Origin: Bacteroidota bacterium | Lineage (GTDB): Bacteria > Bacteroidota > Bacteroidia > Chitinophagales > Chitinophagaceae | Reading direction: 5' to 3' | Assembly: GCA_026391455.1 (NCBI GenBank) | Contig: JAPLEH010000010.1 | Location: 186,001 to 250,000, forward strand | Length of the DNA stretch: 64,000 bases | Shown here: in pieces, positions 1 to 64,000 of the stretch | Numbering within the stretch: the stretch's first letter is position 1 | Layout: the number at the start of each line of letters is the position of its first letter | The notes under the pieces: generated by a model | What the model was told of the DNA's origin: nothing | Databases searched by the model: none | Seen by the model: the letters and a program-made list of their open reading frames with translations, nothing else | Position numbers and translations under genes: made by a program

Positions 1-938
1 CCATTTTTCAGCGGAGCAACGTTAATAAAACCGGGCACCGGCACCTGCTGATCCGGGTATGCTTCATTGCCTTCCACTTTATAGAGTTTATTCTCGTCGC
101 GGAGGAAATAATACATATTCCCGTTGAGTTGCGTTACATACCTGATTGCATTTTTCGCTTCCGCTTTATTGAGTGTAAGCCCCAGGCTACCATTGGTGTA
201 GGTTGCCACCACCGCTTTATTTCCCGCTGGCAGCAGGCTTGCACTGAACCATAGCTTTCCATCGCTGTCATAAAAGGGGTTGATGCCAGGATATTGTAAA
301 ACCGTATCAGTTTGGTATAGGGGTGCTTGTCTGGAGAAGGAATGCATGGGTTTAAAAACAGCAGTCCGGTTTTGCTCGGTGGTAACGACCAGTTCATTAT
401 GAGGGCCAATGGCAAATGGTGCAACGCTGCTGATACGGATATTATCCGGCAGATTGAAAACAACCAGTGAATCATCCTGCACATAAAATAGCTGGCCCGC
501 AAAATTATTGGCCCATATTCGGCCATAGGAATCTTCGCAAATACATCCCGTAGCTTTTGATTTCAGCAATGGGCTTGCATAATACCGGAACCCCTGACCA
601 TTATAACGACAGAGTCCGCTGTTTGTACTGATCCAGATAATGCCTTTCCGGTCCTGCTTGAGAAAATAAATTTCATTATCCGGCAACCCGTCATCTTCCG
701 TTATCTGCCGGCCTACAGGTTGCTGAGCAGAAAGAAAGGTATGCAGCAGTATTGACAAAAAAAGAAGTGCCGGACGCAATGGTTTTTGCGGAAAGATAAG
801 GGAACCACTTCGAATTGCATAAAATGGCGCTTCTCCATGTATAGTTTGTATAAGAGGGCAGGCTGCGATCAAAACGTTTCTGAAAGATGAGATAACATGC
901 CTGCAGAAAGAGTAAAATGGGTAAAAGCATTCGTACAT
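1..938 (-). CDS. Two-component regulator propeller-type sensor protein (N-terminal part, runs off the left edge)
   Basis: A frame open from 938 to the left edge encodes about 312 residues with no stop. After about 40 residues comes a hydrophobic signal-like stretch (PALLFLSILLHTFLSAQ), then a sequence typical of the regulator propeller (Reg_prop) repeats: an opening with ITEDDGLPDNEIYFLKQDRKGIIWISTNSG split over the first blade, then further blades containing GRIWANNF and GKLWFSAS. Proteins of this family carry an N-terminal periplasmic beta-propeller, a Y_Y_Y domain and then either a histidine kinase or an output domain; that part lies outside the window. The ATG at 938 is the only ATG in frame after an upstream stop at 972-974, but it leaves an unusually long region before the signal segment, so the start is uncertain. 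The gene is transcribed divergently from the lipoprotein gene at 1053. Confidence 0.72.
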   Translation of the reverse strand, partial: MYECFYPFYSFCRHVISSFRNVLIAACPLIQTIHGEAPFYAIRSGSLIFPQKPLRPALLFLSILLHTFLSAQQPVGRQITEDDGLPDNEIYFLKQDRKGIIWISTNSGLCRYNGQGFRYYASPLLKSKATGCICEDSYGRIWANNFAGQLFYVQDDSLVVFNLPDNIRISSVAPFAIGPHNELVVTTEQNRTAVFKPMHSFSRQAPLYQTDTVLQYPGINPFYDSDGKLWFSASLLPAGNKAVVATYTNGSLGLTLNKAEAKNAIRYVTQLNGNMYYFLRDENKLYKVEGNEAYPDQQVPVPGFINVAPLKN

Positions 939-1052
939 TGGTCCTTCGTTACGATATACTTTGCAAATATTTTATTCATTCTGCGCTCAGAAAGGGTTTT
1001 ATCCACTTACTTTGCTTTACAAAATAGCCATAACCCTTCTTAAAATTATCGT

Positions 1053-1892
1053 ATGCGAAAAATAATATTCCACGTTGTAGTTTTATCGTTGGTGTTGTTC
1101 TCCTGCGAAACAGCCGAATTCATACAACATACCCCCACGCTGACCAATACCGGAGAGCATACCGGGAAAAATCAGTTACACGGAAAAATATTATACAGTA
1201 CCGGCAACAGTACCAGCAACAGCGGAGATAACTCCAACGGCAAAAGCCCCTATGAAAGTGTAAACGGCATTCAGGCCCAGGGATCCTATTCCTTTGCCAG
1301 CAAATTTGCTTTTCACTCCTCCTATATGCATTCATCAGAGAAAGGTGGTTCTGAAGAGTTCGGTCAGAAAAACGTGGTTTATAGGTATAACCGGAATATT
1401 ACAGAAGCGGGATTTGCTTTTTTTGACAATCTTTCATCAGACAATACATTTTTTGTAGAACTGGCTGCTGGTACTGGTTTCGGAAAATTCAACGCCACGG
1501 AAGTGAGTTCACCGCTGGTACCCGGAGGGCGGTATTATGACCACAATGTATTTAAACTTTATTTGCAACCCACCATATATTATGCATCACCCCTGGTAGG
1601 TATGTCAACCGGTTTAAAGTTTTCCTCCATCCGTTTCAACAATATAAACACCAATTACACGACTGGTGAGCGGGAAAACAGATCCATTACAACCGGATCA
1701 GAATTAAAGGCCACCACCATGGATTTTTTTCTAAAAACAGATCTTTACCTGAGGAAGTTGCCCTGGATGGGGTTTAATCTGCAATTTTTATACTCCACGG
1801 ATCTTAAAAAAACGTTCAACTATAACCAAACCGACTGGAATGCAGGGCTGGGGCTGAGTTTCCGGCTGGATAATCTGAAAACAAAAAAGTAA
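1053..1892 (+). CDS. Predicted lipoprotein with beta-barrel-like body, function unknown
   Basis: A 279-residue protein starts with a basic tip and hydrophobic stretch ending in LFSC (Cys18), a good lipoprotein signal. The rest alternates short polar and aromatic strands (for example ELAAGTGFGKFNA and FKLYLQPTIYYASP) and ends in the aromatic-rich segment WNAGLGLSFRLDNL, a pattern usual for outer-membrane beta-barrel or barrel-like proteins of Bacteroidota. I recognise no named family. It is followed after about 185 bases by another barrel-like protein on the same strand, so the two may act together at the cell envelope; this is inference from position and composition only. Confidence 0.7.
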   Translation: MRKIIFHVVVLSLVLFSCETAEFIQHTPTLTNTGEHTGKNQLHGKILYSTGNSTSNSGDNSNGKSPYESVNGIQAQGSYSFASKFAFHSSYMHSSEKGGSEEFGQKNVVYRYNRNITEAGFAFFDNLSSDNTFFVELAAGTGFGKFNATEVSSPLVPGGRYYDHNVFKLYLQPTIYYASPLVGMSTGLKFSSIRFNNINTNYTTGERENRSITTGSELKATTMDFFLKTDLYLRKLPWMGFNLQFLYSTDLKKTFNYNQTDWNAGLGLSFRLDNLKTKK

Positions 1893-2077
1893 AAGGCATC
1901 TGTTTTTGGTGTTGCTAATTTTCATCCGGTAGCTGTTTGTTCCGCTTTCGTAGTTGCAAAGCCGCTTTGCCAATTTGCAGGGTTCTTTTGCTTCACAAAA
2001 ATTCATTTTTTTGTAAAAAAATCACCGTTGATCTGTACAGCGGAAACCAAAGGGCAAAAAAGTTGTATTCTAGTAGC

Positions 2078-3091
2078 ATGTTTACAACACACTTAAAATC
2101 TACCGGCACCGTCCTCCTTTTATTGGTCATGCAAATTGCTTATACGCAATCTGCAACGCCCCCCCGGAAAAAAACATACTGCAATCCCCTTGTTAGCGGC
2201 CAACCAGCTTTAAAACGCCTGTCCTTCAGTTATGAAATGCAGCCCCGTTATGGTGCGTCCACCGGATTTCCCTCCCTTCCGGCCCCTGTATCATATACAA
2301 CGAATATTAATCTTGCCCACTCTATACGAATCGGGTATGCTAAAAACCTCGTGGTAAAACCAAAACTATATATGAGTTTTTCCGCCGGGTATTGGTTCAG
2401 CTCTTTCAATGTTATCAATCCGGATAATAATTCCTTTTCGCAAATCCTTTCACAAAGCCGTTTTCATTCGGTTAGTGCCAGCACCAATATTTTTAAACCC
2501 CTGAACAATAAAAACTTTCTGCTCCTGAATGTTTCGCTGGAGGCGAATGGCAATCAGCGTTCTTTCAGTCGTTTTTCCGGAGATAATATACTGGCCGGGG
2601 GTGCTATTATTTACGGTTGGAAAAAATCGTTCAAGCGGATGTGGGGGGTTGGTGTTTTCAGGGGCTATCGGCTGGGCAAAGTCATACATGTGCCTGCATT
2701 ACTTTACAACAGCTCATTCAATAAAAAATGGGGCGTAGATGCACTGTTGCCGGCACGTGCCAATTTCAGGTACACCCGATCGCCCAAAACCATGTGGCTA
2801 TTTGGCTATGAACTGGATGGCACCCAGTTTGCCCTTCGCCGCCCTGGTTCAATATATGATAACACTTTTCTGCAGCGAGGAGAGATCCGTCCAAAGATTG
2901 GATTGGAAAAACTGATCGGCAAAAGCTGGGCGTTTACCTTAAATGCCGGCATACGTATCAATGGCCGGTTTGACCTGAGCAGTGACTATGCCGGAAAAAA
3001 TATCGTGGTGGAAAATGATCCGGCCGCTGCGCTTTTTGTAAATGCGGGGCTGCATATTATTAAATTTCCGACAGGTAAAAAGAAAAAATAA
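2078..3091 (+). CDS. Predicted outer-membrane/secreted beta-barrel-like protein
   Basis: I chose the ATG at 2078 because it gives a proper signal peptide (MFTTHLKSTGTVLLLLVMQIAYTQS) just before a mature chain; the frame stays open upstream to 1937, but that extension (47 residues rich in Cys, Lys and Arg) looks like untranslated sequence. The 337-residue product has many amphipathic strands with aromatic residues (SFSAGYWFSSFNVI, MWGVGVFRGYRLGKV, SWAFTLNAGIRINGRF) and ends near a strand VNAGLHIIKF, consistent with an outer-membrane barrel of the PorT/OprF-like kind, although no family can be named. A perfect hairpin begins inside its stop codon and separates it from paaZ, which reads towards it. 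Confidence 0.7.
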   Translation: MFTTHLKSTGTVLLLLVMQIAYTQSATPPRKKTYCNPLVSGQPALKRLSFSYEMQPRYGASTGFPSLPAPVSYTTNINLAHSIRIGYAKNLVVKPKLYMSFSAGYWFSSFNVINPDNNSFSQILSQSRFHSVSASTNIFKPLNNKNFLLLNVSLEANGNQRSFSRFSGDNILAGGAIIYGWKKSFKRMWGVGVFRGYRLGKVIHVPALLYNSSFNKKWGVDALLPARANFRYTRSPKTMWLFGYELDGTQFALRRPGSIYDNTFLQRGEIRPKIGLEKLIGKSWAFTLNAGIRINGRFDLSSDYAGKNIVVENDPAAALFVNAGLHIIKFPTGKKKK

Positions 3092-3120
3092 TCCGGCTTC
3101 GTTTACATAAAGCCGGATTA
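3089..3120. terminator. Bidirectional terminator between the barrel protein gene and paaZ
   Basis: An 11-bp perfect inverted repeat (TAATCCGGCTT / AAGCCGGATTA) with a 10-base loop begins in the stop codon of the upstream gene and sits between two convergent genes. No long T-run follows on either strand, so it is a hairpin-type end in the Bacteroidota style. Confidence 0.7.
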
Positions 3121-3163
3121 CATTGAATTCTCTTTACTATGTTGAAACAGGTTCGCAATTGAA

Positions 3164-5254
3164 CTATGCTTTCCGCTCCACCATGGTCAGTATAGTGGCC
3201 ACACCCGTTACTTCATTGGTATCATCGATCATTTCCACCAGCCATTTTACAATACCTTTTTCGATATCATCCCCGCGTTTGAAATCTTCCGGCTTTTCCA
3301 CGATACGTTTGTCGTTGGGCAATTTTTCTTTACAGGTAAAGCGGATATGTATTTCGGCGCCGGGATATACCGGTTTGGTAAATCGTAATTCATCAATACC
3401 GTAATTGAGCAATACCGGGTTTTTTTCGTAGCTATCCACAAACAATCCGGCAGCAATGCTCATGATAAAATAGCCATGTGCCACCTGCTGTTCAAACATG
3501 GTACCGGTAAAGTCGGTGGTTTTAATATGCGCATAGAAATGATCGCCGCTCAGGTCAGCAAAGCGGTCAATATCTTCAGATGTGATCACTCTTTTTTCGG
3601 TAATGAGTTGGTCACCGATCTGTAATTCATCAAAATATTTTTTAAAGGGATGTTTACCCGGGTCTTTACCGGCAGCATGGGGCTGATATACATTGGTGAT
3701 TGCAGTAAGGGTAGTAGGTGAACCCTGCAATGCGGTGCGTTGCAAATAATGTTTTACGCCGCGTATGCCTCCCATTTCTTCGCCGCCCCCGGCACGTCCC
3801 GGGCCGCCATGTACCAACAGCGGTAAAGGTGAGCCGTGTCCCGTGCTTTCTTTGGCACATTCATTATTCAATACGAGAATACGCCCGTGATGTGACGCTG
3901 CACCTGCCACATACTCGCGGGCCTGTTTATAATCTGCCGTTACAATGGTGGAGCAAAGGCTGCCTTTACCCAATTTGCTGAGTGCAATCGCTTCATCCAC
4001 GTTCTTGTATGGCATGATGGTGCTCACCGGTCCAAAGGCTTCCACTTCGTGCGATGCATTGGTGCTGTATCCTTCCGTAATGGCCCAGGGTGTCGCGTTG
4101 AGCAGCAGTACCGGAGAAAGAAAGGCACCTTTGCTGGCGTCTGCGTCTATTACCTCCACACTATCCAGCGATCCGTAAATGAGCTGCGATGCAGCCAGTA
4201 ATTTCTGTACCTGCGCCTTTACTTCCTCCCGCTGCGATTGCCCGGCCAGTGAACCCATTCTTACTTTTTCATTCAGCGGATTACCGATCACTATTTGTGA
4301 AAGTGAAGCACTGATGGCTTTCCAAACCTCTTCGAGCTTATTTTCCGGTACAAATATGCGACGGATACCAGTACAACGCTGACCGGCTTTGAGTGTCATT
4401 TCCTTTCGTATTTCTTTCACCAGTATATCCCATTCGGGCATGCCCGGCACCACGTCCTCCCCCATTACTATACAATTGAGTGAATCGGCTTCCATATTGA
4501 AAGGAACAGATTCACGCAGCAAATGCGGATTCGATTTGAGCAATAAACCGGTAGATGCGCTGCCGGTAAACGTGACCACATCCTGCGATGTAACATGGTC
4601 GAGCAGATCGCCGGCGCTGCCACAAATAAGTTGCAGGGCCCCTTCAGGTAAAATACCCGATGCAATGATCTCCTTTACCACGGCTTCGGTGAGATATGAG
4701 GTAACGGTGGCCGGCTTTACGATACAGGGCATGCCGGCGAGCAGGTTGACTGCAATCTTTTCGAGCATACCCCATACCGGGAAATTGAATGCATTGATAT
4801 GTATGGCCACTCCCTCTTTCGGCACCAGGATATGGGTACCCATGAAGGTATTGTTGCGGCTGAGGTTATGGCTTTCTCCGTCTATACAAATAATATCATC
4901 CGGAAATTTTCTGCGCAGGGAGGCGTTGGCAAACAGATTGCCAATACCTCCTTCGATGTCCACCCAACTGTCTGCTTTGGTGGCACCGGTCTGGTAGCTG
5001 ATTGCGTAAAATTTATCGAGATGATTCCGCAGGTGAATTGCCAGAGCTTTCAGCATATTACCTCTTGCATGAAAGGTCATTTTGCGAAGCGCGGGATTAC
5101 CCACGGTACGGGCATACTCCGTAATGGATTTAAAATCGAGCCCCCGGGTGGTGGCTGCAGCAAGGGGGTCGCCGGTAACGGCATTGTACAGCAATTGTCC
5201 CTCACCATCGCCGGTGATCCAATCGCCCGTGATATAGTTTTCGAGTTTGGTCAT
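3164..5254 (-). CDS. paaZ: Bifunctional oxepin-CoA hydrolase / 3-oxo-5,6-dehydrosuberyl-CoA semialdehyde dehydrogenase
   Basis: The protein has the two-part PaaZ layout. Residues 1 to about 530 are an NAD(P)-dependent aldehyde dehydrogenase with FTGSASTG, a catalytic Glu in NMEADS (residue 255) and the catalytic Cys in GQRCTG (residue 294). The last 150 residues are a MaoC-like hydratase with [12 protein letters not shown]. PaaZ opens the oxepin-CoA ring and oxidises the resulting semialdehyde in aerobic phenylacetate breakdown. The frame also has an ATG at 5266 (four residues longer), but the 5254 start places the catalytic residues almost exactly where they are in E. coli PaaZ (256 and 295), and a near-consensus minus-7 box (TAATTTCG, 5277-5284) lies too close to the upstream ATG. 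The other paa genes are not next to it here, so it stands alone in the window. Confidence 0.93.
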
Positions 5255-5337
5255 ATAGCAAGCCATTTATCAGCAGCGAAATTAGCCCAATTGCTGCCAT
5301 CCGCCATTAATTTTCTATGCTAACAGATGCATTGAAC

Positions 5338-5408
5338 GGATCAAATGGGAATGGATGATTTACAAATCAGATCATGTAATTTTGTGGCTTAAATCAGATC
5401 AAATGGGT
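5338..5408 (+). promoter_or_regulatory. Toxin-antitoxin promoter with two pairs of direct repeats (candidate autoregulatory operator)
   Basis: An exact TAnnTTTG box (TAATTTTG, 5377-5384) lies 18 bases before the antitoxin ATG. Around it are two 11-bp perfect direct repeats: GATCAAATGGG at 5339-5349 and 5397-5407, the second overlapping the start codon, and AAATCAGATCA at 5364-5374 and 5391-5401. The two pairs interleave through a shared GATCA. Type II toxin-antitoxin operons normally bind their own promoter through such repeats, so an operator role is a reasonable inference. Confidence 0.6.
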
Positions 5409-5597
5409 GTTTCGGAGAAAAAAGCACTGGCATTGGAAAAGCTGGCCGGTCTTGAAGATGAAAAGCAGATTGACGAAATCCTTTTGCATATTGAAAGGTT
5501 GAATGCTGACGCTCAAAAGAAGGTTTACCATTTATCAAAGCATGCCGAAGAAATCAGCAGACAATATAATGAAACAATGAAAAAGCTTGCGGAATGA
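5403..5597 (+). CDS. Antitoxin partner of the Doc-type toxin
   Basis: A 64-residue, strongly charged and probably all-helical protein (MGVSEKKALALEKLAGLEDE at the start, NETMKKLAE at the end). The ATG at 5403 is preferred over one at 5355, because the latter lies upstream of the minus-7 box at 5377. The stop overlaps the toxin start by four bases (ATGA), the tight coupling usual for antitoxin-toxin pairs in which the antitoxin comes first. It shows no clear Phd/AbrB DNA-binding signature that I can recognise, so the assignment rests on position, size and the repeats in its promoter. It would bind and block the toxin and probably repress the operon. Confidence 0.75.
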   Translation: MGVSEKKALALEKLAGLEDEKQIDEILLHIERLNADAQKKVYHLSKHAEEISRQYNETMKKLAE

Positions 5598-5974
5598 TTT
5601 TACTTGATGACATGTTGACCTTGCATGATTTTTCCATCACGCATTATGGCGGTGCAAAAGGCATAAGGGATCAGGAAAGTTTGTCTTCGGCTATTGCAAG
5701 ACCATTTCAAACTTTTGATAGTATTGAGTTATATAGCAATGTCTTTGAGAAAGCAGCTTCGTTAGCAGAAAGCCAGATTGTCAATCATCCATTTACGGAT
5801 GGAAACAAACGCACCGGATTTTTAGCAATGACGGCCTTTTTACGGGAGAATGGATATACACTAACTGCTTCCAATGAGGGTGCATATGAGTTTATCATCG
5901 GAATTTCAACCGGCAAAATAAAATACGAAGAAGTCGTAAAATGGTTAACAGCGAACACTACATTGCTTCAATAA
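5594..5974 (+). CDS. doc: Doc (death-on-curing) family Fic-fold toxin
   Basis: The 126-residue protein is the same length as phage P1 Doc. It carries the Doc/Fic core motif HPFTDGNKRTG at residues 65-75: the catalytic His65, Asp69, and Lys72 in the place where AMPylating Fic proteins have Gly. Lys at that position is the mark of Doc proteins, which phosphorylate elongation factor EF-Tu and stop translation. The N-terminal segment (HDFSITHYGGAKGIRDQESLSSAIARP split over the first two helices) also fits the family. It is co-translated with the small upstream antitoxin gene. The target has not been shown for this protein; it is inferred from family membership. Confidence 0.9.
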   Translation: MILLDDMLTLHDFSITHYGGAKGIRDQESLSSAIARPFQTFDSIELYSNVFEKAASLAESQIVNHPFTDGNKRTGFLAMTAFLRENGYTLTASNEGAYEFIIGISTGKIKYEEVVKWLTANTTLLQ

Positions 5975-6062
5975 GTATTTTCAAATCAGAATAACCAGAT
6001 ACATTCCTGAACCCTGTATTACCAACACACAAAAAGAATCATTCAATAAAAAAATAACACCA

Positions 6063-6506
6063 ATGAAAAAGATACTCCTCCCCCTTTTTGCGATCTGCCT
6101 GCTCGCCTCCTGCAAAAGCGGCTCTGCCAATAATGAACAGGAAGACAAAGCGAATAAGTTGCAGAAAGAAGTGCTTGCTGAGCATGATATCGCTATGCCC
6201 AAATCGATGAAAATTCCGGACTTGCAAAAAGAAGTGACCCGCTTACTCGATTCATTGACCGGCCTGCCGGAAAAAGCCAAAGAGGCAGCAGCTCCACTCA
6301 AAACAAAACTGGAAGGATTGAAAGATGAGTTGAGCTATGCAGAAACGGCCATGGATAAATGGATGACCGAGTTTGATCTGGATTCTTTCAAAAAAGATGC
6401 TGCAAAAAGAATTCAGTACCTGATGGATGAAAAACTGAAAGTGGGCAAAGTAAAGGAGGCCGTGTTGAATGGATTGGCTAAAGCCGATTCACTCCTCCGG
6501 CGCTGA
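6063..6506 (+). CDS. Small helical lipoprotein, function unknown
   Basis: A 147-residue protein with a clear lipoprotein signal, MKKILLPLFAICLLASC (Cys17), followed by a Lys/Glu-rich chain with heptad-like spacing (KLQKEVLAEHDIAMPKSMKI, LPEKAKEAAAPLKTKLEGL) that should form long helices or a coiled coil. Such short helical lipoproteins are common in this phylum and are sometimes labelled as viral A-type inclusion-like, which says nothing about role. It is probably anchored in a membrane facing the periplasm. It stands alone after the toxin gene and before a repeat-rich gap. Confidence 0.75.
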   Translation: MKKILLPLFAICLLASCKSGSANNEQEDKANKLQKEVLAEHDIAMPKSMKIPDLQKEVTRLLDSLTGLPEKAKEAAAPLKTKLEGLKDELSYAETAMDKWMTEFDLDSFKKDAAKRIQYLMDEKLKVGKVKEAVLNGLAKADSLLRR

Positions 6507-6524
6507 CCCCAAATACCGTATGCA

Positions 6525-6888
6525 GCCGCGTATGGCACGAATAGCACGAATGAACAGCCTTAATACAAATTAGGCCACAGATACACACAAATAAGCACAG
6601 ATTTATTTATTAACCGTAATAGTGTATTTAGAAACGCCTTAAGTACGTACCTACAGCCAGGCGGAACAAGTCTCACCTGCTAAGCAGCATTTGTATTCAA
6701 TATCTGAGCTAATTTGTGTGTATCTGTGGCCAGCAAACTGCCGAAGGCAGCCGTATTTATTCGTGCCATTCGCGCCATTCGTGGCAAGCTCAATGCCGAA
6801 GGCATTTATCAATCTGTGTTTATCTGTGTATATCTGTGGCCAGGTTTCTGCCGAAGGCAGCCGTATTTATTCGTGCTATTCGTGGCTA
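6525..6888. repeat. Interspersed repeat block with perfect 20-bp inverted arms and a 110-bp direct repeat
   Basis: This gap is filled by repeats of the ATCTGTG / TTCGTGC type. The 20 bases at 6573-6592 (GGCCACAGATACACACAAAT) recur as an exact reverse complement at 6712-6731. On the right, a unit of about 51 bases starting ATCTGTGGCCAG, containing CTGCCGAAGGCAGCCG and ending in TTCGTGC occurs at 6722 and again at 6832, 110 bases apart, with a shorter GCCGAAGGC copy between them. The left arm carries the matching CACGAATAGCACGAAT on the opposite strand. The block runs into the stop codon of the next gene (6886-6888). No gene is seen in it. Confidence 0.85.
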
Positions 6889-7365
6889 GGTATAGAGGGG
6901 CTCTACGCCGAACTGGCGCAGGTGGTGTATCGCATGCTTATAAAGCAATTGCACATTCTGTTCAAAATTGAGATTCCCAAAGAAAGGATTTCGTACCACC
7001 AAATCCGGCTTTTGTTCATACGCTTCAAAAAACCAGATCAGTTCCTGTTGTAAAGCGCCGATAGCGGCTTGTACAGTTTTATATTCGGTGGGGGCAGGCT
7101 CTTCGCCCATCAACACATTGCGTGTATTTTCTTTAAACGGTTTTTCGCTCAGCATAAATTCGCGCATCCGCTCCAGGTGTTCGGGTGGCGTAATGATCCT
7201 ATCTGTTTTCAGCCGTCCATTTGCATTACGTAATGCATCATTGGTAAAGTGTTCGATCATTTGCTGTACACTCATCTTACCCCATTTCGGAGGAGTGGAA
7301 GGGTCTAGTCGCTGCAACAGCGTGACCAGGCGGGTGCGGAGAAAATTCTCTTTCTCTATCGTCAT
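6886..7365 (-). CDS. DUF1569 / DinB-like four-helix protein
   Basis: A 159-residue protein with the DUF1569 pattern: near residues 28-42 comes WGKMSVQQMIEHF, and near the C-terminus KHAIHHLRQFGVEPLY. The His residues at these positions form the metal site in the wider DinB/YfiT four-helix-bundle fold, whose members include thiol-dependent transferases. The exact reaction cannot be read from the sequence. The start at 7365 follows a gap shared with adk, which lies upstream on the same strand, with a hairpin between. The last codon and stop lie inside the neighbouring repeat block, so the C-terminal two or three residues may be repeat-derived. Confidence 0.82.
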   Translation of the reverse strand: MTIEKENFLRTRLVTLLQRLDPSTPPKWGKMSVQQMIEHFTNDALRNANGRLKTDRIITPPEHLERMREFMLSEKPFKENTRNVLMGEEPAPTEYKTVQAAIGALQQELIWFFEAYEQKPDLVVRNPFFGNLNFEQNVQLLYKHAIHHLRQFGVEPLYT

Positions 7366-7410
7366 GCGTAAGGTTTTGGCCGGGGCAATTTACAAAACAC
7401 CCGGTAAATA

Positions 7411-7440
7411 AAATTGCCTTCCCAAATGGAAAGGCAATTT
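7411..7440 (-). terminator. Hairpin terminator after adk
   Basis: A perfect 10-bp inverted repeat (AAATTGCCTT at 7411-7420, AAGGCAATTT at 7431-7440) with a 10-base loop lies 18 bases beyond the adk stop. On the minus strand the stem is followed by TATTTACC, so it is a plausible end for the adk message. Confidence 0.75.
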
Positions 7441-7457
7441 GAGTAGTTGGTTATGCA

Positions 7458-8033
7458 TTACATTTTTTCCTGAATAGCCGAACAAAGGGATTGAAAAATA
7501 TCTTCCACGCTGCCCATTCCCTGAATATTCACCACTTTACCCGCTTTGCTGTAATAATCAGCTACAGGCAGTGTTTCCTCCCTGTACACTTCCTGCCTTC
7601 TCCGCTGCACTTTTTCATCGGTATCATCACTGCGGCCCGAAGTTTTACCACGGTGTACCAGCCGGCGTATCAGCTCCTCTTCATCTACCTGAAGGAACAA
7701 AACCAGGCGGATAGTGGTGCCTTTTTTCTCCAGCAATTCATCCAGAGCGGCCGCCTGGGCTACTGTGCGGGGATACCCATCGAATAAAAACCCTTTGGCC
7801 CCTTTATGCTGATCAAAATAAGCATCCACCATACCGATCACCACTTCATCGGGTACCAATTGGCCTTTGTCAATGTATTTCTTTGCTTCAATGCCCAGAT
7901 CGGTTTGGTCTGCTATTTCCCGGCGCAGCAGGTTACCGGTGCTGAGGTGTACCAGTCCGTATTCTTCTACCAGTTTATCCGATTGGGTGCCTTTTCCACT
8001 ACCGGGAGGGCCAAACAATATCAAATTAAACAT
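7458..8033 (-). CDS. adk: Adenylate kinase
   Basis: The 191-residue protein opens with MFNLILFGPPGSGKGTQSDK, the P-loop (GPPGSGKGT, residues 8-16), followed by the AMP-binding part LSTGNLLRREI and the strand-loop FDGYPRTVAQA that is diagnostic of adenylate kinase. The lid is of the short type (RLVHRGKTSGRSDD) with no zinc-binding Cys set. It interconverts ATP plus AMP with two ADP in the cytoplasm and is essential. An exact minus-7 box lies 26 bases upstream. It is read divergently from msrB and ends at a hairpin terminator. Confidence 0.98.
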   Translation of the reverse strand: MFNLILFGPPGSGKGTQSDKLVEEYGLVHLSTGNLLRREIADQTDLGIEAKKYIDKGQLVPDEVVIGMVDAYFDQHKGAKGFLFDGYPRTVAQAAALDELLEKKGTTIRLVLFLQVDEEELIRRLVHRGKTSGRSDDTDEKVQRRRQEVYREETLPVADYYSKAGKVVNIQGMGSVEDIFQSLCSAIQEKM

Positions 8034-8059
8034 ATTCGCAATTAGTCTTGGTGAGCAAA

Positions 8060-8067
8060 CAAATATA
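8060..8067 (-). promoter_or_regulatory. Minus-7 promoter box of adk
   Basis: On the minus strand this reads TATATTTG, an exact match to the Bacteroidota TAnnTTTG box, 26 bases upstream of the adk ATG. Confidence 0.65.
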
Positions 8068-8150
8068 ATGTACCAGACTTATATTTTGAGCATTTCGGCC
8101 CCTTTTGGGCCAAAATCATGGTTCCTGTTAAATTGTTAAAGAAAATAAAC

Positions 8151-8196
8151 TGTCCGGCGGTTGACAAACCGGACAAACTTGCATTACGTAAATTTG
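8151..8196 (+). promoter_or_regulatory. msrB promoter with a short upstream inverted repeat
   Basis: TAAATTTG at 8189-8196 is an exact minus-7 box, 13 bases before the msrB start. Just upstream, TGTCCGG (8151-8157) and CCGGACA (8169-8175) form a 7-bp perfect inverted repeat in the place where a regulator could sit. The operator role is inference. Confidence 0.5.
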
Positions 8197-8209
8197 TTAT
8201 GGTAATAAA

Positions 8210-8788
8210 ATGATGCACTATACTAAATGGATACTGACCCTTGCCTTTGTGAGCCTGCTCCAGCAGTGCAGTTTCACGCAGCAAAAAAACCCCATAAACA
8301 AAACAGAACAAATGGATAGCACCAAGAAAAACAACCCCGTTTACTCCAACACAGACAGTTCCAAAGTGGCCCTCACAGAAGAGGAATGGAAAAAAATCCT
8401 TTCTCCCGACGTATTTTATATTGCCCGGTTGAAAGGTACCGAAAGGCCCTGGACCAGTAAGTTTGAAAACTTCAAAGAAACCGGCACCTATTACTGTGCC
8501 GCTTGTGGCAATGCGCTTTTCAAAAGTGACACCAAATTTGAAAGCGGTTGCGGTTGGCCCAGTTTTTATGAACCTATCAGTAAAAGCAGTATCATCTATA
8601 CCCCCGACCATACACATGGTATGGAAAGGACTGAGGTTCAATGCGGCCGGTGCAAGGCCCATCTCGGCCATGTATTCGACGATGGCCCTCCCCCCACCGG
8701 TCTGCGCTATTGCATCAACGGTGTTATTCTCGATTTTGAAAAAGCCAAAGAGGCTGAAAAAAAATATACAGAAAAACCGGTTGAGTAA
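8210..8788 (+). CDS. msrB: Secreted lipoprotein peptide-methionine (R)-S-oxide reductase
   Basis: The 192-residue protein has an N-terminal lipoprotein-like signal ending at LLQQC (Cys20), a polar linker of about 35 residues and a full MsrB domain from about residue 55. The zinc pairs are CAAC (96, 99) and CGRC (145, 148). The active site is in LRYCING (Cys168), with the surrounding FESGCGWPSF and HLGHVFDDGP typical of the family. MsrB reduces the R form of methionine sulfoxide in oxidised proteins. The lipoprotein signal puts this copy in the periplasm, where it would need an electron donor not seen in the window. The ATG at 8210 is chosen for its distance from the promoter; the second codon is also ATG. 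Confidence 0.95.
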   Translation: MMHYTKWILTLAFVSLLQQCSFTQQKNPINKTEQMDSTKKNNPVYSNTDSSKVALTEEEWKKILSPDVFYIARLKGTERPWTSKFENFKETGTYYCAACGNALFKSDTKFESGCGWPSFYEPISKSSIIYTPDHTHGMERTEVQCGRCKAHLGHVFDDGPPPTGLRYCINGVILDFEKAKEAEKKYTEKPVE

Positions 8789-8808
8789 TTTACGTAGATT
8801 TTATTCTG

Positions 8809-8838
8809 AACCTCCCTTTCATCCGGGGGAGGTTTTTT
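8809..8838 (+). terminator. Rho-independent terminator after msrB
   Basis: AACCTCCC (8809-8816) pairs with GGGAGGTT (8827-8834), and a run of T follows directly. It lies about 20 bases after the msrB stop. Confidence 0.85.
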
Positions 8839-8871
8839 ATTGCTACCCCTCTTCGCAATTTTTCTACTGCT

Positions 8872-8901
8872 AAATGTAAACCATCTAAAAAGTTTACATT
8901 T
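8872..8901 (+). promoter_or_regulatory. 10-bp perfect inverted repeat upstream of the M16 protease gene
   Basis: AAATGTAAAC at 8872-8881 and GTTTACATTT at 8892-8901 are exact reverse complements separated by 10 bases, centred about 38 bases before the ATG of the protease gene. The position, past the msrB terminator and with no T-run, suits an operator or a leader hairpin better than a terminator. No matching regulator gene is apparent. Confidence 0.5.
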
Positions 8902-8924
8902 ACTTTCCCAAATAATTTGACGGT

Positions 8925-11765
8925 ATGCAATTGGTTAAAAAGCTCTCGCTGCTGCTGTTGGTTTCAGCCCGCCTCTCGTTCGATTCGTGTGCGCAGATCA
9001 ATACGGAGCAACCCATGCCACTTGACCCGAATGTAAAGATCGGAAGGCTGCCGAATGGGCTTACCTATTATATCCGTCAGAATAAATTACCGGAGAAAAG
9101 GGTGGAAATGCGGCTCGTGGTCAATGCTGGTTCTGTAGTGGAAGATGATGATCAACTGGGGCTCGCGCATTTTATGGAGCATATGAACTTCAATGGTACG
9201 AAACGCTTTCCCAAAAACGAACTGGTTAGCTACCTGCAAAGTATCGGGGTAAAATTTGGTGCCGACCTCAATGCGTATACCGGCTTTGATGAAACCGTTT
9301 ATATACTCCCGGTACCCACTGATAAACCTGAACTGATCGACCGGGGGTTGCAGATACTGGAAGACTGGGCCCACAATGCCCTGCTGGATTCGCTGGAAAT
9401 AGAAAAAGAACGGGGAGTGGTGATCGAAGAGTGGCGGCTCGGCCGCGGAGCAGAAGAGCGGATGATGAAACAAACCCTGCCCGTGCAATACCGGGGTTCC
9501 CGCTATGCAGAACGGCTACCCATAGGCAATAAGTTGTCGCTGGAACATTTTTCGCCGGCAGCCCTTCGCCGTTTTTATAAAGAGTGGTACCGGCCCGACC
9601 TCCAGGCCATCGTAATCGTTGGTGATATCGATGTGAATGATATGGAGCAAAAGATCAAAGAAACATTCAGTGATATTCCGGCTCCGTTAAAGCCCCGCCA
9701 ACGGGAAGCCTATCCTGTACCAGACCATACCGAAACATTATCTGTGGTGGCCAAAGACAAAGAGACGGCCCTGCCATCCGTGGAAGTGATGTTCAAAAAA
9801 GATCCGCAGCCGGAAACAACGATCGGAGATTATGTAAGGTATATGAACCACACCCTGTTTACCGGTATGCTCAACAACCGCTTTCGCGAACTTACCCTCC
9901 ATGCACACCCGCCTTTTGTAGGAGCGGGTTCGTTTTATGGCAACAGCTATGCACGCACCAAAGATGTGTTTCAGCTTTATGCCAATACCAGCGATACAGG
10001 TATGGCCCATTCCCTCTATGCACTCATGGAGGAATCGCAGCGCGTACGGCTCTATGGATTTACACCGGGTGAATTTGAATTGCAAAAAAAACAATTACAG
10101 TCCTTTTACGACCGCATTTTCAATGAAAGGGAAAAAGTGGAATCGTTCAAATATGTAAATGAATACGTAAACAATTTCCTGATCAACGAACCGATACCGG
10201 GACTTGAATGGGAGTACGATTTCGTAAAACAATACCTCGCAGCCGTAAAACTGGAAGAGGTGAATCAACTGGCCACCGAATGGATCACCCGGAATAATAT
10301 GGTGGTCACATTGAATGCGCCGGATAAACCGGGAATAAAAATTCCGACTGCTGAAGAAGTGGAGCAGGTGCTGAAAACGGCAGAAACGGCCAGTATTTCA
10401 CCACTCAAAGAAAAAAACCTGGCTACTTCCTTCATGGATCCTTCCGGGTTGAAACCCGGTAAGATCATCAGTAAAAAAAACGATGATGACCTGGGCACCA
10501 CCACCCTCAAATTATCAAACGGGGCAACTGTGATCTTAAAGAACACCAACTTCAAGAATGATGAAGTACTCTTCCGTGCTTTCAGCAAAGGCGGACATTC
10601 ACTGGCAAAAGATGCCGATTATTACTCTGCCATGTATGCCGCCCAGGTAGTAACACAAAGTGGTGCCGGAAATTTTTCTGCTATCGATATTGGCAATATG
10701 CTGCGCGGAAAGAATACCAATCTGAACCCGAATATCTCCCTATACAGTGAAGGAATGAACGGCAACACCATTCCCAAAGAAATGGAAACCCTTTTGCAGT
10801 TGCTGCATCTGTATTTTACCCAACCCCGCAAAGACAAAGACGCATTTGAATCATACACTACCCGGCAGAAACAATTGTATGCCAATCTCAGTGCGAATCC
10901 CCAGATCTATTACAGCGCTGAATTTCAAAAGATGATGGTACAAAATCACCCGCGTGGTGGCGGGCTGGCCAGGCCAGAAGACTTTGATAAAATCAATCTC
11001 GACCGGAGCATCGCCATCTACAAAGAACGGTTTGCCAATGCCGGTGATTTTACTTTTTTCTTTGTAGGTTCTTTCGATGAAGAAACAATCCATGTATTGC
11101 TGGAAAAATATATCGGGAGCTTACCCGGCACCCCCCGCAAAGAAAATTTCAAAGACCTGGGCATACGCCCTCCGGCAGGAAAAATGGAAAAAGTGATCAA
11201 CAGAGGAACCGAACCCCGGAGCCTGGTAAGCATGGTCTTTACCGCACCCGTTATCTATACTAACGCCGATGCGTATGCGCTGAGCAGCCTCGGCGACCTG
11301 ATGACCATCAAGCTTACGGAACAATTACGCGAAGAGAAAAGCAGCGTATATGGCGTAAATGTCAGCGGCACCATCAACCGGCTGCCTGTACCCTATTCGA
11401 GTTTCAATATCAGTTTTCCCTGCGCACCGGAAAATACAGATACGCTGACCAAATCTGCACTGGAAGAATTGAAATATATCATCCGCAACGGAGTAGCTGC
11501 AGCAGACCTCGAAAAAGTAAAAGAGCAGCATACCCGTAAACTGGAAGTAGACAGCCGGCAAAACATTTTCTGGATGAATAATCTGTACGACGCCTATTTT
11601 TTCGGCACCGACCCGGCAGCCATACTTCGCAAACAGGATATGATCAACAGCCTGACGGCTAAAATGATTCAGGAAGTAGCAAAGAAATATGTAAACCCTT
11701 CCCGTTTTATTAAAGCAGTGCTGAATCCCGAAGATCCATCCGGAAAACCATTAAAGGGTTTTTGA
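8925..11765 (+). CDS. M16 family (pitrilysin/insulinase-like) zinc metalloprotease
   Basis: The 946-residue protein has the inverted zinc motif HxxEH in LAHFMEHMNFNGT (His82, Glu85, His86), followed by the usual FPKNELVSYLQSIG and by the third zinc ligand region EKERGVVIEEWR. It has the two-half layout of long M16 peptidases, with a second homologous but inactive half after about residue 500. The N-terminus (MQLVKKLSLLLLVSA, with SFDSC at residue 18-22) is a signal peptide, perhaps of the lipoprotein type. These secreted proteases degrade peptides of moderate size in the periplasm. A perfect palindrome lies in the promoter region. Specificity is not predictable from the sequence. Confidence 0.95.
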   Translation: MQLVKKLSLLLLVSARLSFDSCAQINTEQPMPLDPNVKIGRLPNGLTYYIRQNKLPEKRVEMRLVVNAGSVVEDDDQLGLAHFMEHMNFNGTKRFPKNELVSYLQSIGVKFGADLNAYTGFDETVYILPVPTDKPELIDRGLQILEDWAHNALLDSLEIEKERGVVIEEWRLGRGAEERMMKQTLPVQYRGSRYAERLPIGNKLSLEHFSPAALRRFYKEWYRPDLQAIVIVGDIDVNDMEQKIKETFSDIPAPLKPRQREAYPVPDHTETLSVVAKDKETALPSVEVMFKKDPQPETTIGDYVRYMNHTLFTGMLNNRFRELTLHAHPPFVGAGSFYGNSYARTKDVFQLYANTSDTGMAHSLYALMEESQRVRLYGFTPGEFELQKKQLQSFYDRIFNEREKVESFKYVNEYVNNFLINEPIPGLEWEYDFVKQYLAAVKLEEVNQLATEWITRNNMVVTLNAPDKPGIKIPTAEEVEQVLKTAETASISPLKEKNLATSFMDPSGLKPGKIISKKNDDDLGTTTLKLSNGATVILKNTNFKNDEVLFRAFSKGGHSLAKDADYYSAMYAAQVVTQSGAGNFSAIDIGNMLRGKNTNLNPNISLYSEGMNGNTIPKEMETLLQLLHLYFTQPRKDKDAFESYTTRQKQLYANLSANPQIYYSAEFQKMMVQNHPRGGGLARPEDFDKINLDRSIAIYKERFANAGDFTFFFVGSFDEETIHVLLEKYIGSLPGTPRKENFKDLGIRPPAGKMEKVINRGTEPRSLVSMVFTAPVIYTNADAYALSSLGDLMTIKLTEQLREEKSSVYGVNVSGTINRLPVPYSSFNISFPCAPENTDTLTKSALEELKYIIRNGVAAADLEKVKEQHTRKLEVDSRQNIFWMNNLYDAYFFGTDPAAILRKQDMINSLTAKMIQEVAKKYVNPSRFIKAVLNPEDPSGKPLKGF

Positions 11766-11783
11766 TGCATCCGGCCACGGCTA

Positions 11784-11791
11784 TACCTTTG
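11784..11791 (+). promoter_or_regulatory. Minus-7 promoter box of the SRPBCC gene
   Basis: TACCTTTG is an exact TAnnTTTG match, 31 bases before the ATG at 11823, in the short gap after the protease gene. Confidence 0.6.
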
Positions 11792-11822
11792 CAAAGCGAT
11801 TAGTCGCATTAAACACGTTTAC

Positions 11823-12392
11823 ATGAAATGGCTCCGTCTGCTTTTGTTTTTTATACTGGCCCTGGTTCTTACCACCGGGTTACTGTCTTTATTGATGGCC
11901 ACCAGCCAGAAAGTAAAACGAAGCGTGACCATCCACGCACCGGCGAACCTCATCTTTGATCAGATAAAGCAGTTGAGTAATTTCAGCCGTTTCTCGGTGT
12001 GGGGCGGCAGCGACTCCAGCATACAATACCAAATGCAAGGTACCGATGCTACGCCGGGTGCGCGGCTTTCCTGGAAAGGCGCTCCTGAAATTTCGGGAGA
12101 AGGTTCCATCGAGATCACTTCCCTTACCCGTCCGCATACAGTGGCCCATACCCTTCATTTTATCACCCCACAAAAAGCAGATGCTTCTTCCATTTTTTCG
12201 ATCATTGAGTCTGATAAAAATTTCACTACCGTTACCTGGTATTTTGAATTGTACACGCCCCGTCCTAAAAACATTTTCAATCTTTTCTACAGCCTCGATA
12301 AACAAATGGGCAAAGATTTTGAAACAGGACTGGAAGCATTGAAGACCTATGCGGAATCCCTGCATGCAGCTTCGCTAAAACCCGCACCCTGA
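11823..12392 (+). CDS. Membrane-anchored SRPBCC (polyketide cyclase-like) protein
   Basis: A 189-residue protein with one N-terminal transmembrane helix (LRLLLFFILALVLTTGLLSLL) and then an SRPBCC/START-like domain: KVKRSVTIHAPANLIFDQIKQL, split by the usual first helix, and WKGAPEISGEGSIEI in the central sheet. The fold makes a deep hydrophobic pocket and is used to bind lipids, polyketides or other greasy molecules; no ligand can be read from the sequence. It is preceded by its own minus-7 box and lies between a protease and a propeller protein with which it has no obvious link. The C-terminal codons overlap a short GC-rich hairpin. Confidence 0.85.
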   Translation: MKWLRLLLFFILALVLTTGLLSLLMATSQKVKRSVTIHAPANLIFDQIKQLSNFSRFSVWGGSDSSIQYQMQGTDATPGARLSWKGAPEISGEGSIEITSLTRPHTVAHTLHFITPQKADASSIFSIIESDKNFTTVTWYFELYTPRPKNIFNLFYSLDKQMGKDFETGLEALKTYAESLHAASLKPAP

Positions 12393-12398
12393 AGGCGG

Positions 12399-12420
12399 GG
12401 CAACTGCATTTTGCCTTTTA
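12399..12420 (+). terminator. Weak terminator after the SRPBCC gene
   Basis: GGCAA (12399-12403) and TTGCC (12411-12415) form a short stem followed by TTTTA. The stem is only five pairs, so this is a weak call. The sequence CCTGAAGGC-GGGGCAACTG resembles the hairpin plus repeat at the right end of the window. Confidence 0.35.
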
Positions 12421-12481
12421 TATAAACTTCTTTGCAATCGCATACATAATCAGTAAGTTTATCCTTCCAAAACTTACCATC

Positions 12482-15400
12482 ATGATCAAAACACTTGCCA
12501 TTGGCTGTTGTTTATTTTTATCGCTTTCCGTTACTGCACAAAAAAGTACGCTCGCCCAGTTTAAGAACTGGAAACCCCGCAACATCGGCCCTGCCGGTAT
12601 GAGCGGGCGTATCACGTCTATTGATGGTGTGGTGGCCAATCCCAATATTTTGTACATCGGGGCGGCTTCTGGTGGTGTATGGAAAACAGAGAATAGTGGA
12701 CAAACCTGGGCACCCGTTTTTGATGAACAACCGATACAGAATATCGGTGCCATTGCCATACAGCAATCGAACCCCTCTGTAGTATGGGTGGGTACCGGTG
12801 AAGGCAATCCCCGTAATTCCATCAACCTGGGCGGTGGTATTTTTCGTTCACCCGACGGTGGCCGTACCTGGAAAAAAATGGGTTTGGAAAAAACGATCTG
12901 TATTCACCGTATTGTGATTGATCCCACCAATGCGAATACCGTATATGTGGCCGCAATCGGCAATCCTTATGGTGAACACAGCGAAAGAGGTGTGTTTAAA
13001 ACAACGGATGGCGGTGAGACATGGAATAAGATACTTTATGCCAATGACACCACCGGATGTGCTGATCTGGTAATGGACCCATCCAATCCCAATAAACTGA
13101 TCGCAGCCATGTGGCAATTTCGCCGCACACCCTGGAACCTGACAAGCGGTGGCCCCGGCAGTGGACTACACATGACGGTAGATGGCGGAAAGACCTGGCA
13201 AAAATTAGGTAAAGACGATGGTTTACCCGACGGGCAATTGGGACGTATCGGTATCGCTTTTTCACGCAGTATGCCCAGCAGGGTATATGCTAAAGTGGAA
13301 GCCACTAAAAACGGATTGTATAAAAGTGAAGACGGCGGATTTAAATGGACGTTGGTAAACAGCGATCCGTCACAAATCACTGACCGTCCCTTTTATTACC
13401 AGGAAATATATGTGGACCCCAAAAATGAAAACCGTATCTACGATGTACACAGCACCATCACCTTCAGTGAGGATGGTGGCAAATCGTTTAATACTATGAT
13501 CCCCTATTCCGGCATTCACCCCGACCACCACGCCTGGTGGATCAATCCGGAAGATCCCAACTTTATTGTGGAAGGAAATGATGGTGGTATTGGTATCTCC
13601 CGCGACAGAGGTAAGAATTGGGTATTTGATGAAAAAATTCCTGCCGGCCAGTTTTATCATATCAATGTAGACAATGAAACTCCTTATAATGTAATGGGCG
13701 GTATGCAGGACAATGGCAGTTGGCATGGGCCCGCCTATACCTGGATCAATGGCGGTATCCGAAATTATTATTGGAATAATGTAGGCGGCGGCGATGGCTT
13801 TGATGTAATGCCCGATGCCGAAGATGCCAGTTGGGTATACAGCATGAGCCAGGGTGGTTCTGTAGGAAGACGCAATTGGAAGACTGGTGAAAGCTGGTTT
13901 ATCCGGCCACCATCAGTTAACCCGTCTGTTCAATTACGTTTCAACTGGAACTCAGCCATTGCTCAGGATCCTTTCGATAAAAAAACCATTTATTTCGGCA
14001 GCCAGTTCCTGCATAAAAGCACTGATAAAGGATTAAGCTGGGATATCGTTTCCCCTGATCTTACGATGAATGATACCAACCGGATCAAAGCGTTTCAAAA
14101 TACCGGAGGATTGACCCTTGATATTACCGGTGCAGAAACCTATGGTTGTATTCTTACCATTGCACCATCTTCTAAAGAGAATGGCACCATCTGGGCCGGT
14201 ACCGATGATGGCAATGTGCAACTGACACGGGATGGAGGAAAAACATGGACCAGCTTCCGCGGAAAAATTCCCGGTATGCCATTGGGATGCTGGATACCCC
14301 AGATCATTGCATCCCGGCACAATGCCGGAGAAGCATTTGTGATCGCCAATGATTACCGGAGAGGCGATTTCAAACCTTATTGTTTCCGCACCACTGATTA
14401 TGGTAAAACCTGGACCCGCATCATTGATGAAAACAAAGTGAAAGGCTATGCCCTTTGTATAATACAGGATCCCACAGAACCCAATCTTATTTTCATCGGC
14501 ACCGAGCATGGCCTTTGGGTAAGTCTCGATAATGGCAATACCTATGAGCAATGGAAAAACGGTTATCCCTCTGTATCCACCTACGATCTGGCCATACAGG
14601 AAAGAGAGGCCGATCTGGTGATCGCCACTTTTGGTCGTGCCATTTGGATACTCGATGATATTCGTCCCCTTCGCAAACTCGCTGCCGCGAAAGGACAATT
14701 GCCTGCTGCACCCATCACCGTATTTGCAGCACCGGATGCTATACAAGCTCAATACAAAGCGGCTCCCGGATACGAATGGAGCACCTATGGAATTTATGAT
14801 GCAGATAATAAACGCAGGGGGGCACCGGTTTCCTTCTATATCAACAAACCCAAAGCTCCTGCTGCTGATACAACCAATAAACAAGCGGCTGTACCAGCCA
14901 CTGCAACCGAAACACCTGCCACTCCTGCACCACAAGGCTTTGGTGGTGGTGGCGGCCGCGGTGGCGGTGGTGGTCGATTTGGCGGCGGCGGTGGTGGACG
15001 CGGAGATACGGCTTTTGTAAGAATTTACAACAGCAGCAATGAACTGATCCGCACCCTTCGTTGGAATGTAGACACCGGATTCAACCGCCAATACTGGGGC
15101 ATGGAAGAAAAAGGAGTGCGCCAACCCGGTTCTCCCAAACCACAACCCGGCGCTCCTGAACCCGGCGGATTGCCCGTATTGCCCGGCACGTATAAGCTGG
15201 TAATGACCTATGCCCGCACAAGCGACTCTAGTCTGCTTACCATAAAAGATGATCCCCGGATGGGCAATCGCAATGAGATCCGCATTGCACAACGGGCCAT
15301 GTATGACCGGTTGAAAAAATCAGCCGCCAAACTCACAGAAGGTATGGACCGCCTGACCGAAGCGGAAGACGTATGTACTAAAATGCAGGCACAATTGAAA

Positions 15401-15754
15401 GGACTCGAAGGAAAAGATGCTGACTCTTTACGCAAATCCACCACACGCATACTGGATGAGATCAAAAAGATACGCGAAAGCATCAATGGAAAAACATCCG
15501 ACAAACAGGGTTTATCCAGAAGCCCGTTTGAAGTAACCACCATGACCCAATTGCAACAGGCCCAGCAGATCATAGGAAGTAAAAATGTGATTCCGGGCAA
15601 ACAGGAAGAGGCGATGGTGGTGAATGCAGAAAAAGCAGTTGGCGAAACCGTTACGAAGATCAATGCCTTCTTCGATGGCAACTGGAAAAACTATCGCCAG
15701 CTTGTAGAGTCTACGAAGCTGAATATGTTTAAAGATTATAAGCCGATAGAGTGA
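12482..15754 (+). CDS. Large secreted BNR/Asp-box (VPS10-like) beta-propeller protein
   Basis: The 1090-residue protein has a signal peptide (MIKTLAIGCCLFLSLSVTAQ) and at least ten Asp-box turns of the SxDxGxTW type: SPDGGRTW, TTDGGETW, TVDGGKTW, SEDGGFKW, SRDRGKNW, STDKGLSW, TRDGGKTW and TTDYGKTW among them. These make one or two beta-propellers as in sortilin/VPS10 and BNR-repeat glycosidases. A segment at about residues 819-841 is almost pure Gly with a few Arg and Phe, and it follows a Pro/Ala/Thr-rich linker; a helical, Lys/Glu-rich C-terminal region follows. Members of this group are often annotated as glycosyl hydrolases, but no catalytic residues can be claimed. It is probably periplasmic or surface-attached. 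Confidence 0.9.
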   Translation: MIKTLAIGCCLFLSLSVTAQKSTLAQFKNWKPRNIGPAGMSGRITSIDGVVANPNILYIGAASGGVWKTENSGQTWAPVFDEQPIQNIGAIAIQQSNPSVVWVGTGEGNPRNSINLGGGIFRSPDGGRTWKKMGLEKTICIHRIVIDPTNANTVYVAAIGNPYGEHSERGVFKTTDGGETWNKILYANDTTGCADLVMDPSNPNKLIAAMWQFRRTPWNLTSGGPGSGLHMTVDGGKTWQKLGKDDGLPDGQLGRIGIAFSRSMPSRVYAKVEATKNGLYKSEDGGFKWTLVNSDPSQITDRPFYYQEIYVDPKNENRIYDVHSTITFSEDGGKSFNTMIPYSGIHPDHHAWWINPEDPNFIVEGNDGGIGISRDRGKNWVFDEKIPAGQFYHINVDNETPYNVMGGMQDNGSWHGPAYTWINGGIRNYYWNNVGGGDGFDVMPDAEDASWVYSMSQGGSVGRRNWKTGESWFIRPPSVNPSVQLRFNWNSAIAQDPFDKKTIYFGSQFLHKSTDKGLSWDIVSPDLTMNDTNRIKAFQNTGGLTLDITGAETYGCILTIAPSSKENGTIWAGTDDGNVQLTRDGGKTWTSFRGKIPGMPLGCWIPQIIASRHNAGEAFVIANDYRRGDFKPYCFRTTDYGKTWTRIIDENKVKGYALCIIQDPTEPNLIFIGTEHGLWVSLDNGNTYEQWKNGYPSVSTYDLAIQEREADLVIATFGRAIWILDDIRPLRKLAAAKGQLPAAPITVFAAPDAIQAQYKAAPGYEWSTYGIYDADNKRRGAPVSFYINKPKAPAADTTNKQAAVPATATETPATPAPQGFGGGGGRGGGGGRFGGGGGGRGDTAFVRIYNSSNELIRTLRWNVDTGFNRQYWGMEEKGVRQPGSPKPQPGAPEPGGLPVLPGTYKLVMTYARTSDSSLLTIKDDPRMGNRNEIRIAQRAMYDRLKKSAAKLTEGMDRLTEAEDVCTKMQAQLKGLEGKDADSLRKSTTRILDEIKKIRESINGKTSDKQGLSRSPFEVTTMTQLQQAQQIIGSKNVIPGKQEEAMVVNAEKAVGETVTKINAFFDGNWKNYRQLVESTKLNMFKDYKPIE

Positions 15755-15885
15755 GGAGATAGTAGATGATAGTTGATAGTCAATAGATGATAGTGAAAAA
15801 AAGGATTTGAAGATGTTAATTTTCTGCTCAATACTTGTTGATCACTGAATAAGGACAAATTTTATGACCATATAAACTTGTTAGT

Positions 15886-16686
15886 ATGAAAATACCAATA
15901 GGGGGTTGGATTGGGATTATCGGAGGCATGATCGGAATCGCTGTAGCGGTATCATCGGTATTGGCTACAGCAGAGTCCACCGGTATATATATCACCGCTG
16001 GTATTTTGTTTTTCATCGCCGGGTTTTGTTTTCTTTTCTATAAGCTTTTTTTTGCGCCCATGCTCAATGCCAACCGGCTGCGCAAGATCGGATTGCCGGG
16101 TAAGGCACGTATTCTGGAAGTACGGGACACCGGCGTTACAATCAATAACAGTCCGCAGGTAAAACTGATACTGGAAGTAAAGAACAGTTTTGGACAAACC
16201 TATACCACCCATTGCCGGGTACTGGTATCGCGTATCAATCCCTGGGTCTATTCACCCGGAATGGAACTGCCGGTAAAGATCGACCCGAAGAATGAAAAGA
16301 ATGTGGTGATCGATATAGAAGCTGCTTCGGCCACCACGTCGTCCCCATCGGCCATGCTGAATCAATTTTCACAACCTGCTGTGAATACATCGGCTTTAGA
16401 AAGTGAACTGGCAAAAATGCAACTGGAGAATGATGCTATTCGTGCCAGCGGAAAGCCGGCAAGGGCCATTGTAAAAAAATATACCTGGCTGGGCATTTAT
16501 GTGAATGGAAATAATCCCTTTGTACAACTGGAACTGGAAGTATTGCCTGAACATTCCTCTTCTTTTTCAGCCAGTGCCAAAGGGGTGATCGCAGAAGCAT
16601 CAGTGCCTAAGTTTCAACCCGGCCAGGAAATCTTTGTAAAGTATGATCTGTACGACAACAGCAAAGTATCGATCGATCACTCCTGA
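15886..16686 (+). CDS. DUF3592-like membrane protein
   Basis: A 266-residue protein with two transmembrane helices at the start (GWIGIIGGMIGIAVAVSSVL and ITAGILFFIAGFCFLFYKLFF) and then two similar beta-rich halves. The first contains GLPGKARILEVRDTGVTINN and VKLILEVKNSFGQTY; the second contains GKPARAIVKKYTWLGIYVNG and VQLELEVLPE. The repeated pattern (small residue, A-x-I, a turn, then L-E-V) is that of the DUF3592-type domain, here in tandem. The function is unknown. The 130-base gap before it contains short GATAGT repeats but no gene. It ends three bases before the stop of the convergent response-regulator gene. Confidence 0.75.
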   Translation: MKIPIGGWIGIIGGMIGIAVAVSSVLATAESTGIYITAGILFFIAGFCFLFYKLFFAPMLNANRLRKIGLPGKARILEVRDTGVTINNSPQVKLILEVKNSFGQTYTTHCRVLVSRINPWVYSPGMELPVKIDPKNEKNVVIDIEAASATTSSPSAMLNQFSQPAVNTSALESELAKMQLENDAIRASGKPARAIVKKYTWLGIYVNGNNPFVQLELEVLPEHSSSFSASAKGVIAEASVPKFQPGQEIFVKYDLYDNSKVSIDHS

Positions 16687-16689
16687 TGG

Positions 16690-17337
16690 TCAAAGCTGAA
16701 TGAGTTTGTTTTTTATGGCATATACCACCAGTCCCACTCTGGTTTTCAACCCGAGTTTTTCAAATAATGAATCGCGATAGCTTTCAACGGTGCGCGGACT
16801 GCAAAACATTTTTTCGGCGATTTCTTTGTAAGACATTTCTGTTGCAGCATATTGAAGAAATTGGCTTTCCCTGTCATTTAGTTTTACACCGGAAGTGTTT
16901 TGTTGTTCATTCCCGGCAATGCTCATCAATATTTTACTTGATGCCCAGTCTGGGAAATAAAATCCTTTTGAAACCAAGGAATCAAGTGCTTTTTCAAGCT
17001 CGGCTGGATGTGCATTTTTATGTAAATAACCTTTTGCACCATTTCTAATCATCTTAATCAGTACCTGTTCATCGTCCTGCATAGAAAGTGTAAGTATCAT
17101 TACTTCCGGATGATTTGATTTGAGCCAGGCTGCTGTTTCAAAACCATCCATTTCCGGCATTGTTACATCAAGCAAAACAATATCAGGAATTTTGTTCTTA
17201 CCGTTGAAACGTTCGATGAGGGCTTTACCGTTTGGAACATCATATAACACTTCATAGCCGCTGAATCTGTCAACAATCTCTGTAAGAGCCCTTGCAATAA
17301 GTAAATGATCGTCTGCAATAACAATGGAGTATTTCAT
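16690..17337 (-). CDS. LuxR/NarL-type response regulator
   Basis: The 215-residue protein has a receiver domain with the acidic pair in IADDH (residues 8-10), the phospho-acceptor Asp57 in IVLLDVTMPEMDGFE and the conserved Lys in KGYLHK. A LuxR-type helix-turn-helix follows from about residue 148 (LNDRESQFLQYAATEMSYKE, then IAEKMFCSPRTVESY). It is the last gene of a minus-strand group and lies 11 bases after the histidine kinase gene, which is its obvious partner. Phosphorylation would switch it to bind DNA; target genes are not known, but the S74/JAMM gene group starts just beyond the other end of the cluster. Confidence 0.95.
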   Translation of the reverse strand: MKYSIVIADDHLLIARALTEIVDRFSGYEVLYDVPNGKALIERFNGKNKIPDIVLLDVTMPEMDGFETAAWLKSNHPEVMILTLSMQDDEQVLIKMIRNGAKGYLHKNAHPAELEKALDSLVSKGFYFPDWASSKILMSIAGNEQQNTSGVKLNDRESQFLQYAATEMSYKEIAEKMFCSPRTVESYRDSLFEKLGLKTRVGLVVYAIKNKLIQL

Positions 17338-17348
17338 TAAATCATTTT

Positions 17349-18125
17349 TTAAGACGAAAAATGTAAAGTTAAACTTGTTCCATTACCCGGGGCAGAAAAT
17401 AATGCAATGGTAGCTCCAATCAATTTTGCTCGGCGCTGGAAATTTATAAGGCCCGCGCCGGAATTATCGCTTGCCGATGAAGGGTCAAAACCTTTCCCAT
17501 TATCCTTTATAAAGAGTGAATAATGCCTCTGCTCAGCCATGAGTTTCACATCAATAATAGTACAATCAGCATGTTTGAGGCTGTTTTGAAAAAACTCCTG
17601 CAAAATACGTACTACCACCATTTTTACAGGTGCGTTGACATCAATAGTATTTTCAAGTTGGTGACTTACAGTACATTTTCCTGAGGCCTGCACCCGGTTG
17701 CATTCATGCTGTATCAGTGACGCAAGTGTGGTTTGTTCAAAATAGCCGGAATTAAGGCCTTTTGATAAATTTCGCAGCTCCTGGATGGACTCGTTCACAA
17801 TATCGCTGATACGTACGATTCTATCCTTTATCTCCGGGTAGTTTCCTTCGTAATCCAATTGTTGTGTATAAAGAGCAGCCAGAGTAAGCTTTTGACCCAC
17901 GCTATCATGAATTTCCTGACCGATATCTTGCATCGTTTGTTGTTGCATTTCCAGTCGGGCAAAATGGAGCTCTCTTAAATGATCTTCCTCTTTCCTGCTT
18001 AGTTCATTCATGTGTTCGTGCCTTTTTTTTCTATATTGGGCGAGAAAAATGAACAATCCTGCCATAAAGGTTGCCATTACAAGAGATGTGGCTATTATAA
18101 ACAATATTATTTCCGTCTTTGCCAT
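17349..18125 (-). CDS. Sensor histidine kinase (HisKA_3 / HATPase_c) with one membrane helix
   Basis: The 258-residue protein has a single N-terminal transmembrane helix (IILFIIATSLVMATFMAGLFIFL), a short coiled linker, the HisKA_3 dimerisation segment with the phospho-acceptor His73 in QEIHDSVGQKL, and a HATPase_c domain containing DNGKGFD and the G-rich GAGLINFQRRAKLIGA. It has no recognisable sensing domain of its own. Its start overlaps the end of the multi-pass membrane protein gene by 19 bases, which suggests that protein supplies the sensing function. It would phosphorylate the response regulator encoded directly downstream. Confidence 0.93.
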   Translation of the reverse strand: MAKTEIILFIIATSLVMATFMAGLFIFLAQYRKKRHEHMNELSRKEEDHLRELHFARLEMQQQTMQDIGQEIHDSVGQKLTLAALYTQQLDYEGNYPEIKDRIVRISDIVNESIQELRNLSKGLNSGYFEQTTLASLIQHECNRVQASGKCTVSHQLENTIDVNAPVKMVVVRILQEFFQNSLKHADCTIIDVKLMAEQRHYSLFIKDNGKGFDPSSASDNSGAGLINFQRRAKLIGATIALFSAPGNGTSLTLHFSS

Positions 18126-18766
18126 ATATAAAGGAAACTAATTGATAAGTACATCAACATACTCATAGAAATTTGGATATACCAGTATGTATAAAATATG
18201 GCTCTGTGATTATCAAATAAAACATTTCGCAGAGCAAAATACGGAAACGTACCAGCATAATATATAACCCATATAGTAATACACCAAAACATGAAATCCC
18301 GTTTGTAATGTATTATTCTTTCGCTGAATAAATAACGGGAATAAAACCGCACCGCCATCATTATAACCAGTAAATCGCCAATAGTATAGGAAAAAGACCC
18401 AAACCAAAACCTTTTACTTTTTAGAAATAAGTAATCAATTATGCAGGCAATGGCATATAGTATTAATACAAAAATTAACAGTCGGCTATTCGTTTTGCCA
18501 TTTTCATTTTTACTTAACCCAAGAAAAATGAAACTAAATGAAACAGGGTGTACGAAAAATGAATAATAATCAGGATTGCTTATCCAGGACACCGGATGCA
18601 ATCGCAAATAACGGCCGGTTAATTCAGCTACAAATACAACAAGGAAATAAAGAGGCAGCCATTTCCAAAAAGTTCTTTTCCATGCTGGTAAAAAAATCAC
18701 ACAGATAAAGGCAGACAATCCAATTGCACCTAAATTACCCAATCTAAAAAAATCGAATTGATCCAT
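18107..18766 (-). CDS. Multi-pass membrane protein linked to the histidine kinase
   Basis: The 219-residue protein has six or seven hydrophobic helices (for example LGAIGLSAFICVIFLPAW, WLPLYFLVVFVAELTG, LLIFVLILYAIACIIDYLFL, ISMSMLMYLSISFLYIW) and little else. It belongs to no family I can name with confidence, but small seven-helix proteins of this kind are often found beside HisKA_3 kinases in Bacteroidota. It overlaps the kinase gene by 19 bases and follows the anchored hypothetical gene by 11 bases. A role as the membrane sensor for the kinase is inferred from this coupling. Confidence 0.8.
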   Translation of the reverse strand: MDQFDFFRLGNLGAIGLSAFICVIFLPAWKRTFWKWLPLYFLVVFVAELTGRYLRLHPVSWISNPDYYSFFVHPVSFSFIFLGLSKNENGKTNSRLLIFVLILYAIACIIDYLFLKSKRFWFGSFSYTIGDLLVIMMAVRFYSRYLFSERIIHYKRDFMFWCITIWVIYYAGTFPYFALRNVLFDNHRAIFYTYWYIQISMSMLMYLSISFLYIWQRRK

Positions 18767-18777
18767 TGAATGCCGTT

Positions 18778-19479
18778 TTAATGGTCAGTAAGGAGAAAAG
18801 TGTTATTGCCATCAGTTATACACTTTGGCGGACAAAGTTCACCTGAATTTCGAATTGATGGATTTGTTACTTCCGAAGCTCCTAATATGGAATACACCGT
18901 AGTTGACGGGTTTCCTTCAGCCACAGCCCTCAGGCTTCTTATACTTTTGACATCTCTTACTTCAAGATTGGTATAATTGTATCTAGGATCAAAATCAATG
19001 GCTGTTTCAGTTGCATTATTTGCATAGGTAGGAACTAAAAACAACGTATGATGATCTGCATACGCCTGATGATCAGCGCTATACTGCCCATAGTAAAAAC
19101 GTATGCCCAATTGAGATGTTGACAAGTTCATTAAAGTTGAATATTTTTCAATAGTATATATAAATTGTTTAAGTGAGTCCATTGAAAACCAGATTGCCCT
19201 GGCATCTACGAAACGGTCTGGATTGTTCCTTCCATTTCTTAACTGATTTACCTTTGCATTGATTTCCGGGTAAATATTGGTATAATAATTATTTACAGCA
19301 CTTTTGAAATGATCCCAAGGCTCACCTTCCAGATCGGGGTATTCTCTGCACACCCCAGGCTGAATAGGATCAGGTTTTGATTCATTATTCGATTGGTAAA
19401 AAAAATAAACAGCTGCGGCAATTGCGAGGATGTTTGTTACAACGAGTAACTTGTTGATCCCGGATTTTTGTTTTTCCAT
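18778..19479 (-). CDS. Membrane-anchored protein of unknown function, first gene of the kinase cluster
   Basis: A 233-residue protein with a short cytoplasmic tip, one transmembrane helix (LLVVTNILAIAAAVYFFY) and a soluble domain of about 200 residues on the outside. The domain has CREYPDLEGEPWDHF, a helix DARAIWFSMDSLKQFIYTIE and the strand segments LGIRFYYGQY and HTLFLVPTY, and it ends with a Cys pair in GELCPPKC. I have a general impression that similar proteins recur in this bacterial group next to signalling genes, but no function is known. As the first gene of the group it may be the external input to the sensor. Confidence 0.78.
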   Translation of the reverse strand: MEKQKSGINKLLVVTNILAIAAAVYFFYQSNNESKPDPIQPGVCREYPDLEGEPWDHFKSAVNNYYTNIYPEINAKVNQLRNGRNNPDRFVDARAIWFSMDSLKQFIYTIEKYSTLMNLSTSQLGIRFYYGQYSADHQAYADHHTLFLVPTYANNATETAIDFDPRYNYTNLEVRDVKSIRSLRAVAEGNPSTTVYSILGASEVTNPSIRNSGELCPPKCITDGNNTFLLTDH

Positions 19480-19779
19480 GTTGTTTCTTTTTGGTGGTTT
19501 ATTAAATATAATGTTTATACGACAAAGTGACTAAAAAACCATCTCCCGTACAATCGTTTACCACCGGAAACTGCCTCCGTTAAATGACGGTATTTGTTTT
19601 CGTCCTCCCCACAGCCCGTATTCGTTGATACGACATTGACCTGAGCTGATTCTGTTTTGACATTTGCATTGCTTTGTTTGAAAGCAATACTTCCGCTTTA
19701 AACTTTTTAGAATACGGCAAAGCACTAACGGGGAAGCCGAAAACCGTAAAGAGTAGGCATCATCACTACAACCTTTTTT
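19480..19779. other. Divergent intergenic region with no gene
   Basis: 300 bases between the start of the signalling cluster (minus) and the start of the S74/JAMM group (plus). I see no tRNA, no convincing short gene and no exact TAnnTTTG box. The sequence TATATTTA on the minus strand near 19505-19515 is one base off a minus-7 box for the signalling genes. It must hold two divergent promoters and is the natural place for the response regulator to bind. Confidence 0.5.
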
Positions 19780-21150
19780 ATGAAAAAGACTTTTTTAGTT
19801 TCTCTAGTAATTGTATTAGCAAGTTCCACGGTAGTGGCACAAAACATTAAACTATCGAATCCGCACTCGATGGACCCCAATGGTAACTTTTTGCATAACG
19901 GTGCCTTTGGGTCCACATTTAATATTGGACCCACATTAGCCCGGATAGAAGAGGTTCAATCCAGTAATATTATTGAATCATGGAACAGAATGGCTACCGG
20001 ATACCTGGTCGTAGACAGAACAGGTACCAACTATGGTAACAATAAAGCCAACAGCCTGCTCTTTGGCGGAGATAATAGTGGTGAATATATACTTTCAAAA
20101 AGAACCGCCGGGCCGGGTTTGTTCGGTCTTGATTTCCTGACATCTTCCCGATTCCGTTTGCATATTGGCAGCAATGGGGCCATTGGAGTAGGTGTGGGTG
20201 GCGGTGGACAGGCTTCGGTTGCACAAAGAGGCAGATTTCATATAAATAATTCGTTTACTGGCGAAACAAATTTTCAACAGAATATTAATCTGTATGCCAG
20301 CTCCGGAAACGAAAAATTTGACAATGTTGCATCATCTAACGTATTCTCAGGACAGCGCGCCGGAATTGTGAACCAACTTTCGGGAACTAACGTTAATGCT
20401 ACAGCTGCAAATTCAAGCCTCCAATTATTTCGCGATATTCTGCCATCCGGTACCATCTACCCGGCGGGTAACACTGGTATTGTAAATAATCTGCGTATGC
20501 TCACTGCACCAAGACCCGACTCGGGTAACACGATCACCTACCGTCATGTGTATGGTATTATCAACGATCTTAACGACCAGCAGTTGGCAAAATATACGGT
20601 TTCAGATCCCTGGGGAAGCCAATTGACCGTATATAATTCACGGATCGGTTTACTAAGTGCCACAAACACGAATAATTTACAAGAATTTGGAAGCGGAAAA
20701 ATTGCTGGTTGGTTCGTAAACAGGGGAGGGCGTACGGCACCCGATGCTACCACACCCGGCTATATGGACGGGTGGGGACTTTGGGTTGACGGTGCTACTT
20801 TTCTGCGCTCTGCATACTGGACCATTTCGGATGAAAAATTAAAAGAGAATATCAAAACCACCGACAAAAATCTTATTCTGTCCCGTCTCATGGCAGTGCG
20901 GCCAGTAACCTATAATTATGTGAATGAAAAGGGATCTACCGAATACGGCATAATATCACAGGAAATCGCAAAAATTTTTCCCGAAATGACCATTAAAGCA
21001 GTCAATCCGGCAACAGACGAACGGATACTGGCCGTACAATATCAGCAATTACATAGCATACTAATTTCTGCCATACAAGCCCAGCAGGAGACCATACAAC
21101 AACTGCAAAAACAGATTACCAAACTAAGTGAAAAACTGGGTATAAAATAA
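19780..21150 (+). CDS. Surface/tail-fibre-like protein with C-terminal S74 intramolecular chaperone domain
   Basis: The 456-residue protein has a signal peptide (MKKTFLVSLVIVLASSTVVAQ), a long body of short glycine/asparagine-rich strands, and from residue 350 the S74 chaperone signature SDEKLKENIKTTDKN, followed by VRPVTYNYVNEKG, YGIISQEIAKIFPEM and a C-terminal coiled coil (QQETIQQLQKQITKLSEKLG). In phage tail spikes this domain drives trimer folding and then cuts itself off with a Ser-Lys type reaction; the Ser and Lys of SDEKLK are present. No other phage genes are near, so this is a host surface protein, as is common in Bacteroidota. It leads a group of three plus-strand genes. Confidence 0.9.
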   Translation: MKKTFLVSLVIVLASSTVVAQNIKLSNPHSMDPNGNFLHNGAFGSTFNIGPTLARIEEVQSSNIIESWNRMATGYLVVDRTGTNYGNNKANSLLFGGDNSGEYILSKRTAGPGLFGLDFLTSSRFRLHIGSNGAIGVGVGGGGQASVAQRGRFHINNSFTGETNFQQNINLYASSGNEKFDNVASSNVFSGQRAGIVNQLSGTNVNATAANSSLQLFRDILPSGTIYPAGNTGIVNNLRMLTAPRPDSGNTITYRHVYGIINDLNDQQLAKYTVSDPWGSQLTVYNSRIGLLSATNTNNLQEFGSGKIAGWFVNRGGRTAPDATTPGYMDGWGLWVDGATFLRSAYWTISDEKLKENIKTTDKNLILSRLMAVRPVTYNYVNEKGSTEYGIISQEIAKIFPEMTIKAVNPATDERILAVQYQQLHSILISAIQAQQETIQQLQKQITKLSEKLGIK

Positions 21151-21206
21151 ACGCTTAGGCCATACTATCCGGCTTTACTATTTCTTCAACATCAAAAACA
21201 TTATAT

Positions 21207-21551
21207 ATGACAGATTCAAAAAACAACCCCGGAAAAAAAAGCTGGGAAGAAGAAAAGAAAGATTTTGCAAAAAAAGCATTTGCAGAAGCACTTGACTTTA
21301 TGAAAAAGGATAATGAAATGATTGGCCACTTTACAATCATCACAGCCTCCCTTTCCAATTACATCAAAGAAAACCCGGAAGAAATCTCCAGGCTAATAAA
21401 GCCCTCCGTTTCCGGCGAGTCTGTATCGGACGATCCTGCAGTAGTTGCTGGCGGCGATTTTGGTAGTGAAGTGATTGGGCTCATCAGAGATGTATTACTT
21501 GGTGACAAAGAGTTTATCCTGAATATGGTAAAAGATCTTCTACGAATCTGA
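21207..21551 (+). CDS. Small acidic helical protein of unknown function
   Basis: A 114-residue protein without signal peptide. The first third is highly charged and helical (KKSWEEEKKDFAKKAFAEAL), the middle contains HFTIITASLSNYIKENPEEI, and the end is a hydrophobic helix EVIGLIRDVLLGDKEFILNM. It belongs to no family I recognise. It lies 56 bases after the S74 protein gene and four bases before the JAMM protease gene, so it is probably co-transcribed and may be a partner or substrate of the protease. It lacks the beta-grasp pattern and the C-terminal Gly-Gly of ubiquitin-like proteins. Confidence 0.7.
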   Translation: MTDSKNNPGKKSWEEEKKDFAKKAFAEALDFMKKDNEMIGHFTIITASLSNYIKENPEEISRLIKPSVSGESVSDDPAVVAGGDFGSEVIGLIRDVLLGDKEFILNMVKDLLRI

Positions 21552-21555
21552 CCTG

Positions 21556-22011
21556 ATGCGACCACAAAGCCTGTTTCATATCAGGGATAGTAAACTTTTA
21601 AATGCCACTTTTTTTCTTACGCCTGCTGAATATGAAACCCTGCGATTAATAGCTCACAGCTCATCGCCCAAAGAGGTATGCGGATTAATTGGTATTATTC
21701 CGCTGGCACAAGGTGATTTCAGAATAAGGCTGTATCATACCCGCAACGGATCAGATGTTAAAAACAAGTTTAAAATAAACAGTAGTGATCTGAAAAAAGC
21801 ACTTACTAAGGCTGCAAAAGAAGGAGCCGGTATTGCCGGGTGCTTTCACTCTCACCCAAGAGGCCTGGCAAAACTCTCTGGAACAGACCGGTCAGCAGCA
21901 CGTAAAAGCAGATTGAGGCTATGGTTGGTATATGCTATAAGCGTAAATAAAACAGGCCTATACCTTACTGGGAGGGTCTGTAAAACGCTAAGACTTTCGG
22001 TCAGGTATTGA
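21556..22011 (+). CDS. JAMM/MPN-domain metalloprotease-like protein
   Basis: The 151-residue protein carries a complete JAMM zinc-protease motif: Glu40 in PKEVCGLIG, then His98 and His100 in CFHSHPRG, Ser108 and Asp111 in KLSGTD (the H-x-H-P-x7-S-x2-D pattern with ten residues between His100 and Asp111). Bacterial JAB proteins of this kind remove peptides next to a scissile isopeptide or peptide bond, for example in ubiquitin-like, sulfur-carrier or phage tail pathways. None of the usual partners (E1, E2, ubiquitin-like protein, NlpC/P60) lies nearby. It has no signal peptide, so it acts in the cytoplasm. It follows the small acidic protein by four bases and ends at a strong terminator. Confidence 0.85.
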   Translation: MRPQSLFHIRDSKLLNATFFLTPAEYETLRLIAHSSSPKEVCGLIGIIPLAQGDFRIRLYHTRNGSDVKNKFKINSSDLKKALTKAAKEGAGIAGCFHSHPRGLAKLSGTDRSAARKSRLRLWLVYAISVNKTGLYLTGRVCKTLRLSVRY

Positions 22012-22031
22012 TCTTGTATTGTATTCACATG

Positions 22032-22062
22032 AAAGGGGGTTAAGATTAGTCCCCTTTTTTTT
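22032..22062 (+). terminator. Rho-independent terminator of the S74/JAMM group
   Basis: AAAGGGG (22032-22038) pairs with CCCCTTT (22051-22057) and runs into eight T residues. It lies between the JAMM gene and the convergent AI-2E transporter gene. Confidence 0.85.
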
Positions 22063-22064
22063 CA

Positions 22065-23081
22065 TTATTTGCTGATATTTCCCCCAAACTCATTCATATA
22101 TATCCTGAACAACAGGATAATATAATTCACCAGCAAGGGACCAAATATCAAACCGATAAAGCCGAAAAGCCCCAATCCTGCAATAACACCCAATACCGTG
22201 ATCACCGGATGAATATGCCCCGCTTTTTTCAGCAGGGTAATGCGCGTGAGATAATCGATATTGCCCGTCACAATCACACTATACAATAATAATCCTGTTG
22301 CCTGCCAATTAAGACCCGCCGCATACATATAAATAACCAGTGGCACCCATACGATCATGGTACCCACTACGGGGAAAAAGGCAAACACGCCTGTAAGAAA
22401 TCCCCACAATACCACATCATGCACTCCAAACAATATATACCCGATGACTGCCGTAAATCCCTGAATCACGGAAATAATGGGTATACCCAATGCACTTACT
22501 TTTACGATTCGTTTGGTACCGGAGGCCAGCAGATCAATATTGCATTGCTTCAGCGGCAGCAACTGACCCAGGTAATGCTCCATTTCCTTACCATGCACCA
22601 GCATATAATAAAGCATGAACAGCATAATGGCCAGGTTCAGCAACAAATTCACGGTATCATTCAGCAGGGATGGAAGAAATTGGGTAAGACGCTGTTGCAG
22701 ACTGGCCAGTGTTGCGTCAGACATAAAAACAATACCCGTTTGCTCCTGCACGTTCAATATCGCCTGCCGGGTACTATTGAGGGCCGAAGCCGGATCATTG
22801 AGAAAAGGCTGTACCTGCCGCTGTACCAATAAAAAAGTAAAATATACCAGCCCGGCAATCGCTGTAAAATAACCCAGCAGATAAAGACCTGCCGTCCAGC
22901 CTTTTTTCCATTTGCGGTGATAGATCAGTTGAAAATAGCTGCCCCGGCTGAGTATATACAAAGTAATGGCTCCGAGCAAACCCGGAAAAAAAACATATAA
23001 TTCCTTTACCACTACAATGATCAGCAGCAGCAATACCAGCAATAGCACTACCTGTTTTACCGGTTTTTGTAAGGTTTCCAT
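22065..23081 (-). CDS. AI-2E family transporter (PF01594-type membrane protein)
   Basis: The 338-residue protein has about eight transmembrane helices, beginning with a long one (VVLLLVLLLLIIVVVKELYV) and including the family hallmarks FMLYYMLVHGKEMEHYL and LWGFLTGVFAFFPVVGTMIV near the C-terminal half. The family was named for TqsA, which exports the signal AI-2, but many members move other small molecules or ions, so the substrate is open. The start at 23081 leaves a typical short positively charged tip. It is convergent with the JAMM gene and divergent from the aminotransferase gene. Confidence 0.9.
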   Translation of the reverse strand: METLQKPVKQVVLLLVLLLLIIVVVKELYVFFPGLLGAITLYILSRGSYFQLIYHRKWKKGWTAGLYLLGYFTAIAGLVYFTFLLVQRQVQPFLNDPASALNSTRQAILNVQEQTGIVFMSDATLASLQQRLTQFLPSLLNDTVNLLLNLAIMLFMLYYMLVHGKEMEHYLGQLLPLKQCNIDLLASGTKRIVKVSALGIPIISVIQGFTAVIGYILFGVHDVVLWGFLTGVFAFFPVVGTMIVWVPLVIYMYAAGLNWQATGLLLYSVIVTGNIDYLTRITLLKKAGHIHPVITVLGVIAGLGLFGFIGLIFGPLLVNYIILLFRIYMNEFGGNISK

Positions 23082-23208
23082 CCGTTGACTTTTTACTTAT
23101 TTCATTTGAAATCATGGCATATTAGGGGTTTCTCCGTAACAGGAAAATGATAGCCATTGGCTGCGGGTATGACAATCATCGGACAGCCCCTATCTGCCCC
23201 ATTTCCTG

Positions 23209-23216
23209 TATTTTTG
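23209..23216 (+). promoter_or_regulatory. Minus-7 promoter box of the aminotransferase gene
   Basis: TATTTTTG is an exact TAnnTTTG match, 16 bases before the ATG at 23233. Confidence 0.6.
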
Positions 23217-23232
23217 CCCCAAAGGATGGGTT

Positions 23233-24489
23233 ATGAAATTGTCACATTTATCAGAAACACTGATCGGTTCGGAGATCGTTAAACTGGGTGGAGAGATACG
23301 CGAAAAGATCCGGCAGGGCGAACGTATTTATAATTTTACCGTCGGTGATTTCGACCCTTCCATTTTCCCCATTCCCAAAGAACTGGAAGATGCCATTGTG
23401 GAAGCATACCGCAGGCACTTCACCAATTATCCTGCAGCAGAAGGTAATATCGATCTGCGTGAAGCTATTCGTTCATTTATCCGGGATACAGAAGGATTGG
23501 ATTATTCCACCAATGAAATACTGGTTGCCTCCGGCGGACGCCCCCTCATCTATGCTGTATTCCGGGCCATCTGCGATGCGGGAGATAAAGTGATCTATGC
23601 AGTGCCTTCCTGGAATAATAACCACTATACGCATTTTGTAGGCGGCGAACATATTGTGATCGAAACCAGTGCGGCCACCAATTTTATGCCCACGGCGGCA
23701 GACATTCAGCCCTTCGTACAGGATGCTACACTGATTTCCCTCTGCTCTCCGCAAAATCCTACCGGTACCACCTTCCGCAAAGAAGAACTGGAAGCTATCT
23801 GCGACCTGGTGATAGCCGAGAATGCCAGACGTGGTGATGGGCAAAAGAAACTCTATGTGATGTATGACCAGATGTACTGGCACCTCACTTACGGAGCTAT
23901 TCAGCATTTTGATCCCGTATCGCTTCGACCCGCCATGCGCGATTACACTATTTATATCGATGCGATCAGTAAAGTATTTGCAGCCACAGGTGTGCGCGTG
24001 GGTTGGAGCATGGGCCCCGCCACGGTGATCAGTAAAATGAAGGCGATCCTTACCCATATCGGGGCCTGGGCACCTATGGCCGAACAAAAAGCGGTAGCCT
24101 ATTATCTGGGCAACCGGGATGGTATCAACCGCTACCTGGCAAACTTTAAAAAAGAGGTCGAAGAACGGTTGCGTTTGATCTATAACGGACTCACCGGTTT
24201 GAAGAATGAAGGCTTAGCCGTAGATGCTATTGCTCCCGAAGCTGCCATTTATCTTACCATCAAGATCGATCTGGCCGGTAAACAAAGCCCCGATGGCCAA
24301 ACCCTGCAAACGCAAAGTGATGTAACCGCGTATATACTCAATCATGCAGGCCTTGCCGTAGTGCCGTTCTATGCGTTTGGTGCAGGAAAAAATTCACCCT
24401 GGTATCGCCTCAGTGTGGGCACCTGCAAAAAAGAAGAGATTGATGAAATGATCGGGAAGTTGCGGGAAGCACTGGTTGCACTCCGATAA
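23233..24489 (+). CDS. PLP-dependent class I/II aminotransferase
   Basis: The 418-residue protein has the fold-type I aminotransferase layout: NYPAAEGNIDLREAI, the substrate and cofactor region SLCSPQNPTGTTFRKEEL, the Asp-Tyr pair near YVMYDQMYWHL, the PLP-binding Lys in DAISKVFAATGVRVGW and the C-terminal Arg in WYRLSVGTC. It transfers an amino group between an amino acid and a 2-oxo acid in the cytoplasm; the aspartate aminotransferase branch is the best guess, but the substrate is not fixed by the sequence. It has its own promoter and stands next to unrelated hypothetical genes. Confidence 0.93.
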   Translation: MKLSHLSETLIGSEIVKLGGEIREKIRQGERIYNFTVGDFDPSIFPIPKELEDAIVEAYRRHFTNYPAAEGNIDLREAIRSFIRDTEGLDYSTNEILVASGGRPLIYAVFRAICDAGDKVIYAVPSWNNNHYTHFVGGEHIVIETSAATNFMPTAADIQPFVQDATLISLCSPQNPTGTTFRKEELEAICDLVIAENARRGDGQKKLYVMYDQMYWHLTYGAIQHFDPVSLRPAMRDYTIYIDAISKVFAATGVRVGWSMGPATVISKMKAILTHIGAWAPMAEQKAVAYYLGNRDGINRYLANFKKEVEERLRLIYNGLTGLKNEGLAVDAIAPEAAIYLTIKIDLAGKQSPDGQTLQTQSDVTAYILNHAGLAVVPFYAFGAGKNSPWYRLSVGTCKKEEIDEMIGKLREALVALR

Positions 24490-24530
24490 TTTTTTTCGTA
24501 CAAATTTGAATATGTACTAATCCTCAACTA

Positions 24531-24743
24531 TTGAAATCTTCAGCAAATAAAAAATTTATTACGCGTTATGCGAGGCCACAAAAAAAACGCATTTCAAAAT
24601 TAATTGACGATCTGCTCGGGTCGATTCAACGGAAAACCAGTGAACCGGAAACAGATGATGAATGGATAAAAAAAACAGCTGGATCTTACTCATCCCGAAA
24701 AAAAGACATACAACCCCTTATTCTTAAAAGAATTTCCCAATGA
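24531..24743 (+). CDS. Small basic hypothetical protein with TTG start
   Basis: A 70-residue, Lys-rich protein (ITRYARPQKKRISKLIDDLL near the start). There is no ATG in frame before the region, so the start must be the TTG at 24531. Its stop overlaps the ATG of the next gene by four bases (ATGA), which supports translation of this frame. No family is recognised. It may be a small partner of the signal-peptide-bearing protein encoded next. Confidence 0.5.
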   Translation: MKSSANKKFITRYARPQKKRISKLIDDLLGSIQRKTSEPETDDEWIKKTAGSYSSRKKDIQPLILKRISQ

Positions 24744-25807
24744 AAAAATTAGTTATGCTGGCAATGGGGTTGGTCATTGCAAAAGCCCTCTTCTCACAAC
24801 CGCCGGCTGATCCGTTTGAACGGCTCCTTAGCTCCGCTAAAGAAGTATATCAATCATCCTTTCTAAAAAATCCTTCTTACTTTGAAGCATTACTCAATGT
24901 AAGCAAGTTCACCCTGCAGCCGCTTAATCCGGCATTCAATCCGGCCATAGAGGCCCAACGCCGTAATACCGAACCCATCGACAGTACGATTGACCGCGTT
25001 ATCGATAGCGTATTGAATCGCGTTATTGCAGAAGATTTTTGGAAAGGCCAGGAAGTAGCGTTGATAAAATATAAGCCCGCATTCGAACTATTTACAAAAG
25101 CTTACTGTGATTGCTATACAGAAAATGCGCTAAAGGATTTAAGCAGTCCTGACATTCAGCAAGAAATGAAAAAAATTGATGTTGTATGCAGCGAAAAAAT
25201 TACCCGTGATGTTGCGTTAATGTCAAAACTGGGGGCTGAATTTAAAAAATTATCCCAGGCCGAGCAGAGAGACATGCAAAGTCAGGTGAATAAATACCTT
25301 TTTGAGCACTGCGGTATTTTCCGGCAAACATTGATGCCGGTGATAGTTCAGGAGGCCTATACTTCCATTAATACACACTCAAGATTAACAATCTTTGATA
25401 TGCCGGATAATCTGTTCGGCTGTTATGAACGGGGAAAAATTGATTCCTTGCGCATGTATTTCCCGGGATGGAATAAAGCAACAGAGCTGTCGGTGAAAAA
25501 AGCCCTGGCCATCAGAAAAAAAAGTGAAGAGATGATCATTCCAAAAACAGCCGATAAGTCGCAACCCGATGTGATTGTTTTAGAACAAACCTTTTATACG
25601 AAAGGGGAAAAACCGGTTTTGACCGGCCAATTTCTGATAACCATTAACAAAACTTCGAAATTAGCACCCTATATACAGTCCGTCATTTTTTACACTGCCG
25701 ATAAAATACCGAACAAAAAAGAGTTGTTGGATAAAATAAACGACCAGTCATCGGAGATCATTGAAGCGCCACCACCACCCAGAGAAGAGTTGAAAAAAAG
25801 GAATTAA
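24740..25807 (+). CDS. Secreted protein of unknown function
   Basis: A 355-residue protein with a signal peptide (MKKLVMLAMGLVIAKALFSQ) and a largely helical body. It contains several Cys residues in pairs typical of oxidised periplasmic proteins (YCDCYTEN, EHCGIF, LFGCYERG) and ends with a Pro-rich, charged tail (APPPPREELKKRN). I do not recognise the family. It overlaps the upstream TTG-start gene by four bases, and its end overlaps the stop of a convergent small gene by four bases. Confidence 0.75.
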   Translation: MKKLVMLAMGLVIAKALFSQPPADPFERLLSSAKEVYQSSFLKNPSYFEALLNVSKFTLQPLNPAFNPAIEAQRRNTEPIDSTIDRVIDSVLNRVIAEDFWKGQEVALIKYKPAFELFTKAYCDCYTENALKDLSSPDIQQEMKKIDVVCSEKITRDVALMSKLGAEFKKLSQAEQRDMQSQVNKYLFEHCGIFRQTLMPVIVQEAYTSINTHSRLTIFDMPDNLFGCYERGKIDSLRMYFPGWNKATELSVKKALAIRKKSEEMIIPKTADKSQPDVIVLEQTFYTKGEKPVLTGQFLITINKTSKLAPYIQSVIFYTADKIPNKKELLDKINDQSSEIIEAPPPPREELKKRN

Positions 25808-26046
25808 TTCTTATTGATAAAAAACCGAAACGGCCGGTGAGAGCCCTGCTTTAATTCCCTTTCTATTAAAATGCGTTTAGAGGTAATGCGGTAGTGATCC
25901 AGTAATTCGTGGGAGATGCAAAAATTGTCCAAGGTCCAGGTCATACGAAGCAAATGGGAAATGGCCTTCACTTCCTCCTCATACTCCTGTTCCGTCTTGA
26001 ATCCATTCCTGTAGATCAGGAGCAGATCATCGCCGAAGCCCATCAT
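25804..26046 (-). CDS. Small hypothetical protein
   Basis: An 80-residue protein (YRNGFKTEQEYEEEVKAISH near the start, HRPFRFFINKN at the end) without signal or membrane helix. It follows a 46-residue lipoprotein gene on the same strand by 14 bases, which suggests one message, and it overlaps the convergent secreted-protein gene by four bases. No function can be assigned. Confidence 0.55.
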   Translation of the reverse strand: MMGFGDDLLLIYRNGFKTEQEYEEEVKAISHLLRMTWTLDNFCISHELLDHYRITSKRILIERELKQGSHRPFRFFINKN

Positions 26047-26060
26047 GGTTCTTGTTTCTT

Positions 26061-26201
26061 TTAATAGCCTGACATGCCTTTATGGCTGGGGCAACCACAA
26101 CCTTTGCCTCCTTTGCCCGAACCGGAATAATAATTCTTGTTACAGGATGCCAGGAAAACAATGATCAGAATGGCTGCTGCTATGGTACTAACGTATTTCA
26201 T
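26061..26201 (-). CDS. Tiny Cys/Gly-rich lipoprotein (46 residues)
   Basis: A short frame from the ATG at 26201 to a TAA at 26061-26063 encodes a lipoprotein signal (MKYVSTIAAAILIIVFLASC, Cys20) followed by a 26-residue tail with GKGGKGCGCPSHKG. The signal is excellent and the tail is too patterned to be chance. Short lipoproteins with a Cys-Gly-Cys-Pro-x-His tail look familiar from this phylum; the CGCPxH cluster could hold a metal ion or haem-like group, but this is not established. It is the first of two small minus-strand genes and is read divergently from the glycosyltransferase gene. Confidence 0.75.
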   Translation of the reverse strand: MKYVSTIAAAILIIVFLASCNKNYYSGSGKGGKGCGCPSHKGMSGY

Positions 26202-26223
26202 GTGTTGAAAGTTCTAAATTAAA

Positions 26224-26245
26224 ACTATTTTACAAACAAAATAGT
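26224..26245. promoter_or_regulatory. 8-bp perfect inverted repeat between divergent genes
   Basis: ACTATTTT (26224-26231) and AAAATAGT (26238-26245) with a 6-base spacer lie midway between the tiny lipoprotein gene and the glycosyltransferase gene. It could be an operator for either direction. Confidence 0.4.
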
Positions 26246-26278
26246 ATCCTGTTTAGCCAAAAAGGTCAAAAAAAGTTC

Positions 26279-27424
26279 ATGGACGCCCATTTACTCCCCA
26301 AAATACCCGGAAAACCCCGCATTTTGGTCGCTCCCCTCGATTGGGGACTGGGGCACGCCACCCGCTGCATCCCCATTATCCGGGAACTTCTGACCAGAGG
26401 GGCTGATGTATGGCTGGCCGGGGAAGGGGCACAGGAGCTTTTGCTAAAAACAGAATTCCCGGATCTTCCCTTTATTCCATTGCCCGGCTACCGGATGCGC
26501 TATGCCAAAACATCACGCGGGCTGCTCTGGAAAATGATACAACAGGCTCCCAAAATGAAAAGGGCCATCCATGCCGAACATGCCTGGTTGCAAAAAATGG
26601 TGGAGATACATCAACTGGACGTGGTGATCAGTGATAACCGCTATGGGCTATATCATTCCACCATACCATCGGTATTCATCACGCACCAGTTGCTGATCAA
26701 AAGCCCGTTCGGCAATTGGTCTGAAAAGATCCTGCAACACCAAAACTACCGGTATATCCATCGCTTTACCCATTGCTGGGTACCCGATGATCCGGGGTCC
26801 GATAACCTGGCCGGTGAGCTATCGCATCCCACAAAAATGCCGTCGATCCCAGTAAGCTATACCGGTCCTCTCTCACGGTTATGCATAACCGAAAAAGAAG
26901 AAAAAAACAAATCAGCGATTTCGGGAAAATTGCTGGTCATTCTTTCCGGACCGGAACCACAGCGCAGCCTGCTGGAGGATAAATTACTCAATGATATTGC
27001 ACATTATAATGGCCCAGCCACCATCGTAAGGGGGTTGCCCGGAGAACAGACCATCATCCCCTCCACCAATATGATCCGGGTGTATAATCACCTGCCGGCA
27101 GCCGCTTTACTTGAAGAGTTTGCCTCTGCCGAATGGGTCATCAGCCGCAGTGGGTACAGTACCGTGATGGACCTGATGGCCCTTCGGAAAAAAAGTATAC
27201 TGATTGCCACACCGGGGCAAACCGAACAGGAGTATTTAAGCAGGTATTTATCAGAAAATAAAAGGGCTGTGGCCATGGATCAGGAATCCTTTACGCTGGA
27301 AAAAATATTGGCCCTCGCCCGTGAATTTCCCTACTCATTCCCCCCCGTTGGTGATACGGGCTACCTGAAACGTGCCGTTGATGAATTGTTCGCGCTACTG
27401 AGTCATTCCCCTGCTTTGGGGTAA
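26279..27424 (+). CDS. MurG-like glycosyltransferase (GT28-type)
   Basis: The 381-residue protein has the GT-B pattern of MurG and related enzymes: an N-terminal ILVAPLDWGLGHATRCIPII (the Gly-rich nucleotide-sugar loop with GxGH) and a C-terminal donor-binding part with ADWxISRSGYSTVMD-like sequence (EWVISRSGYSTVMDLMALRK) and a final TPGQTEQEYLSRYL. It probably adds a sugar to a lipid or surface glycan at the inner face of the membrane. Acceptor and donor cannot be told. Its 3' end overlaps the convergent sixA-like gene by 22 bases. Confidence 0.85.
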   Translation: MDAHLLPKIPGKPRILVAPLDWGLGHATRCIPIIRELLTRGADVWLAGEGAQELLLKTEFPDLPFIPLPGYRMRYAKTSRGLLWKMIQQAPKMKRAIHAEHAWLQKMVEIHQLDVVISDNRYGLYHSTIPSVFITHQLLIKSPFGNWSEKILQHQNYRYIHRFTHCWVPDDPGSDNLAGELSHPTKMPSIPVSYTGPLSRLCITEKEEKNKSAISGKLLVILSGPEPQRSLLEDKLLNDIAHYNGPATIVRGLPGEQTIIPSTNMIRVYNHLPAAALLEEFASAEWVISRSGYSTVMDLMALRKKSILIATPGQTEQEYLSRYLSENKRAVAMDQESFTLEKILALAREFPYSFPPVGDTGYLKRAVDELFALLSHSPALG

Positions 27425-27897
27425 TCGAAGAATAAAAATTCTTTGGCAGCATCCTTAAAATCTTTCCATTGAGCGCAATCTGCTTTTACAGCAAATATGC
27501 CACAGGTAGGAATATTATCAATACGCGCGTTGGTGAGCAGGTTGGCAAATTCAGTAATGCCGTTGTTGTGTGAAAAAACAGCGATGGATTGAAACTGATC
27601 ATCGGCATTTTCGATCGTTTCCAGAAAGGTAAATGGCCCGGCCATATATAATTCCTTTTTGAACAGGATATCTTCTTTCTTACGGTTGTAGGCTTCGGCA
27701 AAAATCTTCGCTGTTTTAGCGGCCCGCTTTGCCGGACTGGCAATAAAGGCATCGATCCGGATCATCCGGTCTTTCAGGCGTTGTGCCATCCTTGGTGCAT
27801 CCTTTTTTCCCCTTTCATTCAATGGCCTGTCAAAATCATCCAGTGCCGGATTATCCCAGTCGCTTTTTGCATGACGGATCAGTATTACCTGTTTCAT
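27403..27897 (-). CDS. SixA-like histidine phosphatase
   Basis: The 164-residue protein starts with the phosphatase signature VILIRHAKSDWDNP (RHA with the catalytic His9) and continues with LNERGKKDAPRMAQ and SPAKRAAKTAKIF, with the second catalytic His in VFSHNNGITEF. This is the short SixA branch of the histidine phosphatase superfamily, which removes phosphate from His residues of phosphotransfer proteins in E. coli; the substrate here is unknown. The start at 27897 gives the standard N-terminus. The gene overlaps the end of the glycosyltransferase gene. Confidence 0.92.
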   Translation of the reverse strand: MKQVILIRHAKSDWDNPALDDFDRPLNERGKKDAPRMAQRLKDRMIRIDAFIASPAKRAAKTAKIFAEAYNRKKEDILFKKELYMAGPFTFLETIENADDQFQSIAVFSHNNGITEFANLLTNARIDNIPTCGIFAVKADCAQWKDFKDAAKEFLFFDYPKAGE

Positions 27898-27949
27898 AAG
27901 GAGATGTTTTAGGTAAGTAAATTAACAGCATTTACCGGAAAATTGCAAG

Positions 27950-28082
27950 TATGGCCAAAGGCCATAGCATACACTTTCGAAACTACAAGTTTCGAACAGC
28001 GTGCGCAAGCCAACTTATGGAACCTGCCTGCATTGCATTACGGCAAGCAAGCTTATTCAATCTATTGAACCTATGGAACCTC
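27950..28082 (+). repeat. Interspersed double-hairpin element, copy A
   Basis: The element starts with the palindrome TATGGCCAAAGGCCATA (27950-27966). A second hairpin follows, TTCGAAACT (27976-27984), ACA, AGTTTCGAA (27988-27996), then a conserved tail with CAGCGTGCGCAAGCC up to about 28024. A looser array follows with TTGAACCTATGGAACCTC (28064-28082). No gene is present. Copies B (28085) and C (57809, inverted) match it closely. Confidence 0.9.
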
Positions 28083-28084
28083 TA

Positions 28085-28186
28085 ATGGCCAAAGGCCATA
28101 AAATTCACTTTCGAAACTACAAGTTTCGAACAGCGTGCGCAAGCCAACTTATGGAACTTCTTCAACCTATTGAACCTATGAAACCT
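28085..28186 (+). repeat. Interspersed double-hairpin element, copy B
   Basis: ATGGCCAAAGGCCAT at 28085-28099, then TTCGAAACT-ACA-AGTTTCGAA at 28110-28130 and the same tail (CAGCGTGCGCAAGCCAACTT) ending near 28157, followed by TTCAACCTATTGAACC. It directly follows copy A in the same orientation, 135 bases apart, and ends at the stop codon of the purF gene, whose stop (28187-28189) sits on the repeat boundary. Confidence 0.9.
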
Positions 28187-30034
28187 CTAATACCCCCTCA
28201 CATTCTTCCCTTCCATATAATTCATAAAGGCTTTGTTCACTACTTTATTACCTCCGGGGGTGGGATAGTCGCCGGTAAAGTACCAGTCGCCCAGGTTATT
28301 GGGGCATGACTTGTGCAGGTCTTCTATACTTTGAAAGATCACATCTACCGGAATGTCGAGCCCTGCCGGTGTGATCAGTTGTGCGATTTTGGCAGAAATC
28401 TCTTCCGTGGTGAATTGTTTGTACAGTTGTTGCACCACATTCTCCGTGTGCAATTGATTATTGCGGTGCAGGGCCTTGCATTTTTCCAGCAGCTCTTTCA
28501 GAAAATCCAATCGGTTGTTTTCTTTCATCAATTCCACGACTGCATTGAAGGCAATGAAATCACCCATTTTACTCATGTCGATGCCGTAGCAGTCGGGATA
28601 GCGTATCTGGGGTGATGAGGATACTACCACGATGCGTTTGGGTTTAAGCCGTCCCAGCATACGGATGATACTTTCCTTAAGGGTAGTGCCGCGTACGATC
28701 GAGTCGTCGATCACCACCAATGTATCTTCTCCGGCACGAACCGTACCATATGTAATATCATACACGTGCTGCACCATTTCATTACGGCTTACGTCTTCGG
28801 TAATGAAAGTACGCATCTTCACGTCTTTGATCGCGATCTTTTCAATGCGGAGGCGTCTGTTCACCATTTCCGCCAGTTTATCCGCATCATAATCTTTGCC
28901 CCAGCTTAGGATACGTTCAATTTTCACTTTGTTCAGGTAGTCCTCCATGCCTTTGAGCATGCCGTAGAAAGCGGTCTCTGCGGTATTGGGTATAAAGGAG
29001 AAGATGGTATTCTTGAGGTCATGGTCAATACGGTGCAGCACTCTTTCACTGAGGTGGTAGCCAAGTGCGATCCGTTCACGGTATATCTTTTCATCACTGC
29101 CTCTGGAGAAATAAATACGTTCAAAGCTACAGGCCTTTCGTTGTTTGGGCTCCAGTATCTGCGCCACTTCCACTTCCCCTTTTTCATCTACGATAATGGC
29201 ATGGCCGGGAGGGAGTTCCTGCACTTCATTTTCACCCACATTAAATGCCGTACGTATTGCCGCCCTTTCTGATGCAGCTACCACCACTTCATCATTTATG
29301 TAATAATAAGAAGGGCGAATTCCGTGAGCATCGCGGAATACAAAGCCAATGCCATTGCCGGTAAGGCCGGCGGTATGGAAACCTCCGTCGAACAGAGGCA
29401 GTGCTTTTTTCAGCACCGCTTTGATATTCATTTGTTGCGGTGCTTCTTCATCTGCTTTGATGAGAAAGTGATGGATCACTTCCATCATAGCGGCCAGATC
29501 GCTCTGCCGTTGAAATTCTCCCGGATCGATGTTTACCAGAGAAAAAAGCTCTTCGGTATTCACCAGGTTAAAGTTGCCGGCCAGTGCCAGATTGCGTGCA
29601 GGAATGGTATCCCTTTTTATGAAAGGGTGGCAAAATTCTGCGTTGTTCTTTCCCTGTGTGCCATAGCGAAGATGACCGAGGAGTAACTCACCCAAATAAT
29701 TGATATGGCCCTTCATAAGGCCGGGGTGATTTTTTATATCGGGGTTAAATTTGGCCAGTTCATCTATCTCGGCGCCGATGCGTTTGAACACATCAGCTAT
29801 TGGTTGGGGTGTACCGCTTCGGATGCGGTGCAGAAAAGGATAGCCCGGTTCTACATCCAGTTTTACAGCGGCCACACCGGCACCATCCTGGCCCCGGTTG
29901 TGTTGCTTTTCCATTAGCAGGTACAGCTTGTTAAGGCCCCACAACACTGTACCATACTGTTGCTGGTAATACGAAAAGGGTTTCCTTAGCCGGATGAATG
30001 CGAGCCCGCATTCATGTTTTATAGCATCACTCAT
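28187..30034 (-). CDS. purF: Amidophosphoribosyltransferase, long form (glutamine amidotransferase class II plus PRTase)
   Basis: The N-terminal half is a class II glutaminase: MSDAIKHECGLAF, in which the catalytic Cys9 must be exposed by removal of a short propeptide, then QHNRGQDGAG. The C-terminal half is a type I phosphoribosyltransferase with the PRPP loop VVIDDSIVRGTTL. PurF makes phosphoribosylamine, the first step of purine synthesis. At 615 residues it is about 100 longer than usual PurF and matches the long form found in Bacteroidota beside a normal PurF, so the role could be specialised. I chose the ATG at 30034, since the frame continues 12 bases upstream only with a TTG that lies inside the minus-7 box. 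The stop lies on the edge of a repeat element. Confidence 0.87.
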   Translation of the reverse strand: MSDAIKHECGLAFIRLRKPFSYYQQQYGTVLWGLNKLYLLMEKQHNRGQDGAGVAAVKLDVEPGYPFLHRIRSGTPQPIADVFKRIGAEIDELAKFNPDIKNHPGLMKGHINYLGELLLGHLRYGTQGKNNAEFCHPFIKRDTIPARNLALAGNFNLVNTEELFSLVNIDPGEFQRQSDLAAMMEVIHHFLIKADEEAPQQMNIKAVLKKALPLFDGGFHTAGLTGNGIGFVFRDAHGIRPSYYYINDEVVVAASERAAIRTAFNVGENEVQELPPGHAIIVDEKGEVEVAQILEPKQRKACSFERIYFSRGSDEKIYRERIALGYHLSERVLHRIDHDLKNTIFSFIPNTAETAFYGMLKGMEDYLNKVKIERILSWGKDYDADKLAEMVNRRLRIEKIAIKDVKMRTFITEDVSRNEMVQHVYDITYGTVRAGEDTLVVIDDSIVRGTTLKESIIRMLGRLKPKRIVVVSSSPQIRYPDCYGIDMSKMGDFIAFNAVVELMKENNRLDFLKELLEKCKALHRNNQLHTENVVQQLYKQFTTEEISAKIAQLITPAGLDIPVDVIFQSIEDLHKSCPNNLGDWYFTGDYPTPGGNKVVNKAFMNYMEGKNVRGY

Positions 30035-30043
30035 GGGAGGCTG

Positions 30044-30051
30044 CAAAGGTA
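30044..30051 (-). promoter_or_regulatory. Minus-7 promoter box of the purF gene
   Basis: On the minus strand this reads TACCTTTG, an exact TAnnTTTG match, only nine bases before the chosen ATG. The message would therefore have a leader of a few bases at most. Confidence 0.65.
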
Positions 30052-30060
30052 ATAAATAGC

Positions 30061-30088
30061 AATGACACCTTTGTGGAAAGGTGTCATT
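30061..30088 (-). terminator. Strong hairpin terminator after the surA-like gene
   Basis: A perfect 12-bp stem (AATGACACCTTT at 30061-30072, AAAGGTGTCATT at 30077-30088) with a four-base loop lies between the surA-like stop and the purF promoter, both on the minus strand. Confidence 0.8.
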
Positions 30089-30115
30089 GAATCATTTTAC
30101 AGGAAAACAGGATCC

Positions 30116-31480
30116 TTAGTTATTGGCGCCGAAGCGTTTAAGCAGGGGGCAATCCCTGGCTGTTTCCGCGTCGATCATAATATAGTAGGTGGGCAGTTTA
30201 TCCTTGATCCATTTATCCAGTGCCTTGCTTTTCTTGTCTTCCAGGGCATAAGTAGATATTTTGCTGTAATCGTCTTTCAGGTTCATACGGTGGGGCTCAG
30301 AGCGGGATTTGAGGTATACAAACCGAACGCCTTTTTTACCCTGCTCATCGGTATAGGCTACCGGTGCAGAATAGTCGCCCACTTTCATTTTGCCCAACAT
30401 GGTCACCATGTCTTTATCCAGCGCATCGATCGTAACATAGGTCGATCCTTCACGGTTAGTAATGCAGGGGCCGGTGAATTTGGCGGATTCATCATCACTG
30501 TATTTGGAGGCGGCTTCGTTGAAACTCATTTTACCGGCCATTACTTTAGTGCGTACTGTATCCAGCTTGGATTTGGCGTTATTGATCTCCAGGTCGGTTA
30601 CCGGAGGAATCCGGAGTATATGCCGTACAATGGCATCATCCCCGTTGCGCTGTACCATTTGAATGATGTGATAGCCGAATTTACTTTTTACAGGCACGGA
30701 TACTTCCCCTTCTTTAAGGCGGAAGGCTGTGGAAATAAATACGGGATCCCAGTTTTTCTCATTACGATTGATCTGGTATTGACCACCACGGTCTTTACTG
30801 CCCGGGTCTTCGGATACCACTTTGGCCAATGCATCAAAGGTGGTGAGTTTGGATTCGATCTGGCGTTTGTAATTGTTCATTTCTCCAACCACATACTGTT
30901 CGATATCACGGGATGCTTTGGGATAACTGATGATCTGGCAAACTTCCAGTTCGGATTCATAAAAAGGTAAACTATCTTTGGGTATTTTTTCAAAATAGGC
31001 TTTTACTTCCACCGGGGTAATGCGAACATTATCCACGATCTTACGTTGCATGGCCTGGGCCAGTTTTTGTTCTTTTACGGATTCGCGGGCATCGTCTTTA
31101 ATCTGGTAAATGGTCTTTCCGGCAATTTCTTCGAGTGCTTCCTGGCTGCCGAGCTGGTTGATATAACCACGTATCCGGTTGTCAAGATCTGCTTCCACTT
31201 CTTCATCTGTTACTGGCAATGAATCTTTTTCGGCCTGCAGCATCAGTACTTTGGAAAGGATGGCCTGGTCCATCAGCAGACATTCTCCATTGGGGGGTAC
31301 TTCTGCACCCTGACGAACCATATCAGCCAATGAGTTTTTGATGTCGGATTGTAAAATGATACGGTCACCCACGATGGCCGCAATTTTATCTGCCACTACT
31401 TTTTTGGATTGTGTTTGTGCTCCGGCTGCAAGGGTAAGCAAGAGGAAACAGGCAGTTAGAATATTCTTCGTATTTAGCAT
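30116..31480 (-). CDS. surA: SurA-like periplasmic peptidyl-prolyl isomerase/chaperone
   Basis: The 454-residue protein has a signal peptide (MLNTKNILTACFLLLTLAAGAQ), the SurA N-terminal helical part beginning VVADKIAAIVGDRIILQSDI, and two parvulin (PpiC) domains. The first contains DALAKVVSEDPGSKDRGG and FGYHIIQM; the second contains RHILRIPP and SFNEAASKYSDDESAK but is more diverged. SurA helps outer-membrane proteins fold in the periplasm, and this genome makes many of them. It has its own promoter next to the ATG and ends at a strong hairpin before purF. Confidence 0.9.
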   Translation of the reverse strand: MLNTKNILTACFLLLTLAAGAQTQSKKVVADKIAAIVGDRIILQSDIKNSLADMVRQGAEVPPNGECLLMDQAILSKVLMLQAEKDSLPVTDEEVEADLDNRIRGYINQLGSQEALEEIAGKTIYQIKDDARESVKEQKLAQAMQRKIVDNVRITPVEVKAYFEKIPKDSLPFYESELEVCQIISYPKASRDIEQYVVGEMNNYKRQIESKLTTFDALAKVVSEDPGSKDRGGQYQINRNEKNWDPVFISTAFRLKEGEVSVPVKSKFGYHIIQMVQRNGDDAIVRHILRIPPVTDLEINNAKSKLDTVRTKVMAGKMSFNEAASKYSDDESAKFTGPCITNREGSTYVTIDALDKDMVTMLGKMKVGDYSAPVAYTDEQGKKGVRFVYLKSRSEPHRMNLKDDYSKISTYALEDKKSKALDKWIKDKLPTYYIMIDAETARDCPLLKRFGANN

Positions 31481-31485
31481 AGATT

Positions 31486-31493
31486 CAAAAGTA
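31486..31493 (-). promoter_or_regulatory. Minus-7 promoter box of the surA-like gene
   Basis: On the minus strand this reads TACTTTTG, an exact TAnnTTTG match, only five bases before the ATG at 31480; the message may be leaderless. Confidence 0.55.
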
Positions 31494-31566
31494 ACCTTCC
31501 CCGGAAATTTGCAAGGCGGGGCAGGGGGTATTTAACAAAAGTTTTTTATATCAAATTACAAATAAT

Positions 31567-31622
31567 AAAATTCCAAATTCCACACAGGCTCTGATGATGA
31601 ACGTGTTGGGATTTGGAATTTT
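31567..31622 (-). terminator. Hairpin terminator of the rimP-nusA-infB operon
   Basis: AAAATTCCAAAT (31567-31578) and ATTTGGAATTTT (31611-31622) form a perfect 12-bp stem around a loop of 32 bases, 15 bases past the infB stop. The stem is AT-rich and continues into A/T-rich sequence on both sides. Confidence 0.7.
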
Positions 31623-31636
31623 ATTTTATTTGAATT

Positions 31637-34501
31637 TTATAATGTCCGCTTCACTTCTTCCACTTCATAGGCTTCCACCACGTCACCCACTTTGATATCG
31701 CTGAAATTCTTAATGGTCAATCCGCATTCCATACCCGAGAGTACTTCTTTTGCATCGTCCTTAAAGCGTTTCAGTGAACCCAGTTCGGCGGTATTATCGC
31801 CCGTGGGATAGATTACGATACCATCGCGGATCAGGCGCACTTTCGAGTCGCGTTTGATCTTACCGTCGAGTACCTGGCAACCTGCCACGGTAGCTTTATC
31901 GAATTTGAATACCTCTCTCACTTCCACATTGGCGGTGATCTTTTCCTGTACTTTCGGCTCCAGCATACCTTCCATCGCGCTCTTCACTTCTTCGATAGCA
32001 TTGTAGATGATCGAGTACATCTTGATCTCAATACCGGCATTGTCGGCCAGTCGGGATGCCTGCAGTGAAGGACGTACGTTGAACGCGATCACAATGGCAT
32101 CGGAGGCTTCAGCGAGTACGATATCGCTCTCGTTGATCTGGCCCACGCCTTTGTGGATCACACTTACCAGTATTTCCTGTGTAGAGAGTTTCTGTAAAGA
32201 GTCGCTCAATGCTTCCACCGATCCGTCCACGTCACCTTTGATGATCACTTTCAGTTCTTTGAAGCTTCCCAGTGCGAGACGGCGACCGATCTCATCCAGT
32301 GTGATATGTTTCTTGGTACGGATACCCTGTTCTCTCAATATCTGTGCACGGCGATAGGCGATCTCTTTGGCTTCAGCTTCATCTTCATACACCCTGAATT
32401 TTTCACCCGCCTGCGGAGCACCATTCAATCCCAATACCACTGCAGGAGCAGAAGGTCCGGCTGCATCTTCTTTTTTGTTCCGTTCGTTGAACATGGCTTT
32501 TACCCTTCCGAAGAATTGTCCGCTCACGATCAGGTCTCCCTGACGCAAGGTTCCATTTTCAACCAGCAGGGTGGCTACATAACCACGTCCTTTATCCAGC
32601 GATGCTTCAATAATGGTACCGGTGGCTTCCCGGTCGGGGTTGGCTTTCAGTTCAAGCAATTCTGCTTCGAGCAGAATTTTTTCGAGCAGTTTATCTATGT
32701 TCAATCCTTTCTTCGCAGCTATTTCCTGGTTCTGGAATTTACCACCCCATTCTTCCACGAGAATATTCATTTGCGAAAGCTGCTCATAAATTTTTTGCGG
32801 GTTGGCTCCGTCTTTATCAATCTTATTGATCGCAAAGATCATCGGTACTCCGGCAGCCTGTGCGTGGCTGATGGCTTCTCTGGTTTGCGGCATCACGGCA
32901 TCATCGGCTGCTACCACGATCACGGCAATATCGGTTACCTTGGCACCCCTGGCACGCATGGCGGTAAACGCTTCGTGACCGGGTGTATCGAGGAAGGTGA
33001 TCTCTTTTCCATTTTGCAATTGTACCTGATAGGCACCGATGTGCTGGGTAATACCCCCGGCCTCACCCGCCACCACATTCGCATTGCGGATATAGTCGAG
33101 CAATGATGTTTTACCGTGGTCTACGTGACCCATGATGGTAACAATGGGCGAACGATGTTTGAGGTCTTCTTCATCATCTCCTTCTTCTTCTTCTTCCATC
33201 TCCATTTGTTTTTCCATATCGATGAATTCCACATCATAGCCGAATTCACTGGACACGAGTTCGATCACCTCTGCATCGAGACGCTGGTTGATCGACACCA
33301 TGATACCAAGGCTCATACACTTACTGATCACTTCCGCAAAGCTTACATCCATCAGGTTGGCGAGTTCGCTCACGCTGATGAATTCGGTTACCTGCAGTTT
33401 GTTATCATCGGAAGCATCGCCCATGGCTTCTGCCATTTCCTGTCTTTTCTCACGGCGTTGTCTGGCTTTGAGGCCTTTGCCGCCTTTATTACCACCACCG
33501 GAAAGTTTGGCTTGTGTTTCCTGAATTTTACGTTGTATCTCTTTTTCGTCGATGAGTTTATCTTCTCTTCTGCCACCTGCTGCAGGTCTGCGGTTACCAC
33601 CGGTGGTATTGCCACCTCTTCCGCGGTTGAAGTTTCCACCGCCGCCTGTGTTGGCACCCGGCTTTCTGTCTCCGTCTTTATTGATGAAAATCTCCCGCTT
33701 GGTATCTTTTTTCTCAATGGGGATACGCTTCCGTTTTTTCTTTTCGTCTTTTACGGGGCGGGTATCATTATTTACGGGCAGTTCAATTTTTCCAAGAATC
33801 TTAGGCCCGGTGAGTTTTTCTACTTCGATGTTCTCTATGACTGGTGCCTGTTCTTCCTGCACCGGTTCTTCTTTCACCACTTTGGGTTCGATGACTTCCG
33901 GTTTTACCGTTTCTTCCGCTTCTTCTTTTTTAACAGGCTTTTCTGCTACGGGTTGTTTTTCTGTTTCTGCGACCGGTGCTTCTTCCTTCTTTTTGGTGAT
34001 CTTTTTCGGGCGGGTGGAAGAATCTATTGCAGAGAGATCGATCTTTTTTACCACTTTGGGGCCTTCCAGTTCGGGAGCTTCCACTTTCACTACTTCTTCC
34101 TGCTTCGGCGCTTCTTCTACTGCTACTACTGGTGCAGGTTCTGCGGGCTCCACCGGTTCAGCAGGCTTTACTTCCTCGACTGGTTTTTCTTCTTCTTTTT
34201 TAACTGGTTTGGCAGCCGCTTTCTCGTCTTTCTTGAATACGATCTCTTCTTCTTCTTTCTTCTTTTTAGCATCCGGCTGCGCTCCTTTGGGGAGTTCGAG
34301 CTGGTCGCTTTTCATTTTTGCCACCTTATCGCTCTGAAACTCCTGTTGCAAAGCACGGTACATGTCTTCCGACAACTTTGAAGTAGGCTTCAATTCGTCT
34401 TTCGGAAAACCTTTCCCTATCAGGAAGTCAATAAGGGTATCCTGACCAATGTTGAACTCTTTGGCCGCGGCTAATAATCTCGGTAATTTTAATTCTGCCA
34501 T
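31637..34501 (-). CDS. infB: Translation initiation factor IF-2
   Basis: The 954-residue protein is a full IF-2. It has an N-terminal helical module ([20 protein letters not shown]), a long low-complexity linker rich in Lys, Glu, Pro and Val (about residues 70-330, including a Gly/Arg/Asn-rich patch), a second helical module, and the GTPase with [24 protein letters not shown] and NKIDKDGA from about residue 450. The beta-barrel and fMet-tRNA-binding domains follow. IF-2 brings initiator tRNA to the small ribosomal subunit. It is the last gene of the rimP-nusA-infB set and is separated from nusA by 108 bases of repeat-like sequence. Confidence 0.98.
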
Positions 34502-34542
34502 TCAGGTTTTTTATAATGTCAATGGAGAACAGGCAATGGTGA

Positions 34543-34604
34543 GTGGTCAATTGTCAATGGTGAAACAAGGCTTCTCTCATTCACAATTGACTATTCACAA
34601 TTCA
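34543..34604. repeat. Small inverted/direct repeats between nusA and infB
   Basis: GTCAATTGT (34546-34554) and ACAATTGAC (34583-34591) are exact reverse complements. TTCACAATT also occurs twice in a row (34580-34588 and 34595-34603). The sequence is not coding. It resembles small repeats often found between genes in Bacteroidota. Confidence 0.6.
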
Positions 34605-34609
34605 CTTCG

Positions 34610-35857
34610 CTATTCTTTTTCAAATTCTTCTTTCAATATCCTTCTGATATCGGTAATCGTTTCTTTCTCCAGGTCTGTTCTGCGTTCGAGTTCCTCCGGT
34701 GTAAGGTTCAGTACACTTCTTGCCGTATCACATCCCACACGCTTCAGTTCATCAATAATCCAGGAGTCGATCTCATCGCTGAATTCTTCGAGGTCGATAT
34801 CAAATTCGTCGGTTTCGCCTTCGTTGTCGCGATACACATCCAGTTCAAAGCCGGTCAGTTCGGAAGCCAGTTTGATGTTTACACCACGGCGGCCGATAGC
34901 AAGGGAAACCTGATCGGGTTTCAGATAAACATTGGCGTGTTTGCTTTCGTTGTCCAGCTCCATACTGGTGATCTTGGCAGGCGTTAGCGAACGTTGTATG
35001 AGGAGCTGAATATTGCTGGTCCAGTTGATCACATCAATATTCTCGTTCTTCAGTTCGCGTACGATACCATGAATACGGCTACCTTTCATACCCACGCAGG
35101 CTCCTACGGGGTCGATACGGTCGTCGAAGGATTCCACCGCCACTTTGGCCCTTTCTCCCGGATCGCGAACGATTTTTTTGATCACAATAAGGCCGTCGAA
35201 GATCTCCGGCACTTCTATTTCCAGCAATTTAGCAAGAAAGTCCGGAGAAGTACGGGATAAGATGATTACCGGGTTATTATTTTTCATGTCCACTTTCTTC
35301 ACCACGGACCTGATATTCTCCCCTTTTTTGAAATAATCCTGGGGTATTTGCTCGCTTTTGGGGAGGATGAGCTCATTGCCTTCCTCATCCAGCAGCAGGA
35401 TTTCTTTTTTCCATACCTGGTATACTTCGGCGCTGATGATCTCGCCGATGCGGTCGCCATATTTCTTTGCCAGAACGTTCTTCTTCAGGTCGCTGATACG
35501 GCTGGCCAGGGTTTGCTTGGCAGCCAGGATCGCGCGACGGCCGAAGTCGAGCAGGTCGATTTCTTCGTACAGTTCTTCTCCTACTTCGAAGTCGGGTTCA
35601 ATTTTTATGGCATCGGAGTACGCCACCTGTGCCAGCGGGTCTTCCACCTGACCGTCTTCTACGATCATCCGGCGGCGGATGATTTCAAGGTCTCCTTTTT
35701 CCGCGTTTACGATCACGTCGAAATTCTCATCGCTGGTGTATTTTTTGCGCAGCAGGGTTTTAAAAACGTCTTCCACCACTTTCATCATGGTGGGGCGGTC
35801 AATATTTTCCGCATCTTTAAAATCCTGAAACGCTTCAATCAGGTTGATACTTGCCAT
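34610..35857 (-). CDS. nusA: Transcription termination/antitermination factor NusA
   Basis: The 415-residue protein has the NusA N-terminal domain that binds RNA polymerase, an S1 domain (residues about 135-200), and two KH domains with the diagnostic DPVGACVGMKGSRIHGIVREL and SLAIGRRGVNIKLAS. It lacks the acidic C-terminal repeats of the E. coli protein, as in other Bacteroidota. NusA controls pausing, termination and antitermination. It is the second gene of the operon, 110 bases after rimP, and could act on the terminator-like hairpin in the operon leader. Confidence 0.97.
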   Translation of the reverse strand: MASINLIEAFQDFKDAENIDRPTMMKVVEDVFKTLLRKKYTSDENFDVIVNAEKGDLEIIRRRMIVEDGQVEDPLAQVAYSDAIKIEPDFEVGEELYEEIDLLDFGRRAILAAKQTLASRISDLKKNVLAKKYGDRIGEIISAEVYQVWKKEILLLDEEGNELILPKSEQIPQDYFKKGENIRSVVKKVDMKNNNPVIILSRTSPDFLAKLLEIEVPEIFDGLIVIKKIVRDPGERAKVAVESFDDRIDPVGACVGMKGSRIHGIVRELKNENIDVINWTSNIQLLIQRSLTPAKITSMELDNESKHANVYLKPDQVSLAIGRRGVNIKLASELTGFELDVYRDNEGETDEFDIDLEEFSDEIDSWIIDELKRVGCDTARSVLNLTPEELERRTDLEKETITDIRRILKEEFEKE

Positions 35858-35967
35858 AACACAAAATTTTTGGTCCTGGGCCAGACGAATGGTCTGACGG
35901 TTTAAAATTTAGTTTAATTGTTTATTGTTTTGATACCTTATCTGTTTAATGATCCAGAGGGTCCGGT

Positions 35968-36438
35968 TTAAAATTTGATCTGCACGCGTGTGGATTTGAT
36001 GGCGGTAAAGGGTATGGTATGCTGTACCAGTTCCATTTTCTTCCCTTTGCCTTTTTGTTCTTCCAGCACGATCCCGTTATCATCCGCACTCAGCAGTTTT
36101 CCTTCTTTTTTCAGTCCTTCCAGGTCGGTCACTTCCACCGTCCGCCCTACATTTTTCAGGTATTGGCGGTGCAGTTTCAGTGGCTCGTCCAGCCCGGGCG
36201 ATGATACCTCCAGGGAGAAATCGCCATCCGGATACAGGTTTTCTTCTTCCAGTTGCTTGTACAGGCGGCGGTTGTATTGCACCAGTTTATCGATGCTAAT
36301 CCCCTGATTTCCATCGATAAACACTTTAATATTATTGGTGGGTTTGATCTTTATTTCCACCAAAAAATGATCCGGTTCACCGCTGAGCAGGGCTTCCACT
36401 CTTTTCTCCAGTGCCTGTATTTGCGTCTGATTGTTCAT
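35968..36438 (-). CDS. rimP: Ribosome maturation factor RimP
   Basis: The 156-residue protein shows the RimP pattern: FIDGNQGISIDKLVQYNRRL, the core LEVSSPGLDEPLKLHRQY with the conserved S-S-P-G, and a C-terminal SH3-like barrel. RimP helps assemble the 30S ribosomal subunit. It opens the rimP-nusA-infB set, the same order as in most bacteria. Its ATG at 36438 is preceded by a terminator-like hairpin 12 bases upstream and an exact minus-7 box at 36496-36503, so the hairpin lies inside the leader. Confidence 0.95.
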   Translation of the reverse strand: MNNQTQIQALEKRVEALLSGEPDHFLVEIKIKPTNNIKVFIDGNQGISIDKLVQYNRRLYKQLEEENLYPDGDFSLEVSSPGLDEPLKLHRQYLKNVGRTVEVTDLEGLKKEGKLLSADDNGIVLEEQKGKGKKMELVQHTIPFTAIKSTRVQIKF

Positions 36439-36450
36439 ATTGTAAAAAAG

Positions 36451-36478
36451 AAGAAGGGAACGGCTCCGTTCCCTTCTT
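36451..36478 (-). terminator. Terminator-like hairpin in the leader of rimP-nusA-infB (candidate attenuator)
   Basis: AAGAAGGGAACGG (36451-36463) and CCGTTCCCTTCTT (36466-36478) are perfect complements with almost no loop, and on the minus strand the stem runs into CTTTTTTAC just before the rimP ATG. Since the gene on the far side (36579) is on the plus strand, no upstream minus-strand gene needs this terminator, which points to control of the operon itself. Confidence 0.6.
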
Positions 36479-36495
36479 TACTGCTATTTCCGGTG

Positions 36496-36503
36496 CAAAT
36501 ATA
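36496..36503 (-). promoter_or_regulatory. Minus-7 promoter box of the rimP-nusA-infB operon
   Basis: On the minus strand this reads TATATTTG, an exact TAnnTTTG match, 57 bases before the rimP ATG and upstream of the leader hairpin. Confidence 0.65.
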
Positions 36504-36566
36504 GGAAATAGAAGGAATTGTACCAAAAAACAGGATTTACTTACAGGCGGGCAAATGTCCGCTAAC

Positions 36567-36574
36567 TAATTTTG
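36567..36574 (+). promoter_or_regulatory. Minus-7-like box next to a lipoprotein gene
   Basis: TAATTTTG is an exact TAnnTTTG match, but it ends only four bases before the ATG at 36579. The message would be leaderless, or translation would have to start at the ATG at 36621. Confidence 0.45.
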
Positions 36575-36578
36575 CTTT

Positions 36579-37091
36579 ATGTCGTTCCTTCATATTTCGA
36601 AGTACATATACAAGTATATCATGGCTGGTGTTTTCTTTTTTTTCTTTGTTGCATGTCATGACGCCAAACCAACCCGGGAAATTACTACCGTTTTAACAGG
36701 GCTTCATCCCGAAAAGCTGGGTGCAACGGGTTATGTGATGAATATTCCTTACAACATGTATGTGGAAGAAGCGCGTGGCAAAGAAGGACAACTGGGATAT
36801 GATATCCTGAGCAATGACAGTATATATCAGTTGCAAAAGCCCTATGTATTTATTGAAGTAGAAAGCGGCAGGCCCATTGGCGGCAGGCAACATGCTGATG
36901 ATGGAAAATTAACCGGTTATATTCAATCAATTGTTTTTGGAAAAAAAAACAAGTGGTCTCTTCGCCTTTCGGAAACTAAATACTACACGGCTTATGCAAC
37001 CCGCAATGGATTGTCCTTCTATGCAGAATCACTCACCACGGAGGGAATAGATTCAATGATCACTATTGTGGGCACGTTAACAAAAGAATAA
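36579..37091 (+). CDS. Predicted lipoprotein of unknown function
   Basis: A 170-residue protein whose N-terminus has a basic tip (MSFLHISKYIYKYI), a hydrophobic stretch (AGVFFFFFVAC) and a lipobox Cys. The body contains LGATGYVMNIPYNMYVEEAR and ends TIVGTLTKE; no family is recognised. An internal ATG at 36621 would leave only eleven residues before the Cys without a positive charge, so I keep the 36579 start although the promoter box is very close. It is divergent from rimP and is followed by a DUF4834 gene on the same strand. Confidence 0.65.
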   Translation: MSFLHISKYIYKYIMAGVFFFFFVACHDAKPTREITTVLTGLHPEKLGATGYVMNIPYNMYVEEARGKEGQLGYDILSNDSIYQLQKPYVFIEVESGRPIGGRQHADDGKLTGYIQSIVFGKKNKWSLRLSETKYYTAYATRNGLSFYAESLTTEGIDSMITIVGTLTKE

Positions 37092-37166
37092 TTTACCACT
37101 TCATAAAAACGGCGAATGGCTTTTTTTTGCCGGTAACTTTTCTGTTATCCAGCTTATCTTTACATC

Positions 37167-37409
37167 GTGAAATACGTTCTTTACGCCTTTCTGGCATATC
37201 TGTTATTCGTGTTTGTATTCCGGCTGGTGATACCGGTTTACCTTGCTTCCAGAAAAATCAAAAAAGGGTTTCGGGAAATGCACAGCCGTATGGAAGAGCA
37301 AATGCGCAAGCAGCAGGAATATTATACTGCCCAACAGGAACAGCATAACAGCGCCCCCAAACAGGAACATAAAGCCGGTGATTATATTGATTTTGAAGAG
37401 ATGAAATAA
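37167..37409 (+). CDS. DUF4834-type small membrane protein
   Basis: An 80-residue protein with one transmembrane helix (YVLYAFLAYLLFVFVFRLVIPVY, split by few polar residues), a basic juxtamembrane part (SRKIKKGFREM), a Gln/Glu-rich helix and a C-terminal AGDYIDFEEMK. This layout is typical of the DUF4834 proteins of Bacteroidota, whose function is unknown. The start codon is GTG at 37167, with TATCTTTA (37155-37162), one base off a minus-7 box, just upstream. Confidence 0.78.
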   Translation: MKYVLYAFLAYLLFVFVFRLVIPVYLASRKIKKGFREMHSRMEEQMRKQQEYYTAQQEQHNSAPKQEHKAGDYIDFEEMK

Positions 37410-37415
37410 CCACCC

Positions 37416-38189
37416 CTATTTCTTTTGTGCAAATAACCAAGGCAGCAATGCCGGTTCTGCAAATGCCGCATCCCAGCTATTGTGATTGGCATCCGGATAG
37501 AGTGTAAACTTTACATTGGCTTTTACCCCTTTCAATGCCTCCACCATTTTTTCAGATAAGAACGGCGGCACCACATCATCTTTTGCGCCATGAAAGACCC
37601 ACCACTTTACATTCTTTAAGTTTGGCGCCGACTCCGGATTAGCACCACCGCAAATGGGAAATGCCGCTGCAAAGAGTTTGGGATTGCGTCGTACTATTTC
37701 AAAAGTGCCCATGCCTCCCATAGATAAACCACCTGCATATATTTTTCTTTTATTGACCGGGTAAGTTTTGATAATGGAATACAACAGTTCCTGCGCCAGT
37801 TTCATAGCCACCGTAGGCTCACCATCTGTTTTAAAATAAAACGCTCTTTTATTATTTTCCAACTTCACATCCACATTACTCCAATAACTGTTTTGCGGGC
37901 ATTGCGGAAAGACCACAATGGCGGGAAAATTTTTCCTAACCGTTGAGTCGAGAAACAGTTTTGCCCCATGTACCAATTGCGCTTCATTGTCATTTCCTCT
38001 TTCGCCAGCTCCATGCAGGAAAAATATCAATGGATACTTTTGGTTTGCATCATAATTTTCCGGCAACAGGATGCGATATAATAACGTATCATTTCCCAGA
38101 ATGAATTGCTTTTTCTGAAACAGGCTTTTATCCTGTGCATGCACAAGTTGAGAAAGCGCAAGAATCATTAAAAGGAAATATTTTTTCAT
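37416..38189 (-). CDS. Secreted alpha/beta-hydrolase (CE1-like esterase / dienelactone hydrolase-like)
   Basis: The 257-residue protein has a signal peptide (MKKYFLLMILALSQLVHAQ) and an alpha/beta-hydrolase core: the oxyanion strand LIFFLHGAGERGNDN, the nucleophile elbow GLSMGGMG, the acid in HGAKDDVVP and the His in PDANHNSWD. This pattern is usual for feruloyl/acetyl-xylan-type esterases and related enzymes in glycan-use loci. It probably removes ester groups from plant or other glycans in the periplasm. It is the last gene of the large glycosidase run, 8 bases after a GH3 gene. Confidence 0.88.
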   Translation of the reverse strand: MKKYFLLMILALSQLVHAQDKSLFQKKQFILGNDTLLYRILLPENYDANQKYPLIFFLHGAGERGNDNEAQLVHGAKLFLDSTVRKNFPAIVVFPQCPQNSYWSNVDVKLENNKRAFYFKTDGEPTVAMKLAQELLYSIIKTYPVNKRKIYAGGLSMGGMGTFEIVRRNPKLFAAAFPICGGANPESAPNLKNVKWWVFHGAKDDVVPPFLSEKMVEALKGVKANVKFTLYPDANHNSWDAAFAEPALLPWLFAQKK

Positions 38190-38197
38190 TGCGATTT

Positions 38198-40471
38198 TTA
38201 CTTTACTATCTGAAAGGATACTTCTTTTACGTCCGCACTGCTTCCTCCAATATACAGATTAAATTCTCCCGGCTCATACACATACTGCAACTGTTCATTG
38301 TAAAAACGGAGATCTTCCACAGTAAGTGTAAACGTTATCACTTTACGCTCTCCTTTTTTCAGCCATACTTTCTGAAATCCTTTTAATTCCTTTACCGGTC
38401 TTACTACCGAACCCACGCGGTCGCGGATGTACAACTGCACCACTTCTTCTCCATCATATTTACCAGCGTTGGTGACCGTCATTTTTGCTTCCAGTTTATC
38501 TCCGGGGCGGATCGTTTTTTTATTGAGTGTGATATCACTGTACGCAAATTTGGTATAACTCAATCCGTGTCCGAATGCATATTGCGGGCTGTTGCGCAGA
38601 TCGATATAGGCCGATACATAATTCATATCGCTGTCATTAGCGGCCGGTCTTCCCGTATTGTAATGATTGTAATAAATGGGTATCTGTCCTTCTGCTCTCG
38701 GAAAACTGATGGGCAATTTTCCCGAAGGGTTATAGTCACCAAACAATACATCGGCAATGGCATCGGCACCCCGGGTACCCAACCACCAGGTATATAGAAT
38801 AGCGGGTACATGTTCCGCCGTCCAGTTGAAGATCAATGGTCTTCCTGCTCCTATGATCACGATAACCGGCTTGCCTGTTGCCATCACGGCTTTGATGAGT
38901 TCTTCCTGCACACCGGGTAAATGAATATTGCTCTTGCTTTTTGCTTCGCCGGTAAATACTCTCTCCTCTCCTACATACATGATCACAAAATTGGATTGGG
39001 AAGCTACGTTCACCGCCTCTGCAAATCCTGCGCGGCTGGTATCCATAATGCCACTCCCCTTTGCGTATAACAATTCTGCTCCGGGTTCTGCTTTTAACTT
39101 TACCGCATCCCACAATGTTTTTATACGGGCCGTATCATCCTTCCAGTCGTAACTCCAGAAGCCAAGATGATCTTTCACCGACTTTACCAACGGGCCGATC
39201 AGTGCGATCTTGGTGCTGGTATTCCCCTGCATCCACATAGCCGGGTTCTCTTTCAGGGGTAAGGCACGAAAGCCAAGGTTATTCACGGGATCATTCTTCA
39301 GCAGTACAATACTTTTCTTCGCCATATCATAGGAAGCCTGCAGGTTTGCTTCGTTGTTCCATTGCGCCTTTTCCCGTTGTTCATTGCAATAGCGAAAAGG
39401 ATCATCAAATAATCCCATTTCAAATTTCTTTTTCAATATCCTCCGCACCGCATCATCGATCACGGCCATCTTTACTTTACCTTCTTTGACGAGTTTTACT
39501 AAATGCTGTATATAACTGCGGCTTTCCATATCCATATCACTGCCGGCATTGGAGGCCTGCATGGCCGCTTCGTAATTATCTTTTGAATAACCGTGATTGA
39601 TCATTTCACCCACACTGCCCCAATCGCTTACTACAAAACCGTTGAATTTCCATTGGCCCTTGAGGAGATCACGTTGCAGGTATTTATTTCCGGTAGCGGG
39701 TATGCCGTTGAGATCGTTGAATGAATTCATAAAAGTGGCGGCGCCTGCTTCGGCGGCGGCTTTGAAGGGAGGCAGGTATACTTCATGCAATTGACGGAGG
39801 CTCATGTCCACCGAATTATAATCTCTTCCCGCCACGGCTGCACCGTATGCTGCGAAATGTTTGCCACAGGCCATTACGGCATCCACATTGCCCAGACCTT
39901 TTCCCTGAAATCCTTTTACCCTTGCTGTGGCGATCAGACTTCCGAGGTAGGGGTCTTCTCCGGCTCCTTCCATTACCCTTCCCCAGCGAGGATCGCGGGC
40001 TATGTCTACCATGGGAGCAAAGGTCCAGTGAATGCCAACGGCCGATGCCTCTGTAGCGGCCACGCGTGCAGAGCGTTCGATCGCTTCTATATCCCAACTG
40101 GCTGCCTCACCCAACGGTAACGGGAATATGGTGCGATATCCATGTATCACATCCTGCCCGAACAGTAATGGAATTTTCAATCGGGATTGCATGGCTATTT
40201 CTTGCAGCGTGCGGGTATGGTCTACTCCTGTTACATTGAGCATGCTGCCAATTTTCCCCTGGCGGATCTGGTTTTGTTTATCACCGTCTTTGGTAATGGG
40301 GCCGGTAGCAGCCCAATCGCCATTGTACTGATTCATTTGTCCTACTTTTTCTTCCAGCGTCATCAGCTTCAGTACGGAATCCACTTTCTGATCAATGTTC
40401 TTTCTTTGTGCCGCAGCCGGTAGCGCACTCAGGACGGCGATCAGCAGCAAGCCTTGTATTTTTTTCTTCAT
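38198..40471 (-). CDS. bglX: Periplasmic GH3 beta-glucosidase (BglX-like)
   Basis: The 757-residue protein has a signal peptide (MKKKIQGLLLIAVLSALPAAAQ) and the two GH3 domains plus a C-terminal Fn3-like domain (TVTNAGKYDGEEVVQLYIRD). The nucleophile is Asp283 in FVVSDWGSV, and the substrate-binding KHFAAYG and RDPRWGR are present. Members remove beta-linked glucose or xylose from the non-reducing ends of oligosaccharides. I use the ATG at 40471 rather than one 18 bases upstream, since the shorter form starts at the signal peptide. Linkage specificity cannot be told. A second GH3 lies at 45959. Confidence 0.95.
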   Translation of the reverse strand: MKKKIQGLLLIAVLSALPAAAQRKNIDQKVDSVLKLMTLEEKVGQMNQYNGDWAATGPITKDGDKQNQIRQGKIGSMLNVTGVDHTRTLQEIAMQSRLKIPLLFGQDVIHGYRTIFPLPLGEAASWDIEAIERSARVAATEASAVGIHWTFAPMVDIARDPRWGRVMEGAGEDPYLGSLIATARVKGFQGKGLGNVDAVMACGKHFAAYGAAVAGRDYNSVDMSLRQLHEVYLPPFKAAAEAGAATFMNSFNDLNGIPATGNKYLQRDLLKGQWKFNGFVVSDWGSVGEMINHGYSKDNYEAAMQASNAGSDMDMESRSYIQHLVKLVKEGKVKMAVIDDAVRRILKKKFEMGLFDDPFRYCNEQREKAQWNNEANLQASYDMAKKSIVLLKNDPVNNLGFRALPLKENPAMWMQGNTSTKIALIGPLVKSVKDHLGFWSYDWKDDTARIKTLWDAVKLKAEPGAELLYAKGSGIMDTSRAGFAEAVNVASQSNFVIMYVGEERVFTGEAKSKSNIHLPGVQEELIKAVMATGKPVIVIIGAGRPLIFNWTAEHVPAILYTWWLGTRGADAIADVLFGDYNPSGKLPISFPRAEGQIPIYYNHYNTGRPAANDSDMNYVSAYIDLRNSPQYAFGHGLSYTKFAYSDITLNKKTIRPGDKLEAKMTVTNAGKYDGEEVVQLYIRDRVGSVVRPVKELKGFQKVWLKKGERKVITFTLTVEDLRFYNEQLQYVYEPGEFNLYIGGSSADVKEVSFQIVK

Positions 40472-40547
40472 TGGTATTATTATAAACAACTACTAATATG
40501 CTCTAAGGACGAAGTTACGTTCCGTTTGCACAGTTTACACGGTTTCA

Positions 40548-42089
40548 TTATGGCGCGGTCGTACGTTTATATTGAATCAGATCATTGACCCGAATGGTTG
40601 ATATGGGATTTGGATTCAGCAGGCGCAATTGCAACCGGTGTTTGCCGGCGGGTAACTGATAGTTCCAGTAAATCTCATTGCGGCGGGTGCGAAAATTATA
40701 AGGCATGTTCACGGTATCCGCTTTCCCATCGAGCGTTACCTGTATATGATAGACCCAGGGCGTGAATGTATCCCATTCTTTTGTTAATGCGCCGGTGAGC
40801 ACTACGCCATCTCCTTCAAATTCGGCAGATAACGTATCGGTGAGTGTTTTACCAATGCCTTTTCTAACGGTGGGTTGCAATCCGGGAAAGGATTGTTCCC
40901 GTTTTACGGGTTGCACCGGTGCTGTATGTAAAGTAATGAGGCTGTCGGTAACAGTTCCCCCGTATCGGGTAATCTGCATAAGCGCATGACGCATGCTGGT
41001 GGCATACACATCGTTCAGTGAAAGTTTAGTAAAAGGGAACGTGATTGATTCCACTTCTTCCAGGTCTTTCTTCCAGCGTTCGGGTATTTTTGTATAGCCC
41101 ATTAATGTACCGAGAATACCTGCAGCCGTGGACGGATTGCAATCCGCATCCTGTCCGCAGCGGGTGGTGATATCCATCGTTTTATCAAAATCGCCATTGC
41201 CATAGAGCAAGCCGGTAATAACATAAGCTGCATTCACCGTAGCATCAATATTAAATGCAGAGAATACCCCATCGGGGCAACCGGTATCATTGGTCCATTT
41301 TTTTTGTATCTCAAACCAGGTGGATTTCCAGTCGCCGGGATTTTTTTCATACCAGGCTATCACATCGTTCATGCATTTATAAAAATTGCTTTCAGCCGGT
41401 ATGCTTTTCAAAGCCTCTTTCACTACCTCTTTAATATCTGTTTTAATAAATGCAAGACTGTACATGGTGGCCACATACACGCCGCCATACCAACCATCGC
41501 CATAATTCATGATATGACCCACTTTATCACATACCACTGCTGCTGCCTGTGGCATACCCGGATTCATTAACCCTGCAAAATCGGATTCGATCTGAAAGTC
41601 GATACAATCGGCATGGGGATTATTGAGCCAGTGGCCGGATTGCGGAGCAGACATTCCCTGTAAAATATTATAACGGCCCGATTGGTTGGCATGCCAGAGC
41701 GGATAAGGGGCCAGTGCATAGGCTTTTGCAAATGAATCGATGGGTGCATCCATTCCATATTTTTCCAACACGTCCACAAAAGTGAGGTCCATATAAATAT
41801 CATCGAAGAGACCCGGACTGTTATCGAACCAATGTTTGATATAATGTTCAGGCCAGGGTATGGGCTGGTAATCCTGTATCATACTGCCCTGGAAACGAAA
41901 CTCCATCGGGCCACCATACGACACACCGATGGTTTGGCCGGCCCATCCACCTCGTATCTTATCCTGTAAGGTCGCTTTGCTCAGTTGAGTGGTGGTACCT
42001 TCCTGAGTACTGTTGCTGGTACTGGCAGGCTTATCACTGCATGCCTGCAGCATACACCATGCAGCGGTAATGATGATCAGTCTTTTCAT
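40548..42089 (-). CDS. ADP-ribosylglycohydrolase-fold lipoprotein in a glycan-use locus
   Basis: The 513-residue protein has a lipoprotein signal (MKRLIIITAAWCMLQAC, Cys17) and an ADP-ribosylglycohydrolase (PF03747) fold: GGWAGQTIGVSYGGPMEF near residue 47, the metal-binding Asp pair in FDDIYMDLTF and the second pair in TTRCGQDADCNPSTA. A C-terminal domain of about 130 residues has strand patterns of a carbohydrate-binding kind. An extracytoplasmic ADP-ribose hydrolase makes little sense, since there is no ADP-ribosylation there; with glycosidases on both sides, this fold is probably being used on a sugar glycoside. It is separated from the GH3 gene by 76 bases and from the GH2 gene by 21. 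Confidence 0.87.
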   Translation of the reverse strand: MKRLIIITAAWCMLQACSDKPASTSNSTQEGTTTQLSKATLQDKIRGGWAGQTIGVSYGGPMEFRFQGSMIQDYQPIPWPEHYIKHWFDNSPGLFDDIYMDLTFVDVLEKYGMDAPIDSFAKAYALAPYPLWHANQSGRYNILQGMSAPQSGHWLNNPHADCIDFQIESDFAGLMNPGMPQAAAVVCDKVGHIMNYGDGWYGGVYVATMYSLAFIKTDIKEVVKEALKSIPAESNFYKCMNDVIAWYEKNPGDWKSTWFEIQKKWTNDTGCPDGVFSAFNIDATVNAAYVITGLLYGNGDFDKTMDITTRCGQDADCNPSTAAGILGTLMGYTKIPERWKKDLEEVESITFPFTKLSLNDVYATSMRHALMQITRYGGTVTDSLITLHTAPVQPVKREQSFPGLQPTVRKGIGKTLTDTLSAEFEGDGVVLTGALTKEWDTFTPWVYHIQVTLDGKADTVNMPYNFRTRRNEIYWNYQLPAGKHRLQLRLLNPNPISTIRVNDLIQYKRTTAP

Positions 42090-42110
42090 TTATTCATGTT
42101 TAACTGTTAT

Positions 42111-43949
42111 TCAATCAGGATATTTCCTTTGTTTGCTTTTATAATACGACTGGAGTACAAAAAATGCTTTCTTGCGTTTTCCTTCCGTAGAGATCAGTCC
42201 TTTCCGGTTGAATCCATCCTGTATCCCCGGCAATACCCGTCGCGGTGATCGGAAATCGGTAAGTATCCATGGGCTTATGCCCCGGATATTCGGCATCTTA
42301 TCAATCATCTGCAGGTTTTGGCGGTATAAATATTCCTGGTATTCTTCGGTCCATCGTTCTTCTTTGGTGCCATGTAATCCCTGTTTGGCATCGCCCCCAA
42401 ACTCAGATACTACCACCGGTTTATTATATGGAACTTTCCATACCGCTTCGGGTGCCGTAGCGAGATCGCCTCCATACCAGCCCCGGTATTGGTTAAAGGC
42501 CACGATATCGAGGTCTTCGCCAATCTTATCATCCACGATTCCCTGACCGTTTTCCTGCCGGGTAAGCAGGGCCGCGCTTACCAGCCGGGTGGAGTCGAGT
42601 GTACGGGTGAGCGTTACCAGGTTTTTTAAAAACGTATTCCTGTTGTCCGACAAGGGTGTTTCGTTGGCCACGGACCAGATGATCACAGCGGCGCGGTTCT
42701 TATCCCGGTTAACCATGGCCGTTAGTTGCGCAGCGGCATTGTCATACGTGCTTTTATTTTTGAAATCGATGGTCCAGTAAACCGGTATCTCTTCCCATAC
42801 CAGCAGCCCCATTTTATCGGCCAGTTTTAGCATGTGTTCATTGTGGGGATAATGTGCCAGGCGTACATAATTACAGCCCAGTTCCTTTGCCCATCCCAAT
42901 AAGGCGGCTGCATCTGCGGCACTGTGGGCCCGCCTGCCCTTGTATTCTTCGTGTATACTGATACCTCTTAAAAAAACGGGGTTACCATTCAGCAGGATAT
43001 CCGGCCCCCGTGTTTCGATGGTTCGAAATCCAATTGAATCGGTGATCGTTTGTGCATTCGTACGAATGATGACTTTGTACAGTTTGGGCGAAGCCGGTGA
43101 CCAGTAACTGATGTTATCCGCAGGGATCTCAAATGCCGCAATCCCATTTGCCAATAATCCATACGACCAGTTGATTTTCAGTTCCGGTATTTCCACAGTA
43201 ATGGTAGCCGGCGCCGGATTATTTATTTTAATCCTGCAACTGATAATATTGTTGGTTCCTTTTTTGAGTCCGATGGAATAATCTTCAATGAGCATGGATG
43301 GCTCTTCCACCAACGTTACATCGCGGGTGATGCCGCCATAATTCCACCAGTCAGTATTGAGGGTGGGGACTCCTTCTTTGGTGCGTTTATTATCCACTTT
43401 CAAAATCAGGTAATTGGCCTTCGGTTGTACGATACCCGTTACTTCATACTGAAAAGGGGTGAAACCTCCTTCATGTACACCCAGTTTTACCCCGTTGAGA
43501 TATACATCGGCTTTATAATTAACTGCCCCAAAATGAAGAAAGAGCCGTTTACCCTTCGGAAGCTGGTAATCAAAAGATCGTTTGAACCAGATGGTTCCTT
43601 CATAATATTTTAATTCTGCCGCTTGTGTATTCCAATCGCCGGGAATCTGCATAGTGGGTGATTTGTCAAAATCATACTCTACCAGTTCTGATTTGTTCTT
43701 TGCGTGATAATTATTATAATAGGCGCCGGTTGCTTTTACATTATGCTGATCATATACCTCTGCATGAAAGCTATAATAGCCGGTTTCATACGGATCGATG
43801 ATATAATTCCATTTCCCGTTGAGACTGGTGGTTTGCCGCCCGGAGAGATTATTCAGTTGTGCATGCGCCATTCCCGAAAGAAGGAACAGCGAGACAATTA
43901 TCATTATTGTCAAAACAAAAACCGCCCGAAGTACTATTGTTTTTCTCAT
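42111..43949 (-). CDS. Secreted GH2 glycosidase, beta-glucuronidase-like
   Basis: The 612-residue protein has a signal segment (VLTIMIIVSLFLLSGMAHA), a sugar-binding jelly-roll (MQIPGDWNTQ, YEGTIWFKRSF), an Ig-like domain and a TIM barrel. The acid/base is Glu430 in IIWSVANE and the nucleophile is Glu516 in VVVSEFGGD. The C-terminal segment ILTDFRSPRRVLPGIQDGFN followed by RKGLIS is close to that of beta-glucuronidases, making hexuronic acid or galactose the likely leaving sugar. It lies 10 bases before the GH97 gene, in the same run. Confidence 0.92.
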   Translation of the reverse strand: MRKTIVLRAVFVLTIMIIVSLFLLSGMAHAQLNNLSGRQTTSLNGKWNYIIDPYETGYYSFHAEVYDQHNVKATGAYYNNYHAKNKSELVEYDFDKSPTMQIPGDWNTQAAELKYYEGTIWFKRSFDYQLPKGKRLFLHFGAVNYKADVYLNGVKLGVHEGGFTPFQYEVTGIVQPKANYLILKVDNKRTKEGVPTLNTDWWNYGGITRDVTLVEEPSMLIEDYSIGLKKGTNNIISCRIKINNPAPATITVEIPELKINWSYGLLANGIAAFEIPADNISYWSPASPKLYKVIIRTNAQTITDSIGFRTIETRGPDILLNGNPVFLRGISIHEEYKGRRAHSAADAAALLGWAKELGCNYVRLAHYPHNEHMLKLADKMGLLVWEEIPVYWTIDFKNKSTYDNAAAQLTAMVNRDKNRAAVIIWSVANETPLSDNRNTFLKNLVTLTRTLDSTRLVSAALLTRQENGQGIVDDKIGEDLDIVAFNQYRGWYGGDLATAPEAVWKVPYNKPVVVSEFGGDAKQGLHGTKEERWTEEYQEYLYRQNLQMIDKMPNIRGISPWILTDFRSPRRVLPGIQDGFNRKGLISTEGKRKKAFFVLQSYYKSKQRKYPD

Positions 43950-43959
43950 GGTATATTTT

Positions 43960-45930
43960 TCAGAACGCTTTCAATTGAAGCAAAAATCCGCCGCCGGGTT
44001 TCATCGTGATGCTGATCGTTTCTTTTAAACTTTCCTCCCGGGTGGAGAGTATATAATCACTGCCATAGTTATGTGCATTTATTCCATCCACGCATTGGGT
44101 AATCTTGTACAGCCCTCTTTCAGCAAAATTCAAGGGTATCGTTACAACCCGTTGTGTGTTGTTATTCAATCCTGCCACATACCAGTCTTTTCCTTTTTTG
44201 CGTGCAGTAATGATGTATTCGCCGATCTTTCCCTGTAAGATCTTCGTTTCATCCCAGGTGGTGGGCAGACCTCCCAGCAATTCCATAAAGGCCGGTTCTT
44301 TCATGCCCTGGCTGATATTGCCGCTGAATATCTGCAACGGGCTATCATACACGACAAACATAGCCAACTGGTGACACCGGGTACCCATACTCATAGGGTT
44401 CTTTCCAATGGGGCGAAACTGATCTTTTTGAGCATTGAGTAATAATCCCGGCTCATAATCCATCGGGCCGGCCAGCATGCGTGTCCAGGCCAGGGTTACA
44501 TTGTGTTCGGGTGTGGGCAGTTCGCTCCAGATATTCCATTCGGAGCCCAGCACTCCTTCCTGGGTAATGGCATTGGGCCAGGTGCGGTTAAAGCCTTTGG
44601 GTGGATATGCACCATGGAACATGATCTGTATCCGATGATCGGCACAGGCTTTGGCGATACGATGATAAAAATTCACCATGGGCTGATCATCACGGTCCAT
44701 GAAATCAGTCATAATGGATTCCACACCCCATGCATTGAATTGCGACAACGCAGGTTCCAGTTGCTGATCGAGTGTGGAGCAGAGTGTCCAGAGCATCAGT
44801 TTGATCCCTTTACTTTTTGCATAGGCTACGAGTTCATTCATGTTCAATGCCGGATTGATCTTAAAGAGATCTTTATAATCACTCCATCCAGCATCCAGCA
44901 TGATCTGGGTAAAGCCAAACCGCTTTGCAAAATCGATATAGTATTTATAAGTAGCGGTATTGATACCTGCTTCAAACGGTACATTGAAGAGGTTGATACC
45001 GGTGATCCATTCATCGGTTCCTTTTCCGGGTTTGATCCAGGATACATCTTTCAGCGTAGTGGGTTCACCTAAAAGATAGAACAGATCATTATCCGGTAAT
45101 CCGATATCATTTTTTGCCACCATGATTGCGCGCCAGGGAAATGATTGATAGCCTGCGGCGCGCGCGATATAAGGTGCACGCTGGGTAACCACCCGCTGTG
45201 GAAATTCGCCGGTTGTCATTCGTTCCTCCTGCGGATAGGGTGCAAATACGCCTTTCAATCCCTTCGTGTTCTTCTGCAAAAACATGCCGGGATAATTATG
45301 CAGGCCTGCATCGGAGATCGCCAGTTGATAGCCATTGGGAAGGGATACTGTAACCGGTGCATAGGTGAAAAGTGTATCCGGAAGTTTGGCGAGGGTATCT
45401 TTCCGGTATTGCCCTTCAAAGCTGGTATGAAAGCGATCCATATCAGGTCGCTTATCGATATGTGCATACCAGATCACCGATCCCGGATCTGTTTCAAACA
45501 GCGCTGTTTCCTGGTTGACGATCACTGAATCGGCGCGCAGGTTCACGATACGATAAGCCATTCCTTCATTGTACATCCGGAAAATCACCATCCAGTTATT
45601 TGGGAATACGAGGCCAAGATGATTATACCGTTCACGAATCATCTTTCGTCGTGAAGGTACCGGCACCGTGAGTGGCTGGTCGTACCGGTTGTATTTGTAT
45701 TGCACTACGGTGAGCTGATCGGAGAGCCGGGTACCATTGCCCAATTCCACGTCAATGGAGGGCGACTGCAGGAGTATGATAGTATGAGCAAAAAGTTTAT
45801 AAGATAATTGCTGCTGTGTGTTTATTTCAAGACGCAGCGATGAATCCGGGGAGTATAATGTAAATGGCTGCTGAGCTATCAACCTGCAGGCAAACAGTAG
45901 TAATAAACCAGTCTGTAGCAAGTGTTTCAT
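43960..45930 (-). CDS. GH97 family glycosidase, probably of the retaining alpha-galactosidase type
   Basis: The 656-residue protein has a signal peptide, an N-terminal GH97 beta-sandwich (YSPDSSLRLEINTQQQLSYK) and a TIM barrel starting near residue 296 (VSWIKPGKG) with YIDFAKRFGFTQIMLDAGWS. At the end of the fourth strand is IMTDFMDRDDQ: the Asp at 409 is the position of the nucleophile in retaining GH97 enzymes such as the characterised B. thetaiotaomicron alpha-galactosidase, while SusB-type inverting enzymes lack it. Glu458 in ITQEGVLGSEWN is a candidate acid/base. The assignment as an alpha-galactosidase type is by motif, not proven. It is coupled to the GH2 gene by a 10-base gap. Confidence 0.92.
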   Translation of the reverse strand: MKHLLQTGLLLLFACRLIAQQPFTLYSPDSSLRLEINTQQQLSYKLFAHTIILLQSPSIDVELGNGTRLSDQLTVVQYKYNRYDQPLTVPVPSRRKMIRERYNHLGLVFPNNWMVIFRMYNEGMAYRIVNLRADSVIVNQETALFETDPGSVIWYAHIDKRPDMDRFHTSFEGQYRKDTLAKLPDTLFTYAPVTVSLPNGYQLAISDAGLHNYPGMFLQKNTKGLKGVFAPYPQEERMTTGEFPQRVVTQRAPYIARAAGYQSFPWRAIMVAKNDIGLPDNDLFYLLGEPTTLKDVSWIKPGKGTDEWITGINLFNVPFEAGINTATYKYYIDFAKRFGFTQIMLDAGWSDYKDLFKINPALNMNELVAYAKSKGIKLMLWTLCSTLDQQLEPALSQFNAWGVESIMTDFMDRDDQPMVNFYHRIAKACADHRIQIMFHGAYPPKGFNRTWPNAITQEGVLGSEWNIWSELPTPEHNVTLAWTRMLAGPMDYEPGLLLNAQKDQFRPIGKNPMSMGTRCHQLAMFVVYDSPLQIFSGNISQGMKEPAFMELLGGLPTTWDETKILQGKIGEYIITARKKGKDWYVAGLNNNTQRVVTIPLNFAERGLYKITQCVDGINAHNYGSDYILSTREESLKETISITMKPGGGFLLQLKAF

Positions 45931-45958
45931 TCAGCAGCCATTTTAAAGATTGAGGACT

Positions 45959-48253
45959 TTATTTGGTCCAGTTCACTTTACCTGATTTTACGTCTCTTGA
46001 ATTTGTACCGATCATTATCTGAAATTCACCGGGTTCCCAATCGTATTTCAGATCGGCATTATAGAACTTCAGATCGTTGGTGGTAATGGTGAAGGTCACC
46101 GTTTTGGTCTCTCCTGCTTTGAGTGCGATCTTTTGGAATCCTTTCAGTTCTTTTACCGGTCTTGTTACAGAACCCACCACATCGCGGATATACAATTGTA
46201 CCACTTCCTGTCCATCGTATTTTCCACTATTGGTCACCGTTATACTGGCCGTAAGGGTTTGATTTCCTTTGAGGGCATTACTGCTCAATGAGAGATTACC
46301 ATAGTTAAAGTTGGTATAGCTGAGTCCGTATCCGAAGGGATAAACCGGATCATTGCTTACATCGAGGTAATTGGAGCGGAATTTAGAGAACCATTTTCCA
46401 TCTTCCAGCGGACGGCCGGTATTTTTGTGTTTGTAATAAATGGGAACCTGTCCTACATTTTGCGGGAAGGTGGTGGTGAGTTTTCCGGAAGGGTTCACAT
46501 CACCATACAATACATCCGCAATAGCATAACCAGCTTCGCTTCCGCCAAACCATACATTGAGGATGGCGGGTACGTTTTCATTTTCCCAGGTCAATGCAAG
46601 CGGTCTTCCGGTAAATAATACGAGTACCACGGGCTTACCAGTTTTCACCAATGCTTTCAGCAAATCTTTTTGTACCTGTGGTATTTCAATATTGCTGCGG
46701 CTGCTGCTTTCACCGCTCATTTCGGATGATTCGCCCAGTGCAGCGACGATCACATCTGATCTGTTAGCGATATCCAATGCTTCCTGCATGATTACACTGG
46801 CGGGGCGGCTATCGCGATGCAGTGATTTACCAAACATACCGGCCCTTTCCTCGAAGAGGCTGTCTTCATCGAGATTGGAACCACGGGCTGTTAAGATATT
46901 TACTTTGTTGCCGAGTACTTCTTTTAAACCGGTCAACAAGGACGTGGCTTTTTCAAAATTGGCGGCCACACTCCAGGTGCCGGGCATATTCTCTTTATTG
47001 TCTGCCATGGGGCCGATGAGTGCAATGGTTCCTGTTTTTTTCAGCGGCAAAATATTACCATGATTTTTTAACAATACGAAACTGTTGGCAGCAATATTGC
47101 GTGCCTCTTTGCGGTGATCGTTGGTGAACACTTCGGTCTTAGCCCTGTTCTCATCGCAATAGCGATAGGGATCGGCAAAGAGTCCGAGTTTATATTTCGC
47201 TTCGAGAATTCTTCTGCAGGCCGCATCGATCTGTGCCATGGTCACTTTACCTTCTTTCAATGACTGCTGGGTGGTGGTGAGTATTCCTTCGCCCACCATA
47301 TCCATATCTATACCGGCCATGAGGGCACGGGCAGATACGGTTTGCAAATCACCGATACCATGGTCCATCATTTCATTGATACCGGTATAATCGGTCACTA
47401 CAAATCCTTTGAAGCCCCATTGTTTGCGAAGCACATCCGTCATCAGCCATTTATTAGCGGTAGCGGGTACGCCTTCCACTTCATTGAAGGAAGCCATTAC
47501 ACTGCCCACACCGGCATCTACGGCTGCTTTATAGGGAGGGAAATAATCATTGTACATGGTCTGGCGGCTCATGTCAGTGGTATTATAATCGCGGCCGGCT
47601 TCTGCGGCACCATAGAGTGCATAGTGTTTTACGCATGACATGATGGTGTTATTCTTCGAGAGATCATTGCCCTGGTAGCCGCGCACCATGGCCGCTGCAA
47701 CCTGAGATCCGAGAAAGGCATCTTCTCCACTTCCTTCTGCAATGCGGCCCCAGCGGGGATCGCGGCAGATGTCTACCATGGGAGAAAAAGTCCAGTTGAT
47801 CCCATCGGCACTGGCTTCTACGGCAGCAATGCGGGCACTGCGTTCTACCATATTCATATCCCAGGAGCAGCTTAATCCCAATGGAATGGGGAATACAGTT
47901 TCGTAACCGTGTATCACATCCATACCGAAGATGAGTGGTATTTTGAGGCGGCTTTGTTCTACGGCCACTTTCTGTACTTCACGAATTTTTGCCACTGATT
48001 TGATATTGAAAAGCCCACCTACTTTTCCTTCCTTGATCTTGCGGCCTATATCTGAGCTTTGTGCCTGGCCAGTTACAATATCTCCGCTGCCCGGCAGATT
48101 GAGCTGACCGATCTTTTCTTCCAATGTCATTTTCTTCATCAGGTCATCAATAAAGGTCTTCATGGCAGCATTGCCCGTGAGCTGGGCTGATGACTGACGG
48201 GATGTAAACAACGCTCCCGCAGCAAAGGCCAGTGTAATAAGGATCTTTTTCAT
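45959..48253 (-). CDS. bglX: Second periplasmic GH3 glycosidase (BglX-like)
   Basis: The 764-residue protein has a signal peptide (MKKILITLAFAAGALFTSRQSSAQ) and the complete GH3 layout with nucleophile Asp288 in GFVVTDYTGI, RDPRWGR and KHYALYGAAEAGRDYN, ending in a Fn3-like domain (VTNSGKYDGQEVVQLYIRD). It is related to the GH3 at 38198 but clearly different, so the pair probably handles two linkages or sugars. It lies 28 bases upstream of GH97 and 30 bases after the phosphatase gene in the same run. Confidence 0.95.
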   Translation of the reverse strand: MKKILITLAFAAGALFTSRQSSAQLTGNAAMKTFIDDLMKKMTLEEKIGQLNLPGSGDIVTGQAQSSDIGRKIKEGKVGGLFNIKSVAKIREVQKVAVEQSRLKIPLIFGMDVIHGYETVFPIPLGLSCSWDMNMVERSARIAAVEASADGINWTFSPMVDICRDPRWGRIAEGSGEDAFLGSQVAAAMVRGYQGNDLSKNNTIMSCVKHYALYGAAEAGRDYNTTDMSRQTMYNDYFPPYKAAVDAGVGSVMASFNEVEGVPATANKWLMTDVLRKQWGFKGFVVTDYTGINEMMDHGIGDLQTVSARALMAGIDMDMVGEGILTTTQQSLKEGKVTMAQIDAACRRILEAKYKLGLFADPYRYCDENRAKTEVFTNDHRKEARNIAANSFVLLKNHGNILPLKKTGTIALIGPMADNKENMPGTWSVAANFEKATSLLTGLKEVLGNKVNILTARGSNLDEDSLFEERAGMFGKSLHRDSRPASVIMQEALDIANRSDVIVAALGESSEMSGESSSRSNIEIPQVQKDLLKALVKTGKPVVLVLFTGRPLALTWENENVPAILNVWFGGSEAGYAIADVLYGDVNPSGKLTTTFPQNVGQVPIYYKHKNTGRPLEDGKWFSKFRSNYLDVSNDPVYPFGYGLSYTNFNYGNLSLSSNALKGNQTLTASITVTNSGKYDGQEVVQLYIRDVVGSVTRPVKELKGFQKIALKAGETKTVTFTITTNDLKFYNADLKYDWEPGEFQIMIGTNSRDVKSGKVNWTK

Positions 48254-48283
48254 CTGTGTGTATTTAATAATTGTTATGTGCGT

Positions 48284-49321
48284 CTATTTGAATGTGATAT
48301 CACTTTTATGAATCGTATACTCGATACGGCTGTTATTGTATTTATCAATGATCTCCATTTTTATAACCGGATCCTTTTCCCATTCGATGGTCAATAACCC
48401 GAAATGATTATCCATTACCGGGCCTTCGATACGGTTCTTATTCAATGTAGCAAAATCCCAGGTGGAAGTGATGCCGCTGGCGGTTACGTCATAGAGCGGG
48501 TATAAACCCGTTTCACTGAGCCTTGATATTTCAGCGTAATGTACATCACCGGTAAGAAAGATCACCCCTTCTGCTTTTGTTTTTTGAATCAAGTCCAGCA
48601 TCTTCTTTTGCTCATGAGGGAAATTGGCCCAGGCCTCGTATCCGTTGTATTCAATACTAAATTGGGAACCGCTGCAAATCAGGCGAAGATCCGCGGGTTG
48701 GCTCAGTTCTTTTTCCAGCCAGCTCCATTGTGCTGTGCCAAGCAGGGTGCTGTCGGGTGAGGTGTGCGGTTTATAATCCGGTGTATAAAAATAATGGTCA
48801 CGGGGAAGTTTGGTCAATGTATCATAAAGCAGGAGGTTGTTGCGAAAGCTGCGTACATCGAGCAGAATGAGCTGAATCGTTTTCCCGTTCTGCTGAATAT
48901 ATTCCGTTTTGTAAATGCCTTCGTGTTTTCTTCGTTCGCTTTCGGCAGGTTCTTTGAAAAATTGCAGGAAGATTTCTTTTGATTCTTTCTTCCAGGGATA
49001 ATGCACGCCGGCATCATTCCTTCCGTAATCATGATCGTCCCAGGTCGCATACAGTGTGGTGGCAGCTTCCAGTTTTTTAAAATCAGGCTGTGCCATCCAG
49101 CGGGTGTATTTATTCCGGAGGGTATCCATATTATCGGTGTCCCCGTAAATATTATCTCCGAGGAAAATGAATGCCGCCGGCTTCCGGTCTGCCGCCAGGC
49201 TGAGTACGGGTTGGGGTTCATCCTGATAGCCGCAACTGCCAAAAGCGATACGGGTTACGGCGGGTTTACTGTTGCACCCAACAAGAATGCAAATAATCAG
49301 TATGGTATAAATTCCTTTCAT
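48284..49321 (-). CDS. PhoD-like metallophosphatase lipoprotein
   Basis: The 345-residue protein has a lipoprotein signal (MKGIYTILIICILVGC, Cys16) and the alkaline-phosphatase-D motif set: IAFGSCGYQDEP, FIFLGDNIYGDT, TWDDHDYGRND and FLTGDVHYAE. Enzymes of this group hydrolyse phosphate mono- or diesters with a metal centre on the outside of the cytoplasm. Its place in a glycan locus suggests it removes phosphate from a sugar or polymer. It overlaps the SGNH hydrolase gene by four bases. Confidence 0.9.
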   Translation of the reverse strand: MKGIYTILIICILVGCNSKPAVTRIAFGSCGYQDEPQPVLSLAADRKPAAFIFLGDNIYGDTDNMDTLRNKYTRWMAQPDFKKLEAATTLYATWDDHDYGRNDAGVHYPWKKESKEIFLQFFKEPAESERRKHEGIYKTEYIQQNGKTIQLILLDVRSFRNNLLLYDTLTKLPRDHYFYTPDYKPHTSPDSTLLGTAQWSWLEKELSQPADLRLICSGSQFSIEYNGYEAWANFPHEQKKMLDLIQKTKAEGVIFLTGDVHYAEISRLSETGLYPLYDVTASGITSTWDFATLNKNRIEGPVMDNHFGLLTIEWEKDPVIKMEIIDKYNNSRIEYTIHKSDITFK

Positions 49322-49971
49322 TTTATTAATACAGGTTCTATGAGTTCTTTCCAGATGGCATATCCTTTGGCATTCATGTGCAGGTTGTCCGGCCCGAAGA
49401 TATCTGTCATCGGTTTTCCGTCTTTATCGAGCATTTTATGATATACATCAATATAGGTGGTTCGCTTTTTCTTTTTCAAAAAATTCCGGATCATCACATT
49501 CGCTACGTTGAATTTGGGCATCAGGTGCTGCCTGGCCGGGCTTGGCTTCATTGAGATATAGGCAATGGGTACTTTTTTATACCGGGCACGGATCATCGCA
49601 AACAGATCAAAGAAACGTTGTGCCACCTGTGCGGGGTATAAGGTATCGTTTCCTGCAAAATCATTTTCCCCGCAATAGATAATGATCTGTTTTGGTTCAT
49701 ATTTAAAGATCACCTCTTCGGCATAATAGATCAGGTCGGTGAGCGAAGAGCCGCCAAAGCCCCGGTTGAGAATGGGATATGCAGGAAAATAATTCTGTAC
49801 ATCTCTCCAGAGGGTGAAGGAAGAGCTGCCTGCCAGCAATATCTGGCCTTTGGCCGGCATGGCTATACTGTCCTTCTCTTTAAAGGCTCTTATCTCTTCT
49901 GCATACGGCTGAGCAATAAGTATGGTATGCAACAGCACAAAAGCAATAAGTATAGAAACTATTTTATTCAT
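49318..49971 (-). CDS. Secreted SGNH/GDSL hydrolase
   Basis: The 217-residue protein has a signal peptide (MNKIVSILIAFVLLHTILIAQ) and the SGNH blocks: AGSSSFTLW with Ser50 as nucleophile, RGFGGSSLTD, YCGENDFAGND, and a C-terminal DNLHMNAKGYAIW with the catalytic Asp and His. It is a periplasmic esterase or lipase-like enzyme, probably for acetyl or other acyl groups on glycans. It is coupled by a 5-base gap to the sialate O-acetylesterase gene and by a 4-base overlap to the phosphatase gene. Confidence 0.92.
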   Translation of the reverse strand: MNKIVSILIAFVLLHTILIAQPYAEEIRAFKEKDSIAMPAKGQILLAGSSSFTLWRDVQNYFPAYPILNRGFGGSSLTDLIYYAEEVIFKYEPKQIIIYCGENDFAGNDTLYPAQVAQRFFDLFAMIRARYKKVPIAYISMKPSPARQHLMPKFNVANVMIRNFLKKKKRTTYIDVYHKMLDKDGKPMTDIFGPDNLHMNAKGYAIWKELIEPVLIK

Positions 49972-49976
49972 CTTGT

Positions 49977-51905
49977 TTATTTATCGGTTCGAAAAGGTGC
50001 TGCTGGCAGCCCTTCTTTATTATACAGATTAGCGTCCATCGGCGCATCGACCCAGGCATAGCGTACATAGACTGGTGTGCTGATCTCAGCGGCACTTACC
50101 ACCACTGTATTGCCTTGTATCACGGCATTGGCGGGTACAAACTCTTTATTCTCGCCTGCGATGGTAAAGCCCATCAGCTTATCGCCTTTTTGCCAAAGCC
50201 CTTTCCCGGTATAGTCGTAATTGATCACGATGGTATTGCCGGTGATAGTATGCGATTTGTAGATGGGACCAGCCGGTACTTCATTCTTCATGCCATATAC
50301 AATATTAAATGCATTGGCCGCCAGGCGCTCACCCACTTCCCGCTTGCGTTTGGGATGAATATCCACCTGATCGCCAACATCAATCGTAACGGCCATGCCT
50401 GTTTTGGGAAGTTGCAATGCGTATCCCTGCGCCTCCCGAAGTCCGGCCCAATTACTTTCTGCTGGTTCTTTAATGGCGGGATTATAAGAGGCCAGTTGCA
50501 CAAAGAGAAAAGGTAATTCAGGGCTGGCCCATCGTTTGCGCCAATTGTTGATCAATGCAGGGAACAATGTCCGGTACTCCACATATTTATCAGCATTGGA
50601 TTCTCCCTGGTACCAGATCACTCCGCGTATGGTGGCGGGCAGTAAGGGAGCGATCATTGCATTGAACAGTACAGCGGGTTGATTTTGCAAAGAGGAAAAA
50701 TTTACACCATTGGTCACTTGATTCTTTCGCAATAGTATTTTCATGGAGGCGGCTCCGCACAATGCGATCTTCTTTCCGTTTGTTTCAATATAAAAATGAG
50801 AAGGATCATCATTCAATCCGCCGCCACCCCCTGTATCTTCCACACGGATAGCGATTAAGTTCTTCCCTGCTTTGAGTACACCTGCGGGTATGGAATAGGT
50901 ACGCAATTGATTCCATACCGTGTGTGTACCCAGAAACGAACCATTGATCCAGGTAGAATCAATATCATCAATGGCGGGCAGGTGCAATACGGCTGGTTTC
51001 CCTTCATCTCCGGGTGCCACTTCGAAACTTATCCGATACGCTATTATACCGTCTAATTCCGGATATCCTTTTTCTTCCCAATTGCCGGGCAGCCTGACCT
51101 GATCCCAATTCAATTCGGGAATGTTGATGGCTGTCATCGTATTGAACAAAGTACCGGCATCGGCCCGGTTTCGCAGATAACTTTTTTCACTTTTGATGCG
51201 GGCTGCTTGCAATTGAGTGATGTCAAGCGGCTTTATTTCTTTCTCATATAACTGACTATAATCTGGAAAACCCTTTAGTCCTTCTTCATCCATCCAGGCC
51301 TGTGCTGGTGTACCTCCCCAACTGGAAATGATAATACCTACCGGTATCTTCATTTTTTCGCGTAGCTTTTTGGCAAAGAAATATGCGGTGGCTGAACAGT
51401 TCCCAATGGTGGTACTGTCGATCATGGCCCAACTGCTCCGCAATTCAGCATTGTTCCGTTCTTTGCTATCCAGTGTATTTTTTACCACCATGAAACGCAG
51501 GTTATCATCGGCTGCCGATGCCATTTCCTGGGCATAGTTATCATGGAAGGCAGACATCGTGAATTCCATATTACTTTGTCCGCTGCATACCCATACTTCG
51601 CCGGCCAGTACATGACTGATCACTATTTTTTGCTTACCGGATGCGATGAGCATAGCGCCACTGGCCCCGGGTCTTGCGGGAAACAGTTTTATCTTCCATT
51701 CACCGGATGTATTGGCGGTCGTGGTATAGTTGCGGTGCATGAATGTGATATCCACTTTGGCATTGGGTGCCGCCCATCCCCAGATAGTTACTTCGCGGCC
51801 ATGTTGCAATACCATTTTATCCGCAAAAATGGAAGGCAGTTTCAGTTGTGCAGGTACAACCAAAGAGGATAACATTACAAGAAGGGCAAGCAAATTTCGT
51901 TTCAT
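49977..51905 (-). CDS. Sialate O-acetylesterase family protein
   Basis: The 642-residue protein has a signal peptide and the two SASA/SGNH blocks of sialate O-acetylesterases: VWVCSGQSNMEFTM and GVIWYQGESNADKY. An inserted jelly-roll (about residues 290-390) contains LPGNWEEKGYPELDG and looks like the sugar-binding domain of GH2 enzymes. It removes acetyl groups from sialic acid or similar sugars so that glycosidases can act. Its start at 51905 is three bases from the stop of the GH43-like gene, so translation is coupled. Confidence 0.92.
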   Translation of the reverse strand: MKRNLLALLVMLSSLVVPAQLKLPSIFADKMVLQHGREVTIWGWAAPNAKVDITFMHRNYTTTANTSGEWKIKLFPARPGASGAMLIASGKQKIVISHVLAGEVWVCSGQSNMEFTMSAFHDNYAQEMASAADDNLRFMVVKNTLDSKERNNAELRSSWAMIDSTTIGNCSATAYFFAKKLREKMKIPVGIIISSWGGTPAQAWMDEEGLKGFPDYSQLYEKEIKPLDITQLQAARIKSEKSYLRNRADAGTLFNTMTAINIPELNWDQVRLPGNWEEKGYPELDGIIAYRISFEVAPGDEGKPAVLHLPAIDDIDSTWINGSFLGTHTVWNQLRTYSIPAGVLKAGKNLIAIRVEDTGGGGGLNDDPSHFYIETNGKKIALCGAASMKILLRKNQVTNGVNFSSLQNQPAVLFNAMIAPLLPATIRGVIWYQGESNADKYVEYRTLFPALINNWRKRWASPELPFLFVQLASYNPAIKEPAESNWAGLREAQGYALQLPKTGMAVTIDVGDQVDIHPKRKREVGERLAANAFNIVYGMKNEVPAGPIYKSHTITGNTIVINYDYTGKGLWQKGDKLMGFTIAGENKEFVPANAVIQGNTVVVSAAEISTPVYVRYAWVDAPMDANLYNKEGLPAAPFRTDK

Positions 51906-51908
51906 TGG

Positions 51909-53678
51909 TTATTCTACTTTTACGGGTTGAGTCCTTACACTTACTCCGTTTTCATTGATCGATTCGATACTGTAATAATACGTTTTTTGTGCATCCATCG
52001 CTTTCATCCAGTATTCATTATTGCTATGTATCATGATACTGGTATACAATTTCTTCGGATCAGTGCCATAATAGATATGATAGGCAAAGGCATTGTCTAC
52101 CGGGCGCCATTTTATGAATGCACTGCGTTTATCTTTTTCTGTTCTCAGCACAATAAAATTCTCGACGGGTTTTGGTTTTTCTCCATTGCCATTGCCAAAT
52201 ACACGTAATCCGCTGATGGCAAATTTACCGGTAGGCATGTGTATATTTTCCAGTTTGATATAACGGGCCTGTACCGGATTTGCCAATTCCACATATTCAT
52301 GCGGCACATCGGTTTGGTTATTGCTCTTATCTGTCAATACGGTCCATTTTTTGCCGTCGGCAGAGTAATAGAGTTTATACTGATGAAATTGGTTATTCCA
52401 TTTACCCAGGCGGTCAGCGTCCACATCCTGATCGGCATAATTGATCTGAATTGCGTTTACCGTGGAAAGATTACCCAGATCTGTTTGTATCCATTCGCCT
52501 TTATTTCCTGTGGCCGCACTCCAGTATGTTTTGGTGAGTTCATCCACGGCGTTGTTGGGAACATAGCCACCCAAGGTGGAAGATACCTGTACGGGTTTAT
52601 TATAATTCAACAGCATCCATCCGGTGAAATAAGGTGATTTCCCGTCTGCACCATACGTTGAAGTAATGCCTGCAGCAGGTATATAATGCGGGTAGTCGCC
52701 AAAAGTGGTATTGCAATTCATCACATCATCTTTATCAAATCCGGCGGGCCAGATTCCGATCCGGCGTTCGAATGTATTCTTAACTGATACTACGGTGGTG
52801 GATACATGCCAGTAGTTGTTGAAATTGTCTTTGAACGTGGATCCATGACCTGCGCCTCTTACATATCCGCCCGATTTGATACTGAGCGGATCACTTTGCG
52901 CCTCGAAGGGGCCGAGCGGATCTTTGCTTACAGTAACACCATCTGCATAACCGCTGAATTCAGTGCCCGGAGCACCATATTGAAAATAATATTTCCCGTT
53001 GTGTTTCGTCATCCAGGCTCCTTCGATAAAGGGGTCGAGAAAGGTATTATCCATATGCTCACCAAATCGCTGCCAGCCATATCGCCATTGTTCGAGAAAC
53101 CACATTTCTTTTCGGGTGCCTTTGGGTTGCATGGTGCTTCGGTTTAGTTCCACGCCATACAACGGGAACCTGTTGCTGCTGCCATTATACATAAAGAATC
53201 TTCCGTCGTCATCGGTGAAGAACGCCGGATCCCATCCGCCGATATCAAATGAATCCACCAGTGGTTTCCATTCATTGGCTTTGGGATTGGTGCTCATCCA
53301 GATGGTGAATTTGCTGGTATAGGTGGATCCGAAGACCAGCATCGTGTCGCCGATGATGCCCACTGCAGGTGCGCAGAGTTCATCGTACACACCGCCATTC
53401 CAGGGACGTAAAAATTTCCGGGATACAAATTTCCAGTTCAGCATATCCGTACTCCACCAGTATCCCCATTGATTGGTGCTGAATAAATAATATTCTCCTT
53501 TATAATTTACGATTACCGGATCGGCCGTGGCGCGGTGGCGGCCCCATTCGCTGAAATTAGGAATGGGCGTATAGCCATAATCGATATTGATGGGGTTGCA
53601 ATAGGTCTTTTGCTGTGCGCGTACAGGTTGAACGAACAGGACAAGCAGGATAAATGCAATGATCGTTTTTGTTGACAT
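51909..53678 (-). CDS. Secreted GH43-like glycosidase with F5/8-type-C and Fn3 domains
   Basis: The 589-residue protein has a signal peptide, a five-bladed propeller with the GH43 triad (Asp53 in RATADPVIV, Asp150 in GGWDPAFFTDDDG, Glu219 in LDPFIEGAWM), a discoidin (F5/8 type C, CBM32-like) domain at about residues 365-490 (AVDELTKTYWSAATGNKGEW, NAIQINYADQD) and an Fn3-like domain at the end. Such enzymes release arabinose, xylose or galactose from side chains; the carbohydrate-binding domain anchors it to substrate. Its ATG overlaps the stop of the GMC oxidoreductase gene by one base. Confidence 0.9.
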   Translation of the reverse strand: MSTKTIIAFILLVLFVQPVRAQQKTYCNPINIDYGYTPIPNFSEWGRHRATADPVIVNYKGEYYLFSTNQWGYWWSTDMLNWKFVSRKFLRPWNGGVYDELCAPAVGIIGDTMLVFGSTYTSKFTIWMSTNPKANEWKPLVDSFDIGGWDPAFFTDDDGRFFMYNGSSNRFPLYGVELNRSTMQPKGTRKEMWFLEQWRYGWQRFGEHMDNTFLDPFIEGAWMTKHNGKYYFQYGAPGTEFSGYADGVTVSKDPLGPFEAQSDPLSIKSGGYVRGAGHGSTFKDNFNNYWHVSTTVVSVKNTFERRIGIWPAGFDKDDVMNCNTTFGDYPHYIPAAGITSTYGADGKSPYFTGWMLLNYNKPVQVSSTLGGYVPNNAVDELTKTYWSAATGNKGEWIQTDLGNLSTVNAIQINYADQDVDADRLGKWNNQFHQYKLYYSADGKKWTVLTDKSNNQTDVPHEYVELANPVQARYIKLENIHMPTGKFAISGLRVFGNGNGEKPKPVENFIVLRTEKDKRSAFIKWRPVDNAFAYHIYYGTDPKKLYTSIMIHSNNEYWMKAMDAQKTYYYSIESINENGVSVRTQPVKVE

Positions 53679-55402
53679 CAGAGATTGTGTTTATTTAATT
53701 GTTCCACTGCATGGTTTACAGCCCTTGCGGTAAATGCCATATATAAGATCGAAGGGCTTTGATTGCCGGTACTGGTCATACAGGCACCGTCAGTCACAAA
53801 TACATTGGGACAATGATGCAACTGATTAAATCCGTTGAGCATGGATGTGGCCGGATCTTTTCCCATACGCACACCACCCATTTCATGAATATCCAGGCCG
53901 GGGGGTTGGTGACTGTCACGCACCTGTATATCTTTTCCACCCGCTGCTTCAAACATTTCCTTTCCCTGCGTCAAAAAGTCCGCTACCATTTTATCATCGT
54001 TCTCATCATAACCCACATTGGTGATCAGGAATGGCATACCATAGGCATCCTGCTGGTCTTTACTCAGGCGGACTTCATTGGAGGCTTTGGGAATGGTTTC
54101 TCCCTGCATATACATGTACATACCCCAGGGCCCCGGTGCGCTTAGCTTTTCTTTTAATGCTGCGCCGATCCCCTCCACATCATTATAATGCATGCGTTCG
54201 CGATAGGCTCCGCTGAAGATCACGTAGCCGCCGGTGAAATCGGTCTCTTTCTTTTTGAGGTTCCGGAAATTAGGTATCACACATTCAGCAGCCCTTTTCA
54301 CTTTATAATAGTGATCATCGAAACCTTCGAAGCGGGAATTCATACTGCCGCGGTAATTATGAAAACAGATATATTTTCCCAGCACACCACTGTCATTGCC
54401 CAATCCGTTGGGAAAACGGTTGCTCACCGAATTCAGTAAGATCAGGTTGGAATTTAATGCAGAAGCATTTACAAAAATGATGCGGGCAAAATATTCCGTA
54501 GCATCTTTGGTATTGGCATCAATAACCCGCACACCCGTGGCTTTCTGTTTCTTTTCATCGTAAATGATCGAATGTACCACGCTATGTGGGCGGAGAGTAA
54601 GGTTACCTGTTTTGGCCGCCCAGGGTAAGGTGGAGGTAACAGAACTGAAATATCCCCCATAGGGGCAGCCCCGCATACAGAGATCGCGGTTCATACACTG
54701 GCCACGGCCCTGTTGGGTATGGATGGGTTGTGGTTCGGTAATATGGGCCCAGCGTCCCGGTATATAATGCCGTTGATATTTATCCCAGATCGTTTGTTTA
54801 AAATGTTTTTCCACCGCATTGAATTCCATCGCGGGTAAGAATTCACCGTCGGGCATGGATTCAATGTTCTCCCGTGTGCCGCAAACACCAATGAATTTTT
54901 CTGCGTGACTATACCAGGGCGCAATATCGTTGTAGCGAATGGGCCAGTCGGTGGCATAGCCATTCCGCAGGGGCGATGAAAAATCCCAATCGCTCCAGCG
55001 CTGGCAGCTTCGTCCCCAGATCAGGGATTTGCCTCCTACCTGGTATCCACGTATCCAGTCGAAGGGCTTTTCCTGGATATAAGGCTGGTCGGCATCCTTT
55101 ACAAAAAAATGGGCGGTATCTTCTCCATATCCGGCAGCTTTGGCAATCAGGGGATTTTCATTGCGTTGTTTTTGTGGGATCCATCCGCGGTGGGCCAATT
55201 CCCATTTTTGTGCAGCCATGGTTGGATAATCTTTGATATGTTCGATCGGACGCCCTCTTTCGAGTACGAGTGTTTTCAGTCCTTTTTCACATAGCTCTTT
55301 GGCAGCCCAACCGCCACTGATACCACTGCCGATAACGATGGCATCATAGGTATGATCATTAGCGGGATTGCCGTTGATAATATGATGGAGTGTATCGGAC
55401 AT
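53678..55402 (-). CDS. GMC family FAD-dependent sugar/alcohol oxidoreductase
   Basis: The 574-residue protein begins with the FAD-binding fold AIVIGSGISGGWAAKELCEKG, contains GKSLIWGRSCQRWSDWDF, a Cys-rich insertion CMNRDLCMRGCPYGGYFS and the C-terminal His-containing block DIHEMGGVRMG and STGNQSPSILYMAF. It has no signal peptide. Close relatives oxidise the C3 hydroxyl of sugars or glycosides and usually pair with a small gluconate-2-dehydrogenase subunit-3-like protein; no such gene is seen here. It lies between the GH43-like gene and DoxX in the run. Confidence 0.93.
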   Translation of the reverse strand: MSDTLHHIINGNPANDHTYDAIVIGSGISGGWAAKELCEKGLKTLVLERGRPIEHIKDYPTMAAQKWELAHRGWIPQKQRNENPLIAKAAGYGEDTAHFFVKDADQPYIQEKPFDWIRGYQVGGKSLIWGRSCQRWSDWDFSSPLRNGYATDWPIRYNDIAPWYSHAEKFIGVCGTRENIESMPDGEFLPAMEFNAVEKHFKQTIWDKYQRHYIPGRWAHITEPQPIHTQQGRGQCMNRDLCMRGCPYGGYFSSVTSTLPWAAKTGNLTLRPHSVVHSIIYDEKKQKATGVRVIDANTKDATEYFARIIFVNASALNSNLILLNSVSNRFPNGLGNDSGVLGKYICFHNYRGSMNSRFEGFDDHYYKVKRAAECVIPNFRNLKKKETDFTGGYVIFSGAYRERMHYNDVEGIGAALKEKLSAPGPWGMYMYMQGETIPKASNEVRLSKDQQDAYGMPFLITNVGYDENDDKMVADFLTQGKEMFEAAGGKDIQVRDSHQPPGLDIHEMGGVRMGKDPATSMLNGFNQLHHCPNVFVTDGACMTSTGNQSPSILYMAFTARAVNHAVEQLNKHNL

Positions 55403-55432
55403 ATGGCAAAGCGCCGGGGCTGCACACCGGTT

Positions 55433-55852
55433 TTATTTTTTAGAACCGAAAATTAACTGATCGAAGCTGAATTTCCCCGGGCCGGTAAAAAGAAATACCA
55501 GGGACAGTAAAACAAATAAAAACGGATGCTGATCGCCCCTGAAGATTTTGCCTTTATCGCCCAAAATAAAAATGATTCCCAGAAAAGCTGCAATGGCAGC
55601 CAGCGAAGCGAGGCGGGTGAATAAACCGAAAATAAAACCAATGCCGGCGAGCAATTCGGCGATCTTACCTGCATAGGCCCAGGCGGCCGGATTAGAATAC
55701 TTACGTTCCACAAACCAGACCGTATAGTCCTGCATTTGTTTCGAATCAAATGTTTCCCAACCATGCCATACAAGTAGCATACCAGTAAGGATTCGTACCA
55801 ATAGCAATCCCAGGTCGGGTGTAATGGGAGAAGCAGATAAGAATTTATTCAT
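55433..55852 (-). CDS. DoxX-family membrane protein
   Basis: A 139-residue protein with four transmembrane helices and the DoxX pattern near the start (LGLLLVRILTGMLLVWHGWETF) followed by AGKIAELLAGIGFIFGLFTRLA. DoxX proteins sit in the inner membrane and are linked to oxidation or quinone-related steps, with no settled reaction. It is immediately upstream of the GMC oxidoreductase gene (30-base gap), so it may pass electrons from that enzyme to the quinone pool; this is inference. Confidence 0.9.
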   Translation of the reverse strand: MNKFLSASPITPDLGLLLVRILTGMLLVWHGWETFDSKQMQDYTVWFVERKYSNPAAWAYAGKIAELLAGIGFIFGLFTRLASLAAIAAFLGIIFILGDKGKIFRGDQHPFLFVLLSLVFLFTGPGKFSFDQLIFGSKK

Positions 55853-55866
55853 TGGTGTTGGTTTTT

Positions 55867-56706
55867 TCAGCAGGTAAATAATTCACCGCCTTGTAATACC
55901 CGGTATGGTTGGTTTTGTTTTTCAGCTTCCTGTACAAAATCACTCACCGAAGCCGTATTGAAAAAGAACATATCATAATGACAGGGAATTACCCATTTTA
56001 CCCCTAAAATGCGGGCCAGTTCAACCGCTTCTTTTGTATCGAGATTGCCGGCCACTTTACGGGCAGGATCATTGCCATTGATGGGTAATAAAGCGATATC
56101 GGGTGCAAAAGGTTGCAGTGTCGTAACCATTTCATCGAACCAAAGCGTATCGCCGCTGTGATAAATGGTGTGGGGGCCTGCGGTGATCACATAGCCCATG
56201 TATTTACACTGTCCTTTTTCATCGCGGTCTATTTCGTTGTGTTTGGCCGGTATTCCATAAAAAGTAAATGGGCCGACGGTGGTTTGCTGACCATCATTTA
56301 GCCCGACAGGGAAGTCGGGATCGCATTGCACTCTTTCCTGCACAAATTGCCGGTTGGCTTCCGGTATGATAAAGGTGACACCCGGATTATTCTTCAATAC
56401 AGGCTGCAATGTTGCTGCGTCCAGATGATCGGTATGGTTATGACTGGAGCTTACGACTGTGATACCGCGAAGCAGTGAGGGATCGATGACCCGTTCACTC
56501 ATGCGGGTATGCGGTTTATCGGTGTGTTCATATTTACGGGTGAGTGAATCCGACAGATAAGGATCCACCAGCGCACGATACCCCTGCCATTGAATAAGAA
56601 ATCCGCTTTGACCCAGCCACCATATATGCAGCCGCTCATCGTGCAACAGGGCATCCATTTCAGCTACCAGTGCTTCGTCTTTTTTTACCGCGGGTTTCAA
56701 TGTCAT
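55867..56706 (-). CDS. UlaG-like MBL-fold metallohydrolase
   Basis: The 279-residue protein has the metallo-beta-lactamase motif SSSHNHTDHLD near residue 90, a metal-binding IYHSGDTLWFD and the final VIPCHYDMFFF. The N-terminal HIWWLGQSGFLIQ is typical of the UlaG branch, whose founding member opens L-ascorbate-6-phosphate lactone. With an oxidoreductase in the same run, opening of a sugar lactone made by oxidation would be a natural job; this is inference. It has no signal peptide. It overlaps the MetE-like gene by four bases and precedes DoxX by 14. Confidence 0.88.
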   Translation of the reverse strand: MTLKPAVKKDEALVAEMDALLHDERLHIWWLGQSGFLIQWQGYRALVDPYLSDSLTRKYEHTDKPHTRMSERVIDPSLLRGITVVSSSHNHTDHLDAATLQPVLKNNPGVTFIIPEANRQFVQERVQCDPDFPVGLNDGQQTTVGPFTFYGIPAKHNEIDRDEKGQCKYMGYVITAGPHTIYHSGDTLWFDEMVTTLQPFAPDIALLPINGNDPARKVAGNLDTKEAVELARILGVKWVIPCHYDMFFFNTASVSDFVQEAEKQNQPYRVLQGGELFTC

Positions 56707-57728
56707 AAGCTTTCTCTTACTTTTTTCGCTCCTTTCACCATGTTGATCAATTTTTGCCGGGAGGCCCAGCGGGCTGTTTGACTGAGGCCGCAGTCCGGTG
56801 CTACCGATAGTTTTTCAGCCGGTACATATTTCAGGCATTTATGAATCCGCTCCACCACATCGTCTACAGATTCTACATAATAATTTTTTACATCAATGAT
56901 ACCAACGGCCACATGCATTTTTTCAGCAAAGGGCTGCAACAATTCTATTTCAGCAAATTCGCGGTTAGCCATTTCGATATGAATCTCATCCACTTTCATA
57001 TCCAGAAAATCAGGGAGCATGGGTTTGATACTGCGATAACCCACGGGCCGGCCTTTAAAATTTCCAAAACAAAGATGCGTACTGAGATTGCATTTACCCA
57101 CGATGGGTTGTACCGTACGATTGAAAATATCCACGAATCGTTTGGTATCTTCTTTATAGGCATAGCAACTCATACTGGGCTCGTCCACCGTTATTTCTGT
57201 ACAACCTGCTGCCACCAATGCTTCCAGCTCACTTCGTACCATAGGTAAGAGTGCTTCCGTAATATCGAAGCGGGTTTTATATTTTTCATTGGGCAGTAAT
57301 CGTCCGCTCAATGTATATGGCCCGGGCACACTGGCCTTGAGTACAGGACCAGCAGGTGCCAGTTTTTTCAAGCGTAAGTATTCCTTTACGGCACCCAATC
57401 CTGCCGGTGCATGCAATTCGCCGGTAATGGTATTCTTTCCGCGCTGATCGTGTGCGGGCGGTCCGAATTTTCTCGTCTCTGATTCATTGTTCTCTATCCC
57501 CTTGATATAGCCATAAAAGGAAAGATTAAAATCCAATCGTGTTTGCTCTCCGTCGGTGATCACATCAAGGCCGGCAGTTACCTGATCATGTATCGCTGCT
57601 ATTACAGCATCTTCGATCATTTCCTCCACATCAGCGGCGCCGAATTGTGAGAGATTCTTAGTAGCAAACTCGAGCCAGCCGGGAAAGGGATAGCTTCCTA
57701 CTACGGTGGTGCGGATGGGTGTAGACAT
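56703..57728 (-). CDS. MetE-like (cobalamin-independent methionine synthase C-terminal family) protein
   Basis: The 341-residue protein starts TTVVGSYPFPGWL and has the MetE/UROD-type barrel with DGEQTRLDFN, a zinc set that includes His in STHLCFGN, Glu in IHIEMANREF and Cys in SVAPDCGLSQT. Only the catalytic half of MetE is present, as in the short archaeal-type enzymes, so the methyl donor may not be folate. I start at 57728: the frame is open for 61 more residues to 57911, but that part is translated from a repeat element, not a real N-terminus. Its place in a sugar locus is unusual. It overlaps the MBL-fold gene by four bases. Confidence 0.86.
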   Translation of the reverse strand: MSTPIRTTVVGSYPFPGWLEFATKNLSQFGAADVEEMIEDAVIAAIHDQVTAGLDVITDGEQTRLDFNLSFYGYIKGIENNESETRKFGPPAHDQRGKNTITGELHAPAGLGAVKEYLRLKKLAPAGPVLKASVPGPYTLSGRLLPNEKYKTRFDITEALLPMVRSELEALVAAGCTEITVDEPSMSCYAYKEDTKRFVDIFNRTVQPIVGKCNLSTHLCFGNFKGRPVGYRSIKPMLPDFLDMKVDEIHIEMANREFAEIELLQPFAEKMHVAVGIIDVKNYYVESVDDVVERIHKCLKYVPAEKLSVAPDCGLSQTARWASRQKLINMVKGAKKVRESL

Positions 57729-57897
57729 ATTCGTTGATTTTAGAGGTTGAAGAGGTTTAAAAAGTTCAAAATGTTCAAGAGGCCTGCCCGCCGTGGCGGG
57801 TTCAAGAGGTTCCATAGGTTGGCTTGCGCACGCTGTTCGAAACTTGTAGTTTCGAAACTCTATTTTATGGCCTTTGGCCATTAGAGGTTTAATAAGT
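57729..57897 (-). repeat. Interspersed double-hairpin element, copy C (inverted relative to A and B)
   Basis: The core at 57809-57882 is the reverse complement of copies A and B: tail GGCTTGCGCACGCTG, hairpin TTCGAAACT-TGT-AGTTTCGAA and palindrome ATGGCCTTTGGCCAT. Next to it (57729-57808) is the same loose array of TTCAAGAGGTT-like units and a short GC hairpin CCCGCCGTGGCGGG. It lies in the 186-base gap between the SIS-domain gene and the MetE-like gene and would be read with them if they share a message. Confidence 0.9.
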
Positions 57898-57914
57898 TTC
57901 TTTTCTACCATTTT

Positions 57915-58691
57915 CTATACCAGATTGCGGTAGAGTTCGGATAAACGTCTTGCATGTTCATCATAGGCGGATTCAAATAACTGAGTGGCCTTTTCTGCTC
58001 CCGCAATACAGGCTGCCGTTAGCACTTTGGGCGGATGCCCGGCTTTTGTGAGCAGACCCGCCAGTTCTGCTTTAATCGCATTGATAATAATAGCTCCGCC
58101 TACCGTAGATCCGGGCGATACGGGTGTGTCCAATCCTTCTACCCATATCATAGAATCTCCGGCAGGTGCGCCGGTATCCAATATGATATCTGAAAAGTCA
58201 CCCAGTTTTTTTCCATCGGCCCGTTTGCTTTCGCTTTTGGCAGAATGTGCTTTGGTAAGCAGGCCAACCGTTTTGATTTTTTTCTGTTGAAATAATTCCG
58301 CCATTTCCACCGGCACCACATTGGTTCCGCTGGATGATATGATAAGCGCACAATCTTTTTCATCAACGGCAAAATTGCGCAGGATACGCGCAGCGAGTCC
58401 CGGTACATTTTCGAGAAACATAGCTTGTCGTTGACCGTTTGCACCCACCACATTATTATGATAGGTGAGTGATAATTCTACGATAGGATTAAATCCGGGG
58501 AATGATCCGTAGCGGGGCCACATTTCTTCCACCATGATGCGGCTATGGCCTGATCCAAACACATGTACCATACGTCCGGAGAGAATGGTGTCGGCAAACC
58601 AACCAGCCGCTTGTTGTATGGCTGCTTGTTGTGCCCTTACTGTTTCAATAATTCCCGCACATTTTTCCAGGTAGGATGCTGTTAATGTCAT
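57915..58691 (-). CDS. SIS-domain sugar-phosphate isomerase/etherase-like protein
   Basis: The 258-residue protein has a SIS fold with MVHVFGSGHSRIMVEEMW, the phosphosugar loop CALIISSSGTNVVPVEMAEL and DTGAPAGDSMIW. It matches the stand-alone SIS proteins (UPF0309-like) used in sugar catabolism rather than GmhA or MurQ. It would bind a phosphorylated sugar or amino sugar in the cytoplasm. It is the first gene of the long minus-strand run and is divergent from the NagB-like gene, 139 bases away. Confidence 0.87.
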   Translation of the reverse strand: MTLTASYLEKCAGIIETVRAQQAAIQQAAGWFADTILSGRMVHVFGSGHSRIMVEEMWPRYGSFPGFNPIVELSLTYHNNVVGANGQRQAMFLENVPGLAARILRNFAVDEKDCALIISSSGTNVVPVEMAELFQQKKIKTVGLLTKAHSAKSESKRADGKKLGDFSDIILDTGAPAGDSMIWVEGLDTPVSPGSTVGGAIIINAIKAELAGLLTKAGHPPKVLTAACIAGAEKATQLFESAYDEHARRLSELYRNLV

Positions 58692-58830
58692 TGTTGTTTT
58701 TTTACCGGTCTGTGAATGGGGCTTGTTATAAGAGGCAAATGAAGAAAGCGATACTTGTTTCTTTTCTTATGCCTATTTTTAACCCCTAATATATTTTCTT
58801 TTATTCTTTACTTTTTATTCGCACCTTTTT

Positions 58831-59562
58831 ATGCAACTAACTGTCTTTACCGATTATGCTGCCCTTTCTGATCAGGCCGCCCGGGAAATGATCCGCACAC
58901 TGGAACAAAAACCTGATGCCGTTATCTGTATGGCTTCCGGCAGTTCGCCAAAAGGATGTTGTGAACGATTTGTACAACTGGCCACTTCTTCCGGCATTGA
59001 CCTTTCGCAATTTTTTTTTATCGGACTGGATGAATGGGTGGGATTAACTCCCGGCATGCCCGGCAGTTGCTCACACGATTTTTTCACCCGTTTGTTTGAT
59101 CCGCTTTCTATACCTGCTTCGCAATACCATTTGTTTGACCCAGTAGCGGCAGACATGCAGGCTGAATGTGAAAAAATGGATACCATAATACGCGAAAAAG
59201 GTGGCATTGATCTCATGATCGTGGGAATCGGACTCAACGGACATATTGGTTTCAATGAACCTGGTACTCCGTTTACATTATTGTCGCATGTGATCGATCT
59301 CGACGCCACCACCATAGCTGTAGGACAAGAAAAGTATTTTACCACTCCTGTTGAATTAAAACAGGGTATTACTCTCGGGCTGGGCCATTTGATGCACACG
59401 CGCAAAGTGTTATTGTTGGCAAATGGTACCGGAAAAGCTTCCGTGATCAAAGAGGCCGCTGAAGGGCCCGTTACCTCGGCATTGCCGGCCAGCATCATGC
59501 AGCAACATCCGGATGGATATATCTGGTTGGACAAAGAAGCGGCTGCTATGTTGAGTGAATAG
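58831..59562 (+). CDS. nagB: Glucosamine-6-phosphate deaminase-like protein
   Basis: The 243-residue protein has the NagB/6-phosphogluconolactonase fold with the NagB motifs: SGSSPKGCCERFVQL, FIGLDEWVGLTPGMPGSCSH (Asp of the proton-transfer step) and the diagnostic GIGLNGHIGFNEPGTPF. NagB turns glucosamine-6-phosphate into fructose-6-phosphate and ammonia. It is slightly shorter than E. coli NagB, and GLDEW replaces the usual MDEY, so a related amino-sugar phosphate remains possible. It is the only plus-strand gene of the locus and ends one base before the convergent ROK kinase gene. Confidence 0.9.
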   Translation: MQLTVFTDYAALSDQAAREMIRTLEQKPDAVICMASGSSPKGCCERFVQLATSSGIDLSQFFFIGLDEWVGLTPGMPGSCSHDFFTRLFDPLSIPASQYHLFDPVAADMQAECEKMDTIIREKGGIDLMIVGIGLNGHIGFNEPGTPFTLLSHVIDLDATTIAVGQEKYFTTPVELKQGITLGLGHLMHTRKVLLLANGTGKASVIKEAAEGPVTSALPASIMQQHPDGYIWLDKEAAAMLSE

Positions 59563-59563
59563 A

Positions 59564-60463
59564 TCATTCGGCCTGTGTTTTTTGCAACGCAAAACAAGCC
59601 GCACCGATCGCACCGGCCATATCCCCATATTCAGCTTTTACAATGGGCGTGGTATAGCCAAGCGGCTGCCATTCATATTCTTTCATATATCCTTCTAACG
59701 GTACAAACAGGTCATCGCCCGCCTCCGCGATGCCACCACCAATCACGATCACTTCCGGTGATAAAATATTTGCAATGGATGCTACGCCTGCTGCCAACTG
59801 CCGGAGTGAACGATGCCATGTTTCATACGCGAAATAATCACCGGACCGGTATGCATCCAGCATCTGTTGGGTCGAAGAAAATTTTCCCAATGTTCTTTTT
59901 TCAACGGTGCAATTGCCGATACAATCTTCGAGGCTGCCCGGCATACCGGTAATATCCGGATAACCTTCATCATTGATCACCATATGCCCGAAATGACCCG
60001 CTTTACGCATTGCGCCCTGATATGGTTTTCCATCAATGAGGATCGCACCACCTACACCTGTACCCAGTGTGAGCATGACCACATTCAATTTGTTTTTAGC
60101 CGCTCCATAGGTTGCTTCTCCCATCATGGCAGCAACGGCATCATTCAATACATAGGCCGGTTGTTGCAAATAAGCTGCCCAGTCAAAATTTTCGAGCCCC
60201 TGCATCCTTCCGGGCATACAGGCGATACAGGCATTGCTGTTGTCCGGCAGGCCCGGGGCCGATATGCCTACCGGGGCTTGTTGCACCCCGGTAAAAGCCT
60301 GCATTTCCTTTACTGCATTTGCTACGGCTTGTTTCCACACTGTATCTTCGTCCCCATCGCAGGTGGGGTAGTATTGCTGGTGTACGATCTTTCCATCCCC
60401 ATCCAGTGCCACCGCTTTGATACGGGTACCGCCGAGATCGATTCCAATAGTTGTTACGTTCAT
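59564..60463 (-). CDS. ROK-family sugar kinase lacking the usual zinc motif
   Basis: The 299-residue protein has the ROK ATP-binding start TIGIDLGGTRIKAVALD, VLNDAVAAMMGEATYGAAK and MLTLGTGVGGAILIDGK, and a second Gly-rich block VIVIGGGIAEAGDDL. The ROK zinc signature CxCGxxGC is not present; the corresponding stretch reads GMPGSLEDCIGNCT, keeping only two Cys residues, and the usual GHIGH appears as GHFGH. It probably phosphorylates glucose, N-acetyl-sugars or another hexose entering the cell. It is the last gene of the upstream minus-strand run, 70 bases after the SDR gene. Confidence 0.9.
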   Translation of the reverse strand: MNVTTIGIDLGGTRIKAVALDGDGKIVHQQYYPTCDGDEDTVWKQAVANAVKEMQAFTGVQQAPVGISAPGLPDNSNACIACMPGRMQGLENFDWAAYLQQPAYVLNDAVAAMMGEATYGAAKNKLNVVMLTLGTGVGGAILIDGKPYQGAMRKAGHFGHMVINDEGYPDITGMPGSLEDCIGNCTVEKRTLGKFSSTQQMLDAYRSGDYFAYETWHRSLRQLAAGVASIANILSPEVIVIGGGIAEAGDDLFVPLEGYMKEYEWQPLGYTTPIVKAEYGDMAGAIGAACFALQKTQAE

Positions 60464-60533
60464 AAAAATTGCTATGCTCCTTCGGGTAAGTTATTCCCTT
60501 ACCCATTGGATATGTTAATAGTTAGTGTGTGAT

Positions 60534-61322
60534 TCATTCATATTGTCCCTCACTGACCGACCATCCGCCATCCACCGCTATTACCTGACCGGTGGTAAAG
60601 GCTGATTGTTCACTCATAAAATATACAGCGAGCGCATCCAGGTCGGATGGTTTACCGATACGGCCTCCATCCAACGGTTGCTTTGTTTGTATAAACGACA
60701 TGATCTGTTCATCTCCGGCAGCCCGTTGCGCCATGGGTGTTTCCACCAGGGCTGGTGCGATCACATTCACCCTGATATCATTGCCCGCATAATAAGCCGC
60801 TATGGATTTACTTAAACCAATGATCGCAGCTTTGGCTGCAGCATAGGCATGGGTGCTGAAATATTTCGGCGAAGGCGCATAGCCCAATACCGAACCCATG
60901 TTGAGTATCGTGCCTTTCTTTTTTTGTCGGAGAAATTGCTGTATGGCTGCCTGATCAGACAGCATCAGCGATGTCAGGTTAAGTTCCATGGTTTTATTCC
61001 AGCCTTCGAGTGTCAGTTCATGCAGGGGGCCATCGCCCATCTTGCGTCCGCTGCCACCCGCCACATGATACAGGCCGTCAAAATCACCAAAGCGTTGTAT
61101 ACATAGTTCAATCGCTTTAGCTGCACTGCCGGGTTGAGTGGCATCAGCCACTATTGCTACTCCCGATTCATCGAGCAGGCGGGCCGCCTCCGCTACGGAG
61201 TTTTCATTCCTGCCGGTGACCACTACCTGCGCGCCTTCTCTTACAAAAGCCTGTGCGGCAGATAACCCGAGGCCCGTAGTACCCCCGATGATCACGATTT
61301 TTTTATGGTTGAGTTGTGTCAT
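60534..61322 (-). CDS. SDR-family NAD(P)-dependent oxidoreductase
   Basis: The 262-residue protein has the classical short-chain dehydrogenase pattern: cofactor loop IVIIGGTTGLGLSAAQAF, LYHVAGGSGRK in the NAG position, Ser in NMGSVLGYAP, and the YAAAK catalytic pair with Lys (HAYAAAKAAIIGLSK). It probably oxidises or reduces a sugar or polyol. Its start codon shares a base with the stop of the upstream Gfo/Idh gene (61322), so the two are translationally coupled. Confidence 0.93.
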   Translation of the reverse strand: MTQLNHKKIVIIGGTTGLGLSAAQAFVREGAQVVVTGRNENSVAEAARLLDESGVAIVADATQPGSAAKAIELCIQRFGDFDGLYHVAGGSGRKMGDGPLHELTLEGWNKTMELNLTSLMLSDQAAIQQFLRQKKKGTILNMGSVLGYAPSPKYFSTHAYAAAKAAIIGLSKSIAAYYAGNDIRVNVIAPALVETPMAQRAAGDEQIMSFIQTKQPLDGGRIGKPSDLDALAVYFMSEQSAFTTGQVIAVDGGWSVSEGQYE

Positions 61323-62503
61323 TATCTTTTTTCAATGGATCCCGTTTGTTTATGTTTGATGATGGATTTTTTCTCCCCATTGGGCAATACTTCTTCTTTA
61401 ATGAGATAGTACTCCTCATTATAACTTGACAGGTTTTTTTCTTCTTTCACATATGTGCCGCCCCTCCAGTCTTCGATCTGCACTGGTTCCCACTGTTTTG
61501 TTTTGGCAGACCGATAAGCTGCATCCAATATGGCGTTCACGATATACCCGTCGTAAAAGGTTTCAGCCGGTTCCCTTCCACTATCAATCGCATCGAACAT
61601 ATCGGTAAACATATGGCTGTAGCCCAGCTCATGCACTTCATCCCCTACGGGAAAAAGCCAGCCACTGTTACTTTCTGCTTTTTCAGCAATATAATCGCCG
61701 CCTTTTCCGGTGGTGAACATTTCAAAACCGGTGCGTAAAAAATTATTGGCCCAGATCGTCCCTTCTGTTCCCATCACTTCATCGCGCAGGTCCATGCCTC
61801 CCCGGAAGGTCCAGCTTACTTCAAACTGACCAATGGCCCCATTCTCGTATTTTACCAACCCCACTGCATTGTCTTCCGCATCGATCGGGTGTACCCTTGT
61901 ATCGGCCCAGCACATCACTTCGGTGGGACGAATATTTTTCCCAATGAAATTGCGGCTGATCTCGGCACAATGACAACCCAGGTCAATGATGGCGCCGCCG
62001 CCTGATTTTTCTTTATCCCAAAACCAATCGCTGTGCGGACCGGGATGTGTTTCCCGGCTTTTGGTCCAGATCACTTCACCAATCGCTCCGCTCTTTACTG
62101 ATGCCAGTGACTTTAAAAATTTGGGGGTATAACACAGATCTTCGAGATAACCGCCCGTTACACCGGCCGCTTCCACTGCCCGTAACATCTGCAACGCTTC
62201 TGCCGCATTGCGACCCAGTGGTTTGGTACATAATACATGTTTACCGGCTTTAGCCGCTTCCAGTACTGCCGGCAGGTGCATATCATTTGAAAGTCCGATG
62301 ATCACGGCTTCTACATTCGGTTTAGATACACATTCAGCCAGAGCGGATGTATAATGCGGCACACCATAATCGCCGGCAAACATTTTTGCATTGTCTTCGT
62401 TGCGGCTGTATACCGATACGATCTTATCCTTTCTGCGCTGTGCCACCAGCGAATCCGCATAAAACCGGGAAATAAATCCCGCTCCGAGTATAGCCAGGTT
62501 CAT
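61322..62503 (-). CDS. Gfo/Idh/MocA family oxidoreductase
   Basis: The 393-residue protein has an N-terminal NAD(P)-binding fold ([19 protein letters not shown]), the family signature [18 protein letters not shown] with the Lys-Pro pair, and a C-terminal sheet with [20 protein letters not shown], the usual catalytic His. It lacks a signal peptide. Members oxidise or reduce hydroxyl groups of sugars and inositols. It is coupled to the SDR gene by a one-base overlap and follows the exported Gfo/Idh gene by 32 bases. Confidence 0.93.
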
Positions 62504-62535
62504 ACTAATTTTTTACTTAAACATATTATGAAACA

Positions 62536-63726
62536 TCATTTGACCATCGGCCAGGGAAATTTACTTTTCAGTTTTATTTTCATACCGGTAGCTGATGACT
62601 TGCGGGCCGCTTCAATGATCTCCAGTACATGCAATGCGTGCTCCACATTGATACGCGGCTCTGTGCCATTCACCAGGCTTTCTCCCACCACTCTTGCCCC
62701 CTCCTGCCATTCGTAGCCGCCCTTTTCAGTACAAACCAGTTTGGCCGGCTCCGTCCAGGATGTATCGAGCATTACCCCATTGGTTTCCCAATCGTACCCG
62801 ATCAGCCGCATATTACCATAGTCACCATAGATCTGAATGGAGTGCAGCGATTGACTTCCTGCCTCGTGTCCGTGTGGGTCAAAATAATTGAAGCCGCACA
62901 TCACATGACTGATCACGCCTTTATCATGCTCCAGAAGTATATGGGCATTGTCTTCCGCTTCTACTTTTATTTTTCCTTTATCATCCACCGTGCGCTCAGG
63001 GTTTACAATACTGGTCATGGCCATTACAGATCGGGCGGGGCCCAGTAATCCGGTAAGGGTAGCCATATTATATACGCCCAGATCGGGCATACTTCCGCCG
63101 CCTTTTTCATAAAAGAATGCAGACCAGGTAGGACCCGTATGCCCATACTGACCATGCGCACTGGCTACTCGTCCCAGCTTTCCTTCCTGAATTGTTTTGC
63201 TCATGAAGGCAAACTGCGGGCTGTTCACCACGGCCGGCGCTCCCCATATTCTGAGTTTTTTACTGCGGGCTAAATCAAGCAATGCTTTTCCTTCCGCATA
63301 GGTATTGGCCATTGGCTTTTCACTCCACACATGTTTGCCGGCCAGCAATGCTTTTTTATTCAGCTCACCGTGTACCTGCATATCGGTAAGGGTTACCATC
63401 ATATCAAAGGGAACCCCTTTGAGCATGGCATCAATATGCGGATAGGTTTTTGCATTTACTTTATACTGTTCGTTCTGTGCCACGGCCCGCTCCGGTTTAA
63501 TATCACACAGACTTACCACTTCGATCATGGAAGAGGAAAGCAGTTGCGGCAGGTACCGATTGCTAACACTGCCGCACCCAATGACTGCTACCTTTAATTT
63601 TTTATCGGGTGTAGTTAAGGCCCAGCTTTCCAGTGAAGAAAGCAATACTGCTGCACCCGCCATAGCCGTGTATTGCAAAAATTGCTGTCGGCTGATTTCT
63701 TTTGTTGTTTCGTTTTTGTTTTCCAT
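62536..63726 (-). CDS. Exported Gfo/Idh/MocA oxidoreductase with a weak Tat-like signal
   Basis: The 396-residue protein has an N-terminal region EISRQQFLQYTAMAGAAVLLSS that resembles a twin-arginine signal (S-R-x-x-F-L) with the second Arg replaced by Gln, then the NAD(P) fold LKVAVIGCGSVSNRYL, the Lys-Pro pair in HVWSEKPMANTYAEG and GGGSMPDLGVYNMATL. Exported Gfo/Idh proteins carry a tightly bound cofactor, which fits Tat export after folding. It probably acts on glycosides in the periplasm. It is the first gene of the run seen before the right-edge repeat. Confidence 0.9.
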   Translation of the reverse strand: MENKNETTKEISRQQFLQYTAMAGAAVLLSSLESWALTTPDKKLKVAVIGCGSVSNRYLPQLLSSSMIEVVSLCDIKPERAVAQNEQYKVNAKTYPHIDAMLKGVPFDMMVTLTDMQVHGELNKKALLAGKHVWSEKPMANTYAEGKALLDLARSKKLRIWGAPAVVNSPQFAFMSKTIQEGKLGRVASAHGQYGHTGPTWSAFFYEKGGGSMPDLGVYNMATLTGLLGPARSVMAMTSIVNPERTVDDKGKIKVEAEDNAHILLEHDKGVISHVMCGFNYFDPHGHEAGSQSLHSIQIYGDYGNMRLIGYDWETNGVMLDTSWTEPAKLVCTEKGGYEWQEGARVVGESLVNGTEPRINVEHALHVLEIIEAARKSSATGMKIKLKSKFPWPMVK

Positions 63727-63800
63727 AATTCGATTATCTGGGTGGTTTAATTTTATAGTTATTAAATGTTTGTCTATATTTTTTTAATCGAAGCAATTTT

Positions 63801-64000
63801 TGGGCTAAAGCCCGGTTGTAAATTCATTTGGTCTTCCCCGGCCTGAAGGCCGGGGCAATTGTGATCTCAAATGCCAAGGCAATTGTAATCACAAACACTG
63901 TGACAACTGTTTTCTCAAAGGCCGGAACAATTGTCTTCCCAAACACTAAGACAACTGTTTCCTCAAAGGCCGGGACAATTGCATTCCAAATGCCCGGAGC
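63801..64000. repeat. 24-bp tandem repeat with leading hairpins, runs off the right edge
   Basis: Two hairpins, GGGCTAAAGCCC near 63801-63812 and CCCCGGCCTGAAGGCCGGGG at about 63837-63856, lead into at least five 24-base units aligned on a core of (G/A)CAA(T/C)TGT, such as GCAATTGTGATCTCAAATGC and ACAACTGTTTTCTCAAAGGC, alternating between two sub-types. The array is cut by the window edge. On the minus strand one frame stays open through all units and stops at 63824-63826, so this may be the 3' end of a repeat-coding gene or simple non-coding repeat DNA; I cannot tell which. Confidence 0.8.

Follow-up and report, generated by a model that had tools for sequence, protein, structure and literature searches.

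In ARH3, one of the ADP-ribosylhydrolases of the PF03747 family, the ribose of the substrate is held by magnesium through its cis-2,3-diol, and the diphosphate of ADP-ribose is next to a GNG loop; in ARH-type enzymes generally, Thr residues beside the Asp pairs ligate the metal. Ribose is also what the Rus loci of Bacteroidota scavenge; Glowacki and colleagues (2020) describe these systems and reportedly find them diversified in other species, possibly with predicted ADP-ribosylglycohydrolases. We take BT2802 to be RusR, and RusK and RusNH to be names of genes at the ribose locus. The ribose PUL of Bacteroides thetaiotaomicron is given as BT2803-BT2809 in PMC12596196, with RusR as its regulator and RusT as the proposed ribose transporter, and a table row for BT2804 in PMC10434189 names a ribokinase, a TonB receptor, SusD, DUF4969, a nucleoside hydrolase and a DMT permease, with no ADP-ribosylglycohydrolase in that row. 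Furthermore, gene tables of staphylococci in PMC3637587 and PMC3900703 place an ADP-ribosylglycohydrolase, a permease and a ribokinase side by side, the staphylococcal enzyme being presumably of the ordinary kind.

Here, we describe a PF03747 protein from a Chitinophagaceae genome that carries an export signal and belongs to a distinct exported subfamily found across Bacteroidota. Its gene lies in a stretch of 64,000 nucleotides, the whole of which is called the window below. We see about an even chance that this lipoprotein is a hydrolase, built on the ADP-ribosylhydrolase fold, that works outside the cytoplasm and takes a ribosyl unit off some compound other than ADP-ribose.

A lipoprotein gene within a string rich in glycosidase and esterase genes

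The PF03747 match of the 513-residue protein spans the entire profile (positions 1-287 of 287; 131.2 bits against a cut-off of 26.2, E 8e-38) and was the only one in a profile search of the window genome; a PHROGs search gave no match. At the N-terminus, MKRLIIITAAWCMLQAC can be read as a lipoprotein signal, its lipobox being LQAC with Cys17, and a crude signal rule scored a type II signal (SPII) in all three rows of the window clade (the window protein, L118 and L119). The same rule was positive for 101 of 108 complete family proteins (45 of type II, 56 of type I), as opposed to 2/33 ribokinases and 0/8 BT2802-like regulators; since it also marks 6 of 13 ordinary ADP-ribosylglycohydrolases (as SPI, their first helix being hydrophobic), the family count serves as a guide only. 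Judged from these signals, export of the window protein is well supported, and the placement of the lipoprotein outside the cytoplasm, put forward in the preliminary description, is borne out by the lipobox and the family count; on which side of the membrane it sits, we infer.

The gene belongs to an operon-like string of 11 minus-strand genes that starts at 55402 and ends at 37416, adjacent genes being separated by -4 to 58 bases, in the order GMC oxidoreductase, GH43, SASA, GDSL, PhoD phosphatase, GH3, GH97, GH2, the ADP_ribosyl_GH gene, GH3 and esterase (Table 1). Its position between GH2 and GH3 agrees with the earlier description of a gene set among glycosidases. Scans for promoters and terminators were uninformative (34 promoter-like sites against 37.6 expected, 10 terminator-like sites against 20.9 expected). 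Elsewhere in the window, positions 57915-63726 encode a SIS-domain protein, a glucosamine-6-phosphate isomerase-like protein, a ROK kinase, an SDR and two Gfo/Idh/MocA dehydrogenases, a grouping that resembles a catabolic cluster for amino sugars in the vicinity of the glycosidase operon. Homologues of the GMC oxidoreductase that opens the string occur near an ADP-ribosylglycohydrolase gene in L170, L173, L176 and L179, two of them adjoining a ribokinase.

Table 1. Positions of the ADP_ribosyl_GH gene, of segments of its product and of the other genes of the string, in window coordinates
Feature	Position	Strand	Basis
Exported ADP_ribosyl_GH-family lipoprotein, 513 aa	40548..42089	-	ORF with ATG start; PF03747 match
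Signal peptide and lipobox L14-Q15-A16-C17	42039..42089	-	read from sequence
E63, matching in the alignment the conserved Glu in the N-terminal motif of ordinary members	41901..41903	-	112/112 rows
D96-D97, first Asp motif, F/Y replacing T/S before it	41799..41804	-	MAFFT alignment; 112/112 rows
D164-F-Q166-I-E168, acidic segment at the end of the GNGxxMR position	41586..41600	-	D164 and E168 in 112/112 rows
D314-A-D316-C317, second Asp motif, C replacing T/S	41139..41150	-	MAFFT alignment; 112/112 rows
Predicted ARH-fold catalytic domain, residues about 36-377	40959..41984	-	AlphaFold2 pLDDT 94.7; VIA-align Z 32.9 to ARH3 6g1p
Predicted C-terminal jelly-roll domain, residues about 403-509 (107 residues)	40563..40883	-	predicted model and structure comparison
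GMC oxidoreductase, first gene of string	53678..55402	-	gene annotation
GH43 with F5/8 type C domain	51909..53678	-	gene annotation
SASA acetylesterase-type protein	49977..51905	-	profile match
GDSL esterase-type protein	49318..49971	-	profile match
PhoD-like phosphatase, lipobox-like N-terminus	48284..49321	-	profile match
Second GH3 gene	45959..48253	-	BglX model 955.2 bits, cut-off 666
GH97 gene	43960..45930	-	profile match
GH2 gene, directly upstream of ADP_ribosyl_GH gene	42111..43949	-	profile match
GH3 gene, directly downstream of ADP_ribosyl_GH gene	38198..40489	-	BglX model 785.8 bits, cut-off 666
Esterase-type alpha/beta hydrolase, last gene of string	37416..38189	-	profile match

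In an AlphaFold2 model computed from 83 family sequences (mean pLDDT 94.7), the first domain superposes on the ADP-ribosylserine hydrolase ARH3 (6g1p) with a Z of 32.9, at 2.6 A over 299 residues, and on other ARH-type chains (ARH1, DraG and more) with Z of 26.9-31.0. A profile search of solved structures yielded weak sequence matches only (best 2.2e-06), so that the fold evidence rests on the predicted model. The C-terminal jelly roll, modelled alone at a pLDDT of 90.2, finds its best matches in domains of CE2 and related carbohydrate esterases (CE2 esterase 2waa, Z 9.2 over 95 residues); phage tail-tip domains reach Z 8.9, tied with CE2 and other beta-sandwich domains, and CBM35 and CBM36 about 7. 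As Foldseek returned no match under E 0.001 for this domain, a carbohydrate-binding role is a suggestion only, namely that the modelled jelly roll may bind a glycan.

The subfamily and its sampling

Searches with six short peptides found 90 loci, and all 80 that were listed are Bacteroidota-titled records, members elsewhere being possible. Together with 20 loci from Chitinophagaceae, two of which duplicate listed ones (L120 = L038, L121 = L109), these gave 98 distinct loci. Another 20 Chitinophagaceae loci, of 4 to 20 kb, include a copy of L074, which leaves 19. Four rows under 400 aa were excluded; of the 96 that remained, set A1 comprises 82 together with the window protein, and set A3 comprises 37 of 38 prepared pieces. 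The quick, unrooted tree has 112 rows, 2 of 114 having been dropped as duplicates, and L111 (1003 aa, on a very long branch) was excluded from the 112-row conservation and the comparisons of ribose-linked positions. Run against the PF03747 proteins of the class (recognised at E 1e-3), the family profile gave 802 bits for L155 and 104-133 for L158, L163 and L165, and only 11-35 for the other 18. L158, L163 and L165, of 451-480 aa and with DDDT and GWDSDNP motifs, form another PF03747 subgroup whose scores fall between the window family and ordinary ADP-ribosylglycohydrolases.

Several further variants were seen. Seven SusC/D loci (L032, L086, L088, L091, L095, L097 and L103) hold ADP-ribosylglycohydrolase-like paralogues of about 660 aa just upstream of one or two family members, and several loci with such paralogues also carry PF00756 esterases; paralogues and family members are perhaps a multi-enzyme set for one substrate. 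These paralogues resemble the window family in their signal-like N-termini, their fold family and their NPH and PGM segments, but differ from the window protein in having DDDT and DxDN motifs, at 23-26% identity to it. A clade rich in Spirosomataceae (L069, L076, L078, L080, L082, L084, L085, L099, L101, L102 and L108) includes no ribose-linked member here; several of its members lie beside Gfo/Idh, GSDH/PQQ-type or DUF4434 proteins and SusC/D, and the conserved positions 149, 178 and 192 are partly changed. In L057:1-1614, the family gene is split into fragments of 187 and 349 aa, next to a nucleoside hydrolase and a RusT-like transporter.

Ribose genes beside the relatives

At least one of four ribose genes (ribokinase, RusT-like transporter, nucleoside hydrolase, BT2802-type regulator) accompanies the family gene in 41 of the 98 distinct loci. 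Ribokinase is present in 32, in 21 of them as the immediate neighbour on the same strand; 30 loci hold a RusT-like transporter of the RhaT/GlcU or ureide-permease type, 23 of them together with ribokinase; nucleoside hydrolase was found in 14/98 and the BT2802-type regulator in 9/98. Within the stretch examined, none of the four occurs in the other 57, and the further Chitinophagaceae loci had ribokinase in 6/19 and none of the four in 13/19. Neighbours were annotated through some 40 representatives out of 1198 called ORFs; 42 neighbour proteins were scanned, of which 33 kinases (one a duplicate) match TIGR02152 and 9 regulators match NF058569, 'BT2802 family ribose utilization protein', all at E<=1e-70. 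Ribose-linked copies are scattered over most branches of the tree, requiring 27 changes against 36.5 when shuffled.

The link extends to whole genomes. The family gene occurs at E<1e-100 in 34 of 195 Chitinophagaceae genomes (a weak match in G023, E 1.4e-14, was excluded), and ribokinase is found in 25/34 genomes with the gene but in 13/161 without it (Fisher p 6e-15), RusT-like transporters correspondingly in 24/34 and 17/161 (p 2e-12); these p-values overstate independence, as the genomes are related by descent and some are incomplete. Where gene and ribokinase occur together (25 genomes), they lie less than 700 bases apart in 11 and less than 12 kb in 14, and their adjacency in several families does not depend on the independence of genomes. 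Given the ribose genes at 41/98 loci and the ribokinase co-occurrence, the subfamily most likely frees ribose outside the cytoplasm, to which the staphylococcal neighbourhood of permease and ribokinase forms a parallel. We count against ribose release the clade rich in Spirosomataceae, with its neighbouring oxidoreductases and SusC/D, and an 'ADP-ribosylglycohydrolase family' gene of Prevotella intermedia, which PMC10434189 reports in an iron-regulated hemin-uptake locus, 8.5-fold up; this gene may lie outside the subfamily.

The window branch

The identity of the sugar is read from the neighbours of relatives and not from the window locus, which holds no ribokinase, RusT-like, nucleoside hydrolase or other Rus-type gene. 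In the window genome as a whole, no ribokinase scored above the cut-off, the best of six weaker kinase matches reaching 92 bits, and neither IU_nuc_hydro nor a RusT-like gene was found. Three other genomes belong to this branch: in G100 a ribokinase lies on a different contig from the family gene, whereas none was found in G173 (100% complete) or G408 (79%). Seven further genomes from the genus of the window all lack the family gene. The enzyme thus appears not to be tied to ribose use on this branch and, with ribokinase, RusT and nucleoside hydrolase all missing from the window genome, the substrate of the window copy is less certain.

The tree places the window protein in one group with L118 and L119 (support 94), and joins these three to L038, L041, L042 and L106 (support 99). 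L119 has GH43, SASA, GDSL and two GH3 genes in common with the window operon; L118, whose stretch ends inside a further gene, has GDSL, two GH3 and GH97 (Pfam). Both add DUF2961, GH30 and PQQ-dehydrogenase genes, and L118 also a GH123-type gene; DUF2961, which we take to be a furanosidase-type family (GH172), lies near the family gene in 7/101 loci. L167, with a protein 65% identical to that of the window, comprises SusC, SusD, a LamG protein, PF10091, GDPD, the family gene, GH3 and an FGE-type protein, and continues with relatives of the window genes 34613-35857 and 31640-34501 (by eye, nusA and infB), which are likewise found downstream in the window. A GH3 gene adjoins the family gene not only in L167 but also in L180, and since most single neighbours are unannotated, further glycosidase-type settings are possible beyond L118, L119, L167 and L180.

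Such settings would suit a glycosidase of new specificity, the window clade having been recruited to a glycan operon where it cleaves another furanoside or cap, for instance arabinofuranose or galactofuranose. The GH43, SASA, GDSL, GH3, GH97 and GH2 genes of the operon, the parts shared by L118 and L119 with their added DUF2961, the SusC/D, PF10091, GDPD and GH3 genes of L167 and the window genome's want of a ribokinase all point this way. Against this, wherever the 49 ribose-linked rows all agree (residues 1-345), the window clade has the same residue. Where conservation reaches 90% or more, the clade differs at 137, 146, 181, 186, 208 and 230, none of them acidic and a single one polar (N181, Q in the window protein). 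A sugar with a trans-2,3-diol would, moreover, suit an ARH-type metal site less well; we regard a new specificity as possible but rather unlikely, and keep to removal of a ribosyl unit as the preferred function.

The active site

Conservation was read from 36 positions picked by hand among the conserved ones. Among them, E63, D96, D97, Y99, N135, R139, N141, N157, D164, E168, D170, Y201, N286, D314 and D316, are invariant in all 112 family rows including the window protein. The residue before D96 is Y in 72 rows, F in 39 and a gap in one (Phe95 in the window protein), and the residue after D316 is C in 110 and S in 2 (Cys317). Of the two metal-binding Asp motifs claimed in the preliminary description, both Asp pairs are thus present, but with the flanking Thr/Ser replaced they are not textbook motifs. 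Set against ordinary members, the protein differs both in these flanking residues and in the GNGxxMR-type segment. The latter aligns to C162-I-D164-F-Q166-I-E168 of the window protein, a correspondence read by eye from a MAFFT alignment with bridging sequences and not from structural superposition; hhalign alone aligned both ends well and the middle poorly. Among 17 other PF03747 rows compared, [GS][NC]GxxMR is present in 11 (6 being exactly GNGxxMR) and absent in 6 of other subgroups, so its loss is not unique.

If the ARH3 roles hold here, the ADP moiety is not expected to bind in the usual way, and the Glu and four Asp would remain for metal and catalysis. Indirect support for the window protein being something other than an ordinary ADP-ribosyl hydrolase comes from the vanished GNGxxMR-type segment, the replaced Thr/Ser beside the Asp pairs and the score of 21.4 bits against the ADP-ribosylarginine hydrolase Tri1 model (NF041672), far below its equivalog cut-off of 490. 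The altered segment and the low Tri1 score also weigh against a secreted ADP-ribosyl hydrolase that would recover ADP-ribose from proteins, PAR or the NAD-derived remains of dead cells, although 6/17 other PF03747 rows, of unknown substrate, do without the motif as well. The ARH fold with both Asp pairs and the Glu is what such a scavenger would keep, and ribose genes near relatives would fit it too; all in all, we think it improbable. That the protein merely binds, as a non-catalytic, crystallin-like member of the fold, would accord with the replaced Thr/Ser but is very hard to credit, for E63, D96, D97, D164, E168, D170, D314 and D316 are invariant in 112/112 rows, unlike in a dead enzyme. 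From the sequences, an active enzyme is the favoured reading, albeit one whose site is unusual.

Discussion

For an enzyme that removes ribosyl units, we propose that the metal site formed by D96, D97, D314 and D316 would hold the cis-2,3-diol of a ribofuranosyl group, while E63 and a metal-bound water would help to break the C1 bond of what might be an O- or N-linkage; the jelly roll may meanwhile hold a glycan. RusT would, in many relatives, import the ribose so released, and RusK would phosphorylate it. The enzyme of the window operon would probably use this chemistry to strip ribose, or a sugar much like it, from a glycan or glycoside, thereby letting the GH3, GH97, GH2 and GH43 enzymes act on the rest of the substrate. 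The undescribed glycosidase activity first suggested for this fold is plausible, but the recurring partners of the family (ribokinase, ribose-type transporter, nucleoside hydrolases) favour ribosyl chemistry over general glycan cleavage.

A more far-reaching proposal, which we offer tentatively and at less than even odds, is that of a new glycoside hydrolase family: exported ribofuranosidases on the ARH fold, spread through Bacteroidota in the service of ribose foraging, from which the branch of the window protein, L118, L119 and L167 moved into glycan operons as a debranching or uncapping enzyme, in cells mostly without ribokinase. Among the matches listed in the CC-licensed literature, none concerns an exported ADP-ribosylglycohydrolase studied as a glycosidase or ribosidase, an absence that means little, as most subscription papers lie outside it. 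If the ribosyl reading is true, a fold known for reversing protein ADP-ribosylation would also have a widespread nutritional role outside the cytoplasm, a new function would have to be assigned to many Bacteroidota genes of glycan and ribose loci that are now annotated as 'ADP-ribosylglycohydrolase', and an extracellular ribose source for Bacteroidota could be identified by a simple assay.

Compared with ARH3, ARH1 and DraG (PF03747), the window protein has in common the fold (Z 28-33), the conserved Glu and the two Asp pairs, at 13-16% identity over the aligned fold. It differs from them as a lipoprotein with a C-terminal jelly roll, and its family by the change of T/S-DD to F/Y-DD and of DxDT/S to DxDC and by the absent GNGxxMR-type segment. 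As to gene context, the subfamily is reminiscent of the Rus loci of Bacteroidota, represented by BT2803-BT2809 of B. thetaiotaomicron, in that many relatives likewise adjoin a ribokinase, a RusT-type transporter, a nucleoside hydrolase, a BT2802-type regulator and SusC/D homologues.
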